Below are positions 1 through 64,000 of a stretch of 64,000 nt of DNA, one piece after another. The position numbers and the translations under genes are program-made. The first letter of the stretch is position 1; each line of letters starts with the position of its first letter. The notes beneath the pieces were generated by a model. The model had not been told where the DNA came from. It searched no databases and was given only the letters and a program-made list of their open reading frames with translations. The stretch is from assembly GCF_014647495.1 (NCBI RefSeq), contig NZ_BMPH01000011.1, positions 1-64,000 on the forward strand. Direction: 5' to 3'. This DNA is from Glutamicibacter protophormiae (GTDB lineage: Bacteria > Actinomycetota > Actinomycetes > Actinomycetales > Micrococcaceae).

Positions 1-52
1 TTGGCGACATGCCCGGGGTCCCGGGTGTTGGTTTTAGGTGGCTACACTCTCA
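1..52. other. possible IS end truncating the methyltransferase
   Basis: The methyltransferase frame stops at about position 50, just after its NPPY motif, and the DNA leftwards no longer encodes the family. The stretch at 26-50 contains TTGGTTTTAGGTGG, and a very similar string lies at 2036-2048. An insertion sequence terminus would explain both the abrupt stop and the unrelated DNA, but no transposase is visible in the window, so this is a guess. Confidence 0.25.
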
Positions 53-1600
53 ATCCTGAAGAGCCCCTTTCACGAACCATAGGGCAATGTAATCCAGGTT
101 CTTGTTATAAGGGCGACTACCGAAGACGAATTCGTAGTCTTCTTTTTGTTCCCTGGTTTGTACTTTTGCCCCTACATACGGTGGGTTTCCGATTAGGTAG
201 ATCTCACCACCGTCATTCGGACAGACCATATTCCAATCGACGCGTGTCGCGTTGCCCTGGACGATTTGCCCGGCTTCCTTCAACGGGATCAGCTCAATCT
301 TGAGATTGAACTTCTCGTAGAATTCAGCGTTCATCTGGTGCTTGGCAATCCACAACGACAAGATCGCGACTTCTACAGCGAAGTCGTCGATCTCGATCCC
401 GTAGAAGTTCTCAATATTGATACGGGACTCCAGGGAGATCCGCTGGTATTTGATGCTCAAATCACCGAGGCGTTCAAGGATAGCGTGCTCTAACTGGCGT
501 AATTGCTTGTAAGCGATGACCAAGAAGTTCCCCGACCCACAGGCCGGATCGAAGATCTTAATCTTGCCGATTCGATCCAGCAGCTTCTCTAGCCGAGGAA
601 CCGAGTTGTAAGCGTTGCCGAACTGCTCTTTTAACTCGTCCATGAACAGCGGTTCAATGGTCTTGAGGATGTTCGGTACCGAGGTGTAATGCTGTCCCAG
701 GTTCGAACGCTTACCAGGGGTGACGATCGTTTGGAACATCGAACCGAAAATATCTGGATTGATCTCACGCCAGATCAGCGACCCGGCCTCAATCAACAGG
801 TCACGTGCTTTCTTCGTGAACTGAGGGACAGTCTGCTCCGCGGTAATTTGGAAAAGCCGGCCATTGACGTACGGGAACGCTGCCAGATGAGCAGGTTTCG
901 CGGAAGCGAACTGCGTATCCAAGGCAGTGAACAAGTCGGTCAGGAATTCAGCGACATCCGAACCGTCCGCTTGGGTATGCGAGCCCACAGCGTTGGTGAA
1001 CTGGTTCTCCGTGAAAATTCCGGTGTCTTCAGCGAAGAAGCAGAACAACAACCGGGTGAAGAACGTGTTCAAAGCATGACGTCCCGTAGGGTCATCGAAG
1101 AGTCCGGGGTTGGCTTGGAGAAGCTCGTCGAAGAGTTTGCCCATGCGTTCTGCGGCTTTGACATCCGCGTGGGCTTCGGCGGCATACTGGGCTTTTTCCA
1201 TTCCAGCCCAGGGCAGGAAGAACGTGAAGTGCTGATCGATCTCCCGGATGGGGATCATCAGAGTCTCGTTCGTCTTGGTATCGATCGCGACCAGCTCGGC
1301 GAAGTCGGTGACGATGACGAATCGGGTGTTGTAGCGCACCACTGTCGGGGACGTGCGGAGTTCTTCAATGACCGTCAGAGGGTCCTCGGTGGTTTCCTTG
1401 AAGTAGACCACATTCTTCTGTGCCACTTCGGTCGCTGGATCTTCTGCAACGTTCAAAGAGCCGTTGCGCAGCCGGGTGATATTGCCCTGGGCTCTGCCAT
1501 AAGCCGCCAGCAGATCGAAGATGAATTCTCGGGTGTAGGTTTCTTGCCCTCCCAGGGGAGCGACACGTTCCTCGACAGCTTTGAGATTAAGCTTTACCAA
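50..1600 (-). pseudogene. MmeI/type IIL-like class I SAM-dependent DNA methyltransferase, 3'-truncated
   Basis: This 516-aa product has the layout of the N-terminal part of an adenine-specific DNA methyltransferase of the MmeI-like group. An alpha/beta N-terminal domain ends with TFFLPWAGMEK (127-136). A helical spacer follows, then SAM-binding motif I DPACGSGNFL (351-360) and catalytic motif IV GNPPY (471-475). Full family members run to roughly 900 residues with a target recognition domain after NPPY, and here the frame stops about 40 residues past it. I see no clear PD-ExK nuclease motif at the N-terminus. The protein should bind SAM but lacks its specificity region, so it is probably inactive. 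It may be a restriction-modification relic, as an hsdR relic lies 3 kb away. Confidence 0.75.
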
Positions 1601-2050
1601 AGCAACTCCTTCTACCGAGCCCCTGGCTTCGGCCTCACGACAAACCCTTGCACATCACAGCCAACACAGGGGGAGCGGATTTGCAAGGCGCACCTACCCG
1701 AATCTTACCGGTGCGCTAGGACAACGTGATATTCCCCGACCGTCAAAGAGGCACCGAGAACTCCTGGAGTCTCCGGAGAAGAAAGAGTTCGAGCATGTCC
1801 CGAAAACGCTAGTTCGCCCTTTTGGTCCTCCACGGTATCGGCCCCTAGTTTCGGGAATCCGTTGGCAGCACCATCGCGCCATTCGATCACTCAGCTCGGA
1901 TGGCGCTATTTTTCATCCCGAAAACCACCGTTTTTGACCAGACAACCAAGAACCAGGAATCCCCGGCGTATGACTGTTAGTTTCAATTGGCGGTTTATCA
2001 CCGTTAAAAATGGAGCATCGCACAGCACCACCCACTTTGGTTTTAGATGG
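1601..2050. other. intergenic region, no supported gene
   Basis: About 450 bases upstream of the methyltransferase. Several short overlapping open frames exist on both strands but none resembles a known protein or has a convincing ribosome site. The A+T-rich stretch near 1970-2050 looks like debris from mobile DNA. Confidence 0.4.
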
Positions 2051-2099
2051 TTGAAGGCGGGGCGCTAATTTCCCGGTGGAAATAGTGCCCCGCCTTCAA
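2051..2099 (-). terminator. strong hairpin downstream of the metal ATPase
   Basis: A 13-bp perfect stem (TTGAAGGCGGGGC at 2051-2063 with its complement at 2087-2099) encloses a second small hairpin (ATTTCC/GGAAAT). It lies directly after the minus-strand ATPase stop and probably ends that transcript. No clear U-run follows on the minus strand. Confidence 0.6.
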
Positions 2100-2116
2100 C
2101 GGCAACGAAACCAGCG

Positions 2117-4057
2117 CTAATGCAGGACGTTGCCCGGCTGCTGGGTGAGCTGCTTGCGGTGGATACGGGCAGCACGAAGGCCGTTGGCAATCACGATGAC
2201 TTCTGCGACCTCGTGAACCAGCACTACCGCGGCTAATCCAAGCACTCCGGTAATAGCCAAGGGCAGCAGGACAACGATGATCGCCATTGACAGGACGATG
2301 TTCTGATTCATGATCGCTCGGCCCCGTCGGGCATGGGACAAGGCTTGCGGGATCAGTCTCAAGTCATGGCCGGTGAAGGCTACGTCGGCTGATTCTATGG
2401 CGGCATCGGCACCGGTAGCGCCCATCGCAATCCCCACGGTAGCGCTAGCCAAGGCAGGGGCATCGTTGATCCCGTCACCGATCATCCCTGTAGGAACCTG
2501 CTGCACCGACGAAGCGATTTCACGGGCCTTGTCTTCAGGTCGCAGTTCGGCATGAACGGTGTCTATACCGGCGATTGAAGCCAGCGCGTGGGCAGTACGG
2601 GAGTTATCGCCGGTGAGCATCACCACGTCGATTCCCTGGTTATGCAGGTCTCGAATTGCCTCGGCCGCTTCAGGGCGTAGTTCATCGCGCACGCCGATCA
2701 CGCCAATGACCTGCTCTGCACGGGTGACCATGACGCAGGTTTGCCCGGAGGCCTCCATGGATTCAACAGCGGAAGCAAGCGATCCTGGGGCAATCCATCG
2801 AGGACTGCCGACCCCGACCTGAACACCATCCAGGACGCCGGTAATGCCGTGTCCTGGCTCTTCGTTAACCGCCGCTGCCTCCGGGATCGCGGGTACTGCT
2901 GCGGTGATGGCCGTAGCTAGAGGGTGGGTGCTGTGCTGTTCCAGGGCGGCAGCAACGGCGAGCACCTCTTCGCGAGTCGCATCATCAACGGTCTGGACTT
3001 GCGTGACCACTGGCTGATTGCGTGTGAGTGTTCCAGTTTTATCTACCGCGATGCGGCGCAGGGAACCAAGCCGTTCGAAGGCTGCTCCGCTTTTGATGAT
3101 GACACCGAACTTGCTGGCAGCTCCGATGGCGGAAACAACGGTGACAGGAACGGCGATGGCCATCGCGCAAGGCGAGGCTGCGACCAGCACGATCAGTGCG
3201 CGGGTGATCCAGGTTTCGGGATCGCCGAAGATCGCTCCAAGCACAGCAACCAGTACGGCCAGGACGATGACACCGGGAACCAGCGGGCGGGCAATGCGGT
3301 CAGCGAGCCGTGCCCGTTCGCCACGTTCCGACTGGGCTTGCTCGACCAGGCTCACCAACGTGGTCAGGGAGTTGTCCGTGCCGTTTGCCGTTGCAGTGAC
3401 TACTAGCGCGCCGGATGAATTGATGGAACCAGCAGCAACCTGGTCGCCTACGGTTACTTCCACGGGAATTGATTCCCCCGTGATAGCGGAGGTGTCCAAG
3501 CTGCTTGATCCTTGGCTGACCACGCCATCGGTTGCCAAGCGTTCACCAGGCTTCACGCGCAGGGCATCGCCAATCTTGATCTCTGCTGCACTGACCACGA
3601 CCGGTGCGTCGTCACGGATGACGGTGGCCGTTTCCGGGACGAGCTTCAACAAAGAGCGCAGGCCCGAGCGTGCCCTGTCCATGGCTTTGTCTTCCAGGGC
3701 TTCGGCAATGGAATACAGGAATGCCAGGGCTGCGGCTTCTTCGATATATCCGAGGATGACCGCACCGGTGGCGCTGATGGTCATCAGCAGCCCAATGCCG
3801 AGTTTCCGTTTCGTGAACAGGTTTCGCAGGGCGCCGGGCACAAAGGTAAAAGCGCCCAGCAGCAGGCCGATCCAAAACAGCACCAAGGCCACGATGGCGG
3901 CGCTTTCGCCGTGGGTGCTCCATTCAAGGACGAGCCCAGCGAGGAAGAAAACGCCTGAGGCTATGGGGACGAGCACGTGCCAATCCCGCCACCAGGGCAG
4001 TTCCTCTTCGAATTCTTCGGTGGGTTCCGGTGAATCGCAACCGCAGGCGGAACTCAT
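2117..4057 (-). CDS. heavy-metal P1B-type ATPase (CtpG/CmtA-like cadmium/zinc exporter)
   Basis: Membrane pump of 646 aa expected to export divalent soft metals using ATP. Visible motifs in order are the actuator ITGES, the transmembrane metal site SPC (in AASPCAMAIAVP) instead of CPC, the phosphorylation loop DKTGTLTR, the P1B-specific HP dipeptide (STHPLATA) and the hinge GDGINDAPAL. There is no N-terminal CxxC domain, only a short acidic tail with ACGCD. The C-terminal helix has HEVAEVIVIANGLR where P1B-4 pumps carry HEG. The start overlaps the repressor stop by ATGA (4054-4057), so the two are translationally coupled. Pairing with a CmtR-like sensor suggests Cd, Pb or Zn; the exact ion is inferred. 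Confidence 0.88.
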   Translation of the reverse strand: MSSACGCDSPEPTEEFEEELPWWRDWHVLVPIASGVFFLAGLVLEWSTHGESAAIVALVLFWIGLLLGAFTFVPGALRNLFTKRKLGIGLLMTISATGAVILGYIEEAAALAFLYSIAEALEDKAMDRARSGLRSLLKLVPETATVIRDDAPVVVSAAEIKIGDALRVKPGERLATDGVVSQGSSSLDTSAITGESIPVEVTVGDQVAAGSINSSGALVVTATANGTDNSLTTLVSLVEQAQSERGERARLADRIARPLVPGVIVLAVLVAVLGAIFGDPETWITRALIVLVAASPCAMAIAVPVTVVSAIGAASKFGVIIKSGAAFERLGSLRRIAVDKTGTLTRNQPVVTQVQTVDDATREEVLAVAAALEQHSTHPLATAITAAVPAIPEAAAVNEEPGHGITGVLDGVQVGVGSPRWIAPGSLASAVESMEASGQTCVMVTRAEQVIGVIGVRDELRPEAAEAIRDLHNQGIDVVMLTGDNSRTAHALASIAGIDTVHAELRPEDKAREIASSVQQVPTGMIGDGINDAPALASATVGIAMGATGADAAIESADVAFTGHDLRLIPQALSHARRGRAIMNQNIVLSMAIIVVLLPLAITGVLGLAAVVLVHEVAEVIVIANGLRAARIHRKQLTQQPGNVLH

Positions 4058-4422
4058 GCTTGCTCCTCTTGTTCTCGATCGGCGCTGGTGGCGCAGTCAG
4101 GGCAGGAAGAGTCCAGGCAAGGTACTTGATCATCGACGGCCAACGTCACGTCAACCAGGGCGCTCAGGGCGGTGGTGAGGTGAGGATCGGTGATTTCGTA
4201 CCGGGTTTTGCGGCCTTCCATTTTCGCCACGACAATTCCGCAGCCGCGCAGGCAGGTCAAATGGTTGGAAACGTTGGCGCGGCTCAGTCCTAGGGCCTGG
4301 GCAAGTTCCGCTGGGTATCCGGGTTCGTGCAGCAAGGACAGGAGGATGCGTGACCGGGTGGGGTCGGCCATGGCGCGGCCAAGCCGGTTCATCGCATCGA
4401 TCCGTGATTCAATGTTCATCAT
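4054..4422 (-). CDS. cmtR: ArsR/SmtB-family metal sensor, CmtR-like
   Basis: This 122-aa winged-helix repressor resembles mycobacterial CmtR throughout. Helix-turn-helix residues LGLSRANVSNHL lead into LTCLRGCG, whose two cysteines correspond to the CmtR metal ligands. A Cys-rich tail (VPCLDSSCPDC) supplies the third ligand plus extra thiols. It should bind Cd(II) or Pb(II) and release its operator. It is the first gene of a two-gene operon with the downstream P-type ATPase. Two adjacent ATG codons (4422 and 4419) could serve as start. A TACAGT hexamer 7 nt before the first ATG suggests leaderless transcription. Confidence 0.88.
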   Translation of the reverse strand: MMNIESRIDAMNRLGRAMADPTRSRILLSLLHEPGYPAELAQALGLSRANVSNHLTCLRGCGIVVAKMEGRKTRYEITDPHLTTALSALVDVTLAVDDQVPCLDSSCPDCATSADREQEEQA

Positions 4423-4452
4423 ACGATGTACTGTACAGCACTTGATGTACTA
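4421..4452 (-). promoter_or_regulatory. candidate CmtR operator/promoter
   Basis: Three GTAC-containing repeats, including the near-palindrome TGTACTGTACA at 4427-4437 and a direct repeat of GATGTACT, overlap the start of the cmtR-like gene. Placement at the start codon fits autoregulation. No experimental support is available here. Confidence 0.4.
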
Positions 4453-4518
4453 GTGGCACCGCCCAAAATCGATCGATTATGGGACGGTCAGTGCGCCACC
4501 GTCCGACCTCAGCCATCC

Positions 4519-4863
4519 CTATCTTTTCGAGACCAACCCAAAGAACCTCTCAAAGAACTCCCCAAGCTTCTGCACCACCCGCCGTTTCTTCTCCCCATGG
4601 TTCTTCTCCTTTGAAAAACGAGACACCGGAGGCAAGACCTTGGTGATCGCTGTTCCCGAGGCCCGAATGCTTCCCTCACGGAACGCAGCATCGATGAACT
4701 GGGCTGTTTCTTCCGGCTTCAAATTCTCCGCAGCGATGATCTCGCCCAGTTCCTTCTCCCGCTGGGCTTCCAAGTATGCAGTCACCGGACCCTGGACCCG
4801 AGAAGCTATATAGTTGCAAATTTCTTCTTCCTCGGCACCAAGATTTACGGTTCTTGGCGGTGC
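4519..4863 (-). pseudogene. hsdR: remnant of type I restriction subunit HsdR (C-terminus)
   Basis: The roughly 115-codon open stretch encodes only the extreme C-terminus of an EcoR124-type HsdR. It matches the family tail: a helix with REKELGEIIAAENLKPEET, then FIDAAFREG, SGTAITKVLPPVSRFS and a final KLGEFFERFFGL. HsdR is normally about 1000 aa, with nuclease and helicase domains that are absent here. An in-frame stop at 4864-4866 and unrelated DNA upstream mark the break. This is a non-functional relic of a type I restriction-modification locus. Confidence 0.72.
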
Positions 4864-5120
4864 TTAAGCTGACCGGTGGTACTGCTCGTGGACTCGATCC
4901 GTAACCTTTCCGATACCCCGGCAGCAGACATACTCACTCTTGGAAACGATGCTGCATTAACGGTAAGGAAACGGCTATGCGCCATCGCTGAAATTTGTAT
5001 ATCCGACGCTCATGCGGGGTCGTGTTTGTTGCGCTACTGTACAAGTTGCTTAAAGGCTTCAGTTCACGATCTCAAAGTGGTAGCGTCCGCGGTATCCATC
5101 GAGACTAAGGAGCAAAATCA
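4864..5120. other. intergenic, 5' region of the copper storage gene
   Basis: No supported gene. The last bases carry the ribosome site AAGGAG for the gene at 5121. One open frame on the plus strand (4876-5124) has no recognisable features. Confidence 0.4.
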
Positions 5121-5528
5121 ATGAGTCACATCATCTCCATGCTGAAAACCCACCCCAACAAACCCAATGACCCGGTCCTTCAAAAGCTTGCGGACTGTAT
5201 CGCCGCCTGTTTCGAATGCGCCCAGAGCTGTACCGCGTGTGCCGACGCGTGCTTGGCCGAAGACATGGTCGCCGAGTTGCGTCTCTGCATCCGGACCAAT
5301 CTCGACTGCGCCGATATCTGCAACGCCACCGTCAACGTGCTGACCCGCCAAACCGGCCAGAACCCATCGGCAGTCAAGGCAATGCTTGAAGCCTGCCGGA
5401 CAGCCTGCCAGCAGTGTGCCACCGAATGCGAGAAGCATGCTGGCATGCACGAGCATTGCCAGGTCTGCGCTGAAGCTTGCCGCCGATGCGAAAAAGCTTG
5501 TGCCCTGCTGTTGGCGGCCATCGGCTAA
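5121..5528 (+). CDS. four-helix-bundle Cys-rich copper storage protein (Csp/DUF326-like)
   Basis: A 135-aa soluble protein with about 16 cysteines in spaced CxxxC/CxxC patterns along predicted helices (for example CIAACFECAQSCTACADAC and CEKHAGMHEHCQVC). This is the signature of cytosolic Csp proteins, which fill the core of a four-helix bundle with Cu(I). There is no signal peptide, so storage is probably cytosolic. AAGGAG stands well placed before the ATG. It is the first gene of the plus-strand copper island and lies just before the CsoR-like operator and the CopB-type pump. Confidence 0.88.
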   Translation: MSHIISMLKTHPNKPNDPVLQKLADCIAACFECAQSCTACADACLAEDMVAELRLCIRTNLDCADICNATVNVLTRQTGQNPSAVKAMLEACRTACQQCATECEKHAGMHEHCQVCAEACRRCEKACALLLAAIG

Positions 5529-5581
5529 GCGTCTGTTGTTGGGCACGAGTGGACAGATGAGTCTTGCCAGACAACTCGATT

Positions 5582-5600
5582 TATACCCCCTTGGGGTATA
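5582..5600 (+). promoter_or_regulatory. CsoR-type copper operator
   Basis: The 19-nt perfect palindrome TATACCCCCTTGGGGTATA matches the ATACCC/GGGTAT arrangement of operators bound by the copper sensor CsoR. It lies about 107 bp before the CopB-like start. No csoR gene is visible in the window, so a regulator encoded elsewhere must act here. Confidence 0.75.
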
Positions 5601-5707
5601 TTCTGAACCTACGCGGGACTTAACGGGCGGTTGCCCCCCAGTGTTAGGACCGGCGTATTCAGACGAGAATTCGAGGCCGCCCTCGGGGGTCCAGGAGGGA
5701 AGCCATC

Positions 5708-7879
5708 ATGAACCACGCACCGGAGAACCGGGAACACGGCCACTCAGTCTCCCCTGGACACGGGGGTCGCACTCTCGCATCCAAAGACAGTCACACGGGA
5801 CACCCGATGTCTGAACAGCCGACTCATGGCCAGGCGACGCCGGCTGGCCATGCGCATTCGGCAGTTGACGATGAACACGCCGTCCACAGCCACGGCGAGC
5901 ACGCAGGACACAGTACCGCGATGTTCAAGAATAAGTTCTGGCTGAGCCTGGCACTCTCAATCCCGGTGGTAATTTTCAGCCCGATGTTCGCCCACCTCTT
6001 CGGCTATCAGATCCCGGACTTCCCCGGCGCCGCCTGGATCGCTCCGGTGCTCGGATCGGTGATCTTCTTCTACGGAGGACTGCCCTTCCTGAAGGGCGGC
6101 TGGAAAGAACTGCGCAGCAAGCAGCCTGGAATGATGCTGCTGATCACGCTGGCAATCACTATCGCCTTTCTCTCCTCGTGGATCACCACGCTAGGCATCG
6201 GCAACTTCAACCTCGACTTCTGGTGGGAACTGGCCCTGCTGGTAGTGATCATGCTTCTGGGCCACTGGATCGAGATGCGCGCCCTAGGCTCGGCGCGCGG
6301 CGCACTAGATGCTCTGGCAGAACTGCTACCTGATGAAGCCGAACGCGTCACCGCAGAGGGCACGGACACAGTACGAATCAGCGATCTATCCGTCGGCGAT
6401 ATCGTACTGGTCCGCTCCGGTAGCCGGCTGCCTGCTGACGGGGAAATCACCGAAGGCCAAGCGGAACTGGACGAATCGATGATCACCGGCGAATCCAAGA
6501 CCGTACCGCGAGGTCCCGGAGACAGCGTAGTGGCCGGCACTGTGGCCACGGACAGCTCCCTGCGCATCAAGGTGGCAGCCGTCGGGTCAGATACCGCTCT
6601 AGCCGGAATCCAGCGTCTGGTCTCTGAGGCCCAGGCCTCCTCCTCGAAAGCCCAAGCGCTAGCGGACCGTGCAGCGGCTTTTCTGTTCTACTTCGCTCTT
6701 GGCGCCGGCATCATCACTTTCCTCACCTGGGTGCTCCTGGGCAGTCCCAACGAGGCGGTGATCCGCACCGTCACCGTTCTGGTCATCGCCTGCCCGCACG
6801 CACTGGGCCTTGCCATTCCACTGGTCATCGCGATCTCCACCGAACGGGCGGCCCGGGCTGGAGTGCTGATCAAGAACCGCATGGCCTTGGAACGGATGCG
6901 CACCATCGATGTAGTCCTCTTCGACAAAACCGGCACTCTAACTCTGGGCCAGCCTGCTCTGACCGGCATTTCCACAGCCCCTGGTCTCAGCGATAACGAC
7001 TTGCTGGCACTGGCGGCCGCAGTTGAGGCGGACAGCGAACATCCCTCGGCCCGGGCTATCGTCGCAGCGGCCCGGGCCCGAGACATCCGGATTCCGACTG
7101 CTACCGAATTTACCTCGCTGACCGGGCGTGGCGTGACCGCCAGCGTCGATGGAGCCGACATCATGATCGGCGGACCGAACTTGCTTGACTCCCAAGCCCT
7201 GACGATCCCGCGAGAACTGCAGGAGCAGACTCAGCCTTGGGTCGAGCGAGGCGCCTCCGTACTCCACGTGGTTCGTGCTGGGCAAGTGATTGGTGCCCTG
7301 AGTTTGGAAGATGAGATCCGCGCCGATTCCCGCCAGGCCGTTGCCGCGTTGCAGTCCCGGGGCCTCAAAGTCGCGATGATCACCGGTGATGCGCAGCAGG
7401 TCGCCGAAGCAGTGGCTGGAAAGCTGGGCATCGACGAGGTCTTCGCCCAAGTTCTGCCCCAGGACAAGGATAAGAAGGTTGCCGAGCTGCAGGCCCGCGG
7501 CCTGAAAGTGGCCATGGTCGGGGACGGGGTCAACGACTCCCCAGCACTGGCTCGGGCCGAGGTTGGCATTGCCATCGGTGCCGGCACCGATGTGGCAATA
7601 GAATCGGCGGGGGTTGTCTTGGCCGGCAACGACCCGCGGGCGGTGATGTCTATGCTGGAACTATCCAGAGCCAGCTACCGCAAGATGATCCAGAACCTGG
7701 CGTGGGCCACCGGCTATAACGTGATTGCGGTCCCGCTGGCTGCCGGAGCACTGGCGTTTGCTGGGGTGTCGATCTCTCCGGCCATCGCAGCGATCCTGAT
7801 GTCCCTGTCCACCATCGTGGTCGCGCTCAACGCCCAATTGCTGCGACGCATCAATCTCGATCCAGACACCATACATTAA
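5708..7879 (+). CDS. copB: copper-translocating P-type ATPase, CopB-like
   Basis: A 723-aa P1B-3-type pump. The first ~80 residues are His-rich (repeated HG, HSHGEHAGH) in place of CxxC metal domains. The membrane metal site is CPH (ACPHALGLAIPLV), typical of CopB pumps. Other motifs are ITGES, DKTGTLTLGQ, SEHPSA and GDGVNDSPAL. The family exports copper or silver across the cytoplasmic membrane. An AGGAGG-like site precedes the ATG at 5708, and a CsoR-type operator lies upstream, so copper induction is likely. Confidence 0.92.
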   Translation: MNHAPENREHGHSVSPGHGGRTLASKDSHTGHPMSEQPTHGQATPAGHAHSAVDDEHAVHSHGEHAGHSTAMFKNKFWLSLALSIPVVIFSPMFAHLFGYQIPDFPGAAWIAPVLGSVIFFYGGLPFLKGGWKELRSKQPGMMLLITLAITIAFLSSWITTLGIGNFNLDFWWELALLVVIMLLGHWIEMRALGSARGALDALAELLPDEAERVTAEGTDTVRISDLSVGDIVLVRSGSRLPADGEITEGQAELDESMITGESKTVPRGPGDSVVAGTVATDSSLRIKVAAVGSDTALAGIQRLVSEAQASSSKAQALADRAAAFLFYFALGAGIITFLTWVLLGSPNEAVIRTVTVLVIACPHALGLAIPLVIAISTERAARAGVLIKNRMALERMRTIDVVLFDKTGTLTLGQPALTGISTAPGLSDNDLLALAAAVEADSEHPSARAIVAAARARDIRIPTATEFTSLTGRGVTASVDGADIMIGGPNLLDSQALTIPRELQEQTQPWVERGASVLHVVRAGQVIGALSLEDEIRADSRQAVAALQSRGLKVAMITGDAQQVAEAVAGKLGIDEVFAQVLPQDKDKKVAELQARGLKVAMVGDGVNDSPALARAEVGIAIGAGTDVAIESAGVVLAGNDPRAVMSMLELSRASYRKMIQNLAWATGYNVIAVPLAAGALAFAGVSISPAIAAILMSLSTIVVALNAQLLRRINLDPDTIH

Positions 7880-7978
7880 TCACACTAGACCAGTTTCAAG
7901 CGCTTTCTTTTGCCGGGCACAGGATGCGCCAGTACCCTTGAGATGAAAACCTTCACTCTGGTGGAAAGGCAGGATGCG

Positions 7979-8452
7979 ATGAATCAGGTTATGATGCCTC
8001 GTCGTTTCCTGTCTCTGCTTGTCCCTGCGCCGGGCAATCCTGCTGGCCGCCGCCCGGTTATTCTTATGCTGGGTTTGGCCGGAATCATCCTCGGAATCTT
8101 GGGGATGCATGTCTTAGGAGCGTCCCACCAAGCGCCAGATACTGCTGGTCTGAGCGCGGCCTCTGCGCACCAAGCAGTCTCCCACGATCACGGTCCAGCC
8201 GTAATGGCCACAGATGGGACGGTCGGTGGCGAGGCAGATAGTACCTGCTACGGGCCATGCAATGGCGAACATCATCTCATGGCTGCCATGTGCGTACTCA
8301 TAGTCATTGTCCTGGCCGTCTTGTGGTTTCTTCCTAAGCGTTGGTTCATTATTCCTGGCAAGGGGCTGCGCGCCCCGCCAGTCATGCCTGCACCGGCAAA
8401 CCGGTTGCCGTGGACTCCCTCACTCATCGAACTCTCTATCAGTCGCACATAA
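7979..8452 (+). CDS. DUF6153-like small membrane protein
   Basis: About 157 aa. I chose the ATG at 7979, preceded by GAAAGGCAGGA, over an in-frame start at 7910. One hydrophobic helix near the N-terminus (VILMLGLAGIILGILGMH) and another near the middle (AAMCVLIVIVLAVLWFL) flank a His-rich segment with STCYGPCNGEHH. Layout and copper-gene context resemble actinobacterial DUF6153 proteins, whose function is unknown. It may bind or sense copper at the membrane. Confidence 0.6.
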   Translation: MNQVMMPRRFLSLLVPAPGNPAGRRPVILMLGLAGIILGILGMHVLGASHQAPDTAGLSAASAHQAVSHDHGPAVMATDGTVGGEADSTCYGPCNGEHHLMAAMCVLIVIVLAVLWFLPKRWFIIPGKGLRAPPVMPAPANRLPWTPSLIELSISRT

Positions 8453-8525
8453 AAACGCCGGTCGCTTTCCCCATACCGGGGAGAGCTCCGGCTATTCGTG
8501 CTCACCCTTGTGTGCCGCCTTGGCC

Positions 8526-8543
8526 GGGTATTGATGGATACCC
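8526..8543 (+). promoter_or_regulatory. inverted repeat GGGTAT-N6-ATACCC before the DUF305 gene
   Basis: Perfect 6-bp arms separated by TGATGG, 31 bp before the DUF305 start. The arms equal CsoR half-sites but in the opposite order, so it could be a regulator site or an mRNA hairpin. Confidence 0.3.
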
Positions 8544-8573
8544 CGTTTGAGAACACTTTGAAGGAATACCCAC

Positions 8574-9179
8574 ATGAAACGCCTGACTTCCATTTCGGCA
8601 ACCGCTCTTGCAGCAGCGCTCGTCCTGTCCGGATGCTCCACGGACGCTGGCACCACCGAACCTGAAAGCACTATGTCCGGCATGGATCATGGCAGCATGC
8701 CGCCGTCGGCCTCCGATGCTGCAGCCGACCACAATAGTGCCGATGCCATGTTCGCGCAGATGATGACGCCTCATCACGAACAGGCTGTCCAGATGAGCGA
8801 CATCATGCTGGCCAAGAAAAACCTGGATCCCCGGGTTACCGAGCTTGCCCAGGACATCAAAGCCGCCCAGGGGCCGGAAATCAAGAAAATGAACGACTGG
8901 CTCCAGACCTGGGGCGAGCCTATGAAGATGTCCGGAAGCCATGAGATGGACGGGATGATGACCCCGGAGGACCTTTCCAACCTCGAAGCCACCCAGGGCA
9001 CCGAAGCTTCGCGGTTGTTCCTGACCCAAATGATCGCCCACCATGAGGGGGCCATCACTATGGCCGAGGACGAAGTCGCCAACGGATCGAATCCTGCAGC
9101 CGTCGAGCTGGCTAAGGATGTTGTCTCCAGCCAGGGAACCGAAATTCAGGCCATGAAGACCCTGCTAGCCGACCTCTAA
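8574..9179 (+). CDS. DUF305 family copper-associated lipoprotein
   Basis: A 201-aa exported lipoprotein. A signal peptide ends in the lipobox LSGC, followed by a Met/His-rich linker (MSGMDHGSM). Two DUF305 repeats follow, each with a paired histidine signature (MMTPHHEQAVQMS and MIAHHEGAITMAEDEV). Proteins of this ferritin-like family are common in copper resistance clusters and probably bind copper outside the membrane. The ribosome site is GAAGGAA. Neighbours on both sides are copper-related. Confidence 0.85.
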   Translation: MKRLTSISATALAAALVLSGCSTDAGTTEPESTMSGMDHGSMPPSASDAAADHNSADAMFAQMMTPHHEQAVQMSDIMLAKKNLDPRVTELAQDIKAAQGPEIKKMNDWLQTWGEPMKMSGSHEMDGMMTPEDLSNLEATQGTEASRLFLTQMIAHHEGAITMAEDEVANGSNPAAVELAKDVVSSQGTEIQAMKTLLADL

Positions 9180-9263
9180 AGACTCCACGTTGCCGCTGCT
9201 GCCTAGGGTGCCGACTCCCCTGACCCATCTGAGCAGCACTTCTGATTGATTCAAGGAACCACC

Positions 9264-10139
9264 ATGCTTACACAGAACTCACTTTTGCGCGCTCAAAAAC
9301 GCGCAGTCTTGTCCGTCGCCGCGCTCTCTATGGCCCTACTCACGGGCTGCACGCAGTCAATCAGCGAAGGACCCGCTGCGCAAGAAGCTGCCAGCGTCGC
9401 AGTCTTCAGCCACGTCCACGGCATGAGCGTTGACCCGGATTCCGGGCGCATCCTTTTGGCCACCCATGAGGGACTCTTCGATGCCACAGCTGACGAACCG
9501 CAGAAAATCGGGCCCACCATTGACCTGATGGGATTCGCCACCGCCGGAAAAGACGAGTATTACGCTTCCGGGCACCCGTCGACTGAGACCGGTCTGCCCG
9601 ACCCGGCGGGTTTGATCCGATCAACTGATGGCGGGTCCACGTGGGAACCGCTCTCTCTTCAAGGCAAATCCGATTTCCACGCCTTGGCCGTCACCGGCGA
9701 GAGCGTCATCGGTTTTGACGGCACACTGCGGGTGACCGATGACACGGTCACATGGAACACCATAGATGCCGGCATCCAGCCCTATCATCTCGCCGGAAGC
9801 CCGCTGTCCCAAGTCGTGCTGGCCACCACCGAACAAGGAGTACACCGTTCTGAAGATGGCGGGAAAACCTGGACCTTACCCCAAGACGCTCCGGTCCTGC
9901 TGCTGACCGCTGTTGCCAGCAAATCGGTCGCCGTCGGAGTGGAACCGGATGGTGCGGTGCAGCTCAGCCGCGATGCCGGACGCACTTGGCAAGAGACTGG
10001 TGGAGTCGTCACCGGGCAACCGGCTGCCATTGCCGCCACCGGCGACGATGGCGGACAGGTGCGGATCTGGGTGGCCACCAGTACGGGTATCTCACACTCC
10101 ACGGACGACGGAGCGACTTTCACCGAGAAAACCCCATGA
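9264..10139 (+). CDS. BNR/Asp-box beta-propeller lipoprotein (F510_1955-like)
   Basis: About 291 aa from the ATG at 9264, which has AAGGA six bases upstream; a TTG at 9246 is less likely. A signal peptide ends in LLTGC. The mature part has several Asp-box repeats (DGGSTWEPL, EDGGKTWTL, RDAGRTWQE, DDGATFTEK) typical of sialidase-like or YCF48-like propellers. It is found in actinobacterial metal clusters and its activity is not established. It overlaps the next gene by ATGA. Confidence 0.75.
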   Translation: MLTQNSLLRAQKRAVLSVAALSMALLTGCTQSISEGPAAQEAASVAVFSHVHGMSVDPDSGRILLATHEGLFDATADEPQKIGPTIDLMGFATAGKDEYYASGHPSTETGLPDPAGLIRSTDGGSTWEPLSLQGKSDFHALAVTGESVIGFDGTLRVTDDTVTWNTIDAGIQPYHLAGSPLSQVVLATTEQGVHRSEDGGKTWTLPQDAPVLLLTAVASKSVAVGVEPDGAVQLSRDAGRTWQETGGVVTGQPAAIAATGDDGGQVRIWVATSTGISHSTDDGATFTEKTP

Positions 10140-10813
10140 GCCGAATAACCTCAAAGAATCCCGGCACCGGCTCACCTGTCGTCATCAGAGATGCCACAGA
10201 ACAAGACCTGAGCAGGATGGCCTCGGACATGATCCGCTACCTTCCAGATGGATTATTCCCCCACTTAGGAAACCACTTCGTACGTCGTTGGATGAAAACG
10301 TTCCTCACCGAACGATTCGGGATTGCCCTTGTCGCCGTGAGTGACGATGAACAGCCAATAGGCTTCCTAATTGGCTCGACCAACCAAGTCCGCCACATCG
10401 CTGACGTACTTGCCAACCAGAAGTGGGGACTTCTCCTCTCGGGTCTCGCGGCGCTCTCCATCCGGCCACGTGTACTTCTTCATTTTCTGGGCACCCGCGC
10501 ACGTCCCTACGCCCGTCGTCTGCTAGGACGCACCGCTAGCCCGGTATCCAGCGACAGAGTGATACCGTCGCCTGCTGTCATTACATCACTTGTGGTGTTG
10601 CCAGATCGGCGTGGTGAAGGAATAGGCGTCTTTCTGATGGACGCATTCCTTAAACGTGCAACAGCGGACCATGCCAGGTTGGCCGAGCTCGCCACCGCGG
10701 CCGGTGCCAACGGGGCAGGTAAATTCTATGAGAAGCACGGTTGGACATGCGTCGAGCAGCGATTCTCCAAGGATGGAATGGCAACCAGTATCTACCACCG
10801 CTATCTTCAGTAA
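10136..10813 (+). CDS. GNAT family N-acetyltransferase
   Basis: About 225 aa from the ATG at 10136, whose ATGA overlap with the preceding stop indicates coupling. The acetyl-CoA loop is visible as SLVVLPDRRGEGIGVFLMDAFL, followed by AGANGAGKFYEKHGW near the C-terminus, the normal GNAT end. A central hydrophobic stretch (GLLLSGLAALSIRPRVLLHFLG) is unusual for a soluble GNAT and could contact the membrane. The substrate is unknown. Confidence 0.75.
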   Translation: MSRITSKNPGTGSPVVIRDATEQDLSRMASDMIRYLPDGLFPHLGNHFVRRWMKTFLTERFGIALVAVSDDEQPIGFLIGSTNQVRHIADVLANQKWGLLLSGLAALSIRPRVLLHFLGTRARPYARRLLGRTASPVSSDRVIPSPAVITSLVVLPDRRGEGIGVFLMDAFLKRATADHARLAELATAAGANGAGKFYEKHGWTCVEQRFSKDGMATSIYHRYLQ

Positions 10814-11097
10814 CCGGAAATGTAGGCTTCGGCCGGATCAACGACCCGCCGAACATCGGTCACGATCTCTAATCACCGCAGGTTAGCTCTTAGGCACCGT
10901 GTTCCTCCAAGATCAAAGAGCTAGGAGTCGAAATACCAGACGGCGGCCAGCGGCATTGCAGACACGGCGGACCGCCAAAGCGGCATGAGGCTGCGTAAAA
11001 ACCGTAATCCGTTGGATTGACTGCGTGCCACGAGCTGGCCGCCATCCTCTATTTTCCTATGCTCCCCCAAGACTCACACTTCATAAAGGACTGCTTC

Positions 11098-12624
11098 ATG
11101 ACTTACCAATTCAACCGACGTTCCTTCCTTGGACTGTCCATTGCCACGACCGCAGCTGCTGCCCTAAGCGCCTGCGCACCCAAGGCCCAGAACTCCACCG
11201 GGGTGTCCCGAGTCCTGCCCACCGACCCGCTCATCGCAGAAGTCGAAAACCTGCGCCCCAGTACCGGAAAGACGGTCACGAAAACGCTGAAGGCAGAGTC
11301 GATAAGCACGGCAATGGCCGGAGAGAAGATCACTACATGGGGATACGACAAGAAGCTGGTCGCCCCCACACTACGTGGCATGGTCGGTGACCAGCTCAAT
11401 CTGAATCTCACCAATGAGCTTCCTGAATCCACCAGCATCCACTGGCACGGTCTTGCCTTACGCAACAACGCCGACGGCGTGCCTGGACTCACACAGGAGG
11501 CAGTGGAGACCGCGACCAGTTATTCCTATGACTTCAAGTTGGCACATCCCGGCACGTATTGGTATCACTCCCACGTCGAGATGCAGCGCGAACGCGCCCT
11601 CTATGGCGCTCTGATCATTGATGATCCGCAAGAACCATTGCAGTACGACAAGGAGTGGGTGATCGTCTTGGATGACTGGCTTGATGGTGTCACCGGAACG
11701 CCTGATGAAGCGATGAAGGAGCTCGCTAAGGGAATGGCTCCGATGAGTGGAATGAGCCACGGTAGCGAAGACGGCGGCATGGTGATGGGCCATATGCTCA
11801 TGGGTGCAACCAGCGATTTTTTGGGCGGAGATGCCGGTGACGTGGCCTATCCGTTGCACTTGTTCAACGGCACCACCATCGAAAAACCCGAGGTTTTTAT
11901 GGCACAACCCGGGGATCGAGTTCGATTGCGTATTATCAACGCCGCGGGCGACACTGCCTACCGGGTCGGAGTTCCGAAACAGAAACTTATCGTGACCCAT
12001 ACCGATGGATTCCCGGTCGTTCACGCTGAGGTTGACGCCGTCGTCTTGGGCATGGGAGAGCGCATCGACGCGCTTTTGACGATCCAAGATGGTTTCACAC
12101 CGTTGTTGGCCTTGGCCGAAGGGAAAGCCCAAATGGCCTACGGTCTCATTGCAACCGGGACAGGGACGGCCCCAAGAAAGGGTGATCTCCCGACGGCCTT
12201 GACCGGAGAGATCGTTGACGGTGGACAGCTCACCGCCGACCCTTCCGTGAATCTTGCGGTCAAGACGCCGGACCAAGTCCACGAGCTGCGGTTGACCGGC
12301 GGAATGGAGGACTACGACTGGGGCATCAACGGCCATCGTTTCGACATGGCCAAGCCATTTGAGCATACCTTTGATCTGAAAGAAGGACAGCGCGTGGAAG
12401 TGAAATTCATCAACGACACCGACATGTGGCACCCGATGCACATCCACGGCCATACCTTCCAAATCGGGCAGTCCGGGGCACGAAAGGACACCGTGATTGT
12501 CCGTCCACGGGAAACTGTCACCGTCCAATTTGATGCCGATAACCCGGGCCAATGGCTCACACATTGCCACAATGCTTATCATGCGGAACGCGGCATGATG
12601 GGAGTATTCTCCTACGTCAAGTAG
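11098..12624 (+). CDS. multicopper oxidase (CueO/laccase-like), Tat-exported
   Basis: About 508 aa from the ATG at 11098 (AAAGGA upstream). The N-terminus has a twin-arginine signal RRSFLGL and a following lipobox SAC, suggesting Tat export and lipid anchoring. All four copper motifs are present: HWHG (115-118), WYHSH (155-159), HPMHIHGH (near 445) and HCHxxxH ending in GMM (near 489). A Met/His-rich insert (MAPMSGMSHGSEDGGMVMGHM) resembles CueO copper-binding inserts. It probably oxidises Cu(I) to Cu(II) outside the cell. Confidence 0.9.
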   Translation: MTYQFNRRSFLGLSIATTAAAALSACAPKAQNSTGVSRVLPTDPLIAEVENLRPSTGKTVTKTLKAESISTAMAGEKITTWGYDKKLVAPTLRGMVGDQLNLNLTNELPESTSIHWHGLALRNNADGVPGLTQEAVETATSYSYDFKLAHPGTYWYHSHVEMQRERALYGALIIDDPQEPLQYDKEWVIVLDDWLDGVTGTPDEAMKELAKGMAPMSGMSHGSEDGGMVMGHMLMGATSDFLGGDAGDVAYPLHLFNGTTIEKPEVFMAQPGDRVRLRIINAAGDTAYRVGVPKQKLIVTHTDGFPVVHAEVDAVVLGMGERIDALLTIQDGFTPLLALAEGKAQMAYGLIATGTGTAPRKGDLPTALTGEIVDGGQLTADPSVNLAVKTPDQVHELRLTGGMEDYDWGINGHRFDMAKPFEHTFDLKEGQRVEVKFINDTDMWHPMHIHGHTFQIGQSGARKDTVIVRPRETVTVQFDADNPGQWLTHCHNAYHAERGMMGVFSYVK

Positions 12625-12728
12625 CTCACGAAACCATGGGCATGTGCATAAATCCAGTTCTACAACCATGTATAAACCGGCGCCGATCTCACAAACCGTC
12701 TCTGCAAACTTCTCAGGAGTCTGACAAC

Positions 12729-13079
12729 ATGAAAACCCTCAGCGAGTCCCACGCACAGCGCTTGGGACGGCGTACCTGCTTGCGCGCCGGCATGCTTGCT
12801 GCCTTAGTTAAAGTGAAGGCCGAATTTATCGGCATCAATATCCGTGACGAGAAAGAAGCCGCACAAGCCTTCGAGCGCATTTTCGGGATCTCATACCCAT
12901 CGGTGCAAGACACCCAAGGTGAAATCCGGCTGGCTATGACCCAATATGTCCCATTGCAGGCAGTGCCCACCACGCTGGTGCTCGACAAACAGGGACGGGT
13001 CGCGTCACGTGTCCTTGGAGCGGCCGAAAAGGCCACGCTTAAGGCCCTGATAGATACCTCCCTTCAGGAGTCGCTGTGA
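12729..13079 (+). pseudogene. TlpA-like thioredoxin-fold protein with CXXC region deleted
   Basis: A 116-aa product begins like an exported TlpA protein (RRTCLRAGMLAAL) and then jumps to the middle of the thioredoxin fold (KAEFIGINIRDEKEAAQAFERIFGISYPSV), ending normally with the cis-proline region QAVPTTLVLDKQGRV. The lipobox, the first beta-alpha unit and the WCxxC redox site, perhaps 70 residues, are missing while the frame is kept. It cannot act as a thiol oxidoreductase. It overlaps ccdA, its usual partner, by a few bases. Confidence 0.7.
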
Positions 13080-13870
13080 TGAATTTGCCGCTCACCACCA
13101 CCTTGGCAATTTCGGTCCAGAGCAACCCTTTTGCTGAGGTTATCCAAGATGGATCCTTGCTGCTTGCGGTTCCCGTGGCGGTCCTTGCCGGCCTCGTCTC
13201 GTTTCTGTCGCCGTGCGTTCTTCCTTTGGTTCCGGGTTATCTTGGCTACGTGACTGGGCTATCTGGTGCTGATCTCGTCGAGCAGAAACGTGGCCGCATG
13301 GTCGCGGGTATTGCTCTGTTCATCCTCGGATTCACTGCCGTCTTCGTGCTCGCCGGAGTGGTCTTTTCTCAAATCGCCGCATGGATGCGGTTCGAAGGTG
13401 CCTGGGTCACTCAGCTTCTCGGTGTGGTGGTGATTTTCATGGGCATTGTGTTCATGGGTGGATTTTCTTTCATGCAACGCGACGCGAAGATGCACCGCAA
13501 ACCACCGGCTGGCTTGTGGGGTGCCCCGGTATTGGGTGTGACCTTCGGGCTTGGTTGGGCACCTTGTATCGGACCCACACTTGCCGCAGTGTTGGCAATG
13601 AGTACCGGCCTTGACCCCAACCCTGCGAAGGGCGCCTTACTGACATTCTTCTATTGCATGGGGCTGGGGCTGCCATTCCTTTTCATCGCAGTGGGGTTGC
13701 GACGCGGAATGGGTGCCATGAAGTTCCTGCGTCGGCACCAGCTATCGATCATGCGCGCGGGCGGCGGCATCTTGATTCTTCTTGGAATTCTGATGGCCAC
13801 CGGCCTGTGGGGCTCCTGGGTGACGCAATTGCAGGACTGGTTCGCCAATGAGATCAGGTTGCCCATCTAA
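13079..13870 (+). CDS. ccdA: cytochrome c biogenesis protein CcdA
   Basis: A 263-aa polytopic membrane protein that passes electrons from cytosolic thioredoxin to extracytoplasmic thiol proteins. The two halves carry the conserved cysteines in SPCVLPLVPGYLGY and LGWAPCIGPTLA, so the redox pair is intact. I chose the ATG at 13079, which has AGGAG upstream; a GTG at 13076 is possible. It overlaps the truncated TlpA-like gene, so this intact carrier has lost its encoded partner. A role in maturing exported copper proteins is likely. Confidence 0.9.
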   Translation: MNLPLTTTLAISVQSNPFAEVIQDGSLLLAVPVAVLAGLVSFLSPCVLPLVPGYLGYVTGLSGADLVEQKRGRMVAGIALFILGFTAVFVLAGVVFSQIAAWMRFEGAWVTQLLGVVVIFMGIVFMGGFSFMQRDAKMHRKPPAGLWGAPVLGVTFGLGWAPCIGPTLAAVLAMSTGLDPNPAKGALLTFFYCMGLGLPFLFIAVGLRRGMGAMKFLRRHQLSIMRAGGGILILLGILMATGLWGSWVTQLQDWFANEIRLPI

Positions 13871-14192
13871 TGGCACAAAAGATGTAATGGTCACAGCTAC
13901 TGCCTGGACAGGCATGTGGCACTCGCTCTGAACACAGCCCACCAGCGTGTATACCGACACTCTGCTGCTGAACCGTCGCTGTAGCTAGGCATAGTTCTTC
14001 TCCGGCACTTGGTAAACCCAGAATCGGCGACAAAGTATTGGTTACTAATCTTTTCCGATGAGGCCAGAGCCGTCCAGATATGGCCGAGTCGCTGTGATTG
14101 TTACCCGAAGATGCTGCGGTGAACCACAGCCGGTCACCCTCGGATTCCTCCATGGATTCACCGAATCTCAAGCAAGAAATAACAACCACCTT
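13871..14192. other. intergenic region after ccdA
   Basis: About 320 bases with no supported gene on either strand. It separates the copper island from the UmuC-containing gene. Confidence 0.4.
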
Positions 14193-14233
14193 ATGGGTAG
14201 GCACCTCGCGAAGAGTTCGAGGTGGCTACCCAT
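14193..14233 (+). terminator. rho-independent terminator after the copper island
   Basis: The arms ATGGGTAG-CACCTCG and CGAGGTG-CTACCCAT pair almost perfectly around a loop of about 9 nt and are followed by TTATTTAT. It probably ends the long copper transcript. Confidence 0.75.
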
Positions 14234-14361
14234 TTATTTATCCAAACTGTCAAACCTATGTTCTATATTTTAAGAAACCAATTCGCTTAGATAGATCATG
14301 GGTTCAATAAAGGTGTCATTGGGTCAACTCTTCTTAGCGAATATCCACGAAAGTGATACCG

Positions 14362-15861
14362 ATGGTTACCAACATAGACTCCCCCACCCCGGCACAGCGG
14401 GGCGAATACATCGCTCACGTGGATGTGAACAGCTTCTATGTCTCCTGCGAACGGGTCTTTGACCCGAAGCTCGATGCCCGCCCGGTGATCGTGCTATCCA
14501 ATAATGATGGCTGCGCGGTCGCGCGCAGCAGCGAAGCCAAAACCCTGGGCGTTGAGATGGGTGCGCCCTGGTTCAAACTCGCGGCCGACGCTGAGCGTCT
14601 CGGGCTGGTTGCGAAGTCCTCTAATTACGAGCTGTACGGGGAAATGTCGACCCGCGTCATGAAGCTTTTAGGCCGTTTCTCGGCGTGGGTGGAGGTCTAT
14701 TCCATTGACGAGGCGTTCCTGGGCGTCTCCGGCACCCTGGATGAGCTGCAAGCCCTCGGTGAGCGGATCAAAGCTGAGGTGTTCTGGCTGACCGGGCTGC
14801 CGGTCTGCGTGGGGATCGCCAAGTCCAAAACCTTGGCGAAAATGGCGAACAAGACCGCCAAGCACCTCAAGGAACTGGCGGGAGTGTGCGTGTGGGATCG
14901 TGCCCCAGCACAGACCACCGAGAACTTGCTGGCGCGTCTGCCAGCGGTGGAGGTGTGGGGTATCGGCCCCAGGCTAACCAAACGACTGCGCGGGTTAGGG
15001 ATCTGGACGGCTAAAGACCTCCGGGATGCGAACGAGGTGCGGATCAGGGATAAGTTCTACATTGTGCAGATGCGCACCGTTTTAGAGCTGCGCGGAATTC
15101 CCTGCATTCCGATGGAAGAAGAACGGGTGATCAAGGATCAGTTGATCCTCTCCCGCAGCTTCTCCGATCCGATCACTGACAGGGTGGGGATGGAGCAGGT
15201 GATGGGGATTTATGCGCAGCAAGCCTCCGCACGTCTGCACAAGCTTTCAGCCCCACTGTTTCCAACGGGAACGATCCACTTCACAATAGTTGCCATGGAC
15301 TATGACAACCCGCTGATCCTCAAAGATGTCGCTGCATGGCGTGCCTGGCTTGACGAGAATGAAGAAACCAGCGACGGAGTGTGGCTGCTCGTAGCCAAGA
15401 AGGGCACCACCGAACCAACATCCCTGATGGTTGCCGACGCGCTGCAAGAAGAATTGTGCAGCGGATGGATCGACGGTCAGCGCCGCAGCCGCGACGAAGC
15501 AACATTCCTGCAGCGCTACACTCCCCGCCGCAAGGCGTCAGTCTGGTCGGAGAAAAACACGCAATTCGTGGCAGCGCTGATCGAGCAGGGCAGGATGCGC
15601 CCACACGGACAGCTAGAGATCGACAAGGCGAAGGCCGACGGCAGGTGGAACCGCGCCTACCAAGGGCAAGCGACGGCTCAGGTTCCCGAGGACCTGCAAC
15701 GCGCCTTGGATGCGCAGCCGTCTGCCAAAGCCGCCTTCGAAACGCTGAAATCCCAGCCGCGCTATCACATCCTGCATCAGCTGATGATTGCCAAGACCGA
15801 GAAGACCAGAGCTGCGCGCATCGCACGTTTTATTGCGCAATTGGGCGAAGAGTCCGAGTGA
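14362..15861 (+). CDS. chimeric gene: Y-family polymerase UmuC (truncated) fused to YdeI/OmdA-family protein
   Basis: A single 499-codon frame. Residues ~16-300 match Umu[16 protein letters not shown] with catalytic Asp21, [17 protein letters not shown] near 113-119, the helix-hairpin-helix region and the first part of the little finger (YAQQASARL). The remaining little finger and beta-clamp tail are missing. From about residue 312 (Met at 15295) it matches a full-length YdeI/OmdA protein: [47 protein letters not shown] and a final ARRIARF-type helix. The junction is near 15245-15290. Start ATG 14362 is favoured by GAAAGTGA; GTG 14353 is possible. The polymerase half is probably inactive. No umuD is nearby. 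Confidence 0.75.
15295..15861 (+). other. YdeI/OmdA-family part with its own possible start
   Basis: Translation from the ATG at 15295 would give a complete 188-aa YdeI-type protein ([18 protein letters not shown] onward), the usual length for the family. The bases just before it (TCACAATAGTTGCC) look non-coding, with a possible -10 hexamer. The fusion with the upstream UmuC fragment may therefore be accidental, and this half may still be expressed alone. Confidence 0.55.
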
Positions 15862-15879
15862 CGCGCGCTGAATAACGAT

Positions 15880-16049
15880 GTCCAAGTATTTTCAAACGGG
15901 TTATTGGCGTCCTGACTCGGCTTCATGAAGAATTCTTTAAGTGCTCGCCACACCCGTTCCACATGCGTAGACCATGAGGAAATCGGTGAGGAAAAACAAA
16001 GGACCGTTCTAGTCGTCGGACTGTTGCTGATCCCATAATTTCGCCTCAT
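15880..16049 (-). pseudogene. possible IS630-type transposase fragment
   Basis: On the minus strand a short stretch encodes PISSWSTHVERVWRALKEFF, which resembles the last DDE segment of IS630/Tc1-like transposases (pattern SP-W-N-VE-VW--LK). No start, other catalytic motifs or terminal repeats are visible. It lies between two copies of a ydeI 3' end, consistent with mobile-element activity. Confidence 0.35.
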
Positions 16050-16165
16050 TGAAATCGCAGCCGAGGTACGACATCCTGCATCAACTGTTGATTGCCAGAA
16101 CCGAGGAAAACAGAAGCAACAGGTTGGAACGATTCGCCTCTGGATTGAATCGCGAAACCCCTTGA
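16050..16165 (+). pseudogene. decayed second copy of the ydeI-like 3' end
   Basis: DNA here aligns with about 15760-15861 at the end of the fused gene: CATCCTGCATCA is shared, and the shifted frame reads LHQLLIARTEENRSNRLERF before a stop, matching [20 protein letters not shown]. Frameshifts upstream show it is not functional. It marks a duplication or recombination scar at the edge of the accessory region. Confidence 0.65.
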
Positions 16166-16329
16166 TCAGACAAGGGTTTCACTCCGCCGTCAGCTGAACG
16201 ATTGACTTAGGTGACCTTTTCTACGAGCTGTCGAATATAGCGAGTAGACTCTGAGTTATTCAGGGGGTTGCCCCCACCGACCCGAGATGAGTTACCTCGG
16301 ATCGCCATGATTTTCGAAGGGAGTTCAGA
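16166..16329. other. promoter region of the SDR gene
   Basis: No coding sequence. GAAGGGAG lies just before the SDR ATG as its ribosome site. Confidence 0.4.
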
Positions 16330-17073
16330 ATGCAGCTTGAAGGCAAGGTCATCATTGTTACGGGTGGCGCGTCCGGCATCGGCGGGGCCATCAGCCGCGT
16401 CCTGCTCCGCCGCGGGGCCAAGGTCGTCGCAGTGGACCTCAACGCCGAAGCGGGAGCCAAGCTTAAGGAAGAAGCCGGCGATTCGCTGGCCTTCATCGCC
16501 GGCGACGTCAGCAAGCAGGAAACCGCAGATGCAGCCGTTGCCGCAGCCGTGGAGAACTTCGGCGGACTGAACGGCCTGGTCAACAACGCCCATGCTTCCC
16601 GCCAGGCACCGTTCACCGATCTGGACCAGGCTGCCTGGGATCTCTCGTTCAACACCGGCTTCCTGGCCACCCGCCAGTTCATGCTCGCCGCCTACCCGCA
16701 TCTGAAGGACAACGGCGGTTCGATTGTGAACTTCGGCTCCGGCTCGGCCATGGTGGGCCAGCCGACCCAGGCCGCCTACGCCTCGGCCAAGGAAGCCATC
16801 CGCGGCCTGTCCCGCGTGACCGCCAACGAATGGGCGGCCAACAACATCCGTGTCAACGTCGTTTCGCCAATGGCGCTGACCGACGGCGTCAAGGCCTGGA
16901 GCCAGGCCTTCCCAGACCTGTACGAGCAGTCGCTGACCAAGGTTCCGCTGGGCCGCTTCGGCGATCCGGAAACCGACGTCGCACCGGTTGTCGCATTCCT
17001 GCTTTCGGATGACGCCAAGTACGTCACCGGCCAGACTCTCATGGCAGATGGTGGTGCCAATAAGCTCTACTAA
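16330..17073 (+). CDS. SDR family oxidoreductase
   Basis: A 247-aa classical short-chain dehydrogenase. The N-terminal Rossmann motif is TGGASGIG, the NNAH segment follows (LVNNAHAS), and catalytic Ser/Tyr/Lys are in FGSGSA and AAYASAKEA. The C-terminus TGQTLMADGG is typical of the family. It uses NAD(P)H on an unknown hydroxy or keto substrate. It is monocistronic, with GAAGGGAG before the ATG and a hairpin after the stop. It is the first gene of normal high-GC character after the accessory region. Confidence 0.88.
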   Translation: MQLEGKVIIVTGGASGIGGAISRVLLRRGAKVVAVDLNAEAGAKLKEEAGDSLAFIAGDVSKQETADAAVAAAVENFGGLNGLVNNAHASRQAPFTDLDQAAWDLSFNTGFLATRQFMLAAYPHLKDNGGSIVNFGSGSAMVGQPTQAAYASAKEAIRGLSRVTANEWAANNIRVNVVSPMALTDGVKAWSQAFPDLYEQSLTKVPLGRFGDPETDVAPVVAFLLSDDAKYVTGQTLMADGGANKLY

Positions 17074-17096
17074 CCTCTAGACCTCTTTCCTACACT

Positions 17097-17127
17097 CCAG
17101 GCTCCGGGATATTGCCCCGGGGCCTGG
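17097..17127. terminator. hairpin between convergent genes
   Basis: CCAGGCTCCGGG pairs with CCCGGGGCCTGG around a short loop between two converging genes. It can serve both directions. Confidence 0.6.
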
Positions 17128-17132
17128 ACTGT

Positions 17133-17333
17133 TTAATGCCTGGCCCGAATCGACTCGGCAATCATCGCTCCCGCGTGAAGTACGGCCCCGGACACCACCA
17201 GCAGCCCGCCGCCCACCGGTTCGCCCAGCACGAAAACGACCAGGCCGATCACCAGCAGCGTCCAGCCGACAACCATTGTCGCGGTGGATCCTGCGGTGGC
17301 CTTTGTGCCGGCACGTTCTGAAGTTTGGGTCAT
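17133..17333 (-). CDS. small two-helix membrane protein
   Basis: A 66-aa protein with a polar N-terminus followed by two hydrophobic segments (MVVGWTLLVIGLVVFVLG and GGLLVVSGAVLHAGAMIA) and a basic end. No known family is recognised. It is convergent with the SDR gene and divergent from the dehydrogenase at 17479. Codon use is like its neighbours, supporting a real gene. Confidence 0.55.
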   Translation of the reverse strand: MTQTSERAGTKATAGSTATMVVGWTLLVIGLVVFVLGEPVGGGLLVVSGAVLHAGAMIAESIRARH

Positions 17334-17478
17334 GGCCAGATTCTATCCATTGGATCATTTCTATACAGTCCAATAGCTTGGAAACTTGTAGTTCAACTAC
17401 TTTGATGGTGTCCCGGCTTGTCCAGCTGCGGCCCCAGCAGACACAATAGCCAGGTACCCACCGACGATTGGAAGCTCC

Positions 17479-18405
17479 GTGACCCTGCGTGTTCTCGTCC
17501 CCTGGCAACAACTCGTCGACGGGTTGAAGCTTCCCGGAATCGAACCGATCCTCTGGCACATCAACGATGATCCGAACGATGCCCCGGAAGCCGATGTGCT
17601 GGTGACCGAACGACCGGTGAACCCCGCGTTGCGGGCCCGCGTCGCACGGGTCAAGGGCCTGAAGCACGTGCACCTCTTGTCCATCGGCTATGAGTGGGTC
17701 CTGGAGCACCTGCCACAGCAGGCCACGCTGACCAATTCCCGCGGCGCCGTGGAAGACGCCACGGCGGAGCACTGCCTGGCCCTGGTCCTGGCCAGCCTGC
17801 GCGAACTGCCCAAGGCCCTGGAACAGCAGCGGGAACGGCGCTGGGAGCGGACCTGGACTTCCTCGCTGCACGGCGCGACGGTCCTGCTGCTGGGTGCCGG
17901 GGGCGTCGGCAGCGCCATTTCCGAGCGTCTCTCCCCGTTCAAACCCGCCAAGGTCATCACGGTGGCCTCCACGCCGAGGACCCTGCCCAATGGAAAAGTC
18001 GTCCATGGGATCGACGAGGTCGAGGCACTGCTGCCGCAGGCGGACGTTGTCATAGTGGCACTGCCCCACACCACGCAAACCGAAAAGCTGGTCAATGCAG
18101 ATTTCCTTGCCCGCCTGCGCGACGGTGCCCTGCTGGTGAATATCGGCCGCGGCCCCATTGTCGACACCGACGCGCTGCTGCCGGAGCTGAACAGCGGACG
18201 CATCCGCGCCGCGCTGGATGTCACGGACCCCGAGCCTCTGCCGGCCGACCACGCGTTGTGGACCGCGCAGAACTGCATCATCACCCCGCACATGGCCGGG
18301 GACACCGGGGAGTTCCTCAAGCTGGTCAGCGAGCTGGCCATCGAACAGGTCCGCGGGATACACGCCGGCAAGAAGCCGTTCAACGTGGTGACCGACAGGA
18401 ACTAG
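17479..18405 (+). CDS. D-2-hydroxyacid dehydrogenase
   Basis: A 308-aa NAD-dependent oxidoreductase of the D-isomer-specific 2-hydroxyacid dehydrogenase family. The NAD loop is GAGGVG (LLLGAGGVGSAI). The catalytic set is seen as NIGRGPIVD (Arg), DVTDPEPLP (Glu) and ITPHMAG (His). It would reduce 2-keto acids to D-2-hydroxy acids or the reverse. The start is GTG at 17479 with TTGGAAG before it. Its 3' end overlaps the convergent oxidase gene by 4 nt. Confidence 0.85.
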   Translation: MTLRVLVPWQQLVDGLKLPGIEPILWHINDDPNDAPEADVLVTERPVNPALRARVARVKGLKHVHLLSIGYEWVLEHLPQQATLTNSRGAVEDATAEHCLALVLASLRELPKALEQQRERRWERTWTSSLHGATVLLLGAGGVGSAISERLSPFKPAKVITVASTPRTLPNGKVVHGIDEVEALLPQADVVIVALPHTTQTEKLVNADFLARLRDGALLVNIGRGPIVDTDALLPELNSGRIRAALDVTDPEPLPADHALWTAQNCIITPHMAGDTGEFLKLVSELAIEQVRGIHAGKKPFNVVTDRN

Positions 18406-19622
18406 CGGGGTCGCGCCGCGCTCAACCCGGCAGTGACCAACTCCTTGGCCAGATCTACGGTAATCGGTGCGAGGGTAACGCCCAACGGACCGTGCCCGGC
18501 GGCAATCACCAGGTTGTCGAATCCGCGGCGTTCAATGATCGGCACGCCGCTGGCTGTCATCGGGCGCGCGCCCTGCCAACGTGTCAGCTCTTCCAAATCT
18601 GCGAGTGCTGGAACGACTGCCGCCGCGTGCTCCCGCAGCTTGGCAATGTCGTGATCGGCGGGATCCTGCCCCGACGCCGCACCGAACCGCATGCCGCCGG
18701 TGATGCGAACTCGGCTCGGCATGGGGCTGATCACCACATGATCCTCGATCCCCATCAACGCGCGATTCAGCTGGTTCTGGGGATCCGACAAGGTGACCGA
18801 CCAGCCATAGCCCGGTTCAACCGGTACCCGGATATCCAGCAGCCTGCCTGCGGCACGGCTGTCGGCTCCGGTGGCGAGCACGACCTGCTTGGCGCCGAGA
18901 TCGCCTTCGGTGGTCGTGAGATCCGTGATCCGCTCGCCTTGCTTCCGGTATCCTGTCACCTCCGCGCGAATGAGCCTGGCTCCGTGGTCCATGGCGTCTT
19001 GCAGCCAGCGGCGTGATGCGGCCTCCGGGTCAAGGAATGCTTCGTCGGGGAACCAGATCCCGCCGGAGACCTCGTTGCCCAATCCGGGCTGAAGCTCGTC
19101 CGCCTGGGCGCGGTTAACCACTTCGCATTTCGCTCCGGCGCTTTGCATGCGCTCGGAATCGCCGCGCAGGGCATCGCGATTGCCCTGGGAGGTCGACAGC
19201 CACAACCAGCCTTGGACCGTAAGTCCCAGATCGAGACCGCTGTCTTGGAGCTCGTGATAGCGCTGAAGGCTCCGGGTCGCCATCGAATGCAATTTGGCGG
19301 TATCCCGCTTCACCCGCCCCGGACGGGAAGCGGCGGCGAAGCTTGCCAGGAACTTCAGCGTCTCAAGGCCGAGCGGGCGCGAGAAGGTCACCGGCGCATG
19401 GTCGCTGCCGAAGGATTTGACGCCTTCCCAGAGGTTTCCGGGGGTCGACATCGGCGTGGAGTAGCTCGGGACCACTAATCCGGCATTTCCCAGGGATGAG
19501 CCCAGCCCGGGATGCGGATCAATGACTACGACATCCAGCCCTTCCCTGCTGAGCGCACTCGCCAGGCCGGATCCAATGATTCCGCCGCCGACAATTGCGA
19601 CGTCCGCCCGTTCAAGGCTCAT
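18402..19622 (-). CDS. dadA: FAD-dependent D-amino acid dehydrogenase (DadA-like)
   Basis: About 406 aa from the ATG at 19622, which has GAGGAG upstream; an in-frame start at 19688 would add an unlikely N-terminus. The FAD dinucleotide motif is VAIVGGGIIGSGLASAL, and the C-terminus has the DAO-type GHGPLGVTLAP. The family oxidises D-amino acids to keto acids and passes electrons to the respiratory chain. It is divergent from a GntR regulator and shares an operator with the brnQ promoter, so it probably acts with BrnQ and the OCD-like enzyme. The exact substrate is unknown. Confidence 0.78.
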   Translation of the reverse strand: MSLERADVAIVGGGIIGSGLASALSREGLDVVVIDPHPGLGSSLGNAGLVVPSYSTPMSTPGNLWEGVKSFGSDHAPVTFSRPLGLETLKFLASFAAASRPGRVKRDTAKLHSMATRSLQRYHELQDSGLDLGLTVQGWLWLSTSQGNRDALRGDSERMQSAGAKCEVVNRAQADELQPGLGNEVSGGIWFPDEAFLDPEAASRRWLQDAMDHGARLIRAEVTGYRKQGERITDLTTTEGDLGAKQVVLATGADSRAAGRLLDIRVPVEPGYGWSVTLSDPQNQLNRALMGIEDHVVISPMPSRVRITGGMRFGAASGQDPADHDIAKLREHAAAVVPALADLEELTRWQGARPMTASGVPIIERRGFDNLVIAAGHGPLGVTLAPITVDLAKELVTAGLSAARPR

Positions 19623-19704
19623 GAAGGTGCTCCTCAAGTTGCTGCGCTCCATGCGTGTGATGGCCTGCATCAGCGGCCGGATACCCACTCCATGAATTTT
19701 GTAT

Positions 19705-19722
19705 TGTGTTATACCTTACACA
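19705..19722. promoter_or_regulatory. GntR operator copy 1
   Basis: The 18-mer TGTGTTATACCTTACACA lies between the divergent dadA-like and gntR genes. Its reverse complement matches the site at 20556-20573 at 16 of 18 positions. It is probably bound by the adjacent GntR protein. Confidence 0.65.
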
Positions 19723-19813
19723 TTATTGATCCGATATTTAAGTTTTCGGCGATTAACGCATCACAGGGTTCGCGGATGATTGCCGCGTCAAACTAACGTG
19801 ATAAACAAGTAGT

Positions 19814-20488
19814 ATGACTACAAGCAGCCACGCTCCCCTCCGAGCCGTCAGCCTCAGAGAGCAGGCGCGGAATGCGATTCGCACCTCTATCGTCATGGGC
19901 GAGATTGCACCCGGGCGGGTGGAAAGTGTCGTCAAGGTCGCAGCGGAACTAGGCGTCTCCATCACCCCCGTCCGCGAAGCAGTCATGGATCTGGCCAACC
20001 TGGGGATCGTAGAGGTCATCCGGAACAAGGGGTTCCGAGTACCCCAGTTGACCGATCAGGATCTGGATGAAATCTTCAAGATTCGCACCATGCTCGAAGT
20101 TCCGGCGATGCGCGAAGCCGCGGAAAAATTCGGGGATCGCGATCCCGAGCCATTCCGCCTCCTTGCCGAGGACATCATCTCTGCCGCCAAGTCAGGCGAT
20201 GTCCGCGCATTCCTGGAAAGCGACCGCCTGTTCCACAAGGCCCTGCTTGAAACCCTCGGAAATCGGCGCCTGGTGAATACCGTCGAGCAGCTGCGTGACC
20301 AGGCGCGAATGCAGGGGCTGCAGAAGCTGGCAGACCACGGCGACCTGACCGAGTCCGCAGTCGAACACCTGGAAATCCTCGAGGCGATCACCGCCCATGA
20401 CGGCGAGCGAGCTGCCGCACTCATGAACAAGCATTTGGCGCACAGTCGCGGCATCTGGGCTGACCGCCCGGAATCTTCGGGTAGCTAA
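19814..20488 (+). CDS. GntR family transcriptional regulator (FCD domain)
   Basis: A 224-aa regulator. The N-terminal winged helix has LREQARNAIRTSIVMGEIAPG and the recognition region LGVSITPVREAVMDL. The C-terminal FCD ligand domain has the usual metal/acid-binding helices (FLESDRLFHKALLETLGNRRL). It lies divergent to the dadA-like gene and upstream of brnQ, with matching operators in both promoters. It probably represses amino acid or keto acid catabolism until its ligand is present. Confidence 0.88.
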   Translation: MTTSSHAPLRAVSLREQARNAIRTSIVMGEIAPGRVESVVKVAAELGVSITPVREAVMDLANLGIVEVIRNKGFRVPQLTDQDLDEIFKIRTMLEVPAMREAAEKFGDRDPEPFRLLAEDIISAAKSGDVRAFLESDRLFHKALLETLGNRRLVNTVEQLRDQARMQGLQKLADHGDLTESAVEHLEILEAITAHDGERAAALMNKHLAHSRGIWADRPESSGS

Positions 20489-20546
20489 CTGCATCTCGGG
20501 CCGGAGCGCTTGCCGTTCCGGCCTTTTTCTAACCCTCTTGGCATAT

Positions 20547-20582
20547 ATCAAGTGTTGTGTAATATATAACACAACACTTGAT
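20547..20582. promoter_or_regulatory. GntR operator copy 2 in a long palindrome
   Basis: A perfect inverted repeat with 14-nt arms (ATCAAGTGTTGTGT at 20547-20560, complement at 20569-20582) before brnQ. Its core 20556-20573 is the same operator as at 19705-19722. It may also act as a hairpin at the gntR end. Confidence 0.65.
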
Positions 20583-20652
20583 GTGGATCACAGCCTGCCC
20601 CGTGCATTTTGGCAGAGCTGATCACAAGATCAGTCTCGAAGGAAACACACAT

Positions 20653-22053
20653 ATGAACACCAAGATTTCTCCGCTGCAGACATTAACTATCGGACTAATG
20701 CTCCTCGCCATGTTCCTCGGCGCAGGCAACATCATTTTCGCGCCCCTTGTCGGGCAGCAGGCCGGACAGTCGTCATTCGTCCCCATGTCGGCATTTCTGC
20801 TGACAGGTGTTGGACTCGTACTGCTGGCCATCATCGTCCTCGCCCGGGCCGGCGGGCGTGTGGAACCGCTGTCCGATCGCGTGCATCCCTGGTTCTCCCG
20901 CGGATTCTGCGCCTTGATGTTCCTCGCGCTGGGCCCACTGTATGTCATTCCGCGCACCGGCTCGGTAGTCTATGAAATCGCCATCAAGCCGCACATGGAA
21001 GTTTCTGCGGATGCAAGCCGAGTTATCCTTCTGGTTTTCTCCACCGCGTTCACCGCGCTGACAATCTACTTGTCGCTGGATACCGGCAAGCTCGTGAACC
21101 GGTTGGGCAAGCTCATCACCCCCGTTTTCTCGGTCCTGCTGCTGCTCATCATCGGCAAGTCCCTGATCACCCCGATGGGAACCCCGCAGGATCCCGTGGA
21201 ACCATACCTGTCGGGAGCTTTCCTCAAGGGCTTCACCGAGGGCTACTTCACCATGGATGCCTTGGCCGCTCTGGTGTTCGGCGGCGTGTTCATCCAGTCG
21301 ATCCGAGCCGTGGGCGTCACCAAGCCGAGTGAGATCACCAAGGTGTTCATCAAGGCCGGCATCATCACCGTCATCGGCCTGTCGCTGCTACACATCTCCA
21401 TGGCATGGATCGGCGCCTCCAGCGTAGAAGCCATAGGGTACCTGGACAACGGCGGGGCAGTGCTTGCCGAGTCCTCGCGCTACCTGCTCGGCACCGCCGG
21501 CGTTGTCGCCATGGGCGTGATCGTCTTCCTGACCGGCGTCACTACCAATATCGCCTGCCTGTCCTCGGTCTCTGAATACTTCGGCAATACCATGCCATCG
21601 ATTTCCTACCGCGTGTGGGTATACATCTTCGGCGCGGCAGGACTGCTTTTCACCAACTTCGGACTGGAAATCGTCCTGGAAACCGCGATTCCGCTGCTCA
21701 TGTTCCTCTACCCGCTAGCCATCACGCTCATCCTGCTGGTCCTGTGCAACCGGCTTTTCTCGGGATACCAGTCCGTCTACGTCGGAGCAATGATCGGAGC
21801 CGGATTCATCGCGGTCTTCGACGCCGTGAAATCCGCCGGATTCTTCGTCGAGCAGATCGACAGCGCCCTGGGATTCATTCCGATGTTCCTCCAGGGCGGA
21901 GGCTGGATCATCCCAGCCCTGATCGGAGCCGGCGTGGGGTATCTCGTTGCGCGCTTGCGCAAGGAACAACCGCGCAGCTACGAACCCCGGCCCGAAGCAG
22001 CGACCCCCGCGCCGCAAACAGCCAGCCCGGCTGGCCACCCCGCCGCAAACTAG
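20653..22053 (+). CDS. brnQ: branched-chain amino acid carrier BrnQ (LIVCS family)
   Basis: About 466 aa from the ATG at 20653 (GAAGGAAA upstream). It has about 12 hydrophobic segments and the BrnQ N-terminus MLLAMFLGAGNIIFAP. The family imports Leu, Ile, Val and sometimes proline with Na+ or H+. The C-terminal ~30 residues are a Pro/Ala-rich tail. It is followed by the OCD-like gene after 36 nt, so they form an operon under the GntR operator. Transport of the substrate of the dadA/OCD pathway is inferred. Confidence 0.9.
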   Translation: MNTKISPLQTLTIGLMLLAMFLGAGNIIFAPLVGQQAGQSSFVPMSAFLLTGVGLVLLAIIVLARAGGRVEPLSDRVHPWFSRGFCALMFLALGPLYVIPRTGSVVYEIAIKPHMEVSADASRVILLVFSTAFTALTIYLSLDTGKLVNRLGKLITPVFSVLLLLIIGKSLITPMGTPQDPVEPYLSGAFLKGFTEGYFTMDALAALVFGGVFIQSIRAVGVTKPSEITKVFIKAGIITVIGLSLLHISMAWIGASSVEAIGYLDNGGAVLAESSRYLLGTAGVVAMGVIVFLTGVTTNIACLSSVSEYFGNTMPSISYRVWVYIFGAAGLLFTNFGLEIVLETAIPLLMFLYPLAITLILLVLCNRLFSGYQSVYVGAMIGAGFIAVFDAVKSAGFFVEQIDSALGFIPMFLQGGGWIIPALIGAGVGYLVARLRKEQPRSYEPRPEAATPAPQTASPAGHPAAN

Positions 22054-22089
22054 CAAGACCGCAACCCCTGAAGAATGAAGTGAGAACCA

Positions 22090-23037
22090 ATGCAAACCAC
22101 TGCAAGTACCGCACCGATCTGGTACTCCACGGAGCAGGTCCGCGAAGCAGTCAGTCCTGATGATGCCCGGCGCCTGATCGAGAATGCCCTGGCAGGCGGA
22201 TTCGATCCAGCTTCGGACCCCGACCGCACCAGCAAGCCGGCCGGTTCTGGAGAGCTGCTGTTGATGCCGGCCACCATCGGCGACTGGTCAGGGATCAAGG
22301 TCGTTTCCGTGGCGCCTGAGAACCCGGAGCACGGCCTGCCCCGTATCCAGGCAACCTACCTGCTCATGGATTCCAAGACGCTGTCCACCCAGGCGCTGCT
22401 GGAAGGCGCCATGCTCACCGAGCTTCGCACGCCCGCCATGTCCGCTGTGGCAGCCGATCATCTGGCCCCAGCCGGGCCGTGCACACTCATGGTCTTCGGC
22501 ACTGGCCCACAGGCCTGGGGCCATATCGAAGCGATGTCTCGTATCCGTCCCATCAGCCAGGTGCTGGTCTCGGCCCGCAACGAGCAGCGAATCGAGGACC
22601 TGGTCCAGCAGACCAAGCAGTTCGGGCTGCAGGCGCGGGCGGCGGCGCCCGCTGAGGTGGCCCAAGCCCAGATCGTCGTCTGCGCCACGAGCGCCAGGGA
22701 ACCGCTTTTCGACGGCACCCTGGTCCAGCCGGGCGCCTGCGTGGTGGCGATGGGATCCCACGAGCCAGGAGCACGGGAGCTGGATGCCGATCTCATGGGC
22801 CGCTCGGTTGTCATTGTCGAAGACCCGGCGACCGCCCTGCGCGAAGCGGGCGACGTCATCCAGGCCATCGCCGACGGCACGCTGGGCCGCGACGGCTTCT
22901 CAACGGTCAGCCAACTTGTCAGGGGCGAGGTCGCGCGCAGCACCCAGCGGCCGAACGTCTTCAAGGGCACGGGCATGGCTTGGCAGGATCTCGTGGTCGC
23001 AGTAGGCGTCCATGAACATTTTGCCAGCCGAGCGTAA
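22090..23037 (+). CDS. ornithine cyclodeaminase/mu-crystallin family protein
   Basis: A 315-aa NAD(P)-binding enzyme. The nucleotide motif is VFGTGPQAWGHIEAM, and conserved Asp/Lys region signatures (KVVSVAPENPEHGLP, GAMLTELRTPAMSAVA) are present. Members include ornithine cyclodeaminase, alanine dehydrogenase and imine/ketimine or pyrroline-2-carboxylate reductases. Next to a D-amino acid dehydrogenase and BrnQ, an imino acid reductase is plausible, giving D- to L-imino acid conversion. The substrate is not determined by sequence. Confidence 0.82.
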   Translation: MQTTASTAPIWYSTEQVREAVSPDDARRLIENALAGGFDPASDPDRTSKPAGSGELLLMPATIGDWSGIKVVSVAPENPEHGLPRIQATYLLMDSKTLSTQALLEGAMLTELRTPAMSAVAADHLAPAGPCTLMVFGTGPQAWGHIEAMSRIRPISQVLVSARNEQRIEDLVQQTKQFGLQARAAAPAEVAQAQIVVCATSAREPLFDGTLVQPGACVVAMGSHEPGARELDADLMGRSVVIVEDPATALREAGDVIQAIADGTLGRDGFSTVSQLVRGEVARSTQRPNVFKGTGMAWQDLVVAVGVHEHFASRA

Positions 23038-23151
23038 GCTCGTCCTTTTGCGGGGCCGTCCCTTCGGGGACGGCCCAGCAGCCGTGTGCAGACACGCAAC
23101 CAACAGCAAAACATCCCTCCCTGCCCGGTGTCATCTAGGCTGGATCCTACG

Positions 23152-24684
23152 ATGGATATCAGGGAAAAAACACACCAGAGCGGCGGCCGCGACCGAGCCA
23201 TCGCCGAGCCGCGCGTAGCCAACGAGGACGAATTCCGCGTCGACATCGAGCGGATCCGCTTCTCCCCCTATTTTTCGCGCCTGTCTTCGGTCACCCAGGT
23301 GATCCCGCAGGCGGGTTCCGGCACGCTGGTGCACAACCGGCTGACCCACTCGCTCAAGGTCTCCGCCGTGGCACGCTCCATCGCCATCAGGCTGCGGACA
23401 GCTGATGAAGCAACTAGAAGACTAGTCAGTGAGTTGGGTGGCTGCGACCCCGTGGTCGTGCAGGCCGCCGCCGCGGCCCACGACCTCGGCCACCCGCCCT
23501 TCGGCCATTTGGGCGAACAGGAACTGGACCGGGTGGCCCGCAGCGTGCTCAAGCTTCCGGACGGTTTCGAGGGCAATGCGCAGACCTTCCGCATCCTGAC
23601 CGCGCTGGATAGCTGCGACGCGACCGCGCGCGGCATGAATCTCACCCGGGCCGTGCGCGCGGCGGTGCTGAAGTACCCGTGGACCCGCAACGAGTGGCGC
23701 GCCCTGGCCCCGCTGGCGCCGGAGCTGCTGCCGCGTGGCGTGGGCATCGACCCTGCCGCCGGGGCCGTGAAGTTCTCGGCCTATGACGTGGATGCCGACG
23801 AAATGCGGGACGTGCTCTCGGTCTTCCCGGGCATCGCCAAGTACCAGCAGACCGTGGAAAGCTCGGTCATGGATATCGCGGACGACATCGCCTACGCGGT
23901 GCACGACCTCGACGACTTCTACCGTGCAGGGGTGCTGCAGTACACCAGCGTCTCCGCCGAGCTGCGTGCCTGGCTGGAGCATTCCACGCAGCTGAACAGC
24001 ACGAAGCAGTCCGAGCTGGATGCGCGCCGCCCGGGCCATGCCCTGGAACTGACCTGGCGGCGCACCCGCGCCAAGGATCCATGGATCGCTGAAGCAGATG
24101 CCTTCCGTGAATCCGTGGAAAGGGTCGGGCACGACCTGGTCGAAGGCCTGCTCGCGGTGCCCTATGACGGCGGCCTGGAAGCGGACCGGGCGGTCACCGC
24201 CTTCACCCGGCGCTGGATCGACCGGCTGCAGGAGTCGGTGTCCGTGGAACGCACCCCGACCGTGCGCAGCGGCCACGTCCGGCTCGGCGACGCGGCCTGG
24301 CATGACGTCATCGTATTGAAGTTCGTGCATTCCCGCTTCGTGCTCGAACGCCCGGATCTGGCCGTGTACCAGCGCGGGCAGACCCGGATCATCCGCTCGC
24401 TGGCCGAAGGCTTCCATGGCTGGCTCAACGACCCCGACGACGCAGGCCGCGCCCCGCGCCGCCTGCTGGACTCGGTGGAAGCCACCACGGAGGAATACCG
24501 GCAGCTGCGCGAAGGCAGCCCGCACCTGTTCCTCCAGGCGGGCCCGGACGAAGTGCAGCGCCTGGGGCAGGCACGCGCCATCGTGGACTACATCGCGTCG
24601 TTCACCGATGCCCAGGCGGTATCGCTGAACGCGCTGCTCACCGGCACCGCAGACAATTTGTGGGAAGCCGGCCGGGGACTCTAG
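23152..24684 (+). CDS. dgt: dGTPase-like dNTP triphosphohydrolase
   Basis: About 510 aa from the ATG at 23152. An HD-domain phosphohydrolase that cleaves dNTPs to nucleosides and triphosphate, with a role in nucleotide pool control. Metal-binding residues are in NRLTHSLKVS, AAAAHDLGHPPFGHLGE and SSVMDIADDIAYAVHDLDD. The N-terminal RIRFSPYFSRLSSVTQV is family typical. It is single, with hairpins after the stop. The weak ribosome site leaves the exact start open; upstream in-frame ATGs exist near 23086. Confidence 0.87.
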   Translation: MDIREKTHQSGGRDRAIAEPRVANEDEFRVDIERIRFSPYFSRLSSVTQVIPQAGSGTLVHNRLTHSLKVSAVARSIAIRLRTADEATRRLVSELGGCDPVVVQAAAAAHDLGHPPFGHLGEQELDRVARSVLKLPDGFEGNAQTFRILTALDSCDATARGMNLTRAVRAAVLKYPWTRNEWRALAPLAPELLPRGVGIDPAAGAVKFSAYDVDADEMRDVLSVFPGIAKYQQTVESSVMDIADDIAYAVHDLDDFYRAGVLQYTSVSAELRAWLEHSTQLNSTKQSELDARRPGHALELTWRRTRAKDPWIAEADAFRESVERVGHDLVEGLLAVPYDGGLEADRAVTAFTRRWIDRLQESVSVERTPTVRSGHVRLGDAAWHDVIVLKFVHSRFVLERPDLAVYQRGQTRIIRSLAEGFHGWLNDPDDAGRAPRRLLDSVEATTEEYRQLREGSPHLFLQAGPDEVQRLGQARAIVDYIASFTDAQAVSLNALLTGTADNLWEAGRGL

Positions 24685-24701
24685 ACCGGCATGCGCGCAG
24701 C

Positions 24702-24737
24702 CCCGTTCCCAGCTGCTGCCCAACGGCTGGGAACGGG
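24702..24737 (+). terminator. hairpin after dgt
   Basis: CCCGTTCCCAGC pairs with GCTGGGAACGGG, directly after the dgt stop. A second small hairpin (24741-24760) follows. Confidence 0.6.
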
Positions 24738-24775
24738 ACTGCCGTTGCGGCAGCAACGGCTCCCAGCTGCGCACG

Positions 24776-24831
24776 CACAGAAACAGCCGCCTTCGGAAAG
24801 TTCCATCTTTCCGAAGGCGGCTGTTTCTGTG
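24776..24831. terminator. bidirectional 25-bp hairpin between dgt and gtrA
   Basis: A perfect 25-bp stem around a 6-nt loop. The A-rich left arm and T-rich right arm make it suitable for termination from both sides. Confidence 0.75.
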
Positions 24832-24876
24832 TGTCCAAGAACTTGCGGGAGGCGTTCCCGCGAAGCGGCATGCAGG

Positions 24877-25356
24877 CTAGGCGGCCAGCTCGACCTTCTG
24901 CTCCTTCTTGGAGGTATCAGGGAAGACGAACTTGTGCAGGGCCCACCAGCGGAAGACCATTGCCAGCGCGGTACCGATGATCGGTCCGGAGATGAAGTCG
25001 GCGGCTTCCTGGAACAGGAAGGAGACGTTCGGGTAGTGCAGGCCGAAGACCCAACGCGAAATGTACAGCGGAGCCGAGTTGATCACGATGCCCATCGCGG
25101 ATACCGCGAAGAAGCCGATGACCTGGATGCGCTGGCGGTGCGCATCATTGCGGTCCTGGAAGGTGTACTGGCGCGAGAGCACGTAGGACACCACGGTCGC
25201 CACGGTGTTGGCGATCAGGAAAGCAGTGGTCGGATGGTCTTCCATCACGGTGTACTTCAGGCCGTAGTTCACGGCCAAGGTCACGATGAAGCAGAACCCA
25301 CCGACGCCGAGGAAACGCAGGGCACGGACTACCACTGGATTTTCACGTAGAGCCAT
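24877..25356 (-). CDS. GtrA family membrane protein
   Basis: A 159-aa protein with four predicted membrane helices and the GtrA start FLGVGGFCFIVTLAVNYGLKY. It shows the usual family middle, YVLSRQYTFQDR. GtrA-like proteins are thought to help move lipid-linked sugars in cell-surface polysaccharide synthesis. It stands alone with a strong hairpin after its stop; the partner glycosyltransferase is not in the window. Confidence 0.85.
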   Translation of the reverse strand: MALRENPVVVRALRFLGVGGFCFIVTLAVNYGLKYTVMEDHPTTAFLIANTVATVVSYVLSRQYTFQDRNDAHRQRIQVIGFFAVSAMGIVINSAPLYISRWVFGLHYPNVSFLFQEAADFISGPIIGTALAMVFRWWALHKFVFPDTSKKEQKVELAA

Positions 25357-25634
25357 ACTTCTCCTGAGTTCGGTGAGCGCGGAAAAACGCCTAACACACC
25401 GATTTTAGTTTCACACTCTGGGAAGAGCCAAAGAGACAATCGGTTTTCACCTGTTGGTTACCTCGTGGGACTTCGAAAATACCCAGTGCCCACAAGGAAA
25501 TTTCCTGCGCTGTGTGAGTTGCACCGCAAAACCTGGGAGTCTGCCGAAAACACTCCGCGGCCAGCCGTTTTCAGGTTCCCCGGCCGGTTCGCGGCCAGTT
25601 GCAGGTGGCTCGATGCTCCCGGGGAAACCGGTGG
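25357..25634. other. intergenic between gtrA and icd
   Basis: No supported gene; it contains the gtrA upstream region. Confidence 0.4.
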
Positions 25635-25686
25635 TTAAATGCCGCACGGCACCATCCCCGAAGGGGCGGTGCCGTGCGGCATTTAA
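25635..25686 (-). terminator. icd terminator
   Basis: TTAAATGCCGCACGGCACC (25635-25653) pairs perfectly with 25668-25686, and a CCCC/GGGG pair closes the loop. It lies just after the icd stop. Confidence 0.75.
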
Positions 25687-25696
25687 CCGGTGAGGG

Positions 25697-28102
<2,406 letters not shown>

Positions 28103-28144
28103 TCACATTTAAGTTAATCACCGATAACTCAAGCGCGTTATTCG

Positions 28145-28738
28145 CTATTCGGATGGCTCCCCCACCAGCGCCGCCAGCGAGGCCACGACCCTGTCGAACA
28201 GCTCCAATGGATCCGCCGGCCGCCCGGCGCGCTCTTCGGCTCCGAAGCACTGCCAGGTCACGCGCCATGCGGTGGCCAGCGTTTCGCCAACCAGCAGCGC
28301 CTCCATGCGCGGCAGCAGCCCGCGGCCCACCAGGTACTCGGTCACCGCTGCCACCAGCTCCTGCTCCTGCCTGGTGGCGACCAGCAGCAGCCTCGGCTCG
28401 ACAGCCATCAGGCGGGAGACACGGCGGAATTCGTTGCCCCCGACCTCATGCAGCAGGATCTCGCGGCATGCGCCGAGCAGGACGCGCAGCACACCCGCGC
28501 CATCGGCCCCCGAAGGAATCTCGCAGGCCATGATGGCCTGCGAGAACTCGCCTTCGGCCGGAAGCATGGCGGCCTCCAGGGAGGGGACGTAGCGGAATAT
28601 GGTCCGCTCGGAGATGCCCACGCGCCGCGCAATCCGCCCCGCGGTCACCGCGTCGAACCCCTGCTCCTCCAGCAGGTCGAGGGCCGCGGCCCGGATGCCC
28701 CGCAGCGTCGCTGCCTTGCGTTCATCGCGGATTCCCAC
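28145..28738 (-). CDS. TetR family regulator
   Basis: A 197-aa regulator with the TetR helix-turn-helix (GFDAVTAGRIARRVGISERTIFRYV). The C-terminal ligand domain is not of a recognised subtype. It is divergent from the MFS gene, and two TGTCA/TGACA-type palindromes lie between them. It probably represses the efflux pump and releases it upon binding a toxic compound. Confidence 0.88.
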   Translation of the reverse strand: MGIRDERKAATLRGIRAAALDLLEEQGFDAVTAGRIARRVGISERTIFRYVPSLEAAMLPAEGEFSQAIMACEIPSGADGAGVLRVLLGACREILLHEVGGNEFRRVSRLMAVEPRLLLVATRQEQELVAAVTEYLVGRGLLPRMEALLVGETLATAWRVTWQCFGAEERAGRPADPLELFDRVVASLAALVGEPSE

Positions 28739-28801
28739 CGTGCACTCCTAGCGTTCAAGTCCTCTGCTGCCATGCTATCCCGGCAAGTACCGCTTGCTTT
28801 C

Positions 28802-28848
28802 TGTCACAGTATGACAGATTTATCGTAAAAATGTGGCAGAGTATGACA
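28802..28848. promoter_or_regulatory. twin TetR operators
   Basis: TGTCACAGTATGACA at 28802-28816 and TGGCAGAGTATGACA at 28834-28848 have nearly the same sequence, 32 bp (three turns) apart. They lie between the tetR and MFS genes. Confidence 0.65.
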
Positions 28849-28883
28849 GAGTTTCACTTCAATCATCCGAGAACGAGGTCCCC

Positions 28884-30341
28884 GTGCCCACCGAACACCC
28901 TCCGATCGACATCGCCGCGCCTCCCGCCGCCCCGTCGCTGTCCACCCGGCAGATCACCGGCGTCATCACCGCATTGGCGCTGGCTGCCTTCATGATGATC
29001 CTCAACGAAACGGTGCTGACCGTGGCGTTGCCGGGGATCATGTCGGACCTGCAGATTTCCGCGGCCACCGGCCAGTGGCTCACTACCGGTTTCCTGCTGA
29101 CGCTTTCGGTGGTCATCCCCACCACGGGATTCCTGCTCCAGCGCTTCAACCACCGCTCGCTGTTCCTGGTCGCAGTCATCAGCTTCATCCTGGGCTCGGC
29201 GGCCGCGGCGCTCGCTGCGAGCTTCGCCATGCTGCTTGCCGCGCGCATCGTCCAGGCCCTGGGCACGGCCATCGTCCTGCCGTTGCTGATGACCACCACG
29301 CTGACATTGGTGCCGCCGCAGCGGCGCGGCACCATCATGGGGCTGAATTCCATTGTCATCGGCGTGGGACCGGCCATCGGCCCGACGGTCGCCGGCGCGG
29401 TCGTGCACGCATGGGGATGGCACTACATCTTCGTCATGATGCTGCCCATCGCCGTGCTGGTGCTGGCGCTGGGCGCGGTCTTCCTCAAGGTTCCCACGTC
29501 CGCCAGGAAGATCCGCGTCGATGCCGCCTCGGTGCTGCTGTCGGCCTTGGCCTTCGGCCTGCTGGTCTACGGAATCTCCAGCATTGAGCACGCGGCGCAG
29601 AACCCTGCGACGACCATTGCCTGCTTCGTTGCGGGAGCGGCATCGCTGGTTGTGTTCATCCGCCGCCAGCGCGCCCTGGCAGCCAGCGGCCGCGAGCTGC
29701 TGAACCTGTCGCCTTTTGCCTCGCGGACCTTCCGCTTGGCCATCGTGCTGATCATGATCGCCTTCGGCACCCTGCTCGGTTCGCTGATGATCGTGCCGAT
29801 CCTGCTTGAATCCGGTCAGGGCCTGGATTCGCTGACCATCGGCATCATGCTGCTTCCCGGCGGGCTGGTGCAGGCCGTGGCCGCGCCGATCTTCGGCCGC
29901 ATCTACGACCGCCACGGGCCGCGCCCGGTGCTGATTCCCGGCGCGGTGCTGCTGGCAGCAGGCCAGTGGCTGTATGTGTCGGTGCGCGTCGACAGCCCGT
30001 TGTGGCTGTTCATGACCGCGCATATCGTGTTCTCGATCGGTTTTGCGCTGCTCATGACCGGGCTGATGTCCTCCGCCATGGCCTCGGTGGATCCGCGCCT
30101 GTTCGGCCACGGCTCGGCCATTTTCAATACCGGCCAGCAGCTGGGCGGCGCCATCGGCACAACGATTTTCGTGACGGTTCTGACGCTGCTGTCCAAGGCG
30201 CAGCTGGCCTCCGGATCCGGCGCGGCCCAGGCGCTGTTCGGCGGGGCGCACATCGCGTTCATCATCGGCGCCGCACTGGCCACCCTGGCAGTGGTCCTGA
30301 CGCTGTTCATCGGGCGGGGCGCGGCGCAGCCGGCACGATAG
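28884..30341 (+). CDS. MFS drug efflux transporter, DHA2 (EmrB/QacA) type
   Basis: About 485 aa from the GTG at 28884, which has GAGG seven bases upstream. An ATG-like start at 28833 would lie inside the operator. It has about 14 hydrophobic segments, and the DHA2 motif in TM1 (NETVLTVALPGI) and the TM4-5 motif C region (IGVGPAIGPTVAGAVV) are visible. It probably exports lipophilic toxins by proton antiport. It is controlled by the divergent TetR. Confidence 0.88.
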   Translation: MPTEHPPIDIAAPPAAPSLSTRQITGVITALALAAFMMILNETVLTVALPGIMSDLQISAATGQWLTTGFLLTLSVVIPTTGFLLQRFNHRSLFLVAVISFILGSAAAALAASFAMLLAARIVQALGTAIVLPLLMTTTLTLVPPQRRGTIMGLNSIVIGVGPAIGPTVAGAVVHAWGWHYIFVMMLPIAVLVLALGAVFLKVPTSARKIRVDAASVLLSALAFGLLVYGISSIEHAAQNPATTIACFVAGAASLVVFIRRQRALAASGRELLNLSPFASRTFRLAIVLIMIAFGTLLGSLMIVPILLESGQGLDSLTIGIMLLPGGLVQAVAAPIFGRIYDRHGPRPVLIPGAVLLAAGQWLYVSVRVDSPLWLFMTAHIVFSIGFALLMTGLMSSAMASVDPRLFGHGSAIFNTGQQLGGAIGTTIFVTVLTLLSKAQLASGSGAAQALFGGAHIAFIIGAALATLAVVLTLFIGRGAAQPAR

Positions 30342-30504
30342 CCGTCCACGGTTTTTCCCCGACGACGGCCTGCGGTTTCCCAGCCTGCTTCAAGGTTCCG
30401 ATGCGCCATCCATGCCGCTCGCTAGGGTGGGGGGCATCTGCCGGTCCCGGCGGATGCCGAACAGCTTGTAAGATCGGCACAGTACCGAAGCAAAGGGAGA
30501 GAAC

Positions 30505-30666
30505 ATGGGCAGCAACCACGACGAAACCGTCGCTCCAGACAAGACCCCTGATCCGCACGGAAAAAACACCACCGTGCCGGACTCGCCGACGTCGTCCCCG
30601 ATCCCCTTCGCCCACCCCGGGCAGGACGAGGACAAGAAGGATTCCACCAAGCGTTCCGAAGACTAG
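30505..30666 (+). CDS. small hydrophilic protein (53 aa)
   Basis: A short gene with a strong site (AAAGGGAGAG) before the ATG and a perfect hairpin after the stop. The product is Pro/Asp/Lys/Ser-rich and begins MGSNHDETVAP. It looks disordered and has no recognised family. Confidence 0.5.
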   Translation: MGSNHDETVAPDKTPDPHGKNTTVPDSPTSSPIPFAHPGQDEDKKDSTKRSED

Positions 30667-30675
30667 TCTCTTGCG

Positions 30676-30728
30676 CAACGGCAATGGGCCGGCAGGTACC
30701 TCATGTACCTGCCGGCCCATTGCCGTTG
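30676..30728. terminator. bidirectional 24-bp hairpin
   Basis: Perfect 24-bp arms around CTCAT, between the small gene and the convergent catalase gene. Confidence 0.75.
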
Positions 30729-30740
30729 CCAGCGCCGAGG

Positions 30741-32846
30741 CTACCCCTCGGCAGGGAACCTGCCCCAGACCCGGTGCGCGGCGACCAGCTCCGCCAAGGT
30801 GCCGGCAAGCGCCTGGGCATCGACCAGTTCCACGCCGGGGGCTTCGCCCGCGATGCCTGCGGCGCTCAGCGCCCCGAAGGACGCTTCATCCAGGCACAGG
30901 ATCGGCTTGCTCTGCCGGTACGCCTCCTGGACCAGCAGGACCACGCGGGGGTCGGCCGCCGGGGAGTCGGAGACGTCTGCCCCGGCCTTGGTATCCAGCG
31001 GCACCCGGGCATCCCCGACCGGAGGCAGCGCCCCGGCCAGCACCAGCGCGTCGAATTCGATGGACCGCGTGGTGAAATACGTCCGGTCGATCTCCAAGCC
31101 CGAGTCGGTGGCCCCGGCGTGCGGGGCGACGATCAGCGGCGTCATGCCCTTGGCACTGATCGCCTCGGCGAGCGCGCGGTCCTGCGGATAACCCCGCAAG
31201 CCCACGACGATTCCGATCTGCCGGCCGTCCACCGGCCAGCTGGAACCGATCTGGGACAGCGCCGAGCTGGTTGGCAGGTCCTCGACGTCCAATTGGGCGG
31301 CCGGGGCTTCCAAGCCCAGCGCGGTGGCCACCGACGCCGCCAGGTCGCCGTCGATTTCCGCCAGGCACTGCACCTGGCGTTCGCGGATCGCTGCATCGGT
31401 GCACTTGCCCAGCTCAAAGCTGTAAGCCTGCTTGATGTGCTCGCGTTCCTGCGCGCTGAGGCTGCGGTAGAACAGCCGGGCCTGGGAATAGTGGTCCGAG
31501 AAGCTGACCGGTTCGCTGCGCTTCTTGGCTCCAGAGGTTTCCTGCGGGTATTCCAACGCCGGGAAGCTCTGGCCCTCGGCGAGGTCCGCCATGAACGGGC
31601 AGCCGCCATCCAGGGAATTGGGCTGATAGGGAGCTACCCCCTCGTGGATGTTGTGCTGGTGGAACCCGTCGCGGAACATGTCGTTGACCGGGTTCTTGGG
31701 CTGGTTGACCGGGATCTGAGAGAAGTTCGGCCCACCCAGCCGGGTCAGCTGGGTATCGAGGTAGGAGAACAACCGGGCCTGCAGCAGCGGGTCGTCGGTG
31801 ATGTCGATGCCCGGCACCAGGTGGCCGGGGTGGAAAGCCACCTGCTCGGTTTCGGCAAAGTAGTTGGATGGATTGCGGTCCAGCACCATCTTGCCGATCA
31901 GCTGCACCGGGGCCAATCCCTCCGGCACGAACTTCGTCGGGTCCAGCAGATCGATGCCCTGGAAGGTGGCGGTGCCGTCGTCCTCGAAGAGCTGGACCCC
32001 CAGCTCCCACTCCGGGAAGGCGCCGGCCTCGATCGCGTCGGCCAGGTCGCGACGGTGGAAATCCGGGTCCGCACCACCGGCAAGCTGCGCTTCTTCCCAC
32101 GTCAGCGAGTGGACCCCGAGCTTCGGTTTCCAATGGAACTTCACCAAGGAGGGCTTGCCCTCCGGGCCGATAAGACGGAACGTGTGTACGCCGAAGCCCT
32201 CCATCATGCGATAGGAGCGCGGGATGCCGCGGTCGCTCATGTTCCACAGGGTATGGGCCTGCGCCGGGGTATGCAGGGACACGAAGTCCCAGAAGGTGTT
32301 GTGCGCCGACTGCGCCTGCGGGATCTCGCGATCAGGCTCGGGCTTCACCGCGTGGACGACGTCAGGGAACTTCATGCCGTCCTGGATGAAGAACACCGGG
32401 ATGTTGTTGCCGACCAGGTCGAAGACGCCTTCGTCGGTGTAGAACTTGGTGGCGAAGCCGCGGGTGTCGCGGGCGGTGTCCATGGATCCGCGTGATCCGG
32501 CCACGGTGGAGAAGCGGACGAACACCTCGGTCTGTTTTCCGGGCTTCAGGAAGTCGGCGGCGCAGAAGTCCCCGGCGTTGCCGTAGCTGGTGAATGTCCC
32601 ATGCGCCCCGGCGCCGCGGGCATGCACCACGCGTTCCGGGATGCGCTCGTGGTCGAAGTGCATGATCTTTTCACGCAGGTGGTGGTCCTGCAGCAGGATC
32701 GGCCCCCGCTCGCCCACCTTGAGCGAGTGGTCGGTGTCGCTCAGCGGAGAGCCCTGGCTGGTGGTCAGGTGCTCTGCGCTTTGGCTGGGGGCTTTGCCCT
32801 CCCGATTCTTTCGAGACTCGGTTGGATGTGCTGATTCATTGGTCAT
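30741..32846 (-). CDS. katE: catalase, large-subunit (HPII/KatE) type
   Basis: A 701-aa haem catalase. Conserved parts are the distal-side VVHARGAGAHG and RFSTVAGSRGSMDTARDTRGFATKFYT, the haem channel IPVFFIQDGMKFPDVVHA, and the proximal Tyr region RLFSYLDTQLTRLG. The long C-terminal extension with a class I amidotransferase-like fold (IGIVVGLRGYP, PLIVAPHAG) marks the large-subunit clade. It destroys hydrogen peroxide in the cytosol. GAAGGAG stands before the ATG. Confidence 0.94.
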   Translation of the reverse strand: MTNESAHPTESRKNREGKAPSQSAEHLTTSQGSPLSDTDHSLKVGERGPILLQDHHLREKIMHFDHERIPERVVHARGAGAHGTFTSYGNAGDFCAADFLKPGKQTEVFVRFSTVAGSRGSMDTARDTRGFATKFYTDEGVFDLVGNNIPVFFIQDGMKFPDVVHAVKPEPDREIPQAQSAHNTFWDFVSLHTPAQAHTLWNMSDRGIPRSYRMMEGFGVHTFRLIGPEGKPSLVKFHWKPKLGVHSLTWEEAQLAGGADPDFHRRDLADAIEAGAFPEWELGVQLFEDDGTATFQGIDLLDPTKFVPEGLAPVQLIGKMVLDRNPSNYFAETEQVAFHPGHLVPGIDITDDPLLQARLFSYLDTQLTRLGGPNFSQIPVNQPKNPVNDMFRDGFHQHNIHEGVAPYQPNSLDGGCPFMADLAEGQSFPALEYPQETSGAKKRSEPVSFSDHYSQARLFYRSLSAQEREHIKQAYSFELGKCTDAAIRERQVQCLAEIDGDLAASVATALGLEAPAAQLDVEDLPTSSALSQIGSSWPVDGRQIGIVVGLRGYPQDRALAEAISAKGMTPLIVAPHAGATDSGLEIDRTYFTTRSIEFDALVLAGALPPVGDARVPLDTKAGADVSDSPAADPRVVLLVQEAYRQSKPILCLDEASFGALSAAGIAGEAPGVELVDAQALAGTLAELVAAHRVWGRFPAEG

Positions 32847-33022
32847 TGCATGCTCCTTCGTCCTGGAATTCGTGCGGAATGCCTTCGGCTGCCCCGCGCG
32901 GCGCTCCGCGATGCGGCGGACAGCAAGGTGATTGCCACGCTATGGGCTCGGGCAGGGCGTTTCCATGAAGTCTGCCGATTCCCATGGTCCTTCCAGACTG
33001 TCGCTCCCAGCGCAACCCGAGG

Positions 33023-33043
33023 AAAGATTGTTGAACAATCTTT
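33023..33043 (+). promoter_or_regulatory. GntR-type operator before the pxpA operon
   Basis: A 21-nt palindrome centred on TTGTTGAACAA (33028-33038), about 55 bp before pxpA. The same core occurs twice before the NRAMP gene. Confidence 0.65.
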
Positions 33044-33093
33044 GATTTTGGTGCATTCTGTAATCAGCACATTTTTTCGAGACGGGGATCACA

Positions 33094-33852
33094 ATGCCAT
33101 TCATAGACCTGAACTCCGATGTCGGCGAGTCCTTCGGCAACTGGACGATGGGCGATGACGCCGCGATCTTCGCCTCCGTTTCCTCCGCGAACGTCGCCTG
33201 CGGCTTCCACGCCGGAGACCCCAGCACCATCCGCCAGACCTGCAAGGACGCCGCAGCCGCCGGGGTGACCATCGGTGCGCACGTGGGCTACCGGGATCTG
33301 GCAGGCTTCGGCCGCCGCTTCGTGGACTGCTCGGCCAGCGAACTGGCCGACGACGTGCTCTACCAGCTAGGCGCCCTGCATGCGCTGGCGCGCTCGGCCG
33401 GAAGCGAGATCAAATACGTGAAGCCGCATGGCGCGCTCTACAACACGATCGTGCACCATGAGGTGCACGCCCAAGCCGTGGTCGATGCCATCAAGGCCTT
33501 CGGCGAAGACCTGCCGGTACTGCTGCTGCCCGGTTCCGTGGCCCTGGCCAAGGCCGAGAAGGCAGGCCTGCGCGGGGTCGCCGAGGCCTTCGCCGACCGC
33601 AACTACACCCCGGACGGCACCCTGGTCTCCCGCCGCGAGGCCAACGCGGTGCTGCACGACCCGGCGGCCGTCACCGCGAACATGATCCGCCTGGCGACCG
33701 AGGGCACCCTGGTGGCCGTGGACGGCAGCATCATCGCCATGCCCGCCGACAGCATCTGCCTGCACGGCGACACCGCCGGAGCGGTGGCCATGGCGGCCGC
33801 GGTCCGCGCAGGCCTGGAATCCGCCGGCGTGAGCATTAAGAGTTTTGCATGA
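33094..33852 (+). CDS. pxpA: LamB/YcsF family, 5-oxoprolinase subunit A
   Basis: A 252-aa protein with the family N-terminus [13 protein letters not shown], followed by [29 protein letters not shown] and KPHGALYN. PxpA works with PxpB and PxpC in ATP-dependent hydrolysis of 5-oxoproline to glutamate. It starts an operon with the pxpBC fusion (4-nt overlap), a biotin carboxylase and a GntR regulator. The biotin carboxylase means a different lactam or carboxylation-driven reaction is also possible. Confidence 0.9.
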
Positions 33853-35483
33853 GCCTGCGCGACGTCCGGCTGGCCGGCAGCCGTTCGGTGCTGGTTGAGC
33901 TCCCGGATCTGGATTCCGTACTGGGATTGTCGGCCCTGCTGCGCACCAGCCCGCTGCCCGGACAGGTCGATGTGCTGGCCGCCGCGGGCACCGTGTTCAT
34001 CAAGGCCGACTGCCTGGCCAACGCGCAAGCCATCGCCAACACCGTGCGCACCCTGGAACTCGACGTGGCCGCGGCCGCCGCCGGTTCCCTGGTCAAGATC
34101 CCCGTGCACTACGACGGCGAAGACCTGGCCGAGGTGGCCCGGCTGACCTCGCTGAGCACCGAGGCGGTGGTCAACGCCCACTCCGGGCAGACCTGGCGGG
34201 CGGCCTTCGGCGGCTTCGCCCCGGGTTTCGCCTACCTGCTGGGCGATAACCAGCTGCTGAACGTGCCGCGCCGCGCCACCCCGCGCAAGGCGGTCCCCGC
34301 CGGTGCGGTGGCCCTGGCCGGGGAGTACTCCGCCGTCTATCCGCGCCGGTCCCCCGGCGGCTGGCAGCTGATCGGCCACACCGACGCGGTGCTGTGGGAC
34401 CTCCAGCGCGAAAACCCCGCGCTGATCCGTCCGCAGGACCGGGTGCAGTTCATCCCCAGCCGCACCGCGCTGACCGTGTCGACACCTGCTGACCCCGTGC
34501 CCGCCCGGGACACCGCGGCCCCGGGGCAGTCCTCCGGCCTGCTGGAAATCCTGGATCCGGGCCTGCAGTCGCTGATCCAGGACGCGGGCCGTCCGGGCCT
34601 GGGCGATCTGGGGGTCAGCACCGCCGGATGGGCCGATGCCATCTCCGCGGCCCAGGCCAACCGCCTGGTCGGCAACCGCCCCGGCGCCGCCGTCATCGAA
34701 AACCTGATGGGCACGCTCACCCTGCGCGCCCGCGGCGATGCTGTGCTCTCGGTCTCCGGCGCCGCCGCCACCGTGGACATCACCCCGGTTCCGGGAGACG
34801 ACTTCCACGAGGCCCGGCAGATCCCCATGGACACCCCCTTCGCGCTGCTCGACGGCGAGACGCTCACCCTGTCAGGTACCGGCGCCGGACTGCGCAGCTA
34901 CCTGGGCGTGCGTGGCGGCTTGGACATCCCGCAGGTGCTCGGCTCCCGCTCCACCGATTCGATGTCGGGGATCGGCCCCGCACCGCTGCGCGCCGGGCAG
35001 CTGCTCCCGGTCGGCCGGCTCGACGGCCTGCAGGTGGTCGGCAACCCCGAACCCTCGCCGCTGCCGGTGCCCGATGAGCATGGCGTCTTCACGCTGCGCA
35101 TCACCCCCGGCCCGCGCGACGACTGGTTCGACGCACCGGGGCTGGCACGGCTGACCGGCCAGCTCTGGAAGGCTTCCGCGGATTCGAACCGCGTGGGCAT
35201 CAGGCTGGCGCTGGGCGAGGAGAACGCCCAACCGCTGCAGCGGGTGCGCGAGGGCGAACTGGCGTCCGAAGGCGTGGCCCTCGGCTCGCTGCAGGTCCCG
35301 CCCTCCGGCTTGCCAGTGCTCTTCCTGGCCGACCACCCGGTCACCGGCGGCTACCCGGTGATCGCCGCGGTGCTCGATGAGGACCTTTCGGCCGCCGCCC
35401 AGCTGCCCCCGGGCGCCTTGATCCGCTTCAAACTGACGCCCCACCCCGGAACCCGCACCACCGTGAAGGAACCCCGCGCATGA
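33849..35483 (+). CDS. pxpBC: PxpB-PxpC fusion (KipI-KipA; allophanate hydrolase subunits 1 and 2)
   Basis: A 544-aa fusion. The first ~210 residues are the KipI/PxpB domain ([34 protein letters not shown]). From about 230 on it is KipA/PxpC ([61 protein letters not shown]). The pair is homologous to the carboxyltransferase part of urea carboxylase. In many bacteria the two are separate genes. It overlaps both neighbours by ATGA, showing tight coupling. Confidence 0.9.
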
Positions 35484-37222
35484 AAAAAGTACTGATCGCC
35501 AACCGCGGCGAAATCGCCGTCCGCATTGCCCGCGCCTGCACCGATGCCCAGCTGGTCTCCGTGGCGGTCTACTCGGACCCGGACGCCGACGCCCTGCACG
35601 TGCGCCGCGCCGACGAGGCCTACGCGCTGAACGGTTCGCAGAGCGCCGACACCTACCTGGACATCGAGAAGATCATCGAGATCGGCACCCGCGCCGGCGC
35701 CGACGCGGTGCACCCGGGCTACGGTTTCCTAGCCGAAAACGCCGACTTCGCCCAGGCCGTCATCGACGCCGGCATGACCTGGATCGGCCCGTCCCCGCAA
35801 GCCATCCGCGCCCTGGGCAACAAGGTCACCGCCCGCGAGATCGCGGTGCGCGCCGGGGCCCCGCTGGTGCCGGGCACCGACGGCCCGGTGGCCGACGCGG
35901 CGCAGGTGCGCGCCTTCGCGCAGCAGTTCGGCCTGCCGGTGGCCATCAAGGCGGCCTTCGGCGGCGGCGGACGCGGCATCAAGGTGGTCCGCGCGCTTCA
36001 GGACATCGAGGCCTCCTACGATTCGGCGGTGCGCGAGGCGACCGCGGCCTTCGGCCGCGGCGAGTGCTTCGTCGAACGCTTCCTGGACAAGCCGCGCCAC
36101 GTCGAGGCGCAGGTGCTGGCCGACAGCCACGGCAATGCCGTGGTGGTGGGCACCCGCGACTGCTCGCTGCAGCGCCGCCACCAGAAGCTCGTCGAGGAGG
36201 CTCCGGCCCCGTTCCTCACCGATGAGCAGCGCGCATCGATCCATTCCTCGGCCAAGGCCATCTGCCTGGAGGCAGGCTACGTGGGCGCCGGAACCGTTGA
36301 ATACCTGGTGGCCCCGGACGGGCTGATCTCCTTCCTGGAGGTCAACACCCGCCTGCAGGTGGAGCACCCGATCACCGAGGAAACCACCGGCGTGGACCTG
36401 GTGGCCGAGCAGCTGCGCATCGCGGCCGGGCAGCCGCTGTCCTTCACCGAGGACCCGGAGCCCACCGGGCACAGCTTCGAGTTCCGCATCAACGCCGAGG
36501 ACCCGGCGCGCGGCTTCCTGCCCGGCCCCGGACGCATCACCGGGTTCGAGGCGCCGACCGGTTCGGGCATCCGCGTGGATTCGGGCGTGCGCACCAACTC
36601 GGTGGTCCCCTCCTACTACGACTCCCTGATGGCCAAGCTGATCGTCACCGGCGCCACCCGCGCCCAGGCGCTGCGCCGCGCGAAGCAGGCACTGGATGAA
36701 ATGACCATCACCGGCGTGCCCTCGGTACTGCCCTTCCACCGTGCTGTGGTGCGCAACGCCGAGTTCACCCGGGACGATACCTACGGCGTCTACACCACGT
36801 GGATCGAGACGGAATTCGCCGAGGACCTGGCATCCAGCCCGGAAATCGCCGCCGCCCAGCCAGGTGCCGAACGCGAGACCCTCACCATCGAAATCGAGGG
36901 CAAGGCCATGAACATCGGCCTGCCGGCCTCGCTGGTGGATTCCATCCGCCACGGCGGCCACGGGGCAGCCATGGAAGCCGCCGCGGACAGCGTCGAGTCC
37001 TCCGCCAGCGCCGCCACCCTGGCCGCCCCGATGAACGGGAACCTGGTCAAGTGGGTAGCCGAGGACGGCGCCGTGGTCGCCGCCGGCGACACCATCGCCG
37101 TGCTGGAAGCCATGAAGATGGAATCCAATGTCACCGCGCACGCCTCCGGGACCTTCACCCGGGGCGGGCAGGCCCCCGGCACCATGATTTCCCGCGGCGA
37201 GGCCATGGGGAGCATCGCTTAA
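35480..37222 (+). CDS. biotin carboxylase with C-terminal BCCP domain
   Basis: A 580-aa acyl-CoA carboxylase alpha-like protein. Biotin carboxylase motifs are [14 protein letters not shown], the ATP-grasp loop [11 protein letters not shown] and the signature [15 protein letters not shown]. The C-terminal domain has the biotinylation site EAMKMES. Biotin is carboxylated with bicarbonate and ATP. No acyl-CoA carboxyltransferase is nearby; the neighbour is the KipI-KipA protein, which resembles the urea carboxylase transferase. The set could form a lactam or urea-like carboxylase; this is inference. Confidence 0.88.
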
Positions 37223-37263
37223 CGCTTTGCACCGCGTCCGGCGGGGTGAATTAGATTGGTTGC

Positions 37264-37959
37264 ATGCCCATGAATGAATTGCTCCGCGCTCTGCCACTGG
37301 ACGAGGAGGCGACCCACGCCCATACCGGCGCCTGGGTTGCCTCGGTGCTGCGCACCAGGATTGCCGAGGGGCGGCTTCGCCCGGGGAGCAAGCTTTCCGA
37401 GCAGTCCCTGGCTCAGGCCCTGGGAGTCTCGCGCAATACGCTGCGCGAAGCATTCACCGTCCTCGGCAATGAACTGATCCTCACCCGCATCCCCAACCGC
37501 GGGGTGTTCGTCGCCTCCCCCGGCATGGACGACGTCAGGGAAATCTACGCGGTGCGCCGCATGATCGAGCCCGCGGCGCTGCAGTGGGGACCAGAACTGA
37601 ACGTGCCGGGCCTTGAACGGATCGTCAAGCGGGCCCGCGCCGCCCTGGCCTCCGGAAAGATCGAGGCGATGGCGGACGCGAACCAGCGCTTCCACGAGGA
37701 GGTCGTGCGCGCCAGCGGCAGCGCCCAGCTGCAGGAGCTCATGACCCGGGTGCTGGCCCAGATGCGACTGGTTTTCCATGCCATGAGCGATGCGCCGGAC
37801 TTCCACTCGCACTATGTCGAGCTCAACGCTTCCCTGGTGGACTTGTTGCGGGCCGGCGAGCGCGACCAGGCCGCACAGGCCTTGCGCGGCTATCTGGATA
37901 CCGCCGAAACCGAGCTGCTGGCCCATTTGAAGGATCGGATGGCCGCGGACGGCAGCTAG
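37264..37959 (+). CDS. GntR family regulator (FCD domain)
   Basis: A 231-aa regulator with a winged helix (GSKLSEQSLAQALGVSRNTLREAFTVL) and an FCD C-terminal domain (NQRFHEEVVRASGSAQLQEL). It is the last gene of the pxp-type operon, 41 nt after the carboxylase. It is the likely binder of the TTGTTGAACAA sites before pxpA and the NRAMP gene. Confidence 0.88.
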   Translation: MPMNELLRALPLDEEATHAHTGAWVASVLRTRIAEGRLRPGSKLSEQSLAQALGVSRNTLREAFTVLGNELILTRIPNRGVFVASPGMDDVREIYAVRRMIEPAALQWGPELNVPGLERIVKRARAALASGKIEAMADANQRFHEEVVRASGSAQLQELMTRVLAQMRLVFHAMSDAPDFHSHYVELNASLVDLLRAGERDQAAQALRGYLDTAETELLAHLKDRMAADGS

Positions 37960-37980
37960 GCCTGCCGGGACCGATTCGGT

Positions 37981-39249
37981 TCAGCTGCTGTCCCGGGCCG
38001 CGAGTGCAGCCCCGGAGCCAATGCGCTCCAGCGTACGGGGCAGGTGCTTGCGCGAGTTCACGGCCACAATGGCCAGGGACAGCGAACACAGGACCACCAC
38101 GGCGCCCATGATCCACAAGCTGCCGACCCACTGGGCCACCAGCGCGATCACCGTGGGCGCCAGGAACCCTGCGTAGGCAAAGGTATAGAAGAACCCGGTG
38201 AGCAGCCCAAGCTCATCGGGCCCGGCGGCGCGCTGCAGTTCAAGCAGTCCGCCGACCATCAGCAACCCGTTGCCGCAGCCGAGCAGCACCGACGCGGCCA
38301 GCCCGGCCGCCGGGCTGTTGAGCAGGATCGCCGCGATGATGGCCAGCATGCCGCCCAGCACCACCGAGACGCCCAGCAGCAGGGTGCGGGCGCTGTTGAC
38401 GGTGTCGACTCTGCGTCCCAGCGGCTGGACCAGAACACCGCATCCCATGGTCAAGGCCACTGCCACGGTGGTGTAGGCATGGCGTGCTTCACCACCCATG
38501 GCGGGAACCATCTGAGGAATCACCACGAAGCCCATGGTCGCCGCGGCGAACACCCACGGTGCGGCAGGTGCGATGACCGCCCAAAACCGCTTGCCACCGG
38601 TCTGCTGCACGGCGCCACCCGGTACACGCCGGGCCTGGTCTCCCGGAGCCTTGGCCTTCGGGAGCTGGCGCTGCCTGGTCTCGGGGAGCCGGCGCAGCAG
38701 AAAAAGGACCGGCAGGCACAACAGGATATGCGTCGCGTAGGGAAGAATATCCGGCATCGGCGCCCACGACACCAGCAATCCCCCGGCCACCGGGCCCAGG
38801 CAGAAACCGGTGGAGGTCAGCAGCGAGGCGCGTCGGGCACCGGATCCGGCCGCCGACGTTGGATCCCACGGCGCCTGGGAGAGCTCCTTGACCCAACTCG
38901 TTGCGGCCGCCATGCCCAGGCCGGTTGCCGTGCCGGCCAGCAGCCTGCCGGCGAACAACGGCAAGGGACCGAGGTGGGAGAGCATCAGGGCAAGGCTTGC
39001 GGCAATGGAGATCAGCACCGCGACCATGGTGAGCCGTTTTCGTCCGCGCAGGTCCGAGGCCCGCCCGCCGAGCAGCAGGGCTGGAACCAGTCCCAGCACG
39101 TAGATGCCCAGCAGGGAGGTCACCAGCACTTCCGAGAAGCCGTGCTCCTGCCGGTAATGCACCAGCAGGGCAACGTACTGGTTGGCTCCCCATCCCACCA
39201 GAAGCAGGCTCAATGCTGCGGGGAACCAATATCTTGCCTTTTGCGCCAT
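37981..39249 (-). CDS. MFS transporter (12 helices)
   Basis: A 422-aa transporter of the DHA1-like group with about 12 hydrophobic segments and the TM2-3 motif GGRASDLRGRKRLTM. The substrate is unknown. It converges with the preceding gntR gene and is divergent from the next gntR gene at 39572. Confidence 0.82.
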   Translation of the reverse strand: MAQKARYWFPAALSLLLVGWGANQYVALLVHYRQEHGFSEVLVTSLLGIYVLGLVPALLLGGRASDLRGRKRLTMVAVLISIAASLALMLSHLGPLPLFAGRLLAGTATGLGMAAATSWVKELSQAPWDPTSAAGSGARRASLLTSTGFCLGPVAGGLLVSWAPMPDILPYATHILLCLPVLFLLRRLPETRQRQLPKAKAPGDQARRVPGGAVQQTGGKRFWAVIAPAAPWVFAAATMGFVVIPQMVPAMGGEARHAYTTVAVALTMGCGVLVQPLGRRVDTVNSARTLLLGVSVVLGGMLAIIAAILLNSPAAGLAASVLLGCGNGLLMVGGLLELQRAAGPDELGLLTGFFYTFAYAGFLAPTVIALVAQWVGSLWIMGAVVVLCSLSLAIVAVNSRKHLPRTLERIGSGAALAARDSS

Positions 39250-39500
39250 GGACCGCTGTTTCTTTCACACGTTCAAGTTGATGATGGGCGGCCTGCTGGC
39301 CGCCATTCACGCCAGTGTGTCATGATTCACAGGGCCATGGCGGATTCATGACGGCACTTCCATGCCGGCACCCCGCCGTCCAACGGCGCAGCTGGCCATC
39401 CGTCCCCCGGAGCTTGTCGATATGATCAATCCTGAGCTGATCGCATTGCCTTGCAGGGAAAACGACAGCAGATCAACCCAAACCCCAGAGAGGTCGACAG

Positions 39501-39572
39501 ATGCGTACAGCATTCACAATGCAGACCAGTCGATGCCGCTCCGTCTTCCGCCCCGGGCGCCGGGGGGCCTGA
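39501..39572 (+). CDS. possible 23-aa leader peptide
   Basis: A short frame with AGAGAGG placed before its ATG. It ends with TGA overlapping the gntR ATG (TGATG at 39570-39574), so ribosomes could pass straight to the regulator gene. The product (starting MRTAFTMQTS) is basic and has no known match. It may control regulator translation or may be chance. Confidence 0.35.
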   Translation: MRTAFTMQTSRCRSVFRPGRRGA

Positions 39573-40324
39573 TGGCGGACAAGACGCCACCAGCCAAGGG
39601 TTCCCGCACGGCTGTTTTCGCGCCATTGAGCGCCGACACCCGCACCGCGCAGGTCGCACAGCGGCTCACGGATGCCATCTTGCTGGGTGTACTGGCACCC
39701 GGCGAGCGCCTGCCCACCGAATCGGATCTGGCCAAGAAGTTCGGTGTTGCCGTCGTGACGGCACGTGAAGCGTTGGCGGACATGCGCAAGGAAGGTCTGC
39801 TGGAAACCCGCCGTGGCCGCGAAGGCGGTTCCTTCGTCCGCGCCGAAGCCCCCGATGCCTCCCAGCAGTTGATGACCTCCAGGCTGCGCGGCATCTCGCG
39901 CACCGAATTGCTCGATGCCGCGGTCTACCTCGACGTCATCACCAGCGGTGCGCTCGACCGGGCCACCCAGATCTGCACGGCGGCTGAAGCGCAATCCTTG
40001 GAGGATTGGCTCGACCGCGCGGATTTCTCGACCCCTGCCAGCGCCGCCCGCGACCATGGCGGATTCCTGCTGGAACTGTGCGTGCTGTCCCAGTCCCCGC
40101 GGCTGGTGCGCGAGCAGATCGGATTCCAGGCCCAGTACGGGCAGCTCATGTGGCTGGGCCTGCGCGATGAAGCGCTCGCCGGACGGATCGCAGCACTGGA
40201 CCGCGCCATGGTGCATGCACTGGCATCACGCGATGCGGCGCCGGGCCGCGCGGCATGCCAGGAATCCTTCACGCTGCTGTCAACCTGGCTGATCAGCCGC
40301 AAACAAGAACTGGAGGTGGCTTGA
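39572..40324 (+). CDS. GntR family regulator (FadR/FCD-like)
   Basis: About 250 aa from the ATG at 39572; the frame is open back to 39362. The winged helix is clear (GVLAPGERLPTESDLAKKFGVAVVTAREALADMRKEGLLETRRGREGG in sections). The C-terminal ligand domain is FCD-like. Its stop overlaps the start of the cache-domain gene (TGATG), and an amino acid permease follows, so it probably regulates uptake of an amino acid or amine. Confidence 0.8.
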   Translation: MADKTPPAKGSRTAVFAPLSADTRTAQVAQRLTDAILLGVLAPGERLPTESDLAKKFGVAVVTAREALADMRKEGLLETRRGREGGSFVRAEAPDASQQLMTSRLRGISRTELLDAAVYLDVITSGALDRATQICTAAEAQSLEDWLDRADFSTPASAARDHGGFLLELCVLSQSPRLVREQIGFQAQYGQLMWLGLRDEALAGRIAALDRAMVHALASRDAAPGRAACQESFTLLSTWLISRKQELEVA

Positions 40325-40983
40325 TGGTCGTCGCAGCAGAGCTTGGAGAATGGTTCGAGCGATATTTCGAGCGCCTTGATGCACTCCACACCCGGATCGC
40401 GCAACTTCCTGCCGAGCAATTGGGCGGCGCCGTCCAGGATCTGGTGCGGCCATGGCTTCTGGATGACGCCAACGGCATCGTCGGCGCCGGATACATTGGC
40501 GACAGCGCCAGGCAGATGCGCTTCGAATGGTGGCTCGCACCCATGCGGGACAATCCGCTGTTCGCCGCCGGTTCTGAAATCAACCGGTTGCAGTTGGAGC
40601 AGCGCGAGTACGCGGACTATGTCCGCGACTACCGCAGCCTGGAATGGTATTCAGCTCCCCATGCCTCGGGGCGCCGGCACATCACCGGCCCGTTCGTCGA
40701 CCACCTGTGCATCTGCGACTACGTGCTGACGCTGACCATTCCGGTCACCGGCAGCGCCGAGGGCATTGTCGGTTTGGATCTTCGGGTCAGGGACATCGAG
40801 CCGGCGCTCCAGCGTCTGCTGCTGCGGCTGGACGGCCCCGCCGCGCTGGTCTCCGCGCACGGACGGGTGATTACTTCCTCGGATCCGCGGCACGGGCTGG
40901 GTGCCTTGCTCGCCCCGGATTCCCTTGAAAAGTCGGAGAAGGTGACCGGCACGAGCCTGCTGGTGGCACCCAGCCAAAATTAA
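40324..40983 (+). CDS. cache (PDC)-domain protein, cytosolic
   Basis: About 219 aa from the ATG at 40324, coupled to the regulator. The C-terminal half resembles a PDC/cache ligand fold (FVDHLCICDYVLTLTIPV, GIVGLDLRV, ALVSAHGRVITSSDP). No membrane segment or signal peptide is seen, unlike chemoreceptor cache domains. It might bind the same small molecule as the regulator or permease and act as a sensing partner. Confidence 0.68.
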   Translation: MVVAAELGEWFERYFERLDALHTRIAQLPAEQLGGAVQDLVRPWLLDDANGIVGAGYIGDSARQMRFEWWLAPMRDNPLFAAGSEINRLQLEQREYADYVRDYRSLEWYSAPHASGRRHITGPFVDHLCICDYVLTLTIPVTGSAEGIVGLDLRVRDIEPALQRLLLRLDGPAALVSAHGRVITSSDPRHGLGALLAPDSLEKSEKVTGTSLLVAPSQN

Positions 40984-40986
40984 ACC

Positions 40987-40998
40987 TTCTATATAGAA
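40987..40998 (+). promoter_or_regulatory. palindrome before the APC permease
   Basis: The perfect 12-nt palindrome TTCTATATAGAA lies about 70 bp before the permease start. It is a candidate site for the GntR protein at 39572. Confidence 0.45.
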
Positions 40999-41068
40999 TC
41001 TTTAAGTGTTATTCTCGGTGTGTCACACTTCACACGCATCTTTTGCGTACGCTCGCAACGAGGATTCC

Positions 41069-42574
41069 ATGAATTCACATCACGATCTCCAAGACGGGAA
41101 CCATCTGGCCGTCCTGGGCTATGAACAGTCCTTCGAACGTTCCATGTCCCTGTGGGCCAACTTTGCCCTCGGCTTCACCTACCTCTCGCCACTGGTTGGC
41201 GTCTACTCGCTCTTTGCCATTTCCATGGCCACCGGAGGGCCGCCCTCGATCTTCTGGATCTTCATCGTGGCCGGCGGCCAGTTCCTGGTTTCACTGGTCT
41301 TCGGCGAGGTGGTTTCGCAGTACCCGATCCACGGCGGCATCTATCCATGGACGCGCAGGCTATGGGGCAAGCGCTACGCCTGGATGGCGGCCTGGATCTA
41401 CATCTGGGCGATGATCGTCACGATCACCGCCGTGGCGCAGTTCGGCTCGGGCTTCGTGGCAAGCACCTTCGGCCTCGAGCTCACCCGCGAAACCACGCTG
41501 CTGTTCTCCGTGGCACTGCTGCTGGTCGCTCTGGTCCTGAACTTCACCGGCACCAAGATGCTGGCTCGCGTGGCCCGCATCGGCTTGGCGGCCGAACTCA
41601 TCGGCGTGATCGCCGTCGGCCTCTACCTGCTGATCTTTGCCCGCGAGCAACCCTTCAGCGTGTTCTTCGATTCCATGGGCGTCGAGGGCGACGGAAGCTA
41701 CTCGGCGGCCTTCATGGGCGCGGCCCTGGCCGGCCTGTTCCTCTTCTACGGCTTCGAGGCCTGCGGCGACGTGGCCGAAGAGGTCAGCAACCCGGCCCGC
41801 CGCATCCCCAAGGCGATGATGATGACCATCCTGGTCGGCGGCGTCTCGGCACTTCTGTCCTTCGGCGGCTACGTGCTGGCCGCCCCTGACTTGCAGTCGA
41901 TTGTCAACGGCGAGGACGTCGACCCCATCCCGGCGATCCTCGAGTCCGCACTCGGCCCGGCGGGCGCCAAGATCTTCCTGGTCATCGCGCTGACCGCTTT
42001 CCTCTCCTGCGTGCTCTCGCTGCAGGCAGCGGCCTCGCGCCTGATGTACTCCTTCGCCCGCGACGGCATGATCCCGGGACACCGCTGGCTTTCCAAGGTC
42101 TCCCCGACCACCAAGGTACCAACCAACGCGCTCATCGTCGCCTGCTCGATCCCGTTGCTGATCTGCATCATGATCTACTTCGGCTCCGAGCAGCTGCTCA
42201 CCCAGGTGACCAGCTTCGCCATTCTGGGCATCTACGTCTCCTTCCAGGCCGTGGTGCTCGCCGCCCTCCGCCAGCGCATCAAGGGCTGGAAGCCGGCCGG
42301 CCCGTTCTCGCTGGGCGCGGCCGGGTTCATCGTCAACGTGCTGGCACTGGCCTACGGCCTGTTCGCCATGTACCTGCTGGCGAAGCCCGGAACCTCCGGC
42401 GACTTCTTCGCCGACTGGGTGGTGCTCTTGGGTCTGGCGGTCGTTGCCGGCTCCGGCGCGCTCTACCTGTTCATCGCGCGGCCGGACGCCAAGTCCGATG
42501 CCCCGAGCGGCGACGCGATCGAGGTCGCCGAGAAGCTGCGCGCAGCCCAGCGCGCAGCAGCGGCGACGGGCTGA
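41069..42574 (+). CDS. APC family amino acid permease
   Basis: About 501 aa from the ATG at 41069 (GAGGA upstream). It has about 12 hydrophobic segments, with a conserved APC core (FSLWANFALGF-like start SMSLWANFALGFTYLSPLVGVYS). The family imports amino acids or polyamines. A polar C-terminal tail follows. It is probably controlled by the GntR/cache pair upstream. Confidence 0.86.
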   Translation: MNSHHDLQDGNHLAVLGYEQSFERSMSLWANFALGFTYLSPLVGVYSLFAISMATGGPPSIFWIFIVAGGQFLVSLVFGEVVSQYPIHGGIYPWTRRLWGKRYAWMAAWIYIWAMIVTITAVAQFGSGFVASTFGLELTRETTLLFSVALLLVALVLNFTGTKMLARVARIGLAAELIGVIAVGLYLLIFAREQPFSVFFDSMGVEGDGSYSAAFMGAALAGLFLFYGFEACGDVAEEVSNPARRIPKAMMMTILVGGVSALLSFGGYVLAAPDLQSIVNGEDVDPIPAILESALGPAGAKIFLVIALTAFLSCVLSLQAAASRLMYSFARDGMIPGHRWLSKVSPTTKVPTNALIVACSIPLLICIMIYFGSEQLLTQVTSFAILGIYVSFQAVVLAALRQRIKGWKPAGPFSLGAAGFIVNVLALAYGLFAMYLLAKPGTSGDFFADWVVLLGLAVVAGSGALYLFIARPDAKSDAPSGDAIEVAEKLRAAQRAAAATG

Positions 42575-42591
42575 CCGGCACCTGATAAAAA

Positions 42592-42630
42592 CACCGCAGG
42601 CGGCGCACCCCTCAGGGATGCGCCGCCTGC
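42592..42630. terminator. hairpin between convergent genes
   Basis: A 14-bp stem (CCGCAGGCGGCGCA with its complement) after the permease and before the DUF1445 stop. Confidence 0.7.
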
Positions 42631-42652
42631 GGCGTTGCTGCACGTCTGGCAC

Positions 42653-43462
42653 CTATGGCACTTGGTAGAAGGCATCCTTCACGTCCGTGATCAGCATGTG
42701 CCCGGGGGCGTGGCCGATGGCCAGGGCCGGGCGTGATTCCATGACCGCCGCCTGCGGGGTGACGCCGCAGGCCCAGAACACCGGGATGCTGCCTTCCGGA
42801 ATCTGCACCGCGTCGCCGAAGTCCGGTTTGCCAAGATCCATGATGCCCAGCTCCTGAGGGTTGCCGATATGCACCGGTGCCCCGTGCACCGCAGGGTAGC
42901 GGGAGGTGATGCGCACGGCGTCGGCCACTTGCGAAGCCGGAATCGGCCGCATGGACACCACCATGGGTCCGGACATGGACCCTGCGGAGGCGCTGCGCAC
43001 GGTCGTCTTGTACATGGGCACATTGACGTTCTGGTCGATATGGGCCACCGAGATGCCGGCTTCGATGAGCGCCGCCTCGAAGGTGAAGGAGCACCCGACG
43101 ATGAAGGTCACCAGATCCTCACGCCAGTACTCGGCCAGATCCGTTGGCTCGGCGATCTTTTCGCCATTCTCATACACCACATACTGGGGCACGTCAGTGC
43201 GGATGTCTCCGCCAGCCAGCAGCTCATTGGACACCTGCCCCGCTTCCAGGACCCCGAGGATCGGGCAGGACTTGGGGTTTCGCTGGGCGAAGAGCAGCAC
43301 GTCGAAGGCCAGCGCCTGCGGCACGATGATCAGGTTCGCCTGCGCATACCCTGCGCTGATGCCGGCGGTGGGGATTACCTGCCCCTGGCGGAAGTATTCG
43401 CGCGCTTCGCCGGGACTCAGGGCCGCTCGCTCGGCCAGGGTCAGATCACGAACATTTGCCAT
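42653..43462 (-). CDS. putative hydro-lyase, DUF1445 (D-glutamate cyclase-like)
   Basis: A 269-aa protein of the DUF1445 family. Conserved parts are GYAQANLIIVPQALAFDVLLFAQRNPKSCP, VTFIVGCSFTFEAALIEAG, NVPMYKT, SGPMVVSMRP and HAPGHMLITD. The mammalian relative makes 5-oxo-D-proline from D-glutamate. It lies 12 nt after the NRAMP gene, in one operon sharing an operator with the 5-oxoprolinase-type operon. A D-glutamate/5-oxoproline role is therefore likely. Confidence 0.83.
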   Translation of the reverse strand: MANVRDLTLAERAALSPGEAREYFRQGQVIPTAGISAGYAQANLIIVPQALAFDVLLFAQRNPKSCPILGVLEAGQVSNELLAGGDIRTDVPQYVVYENGEKIAEPTDLAEYWREDLVTFIVGCSFTFEAALIEAGISVAHIDQNVNVPMYKTTVRSASAGSMSGPMVVSMRPIPASQVADAVRITSRYPAVHGAPVHIGNPQELGIMDLGKPDFGDAVQIPEGSIPVFWACGVTPQAAVMESRPALAIGHAPGHMLITDVKDAFYQVP

Positions 43463-43474
43463 GGGAAATCCGCC

Positions 43475-44695
43475 TTATGCATTCCACAGGGCCGAGAGCC
43501 CTGCCAGGGAGTTGTAGCCGAGGAAGACCGTCAAAAGCCATGCCAGGGCGCCGATGACCAGCAGGAACTTAGGGTACTTGTAGCCACCCAGCAGATCCCG
43601 GCGGCGCCACGCCACCCAAAGCAGCACGGCCAGTCCGACCGGCAGGATCAGGCCGTTGAAGGCGCCGGCGAAGATCAGCAACGTGGCCGGGGCCTTGCCC
43701 AGCAGAAGGTAGATCACCGCGCAGACGGCGATAAAGGCAACGGTGATCAGGTTGCGGGTGCGTTCAGGGGTGGTGCTCTTGGTAACGAATGAGACCGAGG
43801 TGTAGGCGGCGCCGATCACGCTGGTCAGCGCGGCGGCCCACAGGATGATGCCGAAGGAGCGCAGCCCGATGTCGCCAGCGGCGGCGCCGAATGCTTCAGC
43901 GGCCTTGTTGTCGCTGGTCAATGCCACACCGCCGGCCACGACGCCGAGGATTGCCAGGAAGAGCAGGACTCGCATGACACCCGTGACGATGATGGCAAGC
44001 ACCGAAGTCTTGGAAATTTCCTTGACGTGCTCCACGCCTGCAGTGCCGGAGTCCAGCATGCGGTGCGCACCGGCATAGGTGATGTAGCCGCCCACGGTGC
44101 CGCCGATGAGGGTGGTGATGATCAGGAAGTCGACCTGCTCGGGAAGCACCACGTTGCGCAGGGCGTCGCCGACCGGAGGTGCGGCCACGATGGCGACATA
44201 GAGCATCAGCAGGATCATGATCGCACCGAGCAAGACGACGATTCGGTCCAGGGCCATGCCAGCCTTCTTGGACAGGAAGACCAAAATGGCGATCACCGCG
44301 GAAATGGCGCCGCCGACCTTCGCATCCACACCCAGCATCGCGTTCAAGCCCAAGCCGGTGCCGGCGATGTTGCCGATGTTGAACACCATGCCGCCCACGA
44401 AGACCAGCGCGGCCAGCACCCAGCCCACACCGGGAAGCACCTTGTTGCCCAGCTCCTGTGCGCGCAGGCCGCTGACGCCGATCACGCGCCAGACGTTCAG
44501 CTGCACCGCGATATCCACGAGAATCGATACGACGATCGCGAAGGCGAACGCCGCACCGATTTGCACGGTGAATTCAGTGGTCTGGGTGATGAAGCCCGGG
44601 CCGATGGCGCTGGTAGCCATGAGGAACATGGCGCCCAGCAGCGCTGTGCGCCGGGCCTTCGAACTAGCCTGGGGCTTCGAATCTTGAGTAGACAT
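43475..44695 (-). CDS. NRAMP family transporter
   Basis: About 406 aa from the ATG at 44695; the frame extends further upstream but into the operator. It has about 11 hydrophobic segments. The sequence is a distant NRAMP relative (GAMFLMATSAIGPGFITQTTEFT in TM1) and lacks the clear DPGN metal motif, having IGPGF instead. It may carry something other than Mn/Fe. It is first in an operon with the DUF1445 gene and preceded by two GntR-type sites. Confidence 0.83.
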   Translation of the reverse strand: MSTQDSKPQASSKARRTALLGAMFLMATSAIGPGFITQTTEFTVQIGAAFAFAIVVSILVDIAVQLNVWRVIGVSGLRAQELGNKVLPGVGWVLAALVFVGGMVFNIGNIAGTGLGLNAMLGVDAKVGGAISAVIAILVFLSKKAGMALDRIVVLLGAIMILLMLYVAIVAAPPVGDALRNVVLPEQVDFLIITTLIGGTVGGYITYAGAHRMLDSGTAGVEHVKEISKTSVLAIIVTGVMRVLLFLAILGVVAGGVALTSDNKAAEAFGAAAGDIGLRSFGIILWAAALTSVIGAAYTSVSFVTKSTTPERTRNLITVAFIAVCAVIYLLLGKAPATLLIFAGAFNGLILPVGLAVLLWVAWRRRDLLGGYKYPKFLLVIGALAWLLTVFLGYNSLAGLSALWNA

Positions 44696-44762
44696 GGTTT
44701 CATCCGTTGCGGTAGCGGTGACTGCTGTCACAGAACTAATGTAACGCACAAGACAATACAGG

Positions 44763-44797
44763 TTGTTGAACAATCTGGGCAAGTAGTTGTTGAACAA
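44763..44797 (-). promoter_or_regulatory. two GntR-type operators before the NRAMP gene
   Basis: The core TTGTTGAACAA occurs at 44763-44773 and again at 44787-44797, spaced 24 bp. The same core lies before pxpA. Confidence 0.7.
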
Positions 44798-44975
44798 TTT
44801 ACATGGAGGACATAATTCGGGCAGCGGCTGCAAGGGACGCAGGGTCAGCGCATTAGCTCGCGTCCTTGACACCAAAACCTAGTCCCAACAGCGCAGATAG
44901 CGTCATGGCTTGTGATCCGATGGCATGCACTGCTCGTATGCCATGGAGACCCCGTTTAATGCCCGGATGCACGAA

Positions 44976-45013
44976 GTCCACCGGTCCTCGGCAGGTGCCG
45001 AGGATCGGTGGAC
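44976..45013. terminator. hairpin downstream of BCCT gene
   Basis: GTCCACCG and CGGTGGAC arms enclose an inner CCTCGGCA/TGCCGAGG pair. No coding sequence was found in 44800-45039. Confidence 0.55.
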
Positions 45014-45039
45014 TTTCAAATTCAGATCAAAAAAATTGA

Positions 45040-47040
45040 TCAGTTCTTGACCGGCTCCGAAGCGTCGTCGTCCGTGGACTTCTCAAGGCTCGGTCGCACG
45101 TCCTTCCCGGTCAGCTGTGCAGGCTTCGGGTCGCGGGCCTCGACCTGTGGCAGCTCTCCGGTGAATTCCGGAGCATTGTCGGTGTACCACTCGGTGAGCG
45201 CCGGGTCCTCGCTATCGAAGTCGGCGCCGGCGCCGAGTTCCTCCGGAACCTGGGAGATGCCGAAGACGAAGTCGTCGCCGTGCTCGTCGATGCCCTGGCG
45301 GACACCGCCCTTGATGGCTTCCAGCGCATAGCGGCGGCGGATCATCAGCGGATCGTTGCGCAACTCGATGCCCCAGGAAATCATGACGCCGATCAGGATG
45401 ATCGCGAACGGCAAGGCACAGGTGACCATGATCGACTGCAGACCGGAGAGCGCATTGCGCCCGCCGGCCAGCAGCAGGAACATGGAGATCAGCCCCAGCG
45501 CCACGGCCCAGACGATGGTGACCGGCTTGGACGGCACCGGACGTCCGGACTGCGACATGGAACCCATGACGTTGGAAGCGGAATCCGCGGCAGTCACGAA
45601 GAACACCAGGATCGCCAGCAGGGCGACAATCCACATCACCGGGCTCATCGGCAGGTTGGCCAACAAGTCGAACATGACGTTTTCGCCCGAACCCTGGATC
45701 TCGATTTCCTGTCCGTTGAGGTTCATCCAGATCGCCGAACCGCCGAAGACGGTGAACCAGGTCACGGAGATCGCCGAAGGAACCAGCATCACCACGGTGA
45801 CGAACTGGCGCAGCGACCGGCCCTTGGAAATCTTGGCGATGAACATGCCGACGAACGGCGACCATGAAATCCACCAGGCCCAGTACAAGGTGGTGTAGGC
45901 GGTCAGGTATTCCTTCTCGACGGTGCCCTCGCTGGCGAAGACGGTGAGCATCTGCGGCAGGTTGTCGAAGAAGGAGATCACGGCGGCCGGCAGAAGATCC
46001 AGGATGTACATGGTCGGACCGGCGACCAGCACGAAGATCGCCATGAAGATCACCAGGGCCATATTCGTGTTGGAGAGCAGGCGAATGCCCTTCTTGATGC
46101 CGGCCACGGCCGAAATGGTGAAGACCACCGTCAGCAGGCTGATCGCCACGACCACGAACCCGTTGCCCAGTTCCATCCCGGTGATGATGCTCGTACCCGT
46201 GCGGATCTGCAGCGCACCGATGCCCAGCGAGGTCGCAGTGCCGAACAGCGTCACCAGCACGGCGAAGACGTCGATGATCTTGCCCAGCAGACGGTTATTG
46301 CCGTCCGGGAACACCGGCTCGAAGAGTGATGAGATCAGCGGCAGGCGTCCACGACGATAGGAGACGTAGGCCAGGGCGCCGCCGACCAATGCGTAGATGC
46401 ACCATGCGAAGGTCGCCTGGTGGAGGAAGGAATCGGTCATGGCCGGGAGCACTGCCTCGTTGGTGCCTGCCTGAGCATCGGTGGATGGCGGCGGCGCGGT
46501 GAAGTGGCTCAGTGGTTCCAGCGGCCCGTAGAAGATCAGGCCGATGCCCAGGCCCGCGGCGAACAGCATGGAGATCCACGAGGTAGTGGAATATTCAGGG
46601 CTGCTGTCATCCGCGCCAAGGCGGATCTTTCCGGTGGGTCCGTAGCCGACCACCAGCATGAATAGCACGATGCCCAGTACGATGACGTTGAACAGCCAGC
46701 CGAAGTGGGTGACGACCCACTCCTGCATGCCCACGCCGACCTCGTTCAGGTTGGTTGGGGCGATGATGGCCCAGAGCAGTACCGCGAGGACTGCAACGAG
46801 TGCTGAAATGAACACCCCGCGGCGGGTGGGGAACGTGGCGTTGGTGTCTTCGACGCTGATGCCGGGGATCAGTCCCGGGTGGATGCCGAAGGAGGGTTCC
46901 TTGGCATGGCGCAGGGCGTTGAGTACGCGTTCGCCCTTGTGTCCCCGGACCGGTTTTTGGTCTTTTTCACTTCCCTTGTCAGTGGCTTTGGACCCCGCAG
47001 CTGGCGGGTGTGGACGTGACGTATCAGAATCCATAGCCAT
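45040..47040 (-). CDS. BCCT family betaine/choline/carnitine transporter
   Basis: About 666 aa from an ATG at 47040 (a second ATG is at 47034; the ribosome site is weak). It has about 12 helices, and the BCCT signature is present in TM8 (YWAWWISWSPFVGMFIAKISKG). The polar N-terminus and long acidic C-terminus resemble osmosensing BetP-like proteins. It probably imports betaine-type solutes with Na+. Confidence 0.88.
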   Translation of the reverse strand: MAMDSDTSRPHPPAAGSKATDKGSEKDQKPVRGHKGERVLNALRHAKEPSFGIHPGLIPGISVEDTNATFPTRRGVFISALVAVLAVLLWAIIAPTNLNEVGVGMQEWVVTHFGWLFNVIVLGIVLFMLVVGYGPTGKIRLGADDSSPEYSTTSWISMLFAAGLGIGLIFYGPLEPLSHFTAPPPSTDAQAGTNEAVLPAMTDSFLHQATFAWCIYALVGGALAYVSYRRGRLPLISSLFEPVFPDGNNRLLGKIIDVFAVLVTLFGTATSLGIGALQIRTGTSIITGMELGNGFVVVAISLLTVVFTISAVAGIKKGIRLLSNTNMALVIFMAIFVLVAGPTMYILDLLPAAVISFFDNLPQMLTVFASEGTVEKEYLTAYTTLYWAWWISWSPFVGMFIAKISKGRSLRQFVTVVMLVPSAISVTWFTVFGGSAIWMNLNGQEIEIQGSGENVMFDLLANLPMSPVMWIVALLAILVFFVTAADSASNVMGSMSQSGRPVPSKPVTIVWAVALGLISMFLLLAGGRNALSGLQSIMVTCALPFAIILIGVMISWGIELRNDPLMIRRRYALEAIKGGVRQGIDEHGDDFVFGISQVPEELGAGADFDSEDPALTEWYTDNAPEFTGELPQVEARDPKPAQLTGKDVRPSLEKSTDDDASEPVKN

Positions 47041-47400
47041 CAAGTTTACTATAAAAACCTTGAGATTCCGCGGTTTTTGACCCCATTCCAGCGCGAACCC
47101 GCCGGGTCTGACCTCGATCCTGCCCCATGATCCCGGGGCCAAACAGGGATTCGCCAAGCGCAGAAAAAAGATGCTTTTTGACCGCGTGACGCACCGCTTT
47201 TCGGGAGTTCACCACACATTTTCCAGGCCCGCGCAGGCTGGATTAATGGTCGTTTTCGCCCCTGACTGGGAGGTACTTGGATGGCAGCTCGTCAGCCGCC
47301 CGGCAGCAGGCTTCGTCGGGCCACGCTTCGGGAGCGCGGTCCACTGCGGCGCAGCATGGTGCTTCGACGTCGGAGGTGCCGGAAAGTCCCTTAACTACCG
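47041..47400. other. intergenic between BCCT and purH
   Basis: No supported gene. Overlapping short Ala-rich frames exist at 47240-47460 but have no start signals or known matches. Confidence 0.4.
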
Positions 47401-47443
47401 CGGGCCGTGCAGCCAGCGCGGCAAGCGCTGGCTGCACGGCCCG
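47401..47443 (-). terminator. purH terminator
   Basis: A perfect 19-bp stem around GGCAA, directly after the purH stop. Confidence 0.7.
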
Positions 47444-47461
47444 AAACGGCGTGGCTAGTTC

Positions 47462-49132
47462 CTAGTGGAAGAAGTGGCGTGCACCGGTGAAGTACATGGT
47501 GATGCCTGCTTCATTCGCGGCGGCGATGACTTCCTCATCGCGCACCGAACCGCCCGGCTGGACAACGGCCTTGACGCCGGCGTCGATCAGGATCTGCAGG
47601 CCGTCGGCGAACGGGAAGAACGCATCCGAAGCCGCGACTGCGCCCACGGCGCGCTGCTCGGAAGCCGCGGTGTCGGCGTTCTCGGCACCGCCGGCGGCGT
47701 CCGCGCCGGATTCGATCTTCACGCCCAGGGTGTTGGCACGCTCCACGGCCAGCTTGCAGGAGTCCAGGCGGTTGACCTGGCCCATGCCGATGCCCACGGC
47801 GGCGCCGCCCTTGGCCAGCAGGATGGCGTTGGACTTCGCGGCGCGCACCGAGCGCCAGGCGAAGGCCAGATCGGCCAGGGTGGCGGCCTCGGCGGCTTCG
47901 CCGGCGGCCAGGGTCCAGTTGGCCGGATCATCGCCGTCGGCGTCGATCTTGTCGCCGGCCTGGACCAGCATGCCGCCGGAGACCTGGCGCAGCTCGTTGG
48001 AGTTGCGGGCATAGCCGTCCGGCAGGGCCAGCAGGCGGATGTTCTTCTTGGCCGAGAGGATCTCGACGGCCTCCGGCTCGAAGTCCGGTGCGATGACGAC
48101 CTCGGTGAAGATGCCCTTCACGGTTTCGGCCATGCCCTTGGTGACGGTGCGGTTGGCTGCGATGACGCCGCCGAAGGCCGAGACCGGGTCGGTGGCGTGC
48201 GCCTTGCGGTGCGCGTCGGCGATCGGGTCTGCGGCGTCGTCGGAGGCCACGGCCACGCCGCACGGGTTGGCGTGCTTGATGACCGCCACGGCTGGCTTGT
48301 CGAAGTCGAAGGCCGCGCGCAGCGCCGCATCGGCATCCACGTAGTTGTTGTAGCTCATCGGCTTGCCGTGCAGCTGGTCTGCCTGGGCGATGCCGGCCGG
48401 GGCGGCCTCGTCCACGTAGAGGGCTGCCTGCTGGTGCGGGTTCTCGCCGTAGCGCAGCACGGCGGCGCGCTGCAGGGCGACGCCGGAGTAGGCGGGCCAG
48501 TCGATGACGCCGTCGCCGTCTTCGTCGAGGAACTGGCTGGCGGTCCAGGTGGCGACCGCGGTGTCGTAGGCGGCGGTGTGCGCATAGGCCTTGGCGGCCA
48601 GGCGCTGGCGGGTCTTCAGCTCGAAGCCGCCTGCGGCTGCGGCCTCGATGACCTGCGGGTAGAAGGAAGGATCGACCACGATCGACACTGCGGCGTGGTT
48701 CTTCGCGGCGGAGCGGACCATGGCCGGGCCTCCGATGTCGATCTGCTCGACAACCTCGTCCTGCGCCGCGCCGGAGGCGACGGTCTGCACGAACGGGTAC
48801 AGGTTCACCACGACCAGGTCGATCTGGCCGATGCTGCGCTCGGCCAGGGTGTCCATGTGCTCGGGAACGCGGCGGTCAGCCAGGATGCCGCCGTGGATGA
48901 TGGGGTGCAGGGTCTTGACGCGGCCGTCGAGCATTTCCGGCGAACCGGTCACCTGCTCGACCTCGGTCACTGGGATGCCTGCGGCAGCGATCTTCTTGGC
49001 GGTGGAGCCGGTGGAAATCAGCTGGACGCCTGCGTTGTGAAGTCCAGCGGCCAGTTCCTCCAAGCCGGTCTTGTCGTAGACGGAAATCAATGCGCGGCGG
49101 ATAGCGACTTTGTCCAAGACGGTCTTACTCAC
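47462..49132 (-). CDS. purH: bifunctional AICAR transformylase/IMP cyclohydrolase
   Basis: A 556-aa enzyme for the last two steps of purine synthesis. The N-terminal cyclohydrolase (MGS-like) domain has [10 protein letters not shown] and [10 protein letters not shown]; the transformylase domain has [20 protein letters not shown] and the C-terminal FFPFADGLQ. The start is GTG at 49132 with GGGAGAAA upstream. In many actinobacteria it directly follows purN; here purN is 10 kb away. Confidence 0.95.
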
Positions 49133-49229
49133 GAAAATTTTCTCCCGGCGGTGAGAATGAATGGGGCGGGCGGCGAAAAGGCCGCCGCCCCTATTCTAGC
49201 GAAATCTGCCGGTTTCCCTTCAGTTCGTG

Positions 49230-50006
49230 TCAGTGCCCCTGGACCAGGTTCCCCAGCTGCGGGAAATGCGTGGCCAGCTGCTGGTCGGTCAGGCACAGGC
49301 GCAGCAGCTTCTCCGCATGGTCCTCATCGGCCACGTAGGTCACCAGATCCACCGAGGTCTTGGCGTTCAGCTCGTCGCGCAGCGAGTGCGCCGCCGCCAC
49401 GAGGCAGTGATAGTAGCGCTTGATGGTCGGTTCCCAGCCCTCGCGGGAGGCCTGGTCGGTCAGCGCTTCGGACCAGATGCCGGCCGCCGGTTCCTCGCAC
49501 AGGTCGATGGAGGACCAGTGCCAGTCGCTGGGCTCCCACTTGTCCGAGTAGAAGCTTTCCGAGTCGTCCGCGTCCAGGTCGGCTTCGATGGAGGCAAGCA
49601 CCTCGTCCAGGTCCTCGCCGTCGTCGGAGTCGTCATCGTCTTCGGATTCCTCGTCGTGTTCCGAGTCGGAGATCACCAGGGAATCCTCGTCGACAACCAG
49701 CGGTTCCGGTTCCAGGGTGTTGTGCTCGTCTGCGTCGGGACGGTCCTCGTAGTCGTCCGGCTCGTCCACGTCTTCGCCGCGTTCGACCAGCTGTTCGCGC
49801 GACTCGGCGGCCCGGTCGCGGGCCAGCGCCTGCAGCGAGTTCAGCGCCAGCAGCGGCATGGCGATGGATTCGCTCTCTTCGGTGCTCACCCCGTGCAGGG
49901 CAACGGCATAGAAGGTCTGCTCCGGGTGTGCCTCAATTACTTCAGCCGCGTGTCGAAGGGCTGCAACCCGTATCGCCTCTTCGAGAGCGGTCCAATCTAC
50001 TCCCAT
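49230..50006 (-). CDS. DUF4303-like protein with acidic insertion
   Basis: A 258-aa protein. N- and C-terminal parts (TFYAVALHG; WEPSDWHWSSIDL, GWEPTIKRYYHCL) resemble the DUF4303 family of unknown function. Between them is an insertion of about 60 residues very rich in Asp and Glu (positions ~95-150), which may be disordered and could bind metal or mimic nucleic acid. It lies upstream of purH on the same strand. Confidence 0.55.
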   Translation of the reverse strand: MGVDWTALEEAIRVAALRHAAEVIEAHPEQTFYAVALHGVSTEESESIAMPLLALNSLQALARDRAAESREQLVERGEDVDEPDDYEDRPDADEHNTLEPEPLVVDEDSLVISDSEHDEESEDDDDSDDGEDLDEVLASIEADLDADDSESFYSDKWEPSDWHWSSIDLCEEPAAGIWSEALTDQASREGWEPTIKRYYHCLVAAAHSLRDELNAKTSVDLVTYVADEDHAEKLLRLCLTDQQLATHFPQLGNLVQGH

Positions 50007-50157
50007 GTCCAGAGATTACTCTCTTGCCTGCACTTTCAAAAGGCCTTGACGGCTCCCGCAAAGAGGCGTACGGCGGCTACGCGCCGCGCGGGAATTTCGG
50101 CTAAGCTTCGACGCGGTAGAAGCCGCATCATCTGCACCGCGCGAAAGGTACACCACC

Positions 50158-51495
50158 GTGTCCACAGCCACCCTCCCCTCCGGCACCCATGTGGTGCAGG
50201 AGCTTCCCTTCAAGTGGAAGGTCCAGGGAACCATCTTCATCATCGGCGGACTCGGCTTCATGTTCGACGCCTGGGATGTGACGCTCAACGGCGCCCTGAT
50301 CCCGCTGGTCGCCCAGGAATGGGGCTTGGACCGTCCCACCGCCGCCCTGCTGGGCACCTCCAACCTGGTGGGCATGGCCCTCGGCGCATTCCTCTGGGGC
50401 GGCATCGCCGACCGCTACGGACGCAAGAACGCCTTCAGCCTGACGCTGCTGATGTTCGCCCTGTTCACCGTGCTGGGCGCCCTGTCCCCGAACTTCGGCT
50501 TCTTCGTGGCCTTCCGCTTCCTGGCCGGCGTGGGCCTGGGCGGCTGCATCCCCGTGGACTACGCGCTGGTGGGCGAATTCACCCCGGCCAAGTACCGCGG
50601 CCGGGTGCTGACCGCGATGGACGGCTGGTGGCCGATCGGCGCCGCCCTGTCCTTCTTCGTCTCCGGCTGGGTCATGGCGACCTCCGACAACTGGCGGCTG
50701 ATCCTCGTGGTGATGATCCTGCCGGCTTTCATGGTGTACGTGGTGCGCCGCTCCATCCCGGAGTCCCCGCTGTTCCTGGCGGCCAAGGGCCGTGAAACCG
50801 AGGCGCGTGCGGTGATCGACCAGCTGGTGGCGCGCACCGGGGCCGCACCGCGCGACTACGTGATCGAGCAGGCCGCGCTGCCCAAGGCTCCGCGCTGGTG
50901 GGAGCAGGCAGCTTCGCTGTGGCGCTATTCGTGGAAGCTGACGGCCACCAGCTGGCTGCTCTTCGTAACCATCCTGCTGGTCTACTACCTCGCTTTGACC
51001 TGGCTTCCGACCATCCTGACCGAAGCCGGCATGGCGCAGTCGGCGTCCTTCTTCGCCACGGCGGTGATGGCGGCGATGGGCCTGATCGGAGTGGTGATCG
51101 CCGCGCTGCTGGTGGAGAAGGTCGGGCGCAAGTGGCTGCTGGGCATCTTCGGTCCGCTCTCCGGCCTCGTGCTGATCGTGGTGGCGCAGAGCTTGGATGT
51201 GCCGGCCACCGCCGTGGGCTGGATCCTGGTATTCGGCGTGGTGGTCCAGGTCGCGGTCCCGGTGCTCTACGCCTACGTCTCGGAGCTGTATCCGACCGAG
51301 CTGCGGGCCAGCGGATTCGGCTGGGCGTCGACCATGTCGCGCTTCGCGGCCGGTTTCGGCCCGTTGTTGTTCGCGGCGCTCTGGCCGGTGGTGGGCTTGT
51401 CCTGGCTGTTCGCCGGTGCCACCGTGCTGGTGGTACTCGCGGTGCTGTTCATGGCGAAGTTCGCGCCGGAAACCCGGGGACGGGAACTGGGCTAG
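50158..51495 (+). CDS. MFS transporter, SV2/aromatic acid-type
   Basis: A 445-aa, 12-helix symporter. Typical motifs are GGIADRYGRKNAF between TM2 and TM3 and PVLYAYVSELYPTELRASGFGW near TM10-11. The closest groups carry organic acids, sugars or niacin. The start is GTG at 50158, with GAAAGG upstream. It converges with a TetR gene that may regulate it. Confidence 0.85.
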   Translation: MSTATLPSGTHVVQELPFKWKVQGTIFIIGGLGFMFDAWDVTLNGALIPLVAQEWGLDRPTAALLGTSNLVGMALGAFLWGGIADRYGRKNAFSLTLLMFALFTVLGALSPNFGFFVAFRFLAGVGLGGCIPVDYALVGEFTPAKYRGRVLTAMDGWWPIGAALSFFVSGWVMATSDNWRLILVVMILPAFMVYVVRRSIPESPLFLAAKGRETEARAVIDQLVARTGAAPRDYVIEQAALPKAPRWWEQAASLWRYSWKLTATSWLLFVTILLVYYLALTWLPTILTEAGMAQSASFFATAVMAAMGLIGVVIAALLVEKVGRKWLLGIFGPLSGLVLIVVAQSLDVPATAVGWILVFGVVVQVAVPVLYAYVSELYPTELRASGFGWASTMSRFAAGFGPLLFAALWPVVGLSWLFAGATVLVVLAVLFMAKFAPETRGRELG

Positions 51496-51504
51496 AAATC
51501 CCGG

Positions 51505-52092
51505 CTAGGAATTTCCCTTCGCGGGGTTCGGCAGCATGCCGTCAAGCATGATGCGGGTCAGCCGCGGGCCAATGCCGGGGGCGGCGCTGGCGAAGGCGCG
51601 CGGCAGCGGCCGCGTCGCCAAGCCGATGCCGGTGATCAGCTCATGGCCGGTGAGGTCCTGGCGGACCAGATTAGCGGCTTGGGCCAATTCCAGCGCCCGG
51701 CTCACCGCCTGCGCGGCGGCCCGCTGCGGCTGCAGGATCCGGTCGCTGATGGTCTGCGGGAGCTGCAGGCTCAGCGATTCGCTGAGCGCACCGAGGTTCA
51801 GCTCAATCAGTGCATCCAAAAATTCCTGCCAAGCCCGGGGCTCGCCCCGCGACAAGCCCTCGGCGGCGTGCTCGGCTGCCTGCTGGACATCATGGAGCAT
51901 GTCCAAGGTGACTTCCTCGACCAGTTCGGGGCGTGCGGCAAAGTTCCTGTACAGCGTGCCGATGCCGACGTGGCTTGCCTCGGCAATGGATTCCATGGCG
52001 ACATTGGCGCCGTGGGTTGCAAAGAGTTCACGAGACGTGCGGAGAATTTGCTTACGTCGTCGTAGTGCATCTGCGCGCATGCGTTTCCCCAC
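51505..52092 (-). CDS. TetR family regulator
   Basis: A 195-aa regulator with the helix-turn-helix ATHGANVAMESIAEASHVGIGTLYRNFA and an alpha-helical ligand domain. It is divergent from the alpha-mannosidase gene (440 bp apart) and convergent with the MFS gene. The target is unknown. Confidence 0.87.
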   Translation of the reverse strand: MGKRMRADALRRRKQILRTSRELFATHGANVAMESIAEASHVGIGTLYRNFAARPELVEEVTLDMLHDVQQAAEHAAEGLSRGEPRAWQEFLDALIELNLGALSESLSLQLPQTISDRILQPQRAAAQAVSRALELAQAANLVRQDLTGHELITGIGLATRPLPRAFASAAPGIGPRLTRIMLDGMLPNPAKGNS

Positions 52093-52534
52093 CTTTCACA
52101 GTTTTCGGGGTGTCCGGGGCAACCTTCCTGCCCCGTAACGATCTAACGGTAGTCGTTGAGGGAAGATCTGACGAAGTGGAAGCGTTCATTCCATTCTGCA
52201 AGGCATCCATCGTAGTTCCCGACCTTGAGTATCCGCTGGAATTCTGCCGAATCCACGCTGGAAATGCGCTTGCTTCGCCGGCCCCACTTCGAACTTTCCG
52301 GACCGCAGAAAGTTCCCGGGCTCCTCGCCAACGAGCCGTGCACCGGCGGCCCAGGGCCATGGACCGGGTGCGGCTCGCACGCCGAGGGAGGCCCGGGCTC
52401 CCCCTCCGCCACCTGCCGCAGGTTGTCGGCACGGACCCGTGGCAGCTGGGAGTCGCACCAGCTCGCGTCCCGGTTTTTTCGGTAGTGTGGCCAGTGAGCT
52501 GTACCGAAGCAGGTCCCATCCTTGAAAGGTCTTC
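52093..52534. other. intergenic between tetR and GH38 gene
   Basis: About 440 bases with promoters for both divergent genes. Short open frames on both strands lack support. Confidence 0.4.
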
Positions 52535-55500
52535 ATGCACGACGACACTTCGCTGACCATCGGACGAGTCAAGCGCGTACTAGACGAACGAATTCGTCCG
52601 GCCATCTACTCGGAGAGCGTTCCGCTGCAGGTGTCGTGGCACGAACTGCCCGGTGAGCCGGTGGCCCCGGCCGAAGGCTTGGCTTTGGACTACACCCCGG
52701 TCGCGGTCGGCACCCCGTGGGGCGCCGCCTGGGGCACCACCTGGTTCCACCTGCAGGGCGAGGTTCCTGCCGCCTGGGCCGGGCGCCGGGTCGAGGCAGT
52801 CATCGATTTGGGCTTCGATATCAACATGACAGGCTTCCAGTGCGAGGGACTGATCTACCGACCGGACGGCATCACCGTCAAGGCGCTGAACCCGCGCAAC
52901 CAGTGGGTGCCGGTCGCCGAGTCCGCCGCCGGCGGCGAGGTGGTCGACCTGCACATGGAAGCGGCCTCCAACCCGGTGCTGCTGGACTACCATCCGTTCC
53001 TGCCCACCGAGCAGGGCGACATCCTCACGTCCTCTTCGCGCCGGCTGTACACGCTGCGCCGCCTGGAGTTGGCGGTCTTCGAACCGGTGGTGCACGATTT
53101 GGCGCTGGATCTGGAGGTGCTCTTCGACCTGCAGGAGCAGCTGGCCGACGGCCCGCGCCGCTTCCAGATCCTGCAAGCCATGGACAACGCCCTGGACGTG
53201 CTGGACCTGCAGCGCATCACCGAAACCGCGCAGGACGCCCGCGACCAGCTGGCCGCGGTGCTCGCCGCCCCGGCCGAGCACAGCGCCCACAAGATCTCGG
53301 CCATCGGGCACTCGCATATCGATTCGGCCTGGCTGTGGCCGCTGCGCGAAACCATCCGCAAGGTCTCGCGCACCTGCTCCTCGATGGTGGAGCTGCTGGA
53401 GACCGAGGATGAATTCCTCTACGGCATGTCCAGCGCCCAGCAGTACAAGTGGCTGAAGACCCACCGGCCCGAGGTCTGGGACCGGGTCAAGCGCCAGGTG
53501 GCCGAGGGCCGCTTCCTGCCGCTGGGCGGCATGTGGGTGGAATCCGACACCGTCATGCCTTCGGGCGAATCCCTGGTGCGCCAGTTCCTCTACGGACAGA
53601 ACTTCTTCCGCAAGGAATTCGGCATCACTTCCAAGGGCGTCTGGCTGCCCGACTCCTTTGGCTACTCCCCCGCGCTGCCGCAGCTGATGCGCCGCGCAGG
53701 CTTCGAGTGGTTTTTCACCCAGAAGATCTCTTGGAACCAGCAGAACAAGTTCCCGCACCACACCTTCGACTGGGAGGGCATCGACGGGTCGCGCATGTTC
53801 AGCCACTTCCCGTCCATGGACACCTACAATTCCCAGCTCTCGGGCGAGGAAGTGGCCAAGGCCGCCCGCCAGTTCCGCGAAGCGCGGGTCACGAACAATT
53901 CAATCGCCCCGGTGGGCTGGGGCGACGGCGGCGGCGGCACCACCCGGGAGATGACCGGCAAGGCTAAGCGCCTGGCCAACCTGGAAGGCAGCGCCACGGT
54001 GGCCTGGGAGCATCCCAATGACTTCTTCGACCGGGCCAAGGCCGAGCTGCCCAACCCGCCGGTGTGGGTGGGCGAGCTCTACCTGGAGCTGCACCGCGCC
54101 ACCCTGACCAGCCAGCACCAGACCAAGCAGGGCAACCGCCGCACCGAGCAGCTGCTGGTCGAAGCCGAGCTGTGGGCATCCACCGCGGCCGTCTACGCCG
54201 GCGAGCCCTACCCGTACGAGCAGCTCGACGAGCTGTGGGAGACGGTGCTGCTGCACCAGTTCCACGACATCCTGCCCGGCACCTCGATCGCCTGGGTGCA
54301 CCGCGAAGTGGTGGCCCGCTACGCCGAGGTCATCACGCAGGCGCAGGCCTTGATCGCCCGCGCCCAGCAGGTGCTGTCCGGGACCGGCGGCCTGCAGCTG
54401 GAGTTCAACGCGGCCGCCTACACCCGCCATGGGGTGGCCTTCGGCGCGGCCCGCGAGCTGGAGCCCGCCACTGCGCAGCTGGTGCGCGCCGAGGCACTGG
54501 ACGGCGGCTACGTGCTGGGCAACGAGCTGGTGCGCGTGGTCATCAACTCAGACGGCCTGATCACCTCCGCCGTGGACCTGGCCACCGGCCGCGAAACCAT
54601 TGCCGAGGGCAAGGAAGCCAACCTGCTGCAACTGCACCAGGACTTCCCGAACATGTGGGACGCCTGGGACGTGGACAAGTACTACCGCAACCAGGTCACC
54701 GACCTGCGCGCGGCGGACAGCATCCAGCTCTCCGAATCCGGAGGCACTGCCACGGTGACGGTGACCCGCAGCTTCTCCAACTCGACGCTGGTCCAGGAAC
54801 TGTCGCTGGCTCCCGGGGAGCGCACCGTGCAGATCTCCCAGAGCACCGACTGGCACGAGGCGGAGAAGTTCCTCAAGGTCGCCTTCCCGCTGGATATCCG
54901 CGCGGAGCAGACCATCGCCGAAACCCAGTTCGGCTACCACCAGCGCGTCACCCACGTGAACACCAGCTGGGAAGCGGCGAAGTTCGAAACCTCGATGCAC
55001 CGCTTCGTGCTGGCGCAGGAGCCGGGCTTCGGCGCCGCGCTGGTCAACGACTCGATCTACGGCTTCGACGTCACCCGCGACGCCGAGGACGCCCGGGTCA
55101 CCACCACCGTGCGCCTCTCGCTGCTGCGCGCCCCGCGCTTCCCGGATCCGCAGACCGACCAGGGGCTGCAGACCCACCGCTACGGGCTGGTCATCGGCGC
55201 AGACATCGCCAGCGCCACCGAAGCCGGCGCGCTGCTGAACAGCGCACAGACCGTGCGCTCCGGCGCCCGCGAGGTCGAGCCGCTGGCGGCGATCTCCGGC
55301 GAGGGCCTGGTGGTCTCCAGCGTGAAGCTGGCCGCCGACCGCTCCGGCGACCTGGTGGTGCGCGTGTACGAGTCGCTGGGACGCCGCGCCTCCGGCACGC
55401 TGGGCATCAACCGCCCGGTGGCCTCGGCCGCCACGGCCAGCCTGCTGGAGGATCCGTTGGAGCCGGTGGAAGTGAACAAAAATTCTGTTCAGCTCAAGCT

Positions 55501-55543
55501 CGGGGCTTTCGAGGTGCGCACCCTGCGCTTCACGCTGCGGTAG
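52535..55543 (+). CDS. GH38 alpha-mannosidase
   Basis: A 1002-aa cytosolic glycosidase. The catalytic zinc site has HSHIDSAWLWPLRET, and the second Asp/nucleophile region is GGMWVESDTVMPSGESLVRQ with LPDSFGYSPALP. The N-terminal ~260 residues are the usual beta-rich extension, and the C-terminal half is the beta-sandwich region ending LKLGAFEVRTLRFTLR. It removes alpha-mannose from oligosaccharides. Its last 97 bases are repeated at 57833-57929. Confidence 0.93.
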   Translation: MHDDTSLTIGRVKRVLDERIRPAIYSESVPLQVSWHELPGEPVAPAEGLALDYTPVAVGTPWGAAWGTTWFHLQGEVPAAWAGRRVEAVIDLGFDINMTGFQCEGLIYRPDGITVKALNPRNQWVPVAESAAGGEVVDLHMEAASNPVLLDYHPFLPTEQGDILTSSSRRLYTLRRLELAVFEPVVHDLALDLEVLFDLQEQLADGPRRFQILQAMDNALDVLDLQRITETAQDARDQLAAVLAAPAEHSAHKISAIGHSHIDSAWLWPLRETIRKVSRTCSSMVELLETEDEFLYGMSSAQQYKWLKTHRPEVWDRVKRQVAEGRFLPLGGMWVESDTVMPSGESLVRQFLYGQNFFRKEFGITSKGVWLPDSFGYSPALPQLMRRAGFEWFFTQKISWNQQNKFPHHTFDWEGIDGSRMFSHFPSMDTYNSQLSGEEVAKAARQFREARVTNNSIAPVGWGDGGGGTTREMTGKAKRLANLEGSATVAWEHPNDFFDRAKAELPNPPVWVGELYLELHRATLTSQHQTKQGNRRTEQLLVEAELWASTAAVYAGEPYPYEQLDELWETVLLHQFHDILPGTSIAWVHREVVARYAEVITQAQALIARAQQVLSGTGGLQLEFNAAAYTRHGVAFGAARELEPATAQLVRAEALDGGYVLGNELVRVVINSDGLITSAVDLATGRETIAEGKEANLLQLHQDFPNMWDAWDVDKYYRNQVTDLRAADSIQLSESGGTATVTVTRSFSNSTLVQELSLAPGERTVQISQSTDWHEAEKFLKVAFPLDIRAEQTIAETQFGYHQRVTHVNTSWEAAKFETSMHRFVLAQEPGFGAALVNDSIYGFDVTRDAEDARVTTTVRLSLLRAPRFPDPQTDQGLQTHRYGLVIGADIASATEAGALLNSAQTVRSGAREVEPLAAISGEGLVVSSVKLAADRSGDLVVRVYESLGRRASGTLGINRPVASAATASLLEDPLEPVEVNKNSVQLKLGAFEVRTLRFTLR
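55447..55543 (+). repeat. mannosidase tail, copy A
   Basis: The last 97 nt of the GH38 gene. They align without gaps to 57833-57929 with mostly scattered or synonymous changes, which become denser at the very end. Confidence 0.85.
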
Positions 55544-55568
55544 GCTTGCCGCGTCCCGGGGCCCGGCA

Positions 55569-55602
55569 TCACCAGGGCGAAGGTTCGTAGTCCTTCAAGA
55601 AA
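55569..55602 (-). pseudogene. 3' tail of a second SDR allele
   Basis: On the minus strand this encodes FLKDYEPSPW then TGA, identical in protein to the end of the SDR gene at 58039, with synonymous base differences. It is joined directly to a ComM-like fragment. Confidence 0.65.
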
Positions 55603-55823
55603 CAGCACCCCGTGGTGGGCTCGGGTGATCGCCCCCGGCAGCATCTTCCGGGTGCCGCTGCCGATCAGCACGGTCAGCGACGCGGTGTGGTGCGGGGCAA
55701 TGAACTCCGGTTCGCGGCGGAGGGCCGTAATCGGCTCCTGCGCACCGTAGGTGATCGAATGCACCGCGGTCGCCTCCAGCGCCTGCAGGTGGTTCAGCGG
55801 CGGCAGGATCTCTGGCAGCTAGC
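55595..55823 (-). pseudogene. fragment of ComM/YifB (Mg-chelatase-like ATPase)
   Basis: About 75 codons matching the YifB/ComM core: LPEILPPLNHLQALEATAVHS, then FIAPHHTASLTVLIGSG and PGAITRAHHGVLFL. An in-frame stop precedes it, and it ends in SDR tail sequence. The full protein is about 500 aa, so this is debris. Confidence 0.65.
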
Positions 55824-56133
55824 TGGCCGGCAGGGTACTGCCCGCGCCGGGAGGTCAGTGCTCTGTGATGGTTATCGGCTCCTCTTCGAGAGGAAAACCT
55901 ACCTCTCACCACCGGAATCACGGGGGTACAGACCGAGACACCACCATTGCATCAAATCGTGACGCGGCTTCAATCAATCGTTTTTGAGGGAGTCGGCAAG
56001 AGCAGGTGATTTTGGTTCCCCGGCGTATCTGGAGTCCGGCCGGTCCCGCTCAGAACGGTCTCGATTGCCGGGTTCGGGAGGACAGAACCGTGCCCCCGGT
56101 AGGTCATCCGATGTTTAAGGCGTGGGGGGAGAG
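55824..56133. other. non-coding stretch in the island
   Basis: About 310 bases between the ComM fragment and the 454-aa gene; no gene or clear terminator is seen. Confidence 0.4.
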
Positions 56134-57498
56134 TCAGCGCGCCTTGGCGAAGGCCACGTAATGTCGGTCGAGGAAGCCCGGCACGCTGCGTCGCTGCGCA
56201 GCCGCTTGTATGAAGGCGGCGATCACGCCGGAGGCCGCCCCGGCCGCTACCGCGCTGGGCGGCCCGCCGATCGCCGCACCGCCGGCCCCACCGAGTCCAC
56301 CTGCGATGAAGCTGATCGTGTTCTGCCCACCCCAGACCCTCGATTTCTTCGCTTCACGGCGCAACGACTCACGGGCATCCGCGAGCTTCTCCTCGACGCC
56401 GGTCTGGATGGTGCGCGAGTCGATGCCTGCGCGCCGGTTCCGGTCGGCGTAGTCCAGCGCCTCGGCCAGGTCCTTGCGCCACGTCGCGAGCGAGTCGCTC
56501 GATCGACGAATCGTCACTAGGTCTGCAGGGCTGAGGACGTCAATGTTCGGAACCTCAGTGCGAGCAACCTCGTGCATTCTGAGCTGCTCGGCAGGGTCGG
56601 GAGCGCCGATGAACAGCAGACGGCCCATCAGCGGCGTGGCGCACAGCACGTCAGAGGATCCACCGAGCATCCGGATGAGGGCTAGCGTCGACGCGGTCCC
56701 CGCGATCGCATTCTCGACGATGTTCCTCGGGTTAAGGATCCGTACTACATCGATGAACGTCTCGGCCAGAGCGGCGTCGCCCTCGTCAACGGCGCGCTGC
56801 ACGTAGGAGAGGTCGGGTGCGCGATTGCCGCCGCGTATCTCTTTCCACAGCGTCTGCAGGGCGGGTGACAGGCCGGAGACGAACTCGACCTCGAACTCGT
56901 CCCACGCATCAGCGACCGTGTACGGTGAGGCATCGGCGTCGAGCGTGGTCAGGATGCTGTCTCCCAGCTCGCCGGCGGCCCCCAGCTCATCGCCACCGGT
57001 GTAGAAGACGTTGACAACATCATGGTCAAGGAGCTGCGCGATCTCGGACAGCGATGCAGCCGCCGCGGATATGCTCGCGCGGGTCACCTCGCGGAGCTCC
57101 CGGTGCTGGCTCAGGTGCATCTCGGCGGCATGACTCAGAGGGTCCTCGATCGCGAGCCCGTGGCTGTACAGGAGCGCTCGCATAATCCCCGTCGAGAACT
57201 CCCCGGTCCCGCTCGCCCGGGGGTCGGTCGCCGCGGAGAGCCGGATGCCCGACGGCGCATACCCGCTCGCTGGCGACTCGTTGTTGAGATGGTCGAAGAA
57301 CAACGACGAGCGCAGAGGGATCAGCGGCCAGATCTCGGTGACAGGGCGTTTCGGCAGCGCTCCGGACCTCGGCACGGAGAGAATCGTCTCCGCCAGCGCA
57401 TCGACCCGGTCCGGTGAAAGGGCGTCGATCGCCGACGTCAGGTCGGGGCCCGCCGATTCGCCAAGCGCCTCGCGCACAGCATCGAATGAACTCTGCAT
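56134..57498 (-). CDS. unrecognised 454-aa island protein
   Basis: The frame is open to 57813, but I choose ATG 57498 (MQSSFDAVREALG), which is preceded at 6 nt by TATACT, a -10 hexamer typical of leaderless actinobacterial genes. The protein is mainly helical and acidic in the middle. Near the C-terminus (residues ~395-440) a Gly/Ala-rich hydrophobic hairpin (FIAGGLGGAGGAAIGGPPS and AVAAGAASGVIAAFIQAA) could insert in a membrane; a charged helix with RESLRREAKKSR precedes it. No known domain was recognised. It is the only intact gene in an island of gene fragments, beside a truncated XRE regulator. A defence or toxin role is a guess. Confidence 0.7.
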   Translation of the reverse strand: MQSSFDAVREALGESAGPDLTSAIDALSPDRVDALAETILSVPRSGALPKRPVTEIWPLIPLRSSLFFDHLNNESPASGYAPSGIRLSAATDPRASGTGEFSTGIMRALLYSHGLAIEDPLSHAAEMHLSQHRELREVTRASISAAAASLSEIAQLLDHDVVNVFYTGGDELGAAGELGDSILTTLDADASPYTVADAWDEFEVEFVSGLSPALQTLWKEIRGGNRAPDLSYVQRAVDEGDAALAETFIDVVRILNPRNIVENAIAGTASTLALIRMLGGSSDVLCATPLMGRLLFIGAPDPAEQLRMHEVARTEVPNIDVLSPADLVTIRRSSDSLATWRKDLAEALDYADRNRRAGIDSRTIQTGVEEKLADARESLRREAKKSRVWGGQNTISFIAGGLGGAGGAAIGGPPSAVAAGAASGVIAAFIQAAAQRRSVPGFLDRHYVAFAKAR

Positions 57499-57659
57499 GC
57501 GTCCAGTATAGGGTTCCGACAACGACGAGGAAGTCCCGTCTTGACAGGCGCGTCCTCCCATCTCTGACCATCTCTGACCGCGTACAACGATGAACACAGG
57601 TCTGCGCTGCCGAAGTGCGACAATGAAATAGCGCGAAAGAGCCGGAATGCACAAGGGCG

Positions 57660-57838
57660 AATCCCGCGTTAAATCACTCGCGGAATATTTACTTTCGACA
57701 GAGCTGAGAAGCATCAGCGAGTCGACGCCCAACTGCCCCGCGAGCACGTCCACAGAATCAAGGGTGAGGTTCCGCTCTCCGCGCTCGGTGCCGGCCAGAT
57801 AGCGGGGACTCACTTCGAGGCTTTCGACGAGTGGAGGA
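57660..57838 (-). pseudogene. truncated XRE-family regulator
   Basis: The minus strand encodes the second half of a helix-turn-helix: SLEVSPRYLAGTERGERN then LTLDSVDVLAGQLGVDSLMLL. The first helices are lost at the junction with the mannosidase repeat (57833). It is in the same frame as the 454-aa gene but without family features after about 57660. Confidence 0.65.
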
Positions 57839-57929
57839 TCCGCTGGAGCCGGTGGAAGTGAACGAAAATTCTGTTCAGCTCAAGCTCGGGGCCTTCGAGG
57901 TGCGCACGATGCGCTTTACCCTTGCCTGA
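57833..57929 (+). repeat. mannosidase tail, copy B
   Basis: Repeats the GH38 gene end (encoding VEDPLEPVEVNENSVQLK onward) and stops with TGA. It is not attached to a mannosidase gene and marks the right edge of the island. Confidence 0.85.
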
Positions 57930-57974
57930 TCCACCAGCCGCGCCTAACCCAACAGCTAGGTCCCATTAATCCGG

Positions 57975-58014
57975 TGATGGCGGGGCAGTTCTTCGCGAAC
58001 TGCTCCCGCCATCA
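57975..58014 (-). terminator. hairpin after the SDR gene
   Basis: TGATGGCGGGGCAGTTC pairs with GAACTGCTCCCGCCATCA (one bulge), following the minus-strand SDR stop. Confidence 0.65.
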
Positions 58015-58038
58015 TTGCGTTACCCCCAGGCCGGCGCC

Positions 58039-59553
58039 TCACCACGGGGACGGTTCGTAGTCCTTCAGGAAGCAGCCGTAGAGGTCGATGCCGCGTTCGC
58101 CGTCGACAATGGGCTGGTAGACGCGGGCGGCTCCGTCGATCAAATCCAGCGGGGCGTGCCAGCCCTCGGCGACCATGCGCACCTTGGAATCATGCGGACG
58201 CTCGTCGGTGATCCAGCCGGTGTCCACCGCGGACATCAGGATCCGGTCGGTGGCCAGCATCTCCTCCGCGCTGGTGCGCGTGAGCATGTTCAGCGACGCC
58301 TTGGCCATGTTGGTGTGCGGGTGTCCGGCACCCTTGTAGCGGCGGGAGAACTGCCCCTCCATGGCGGAGACGTTCACGATGTACTTGCGCCGCGCCTCAG
58401 AGGCGGCCAGCGCCGGGCGCAGCCGGGAGGCCAGCAGGAACGGCGCGGTGACGTTGCACAGCTGCACTTCGAGCATTTCCAGCGCGTCCACGTCGCCCAG
58501 GATCTGCGTCCAGGAATTCTCCGTGACCACATCCGGCACCAGCCCGCCGGCGTCGATGGCGGTGCCCGCGGCGATGCGCTCCAGCGAGGCGGAGCCGGCG
58601 GTCATGGCCAGGTCCGCGAGCTGCTGGGCGTCGTAGCCGCCCACCGTGCTCGGGGCCAGCAGCGCCGAGTCCTCCAGCCGGAAGGCGCTGGCCAGCGCAC
58701 GGGGGTGCTCGGCCGGCGGGTTGGCCTCGCCCCACAACTCCGGCCCGCCCTGCCCGAAGGCCAGCTCCCCGGCCAGCGGCTGCTGCTCGGATTCAATCAG
58801 GTGCTGGTAGGAGTTGGCGGTGCGGCGCACGGTCTGCGCGGCGTTGTTGATCAGGATGTCCAGCGGGCCTTCGGCGGCGACGCGGTCGGCCAGCGAGATC
58901 ACCTGGGCTGGGTCGCGCAGGTCGATGCCCACGATCCGCAGCCGGTGCAGCCAGTCGGCGCTGTCTTCAAGCGCCGCGAAGCGCCGGGCCGCGTCCTTGG
59001 GGAAGCGGGTGGTGATGGTGGTGTGGGCGCCGTCGCGCAGCAGGCGCAGCGCAATGTGCATGCCGATCTTCGCCCGACCGCCAGTGAGCAGCGCCCGCTT
59101 GCCGGACAGGTCGGCACGGGCGTCGCGGCGTTCGCGGCCGGCGGCGGCGCAGTCCGGGCACAGGTAGTGGTGGAAGGCGTCCACCGTGGTGTAGCGCTGC
59201 TTGCAGATGTAGCAGCCGCGCGGCTTGCGGAATTCTCCGGCGCTGTCCCCCTGGGTCGGGGTGCTCAGATCAAGGCCCAGGGTCTCGTCGTCCAGCCGCT
59301 GCGGCGAGCCGGTGGCGGTCCGCTCGATCAGCGCCCGGTCCGCGGCGCTGATTTCGGCGCGCTTCTGCGACTTGCGGTGGCGTTTGGCGGCCTTGAACAT
59401 GTTGCTGGTCGCACGGCGCACGGCGACGTGCCGCCCGTCCTCGGGGTCCAGCGTGTGCACCACGGACAGGACCTTCAATGCGGTGGCCAGTTCCTCGGCG
59501 GTGAATGGTTCGGTGTCGCCGGCCGATGCGGGCGATGAAGTATGTTCGGTCAT
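58039..59553 (-). CDS. SDR family oxidoreductase with N-terminal zinc ribbon
   Basis: A 504-aa protein, about twice a normal SDR. Residues ~1-110 are a polar extension (RRATSNMFKAAKRHRKSQKR). A zinc ribbon with CYICKQRY and YLCPDCAAAGRERR follows, then the SDR domain: LLTGGRAKIGMHIALRLL and ILINNAAQTV. The Tyr-Lys region is weak (YKGAGHPHTNMAKASLN). It may act on a nucleic-acid- or protein-bound substrate, but this is not known. It is 32 nt after purN on the same strand. Confidence 0.8.
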   Translation of the reverse strand: MTEHTSSPASAGDTEPFTAEELATALKVLSVVHTLDPEDGRHVAVRRATSNMFKAAKRHRKSQKRAEISAADRALIERTATGSPQRLDDETLGLDLSTPTQGDSAGEFRKPRGCYICKQRYTTVDAFHHYLCPDCAAAGRERRDARADLSGKRALLTGGRAKIGMHIALRLLRDGAHTTITTRFPKDAARRFAALEDSADWLHRLRIVGIDLRDPAQVISLADRVAAEGPLDILINNAAQTVRRTANSYQHLIESEQQPLAGELAFGQGGPELWGEANPPAEHPRALASAFRLEDSALLAPSTVGGYDAQQLADLAMTAGSASLERIAAGTAIDAGGLVPDVVTENSWTQILGDVDALEMLEVQLCNVTAPFLLASRLRPALAASEARRKYIVNVSAMEGQFSRRYKGAGHPHTNMAKASLNMLTRTSAEEMLATDRILMSAVDTGWITDERPHDSKVRMVAEGWHAPLDLIDGAARVYQPIVDGERGIDLYGCFLKDYEPSPW

Positions 59554-59585
59554 CTCAGTCTCGATGCTGCTGGGCCGGTGGCCCG

Positions 59586-60152
59586 CTAGTTGGCTGCCAG
59601 GTCCGCCAGGGTGGCGATGAGCAGGCGGCGTTCGACCACCTTGATGCGTTCGTGCAGGGTTTCCTCGGTGTCCGTCTCTTCGATGGCCACGGCCTCCTGG
59701 CGCAGGATCGGGCCGGTGTCCACGCCGGCATCCGCGATGTGCACGGTGCAGCCGGTGACCTTCACTCCGTAGGCCAACGCGTCGCGCACGCCATGGGCGC
59801 CCGGGAAGGACGGCAGCAGCGCCGGGTGGGTGTTGATGTAGGTGCCGTCGAAGGCGTTGATGAATTCCTCGCCGACGATGCGCATGAACCCGGAGGAGAC
59901 CACGTAATCAGGAGCGTAGGACAGGCATTTCTCGGTCAGCGCGTGGTTCCAATCGCCGCGGTCGGCGAAGTCCTTGAAGTTCACCACGAAGGTCTCGATG
60001 CCCGCCTCCGCCGAACGCTGCACCCCGTAGGTGCCGTGCTTGTCCGCACCCACCGCCGCGATTTCGACATTCGGCAGGTCGCCGGCCGCGACCGCGTCGA
60101 TGACTGCCTGGAGATTCGAACCGGTGCCGGACACCAAAACCACAATACGCAT
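59586..60152 (-). CDS. purN: phosphoribosylglycinamide formyltransferase
   Basis: About 188 aa from the ATG at 60152, which has GGAAG just upstream. It transfers formyl from 10-formyl-THF to GAR in purine synthesis. Motifs are VLVSGTGSNLQAVID, SSGFMRIVG, NTHPALLPSFPGAHGVRDALAYG and GCTVHIADAGVDTGPI. The usual partner purH is at 47462, separated by about 10 kb. Confidence 0.94.
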   Translation of the reverse strand: MRIVVLVSGTGSNLQAVIDAVAAGDLPNVEIAAVGADKHGTYGVQRSAEAGIETFVVNFKDFADRGDWNHALTEKCLSYAPDYVVSSGFMRIVGEEFINAFDGTYINTHPALLPSFPGAHGVRDALAYGVKVTGCTVHIADAGVDTGPILRQEAVAIEETDTEETLHERIKVVERRLLIATLADLAAN

Positions 60153-60325
60153 AGCTTCCATTCTACGGTTGGCCGGCGGCGCCCGCCGACCTTGGCTTCC
60201 GGCTCCAGCGGTCGTAATTCGTCACATGCAGCTCAGCCCCGCCGCCGCCCGGCGCCCGGGCCTACACTGGAACCCCGGAGACGCGGCGGCGCCGGGCCGC
60301 CACGCCGGTCGACCAAGGAGCGGAC

Positions 60326-60847
60326 ATGAGCCAGATCATCCCGGACGGCAAGGACTGGACCGTCGTCCTGCGCGAAACCTGCCCCGAATGCGGCGTCGAT
60401 GTGCGCGGCATGTCCGTGCAGGAGACGGCCGCGCGGCTGCCCGGGGTCGTGGCGCGCTATGAAAAGGTGCTCGAGCGTCCCGGGGCCGCGACCCGCCGCA
60501 ACGCCGCCCGCTGGAGCGACCAGGAATACGTGGTGCACGTGGCCGAGATGCTGGCGGTCATGGAGGGCCGCCTGGATTTGATGCTGGAGCAAACCGATCC
60601 GGGCTTCCCCAATTGGGACCAGGACGCCGCGGCGGAGCAGGGCAAGTACAACGCGCTGGGCGCCGGACAGGCGGCGCAGAAGCTGCGCACGGCGGCCGAA
60701 GCCTATGCGGCCAAGCTGGAAAGCATCAGCCCGGAGAAGTATTCCCGCAAGGGCATACGCTCAAATGGTGCCACGTTCACGGTGGAAACGCTGAACCAGT
60801 ACGCCTGGCATGATATGGTGCACCATCTGTGGGACCTGGACGCCTGA
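60326..60847 (+). CDS. DinB-like/maleylpyruvate isomerase-type protein
   Basis: A 173-aa helical-bundle protein with histidines placed for a metal site (EYVVHVAEMLAV near the start of the second helix and YAWHDMVHHLWDL at the end). Members are mycothiol-dependent enzymes or have unknown roles. The start is ATG 60326, with AAGGAG upstream. It converges with the DUF6350-like gene. Confidence 0.8.
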   Translation: MSQIIPDGKDWTVVLRETCPECGVDVRGMSVQETAARLPGVVARYEKVLERPGAATRRNAARWSDQEYVVHVAEMLAVMEGRLDLMLEQTDPGFPNWDQDAAAEQGKYNALGAGQAAQKLRTAAEAYAAKLESISPEKYSRKGIRSNGATFTVETLNQYAWHDMVHHLWDLDA

Positions 60848-60865
60848 GCGGGCGCGCCGTCCGCG

Positions 60866-62179
60866 CTAGCCTTCGAGCACCGGATCCGTTTCGAACAGCG
60901 GGGCGATCAGGTAGCCGATGGCCGTGCCCAGGCCGATCTGCAGGGCCAGCGCCCCGGCGGTCACCCAGGCATGCGGACCCAGCTCGGTCAGCCGGCCGAT
61001 GGCCAGCGAGCCGGAGGACAACCAGGATCCGCCCAGCGAGAGCAGCCCGGCCACGACACCGGTGAACACGGCCAGGCAGGCCGTGGAAGCGCCCAGGGCC
61101 AGCGCGTTGAACGGGATGCGGCGGGCAAACCAGTCTTCCAGGTGGTTCTCCCCCACCCGCAGGAAGTACCAGCCGGCCAGGATGCCGGCGAGCACCGGGA
61201 TCAGCAGGTAGAGCCACTGGTTGGTCGGCTCCCCGGAAGGCAGCGCTGCCAGCATCGGAATCGAGGGCAGCGGGCCCACGGTGGTTTCGAGCGTGGACAG
61301 CGTGCTGCCGGCACCCAGGCTGAACCCGCCGCCGCTGATCCAGGACAGCACCCAGAACACCGCGTTGGGGATCAGCGCCAGCTGCAGCAGGGTCAGCGCG
61401 GCGGAGCCGATGGGCCCGGGGCGCAGTTCCTGGTAGACGTTGGCCACCTCGGTCCAGTGCAGTCCCAGGGTGATGGTCAGCAGGATGCCGGAGATGCCCA
61501 CGGCGGCCACGTAGCCCATGAACCCCGAGACGACCACATGCCAGACGTAGGAACCGGCCCAGCGTCGGTGCGGGGAGATGCTGTGCAGGTAGGCGGCGGT
61601 GTCCATGCCGAACAGCCGCCCCCAGGATCCCGCTTCGCGGCGCGCGCCGATGAGCAGGCCCAGCGAGGCGATCACCAGCGGGATGAAGGTGGCGGCCAGG
61701 ATGTTGACCCGACCGTAGTCGTTGGCCACCAGGAAGCCCACGCCGGTGCCGATGGCCCCGTAGGCCACCACGGCGCCCAGCAGTCCCTGCCACAGCTGGT
61801 CGGTGTAGGAAGCGCGGGCGATGCGCCGTCCGGCGCGCAGGCAGAAGAGGAAGGGCAGCAGGCTCAGCCCCAGCGGCATCAGCGTCAGCCAGCCGGTCAT
61901 CGAGCTGGGGTCGGTGTCCGGCCCCACGTTGAAGACCTCGATGGGCACGCCGTGGATGAGCAGCCAGACGAACCCGGCGAACTGCAAGATCACCTCGAAC
62001 GAGTCCTCCAGGAAGCCGCCGCTGAAGTAGACAGCGACCAGCGGCAGCGCAATCAGCGCTAGGCAGAACACGACCGATTGCAGCATTTCGAAAACCCCCT
62101 GCAGGGCAAGGGGCATCGGCCAGCCGTTGCGCAGGCGCAACATCACGGCCTTCATGGGTTTCTTTTCGCGGCTCATCAT
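60866..62179 (-). CDS. DUF6350-like polytopic membrane protein
   Basis: About 437 aa if started at 62179 (MMSREKK), with an open frame back to 62236. About ten hydrophobic segments are seen. Position next to purN matches DUF6350 genes of actinobacteria, some of which have been called cell-division or PerM-like proteins; the function is unknown. Confidence 0.75.
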   Translation of the reverse strand: MMSREKKPMKAVMLRLRNGWPMPLALQGVFEMLQSVVFCLALIALPLVAVYFSGGFLEDSFEVILQFAGFVWLLIHGVPIEVFNVGPDTDPSSMTGWLTLMPLGLSLLPFLFCLRAGRRIARASYTDQLWQGLLGAVVAYGAIGTGVGFLVANDYGRVNILAATFIPLVIASLGLLIGARREAGSWGRLFGMDTAAYLHSISPHRRWAGSYVWHVVVSGFMGYVAAVGISGILLTITLGLHWTEVANVYQELRPGPIGSAALTLLQLALIPNAVFWVLSWISGGGFSLGAGSTLSTLETTVGPLPSIPMLAALPSGEPTNQWLYLLIPVLAGILAGWYFLRVGENHLEDWFARRIPFNALALGASTACLAVFTGVVAGLLSLGGSWLSSGSLAIGRLTELGPHAWVTAGALALQIGLGTAIGYLIAPLFETDPVLEG

Positions 62180-62260
62180 CTTCCATGGTGCCACCATCGG
62201 CGCCGACCGATCATGATCGACGCGCAATGATGGCACCGGAGGTGCTGCAGATCGCCCGGG

Positions 62261-63070
62261 CTAGTAGCTGTCCGGAGTTTCTCCCGAGGCGTCGGCGCGG
62301 TAGCTGGCGGCCAGCGCCTCGGTGGAGCGGGCCAGCAACGCCACATCCGCGCCGACGCCCACATACTGGGCTCCGGCTTCGATGTACTTGCGCGCGGTGG
62401 CCGCATCGAAGGCGTTCACGCCCGCGTACTTGCCGGCGGCGCGGGCCGCGGCGATGGACTTCATCACGCCGGCGACCACCTCGGGGTGGTTCTGCTGGCC
62501 GATCACGCCCATGGAGGCCGCAAGGTCCGACGGGCCGATGAAGACGCCGTCCAGGCCTTCGGTGGCCACGATCTCCTCGACGTTCTCCACCGCTTCGGCC
62601 GATTCGATCTGCACCATGACGGTGATGGTCTCAGCCGCGCGGTTCAGGTAGTCGGGGATGCGGTTCCAGCGGGCCGATCGGGCCAGGGCCGAGCCGACGC
62701 CGCGCACGCCCAGCGGCGGGTAGTGGCAGGCGGCGACCGCGTTGGCCGCCTGCTGCGCGTCGTTGACCATCGGGATGATCAGCGACTGCACCCCCAGGTC
62801 GAGGAACTGCTTGATGATCACCGGATCGTTCACCGGCGGGCGCACCACGGGAACCACCGGGTAGCCGCGCACCGCCTGCAGCTGGGCCAGGATGCTGCCC
62901 AGGTCATTGGGCGAATGCTCGCCGTCGATGAACAGCCAGTCGAAGCCTGCGCCGGCGCAGATCTCGGCCACCAGCGGCGACCCCGAGCAGACCCACACCC
63001 CTGACAGGGCATGGTCGGCGTCCTTGAGCGCGTCCTTCAGCGAGGGATCGGGTTCTACTCGAAATGGCAT
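62261..63070 (-). CDS. hpaI: HpcH/HpaI aldolase
   Basis: About 269 aa from the ATG at 63070, overlapping hpaH by 16 nt. A class II aldolase that cleaves 4-hydroxy-2-oxo-heptanedioate to pyruvate and succinate semialdehyde. Motifs are GSPLVAEICAGAGFDWLFIDGEHSP, VPVVRPP, IIPMVNDAQQA, MVQIESAEAVENVEEI and DGVFIGPSDLAASMG. It is part of the homoprotocatechuate pathway with hpaH. Confidence 0.9.
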   Translation of the reverse strand: MPFRVEPDPSLKDALKDADHALSGVWVCSGSPLVAEICAGAGFDWLFIDGEHSPNDLGSILAQLQAVRGYPVVPVVRPPVNDPVIIKQFLDLGVQSLIIPMVNDAQQAANAVAACHYPPLGVRGVGSALARSARWNRIPDYLNRAAETITVMVQIESAEAVENVEEIVATEGLDGVFIGPSDLAASMGVIGQQNHPEVVAGVMKSIAAARAAGKYAGVNAFDAATARKYIEAGAQYVGVGADVALLARSTEALAASYRADASGETPDSY

Positions 63071-63840
63071 GTCACGGTTCCCAGCGGTCCGTAGTCGGCG
63101 AAGACGGTGTCGTTTTCGTAGACCCACATCGGACGGGTGAAGGATCCGGCCAGGATGATCTCGCCGGCGTTGAGCTTGTCGCCGTGGGCGGCGATCTTGT
63201 TGGCCAGCCAGTACACGCCGGCGGCCGGGTGGTTCAGTACGCCGGCGGCGACGCCGGTTTCCTCCACGGTCTGGTTCTTGAACAGGATGCCCGAGACCCA
63301 GCGCAGGTCCACGGCTTCCGGGCGCACCGGGTTGCCGCCGATGACCATGGCGCCCATCGCCGCGTTGTCGGAGATGGTGTCCACGATGGTGCGGCCTTCC
63401 ATCTCGATGCGCGAATCGAGGATCTCCAGGGCGGGGATGACGCATTCGGTGGCTTCCAGCACGTCGAAGATGTTCGCGTTCGGACCCTGGATGTCCTTCT
63501 TGAGCTTGAACGCCAGTTCCATTTCGATGCGCGGATGCGTGTACTGGTCCCACTTCACGGTGCACCCGGAGTCAAGGACCATGTCGTCGAAGATGATGCC
63601 GTAGTCCGGTTCGGTGATGCCGGTGGCCATCTGCATGGCGCGGGAGGTCAGCCCGATCTTCCGGCCGGCCAGCACGCGGCCGTTGGCCTCGGAGCGCTGG
63701 CGCCACAGGTTCTGCACCCGGTAGGAGTCCTCAACCGTCATGTCCGGGTAGCGCGCAGTCAGGCGGGGCACCGGGGTACGCGTGACTCCGGCTTGGACCA
63801 GTTCATCGGCGATTGCCGTGATTGTTTCCTCGGATAGCAT
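63055..63840 (-). CDS. hpaH: 2-oxo-hept-3-ene-1,7-dioate hydratase
   Basis: A 261-aa hydratase of the FAH-like group. Typical parts are AGRKIGLTSRAMQMATGI, DYGIIFDDM, IEMELAF and the C-terminal GEIILAGSFTRPM. It adds water to 2-oxohept-3-enedioate before HpaI cleavage in 4-hydroxyphenylacetate degradation. Earlier pathway genes are probably beyond the window edge. Confidence 0.92.
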   Translation of the reverse strand: MLSEETITAIADELVQAGVTRTPVPRLTARYPDMTVEDSYRVQNLWRQRSEANGRVLAGRKIGLTSRAMQMATGITEPDYGIIFDDMVLDSGCTVKWDQYTHPRIEMELAFKLKKDIQGPNANIFDVLEATECVIPALEILDSRIEMEGRTIVDTISDNAAMGAMVIGGNPVRPEAVDLRWVSGILFKNQTVEETGVAAGVLNHPAAGVYWLANKIAAHGDKLNAGEIILAGSFTRPMWVYENDTVFADYGPLGTVTCHFE

Positions 63841-64000
63841 CGACTGCTACACCTTTCACTGGTAGTTCAAAGCTGTGCGGGCGCCGCAGAACGCCGTCGC
63901 GTCGCGGCTCGGCCCACAGTCTTTGATGGTATCGAGGTTCAGCAGGCATGGCACATCGTACTAACATTTTTTCCCTGCCCTCGACGAACCCGGATGCTCC

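Follow-up and report, generated by a model that had tools for sequence, protein, structure and literature searches.

The window, as we call the whole stretch of 64,000 nucleotides of Glutamicibacter protophormiae DNA analysed here, contains a GH38 alpha-mannosidase gene and an SDR gene that converge on each other, with an island between them. The features of the locus, from left to right, are as follows.

52535-55543, plus strand: GH38 alpha-mannosidase gene, open over 1002 aa, with the GH38 N, middle and C domains of Pfam; its 3' end is the left copy.
55446-55543, plus strand: mannosidase 3' end, left copy; this allele is probably not native.
55569-55606, minus strand: end of an SDR gene, comprising its last 11 codons and the stop (CFLKDYEPSPW-stop), 25 nt past the mannosidase stop.
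55595-55850, minus strand: ComM/YifB pseudogene fragment, placed by Pfam and by alignment with the resident comM.
55851-56133, no strand: spacer with no assignment.
56134-57498, minus strand: intact orphan gene of 454 aa.
57499-57697, no strand: spacer of non-coding-like composition (GC by codon position 0.53/0.53/0.58).
57698-57831, minus strand: remnant of an XRE-type regulator gene, 5' end missing, from PADLOC and relatives; the inner bound is approximate.
57831-57832, no strand: right junction, illegitimate, with 0-1 nt shared.
57832-57929, plus strand: mannosidase 3' end, right copy; probably the native one, displaced.
57972-58017, no strand: strong hairpin between the convergent genes, a likely terminator; bounds taken from the fold.
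58039-59553, minus strand: resident SDR gene, open over 504 aa (Pfam).

Alignment of positions 55446-55536 with 57832-57922 gives a direct repeat of 91 nt with 92% identity, whose copies start 2386 nt apart. Both lie in the same orientation (plus) and each holds the 3' end of the GH38 mannosidase gene; being the same gene end, they are not a chance match. The original prediction, that this 3' end recurs in diverged form, is borne out by the alignment. Beyond the right copy, which is no more than a gene end, come the hairpin and then the SDR gene on the opposite strand. The folding z-score is -5.55 for 57924-58036, on the right, versus 0.85 for 55540-55610, on the left, where the fold has no hairpin like that 3' of the right copy. 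A pattern scan of 55400-58100 for promoters and terminators detected none, although the fold of 57924-58036 gives the strong hairpin, and Rfam gave no match at the gathering score over 52000-60500.

The junction was compared across the genus in a search of 18 genomes including the window's own, with one genome per species. In G009, the nearest relative in this set, bases 1-1992 of locus L034 correspond to window positions 53546-55537 in the mannosidase region (95% identity), and bases 1901-4001 correspond to 57832-59934 (92%). The two matches overlap on a single copy of the gene end; thus, G009 is without the island and provides an empty site, and the arrangement of the window is not common to all relatives. 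Compared with G009, the resident DNA has lost nothing, and 91 nt are doubled. The spacer between the mannosidase and SDR genes is 109 nt on the right, 107 nt in G009, which has the same hairpin arms, and 25 nt on the left; short gaps of 18 nt are found in G007, G014, G004 and G016. The two genes are adjacent in 15 of the 17 other genomes. In G005, the mannosidase gene is present and the 20 kb taken contain no SDR match, and G003 gave short or comM matches only.

The SDR tail of the island is identical in protein to the resident SDR end, as had been predicted; however, the terminal residues KDYEPSPW are identical in 14 of the 15 relatives with the gene, so this identity is uninformative on origin. 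At the DNA level, the tail matches the resident (right) end at 33 of 38 positions and G009 at 32 of 38. The adjoining ComM/YifB fragment, also foreseen, extends from the Walker A to the Walker B motif. It is 80% identical to the resident comM (G000:C4:57383-57638), and the frame 55489-55764 matches Pfam Mg_chelatase with an E value of 1.1e-12. An in-frame TAG and the sequence GAGST in place of GAGKT identify it as a pseudogene. Of its 256 positions, 50 differ from the resident comM and 52 from the G009 comM, and those two differ from each other at 19. In a tree with 9 outgroup sequences (3 of 12 were left out for an alignment gap), the fragment falls outside the pair of resident and G009 (lnL better by 4.5, bootstrap 93, AU 0.908); the alternative tree, with the fragment beside the resident, has an AU value of 0.094 and is not rejected at 0.05. 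This points to a foreign or older source of the fragment. The 12 nt at 55595-55606 fit both ComM and the SDR tail, an overlap of the kind left when DNA is joined at short similarity. Together with the decay of ComM, this join suggests that the DNA was composite before it arrived. Among 395 family genomes, the window itself excepted, no match crosses the joint between SDR tail and ComM far on both sides, and no donor was found. The spacer beyond the fragment has no match in 57 other genomes.

At the other end of the island, the remnant was assigned to an XRE-type regulator because of its match to PADLOC Control_protein (E 3.3e-4, on the fragment) and its identity to genes of G083 and G031, which belong to another genus: 71% over 42 residues to both, and, over 83 nt of DNA, 82% to G083 and 78% to G031. 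Pfam finds no helix-turn-helix in the remnant itself; the G083 relative is an HTH_3 protein (Pfam) and adjoins a gene with HsdM domains. No restriction-modification gene was recognised in the island. Two further genomes, G447 and G432, have short 34-nt matches to the XRE region, and neither yields an XRE protein match. The XRE frame meets no stop before the orphan gene, a feature absent from the original prediction. Homology runs to 57831 and then stops, so the 5' end is missing, which agrees with the beheaded gene that had been proposed. The break is abrupt: before 57832, 38 and 37 of 56 bases of the two relatives match the window, and after it, 4 and 5 of 19.

To judge which gene end is native, both copies were set against G009. 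The left copy matches it at 85 of 92 bases and the right copy at 89 of 92; none of the 14 remaining relatives exceeds 61/92 to either copy (ungapped). When left, right and G009 are compared over the 95 nt that lead to the stop, 12 sites are variable: the right copy agrees with G009 at 9 of them (three forming one codon), which leaves the left copy the odd one out, left agrees with G009 at 2, and left agrees with right at 1. Few of these sites are informative on ancestry by outgroup states. As the right copy is nearer to G009 than the left, the right copy looks native and the left copy looks like another allele. The spacers agree with this, the right one and that of G009 being alike in length and hairpin and the left one different. 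A rooted likelihood test leaves the ancestry unsettled: for left with right, right with G009, and left with G009, the AU values are 0.65, 0.45 and 0.31 on the repeat (93 nt), and 0.88, 0.22 and 0.13 with the SDR tail added. The best rooted tree groups left and right, which counts against an imported left copy, and its difference from the other orders is not significant. The branch lengths are 0.11-0.14 substitutions per site for the left copy, approximately 0.02 for the right copy and near 0 for G009, and because of these uneven rates the left copy was probably imported. Judged from these comparisons, the two copies are likely, rather than proved, to be alleles of different ancestry.

Several states seen in the left copy only have few or no counterparts among relatives, and drift may account for them. 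Drift is also part of a quite unlikely alternative, in which the resident gene end was duplicated locally, with loss of the hairpin and the SDR body, around inserted foreign DNA, and then diverged. The best rooted tree (not significantly), the shared orientation of the copies and the decay of ComM would fit such an event. On the other hand, a local duplication after the split from G009 does not predict the uneven branch lengths. With nine left-only sites, two right-only ones and a single G009-only one, the gene in use would have had to evolve several-fold faster at its end than the detached copy, and the SDR tail differs from both the right end and G009. The reverse direction of import, with the left side native and the right side (mannosidase end, hairpin and SDR gene) derived from a G009-like lineage, is very unlikely. 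In its favour, the complete gene ends in the left copy, and the identity profile against G009 upstream of the repeat has no clear step and no visible crossover; however, the right flank is no closer to G009 (92%) than the left flank is (95%). The mismatch profile is not decisive, and it does not locate the upstream limit of any imported tract.

Based on the results presented above, we tentatively favour, at somewhat less than even confidence, an explanation in which one end paired by homology, the other was joined illegitimately, and the resident DNA was displaced rather than deleted. In this process, 2.4 kb of mostly foreign DNA would have entered the convergent mannosidase-SDR junction with two unlike ends. 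On the left, the incoming piece, carrying a mannosidase 3' end and an SDR tail already fused to the ComM pseudogene fragment, would have paired in register with the resident gene, leaving the mannosidase whole with a different last stretch. The left join keeps both the frame and the register of the mannosidase gene, which makes guidance by homology most likely. On the right, the incoming DNA, broken within the XRE gene, would have been joined without homology to the resident mannosidase gene, 98 nt before its end. Consequently, the resident gene end, the hairpin and the SDR gene would have been pushed to the right, resulting in the partial duplication. Such an order of events would involve the uptake of linear DNA and end joining. 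The genome encodes Ku (PF02735, E 3.6e-48) and a Competence-domain protein (PF03772, E 2.0e-47, a domain also present in 10 of 14 controls), which would permit both steps. Against this explanation stand the intact resident DNA, the lack of an upstream identity step and of a donor, and the commonness of the Competence domain.

It had been predicted that alleles from a related strain were joined by recombination at the mannosidase-SDR junction. The two diverged copies, the empty site in G009 and the in-register left join agree with this; two-sided homologous recombination, however, leaves the right junction unexplained. A single related strain is only a possible source of the whole island: the left gene end and the piece of ComM resemble DNA of close kin, the orphan gene is without an accepted relative, and the XRE relatives come from another genus.

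Another explanation, which we regard as unlikely, is integration of the Campbell type: a small circular molecule bearing the island together with a mannosidase 3' end would have entered through a single crossover within the repeat. The flanking direct repeats of the gene end are the product expected from such an event, and among 60 E. coli clones in one study, all but 4 were of the duplication kind (109-950 bp) and were read as single crossovers (PMC3240628). With a G009-like parent, however, the G009-like state should swap from the left to the right copy, and no swap is found once the first 11 nt are passed; the left copy departs from G009 as early as the first variable site (55457), which would confine the crossover to these 11 nt. 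In addition, no replication or mobilisation gene was found among the frames scanned. An integrative island or transposon was also considered and rejected, as the window has no tRNA and the frames scanned include no integrase or transposase; no exact inverted match of at least 8 nt exists between 55430-55640 and 57680-57850, where terminal inverted repeats were sought. Finally, an assembly error or contaminant join has only a slim chance of being correct. The assembly is a draft of 38 contigs, but the island is single and gives one unbroken match, contamination is listed as 0, and the mannosidase frame is kept over the left join.

The favoured course, with one paired and one illegitimate end, resembles homology-facilitated illegitimate recombination, which PMC3240628 describes for Streptococcus pneumoniae, Acinetobacter baylyi and Pseudomonas stutzeri: a homologous join at one end, an illegitimate join at the other, and a kilobase-scale gain of foreign DNA. 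In E. coli, three of the four such clones described there are also without junction homology, as here. In contrast, the events in that account usually delete resident DNA and have 3-10 nt of junction homology (PMC3240628), whereas here no resident DNA is lost, part of a gene is doubled and such homology is not seen. Both the homologous left join, whose piece would have been imported, and the illegitimate right join are present; because the usual resident loss is missing, the island is not placed in this class. In a study on T6SS immunity arrays of Vibrio cholerae, entry by one homologous anchor is likewise proposed, the former 3' part being retained further downstream (PMC5361080); unlike in those arrays, the kept piece here is a bare gene end without a likely product. 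Small variable segments of bacterial genomes (PMC2884548) are similarly short, are not known mobile elements and are put down to illegitimate recombination, but they vary within species and are mostly under 500 bp (as told in PMC3240628). In general, the island has the look of a commonplace gain of a small piece of DNA. It probably affects the cell little, as the mannosidase and SDR genes stay open, one gene is gained and the hairpin behind the mannosidase is lost. Small DNA without a recognisable mobile element has here left a readable footprint on entering a chromosome. Since neither gene end has been lost, one can tell which side used homology.

Element-free hotspots between recombining core genes, as outlined in PMC5635113, share with this junction that no integrase is seen and that cargo differs between the same genes within a genus. 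Taking relatives as independent genomes, the gap between mannosidase and SDR genes exceeds 600 bp in 6 of 15. Five of the six (G008, G015, G006, G010 and G002) have one homologous cassette, among whose contents a Lipoprotein_15 protein (G010) and a sigma factor with a zf-HC2 protein (G008) were identified, and in G017 the junction holds 8 kb with an HpaB gene. The cargo at this site thus differs among the present island, the five-genome cassette and the G017 insert, as the predicted comparison of related genomes had anticipated for a cargo hotspot. As a control, the eight other junctions of ten genes within the same 15 kb (49230 to 63840) were compared. The remaining two convergent junctions have gaps above 600 bp in 4 of 12 and 8 of 16 cases. 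At the six junctions of divergent or co-directional genes, 4 of 89 cases have such a gap, and one of these, the 724-nt SDR-purN gap of G012, is an artefact of partial alignment. In contrast to the hotspots of PMC5635113, this junction varies much as the convergent junctions around it do. It is permissive in the way they are, not special, and the hotspot claim is weak. An apparent hotspot should be compared with neighbouring junctions before it is named one.

The intact gene of the island, which had been predicted as such, was searched for relatives. At an E value of 0.001, the window itself is the sole match in 395 family and 396 order genomes (overlapping sets), and there is no match in 11 genomes of the XRE relative's genus. 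Plasmids, phages, viral contigs and two genome-contig scans, which detect only exact short peptide matches, gave no relative. A phylum search (386 genomes, E up to 1) returned 37 matches in 35 other genomes; the single one under 0.001, in G792 (E 1.5e-4, 28% identity), has two internal stops and overlaps a minus-strand ORF of 210 aa, and was not accepted. Among the searches made, the gene appears to be without an accepted relative. Profile libraries gave weak matches only (best Pfam E 0.021, with a larger frame; PHROGs 0.04), PADLOC and NCBIfam none, and PDB one at E 8.9; the AlphaFold model of the single sequence has a mean pLDDT of 42.4, too poor for a structure search. It is improbable, in our judgement, that the gene founds a new protein family, possibly anti-phage or membrane-acting, once paired with a control-protein-like XRE regulator, and that it reached permissive convergent junctions through one-sided recombination with no mobile element involved. 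A glycine-rich hydrophobic stretch near the C-terminus (approximately residues 408-434) may touch the membrane, judging by hydropathy. The GC content by codon position is 0.68/0.52/0.81, a coding-like pattern, and the third-position value is lower than those of the mannosidase and SDR genes (0.91 each). By eye, a TATACT lies 9 nt before the ATG of the orphan gene.

Homologous DNA lies between the mannosidase and SDR genes in five patchily related genomes (in their stretches L035, L036, L037, L038 and L040), and the following genes of this DNA were identified:

Lipoprotein_15 gene, in G010
sigma factor and zf-HC2 gene, in G008

The mannosidase-SDR junction of another genome, G017, holds approximately 8 kb, including the gene of an HpaB-family hydroxylase (stretch L039, 3769-5238). 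The convergent junction of the 173-aa and 456-aa genes (60847-60866; the corresponding junction is found in stretches L106 and L110) is variable too: of 16 relatives, 8 have more than 600 bp between the two genes, with G007 carrying 3.7 kb there and G013 6.5 kb.

At the right edge of the island, the 5'-truncated XRE-type regulator gene (57698-57831, minus strand) has a relative in G083 that adjoins an HsdM gene and a gene resembling HsdS by eye (stretch L094, 1021-4248). This arrangement hints that the truncated gene was derived from a restriction-modification setting.

On the left side, the mannosidase gene lacks, at 55543-55569, the hairpin that stands behind the right copy of its 3' end; consequently, its transcripts may continue into the island in the antisense direction. 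Ahead of the intact 454-aa gene within the island, a short tandem repeat, CATCTCTGAC (57558-57580), was noticed by eye only, and this repeat could serve as an operator.
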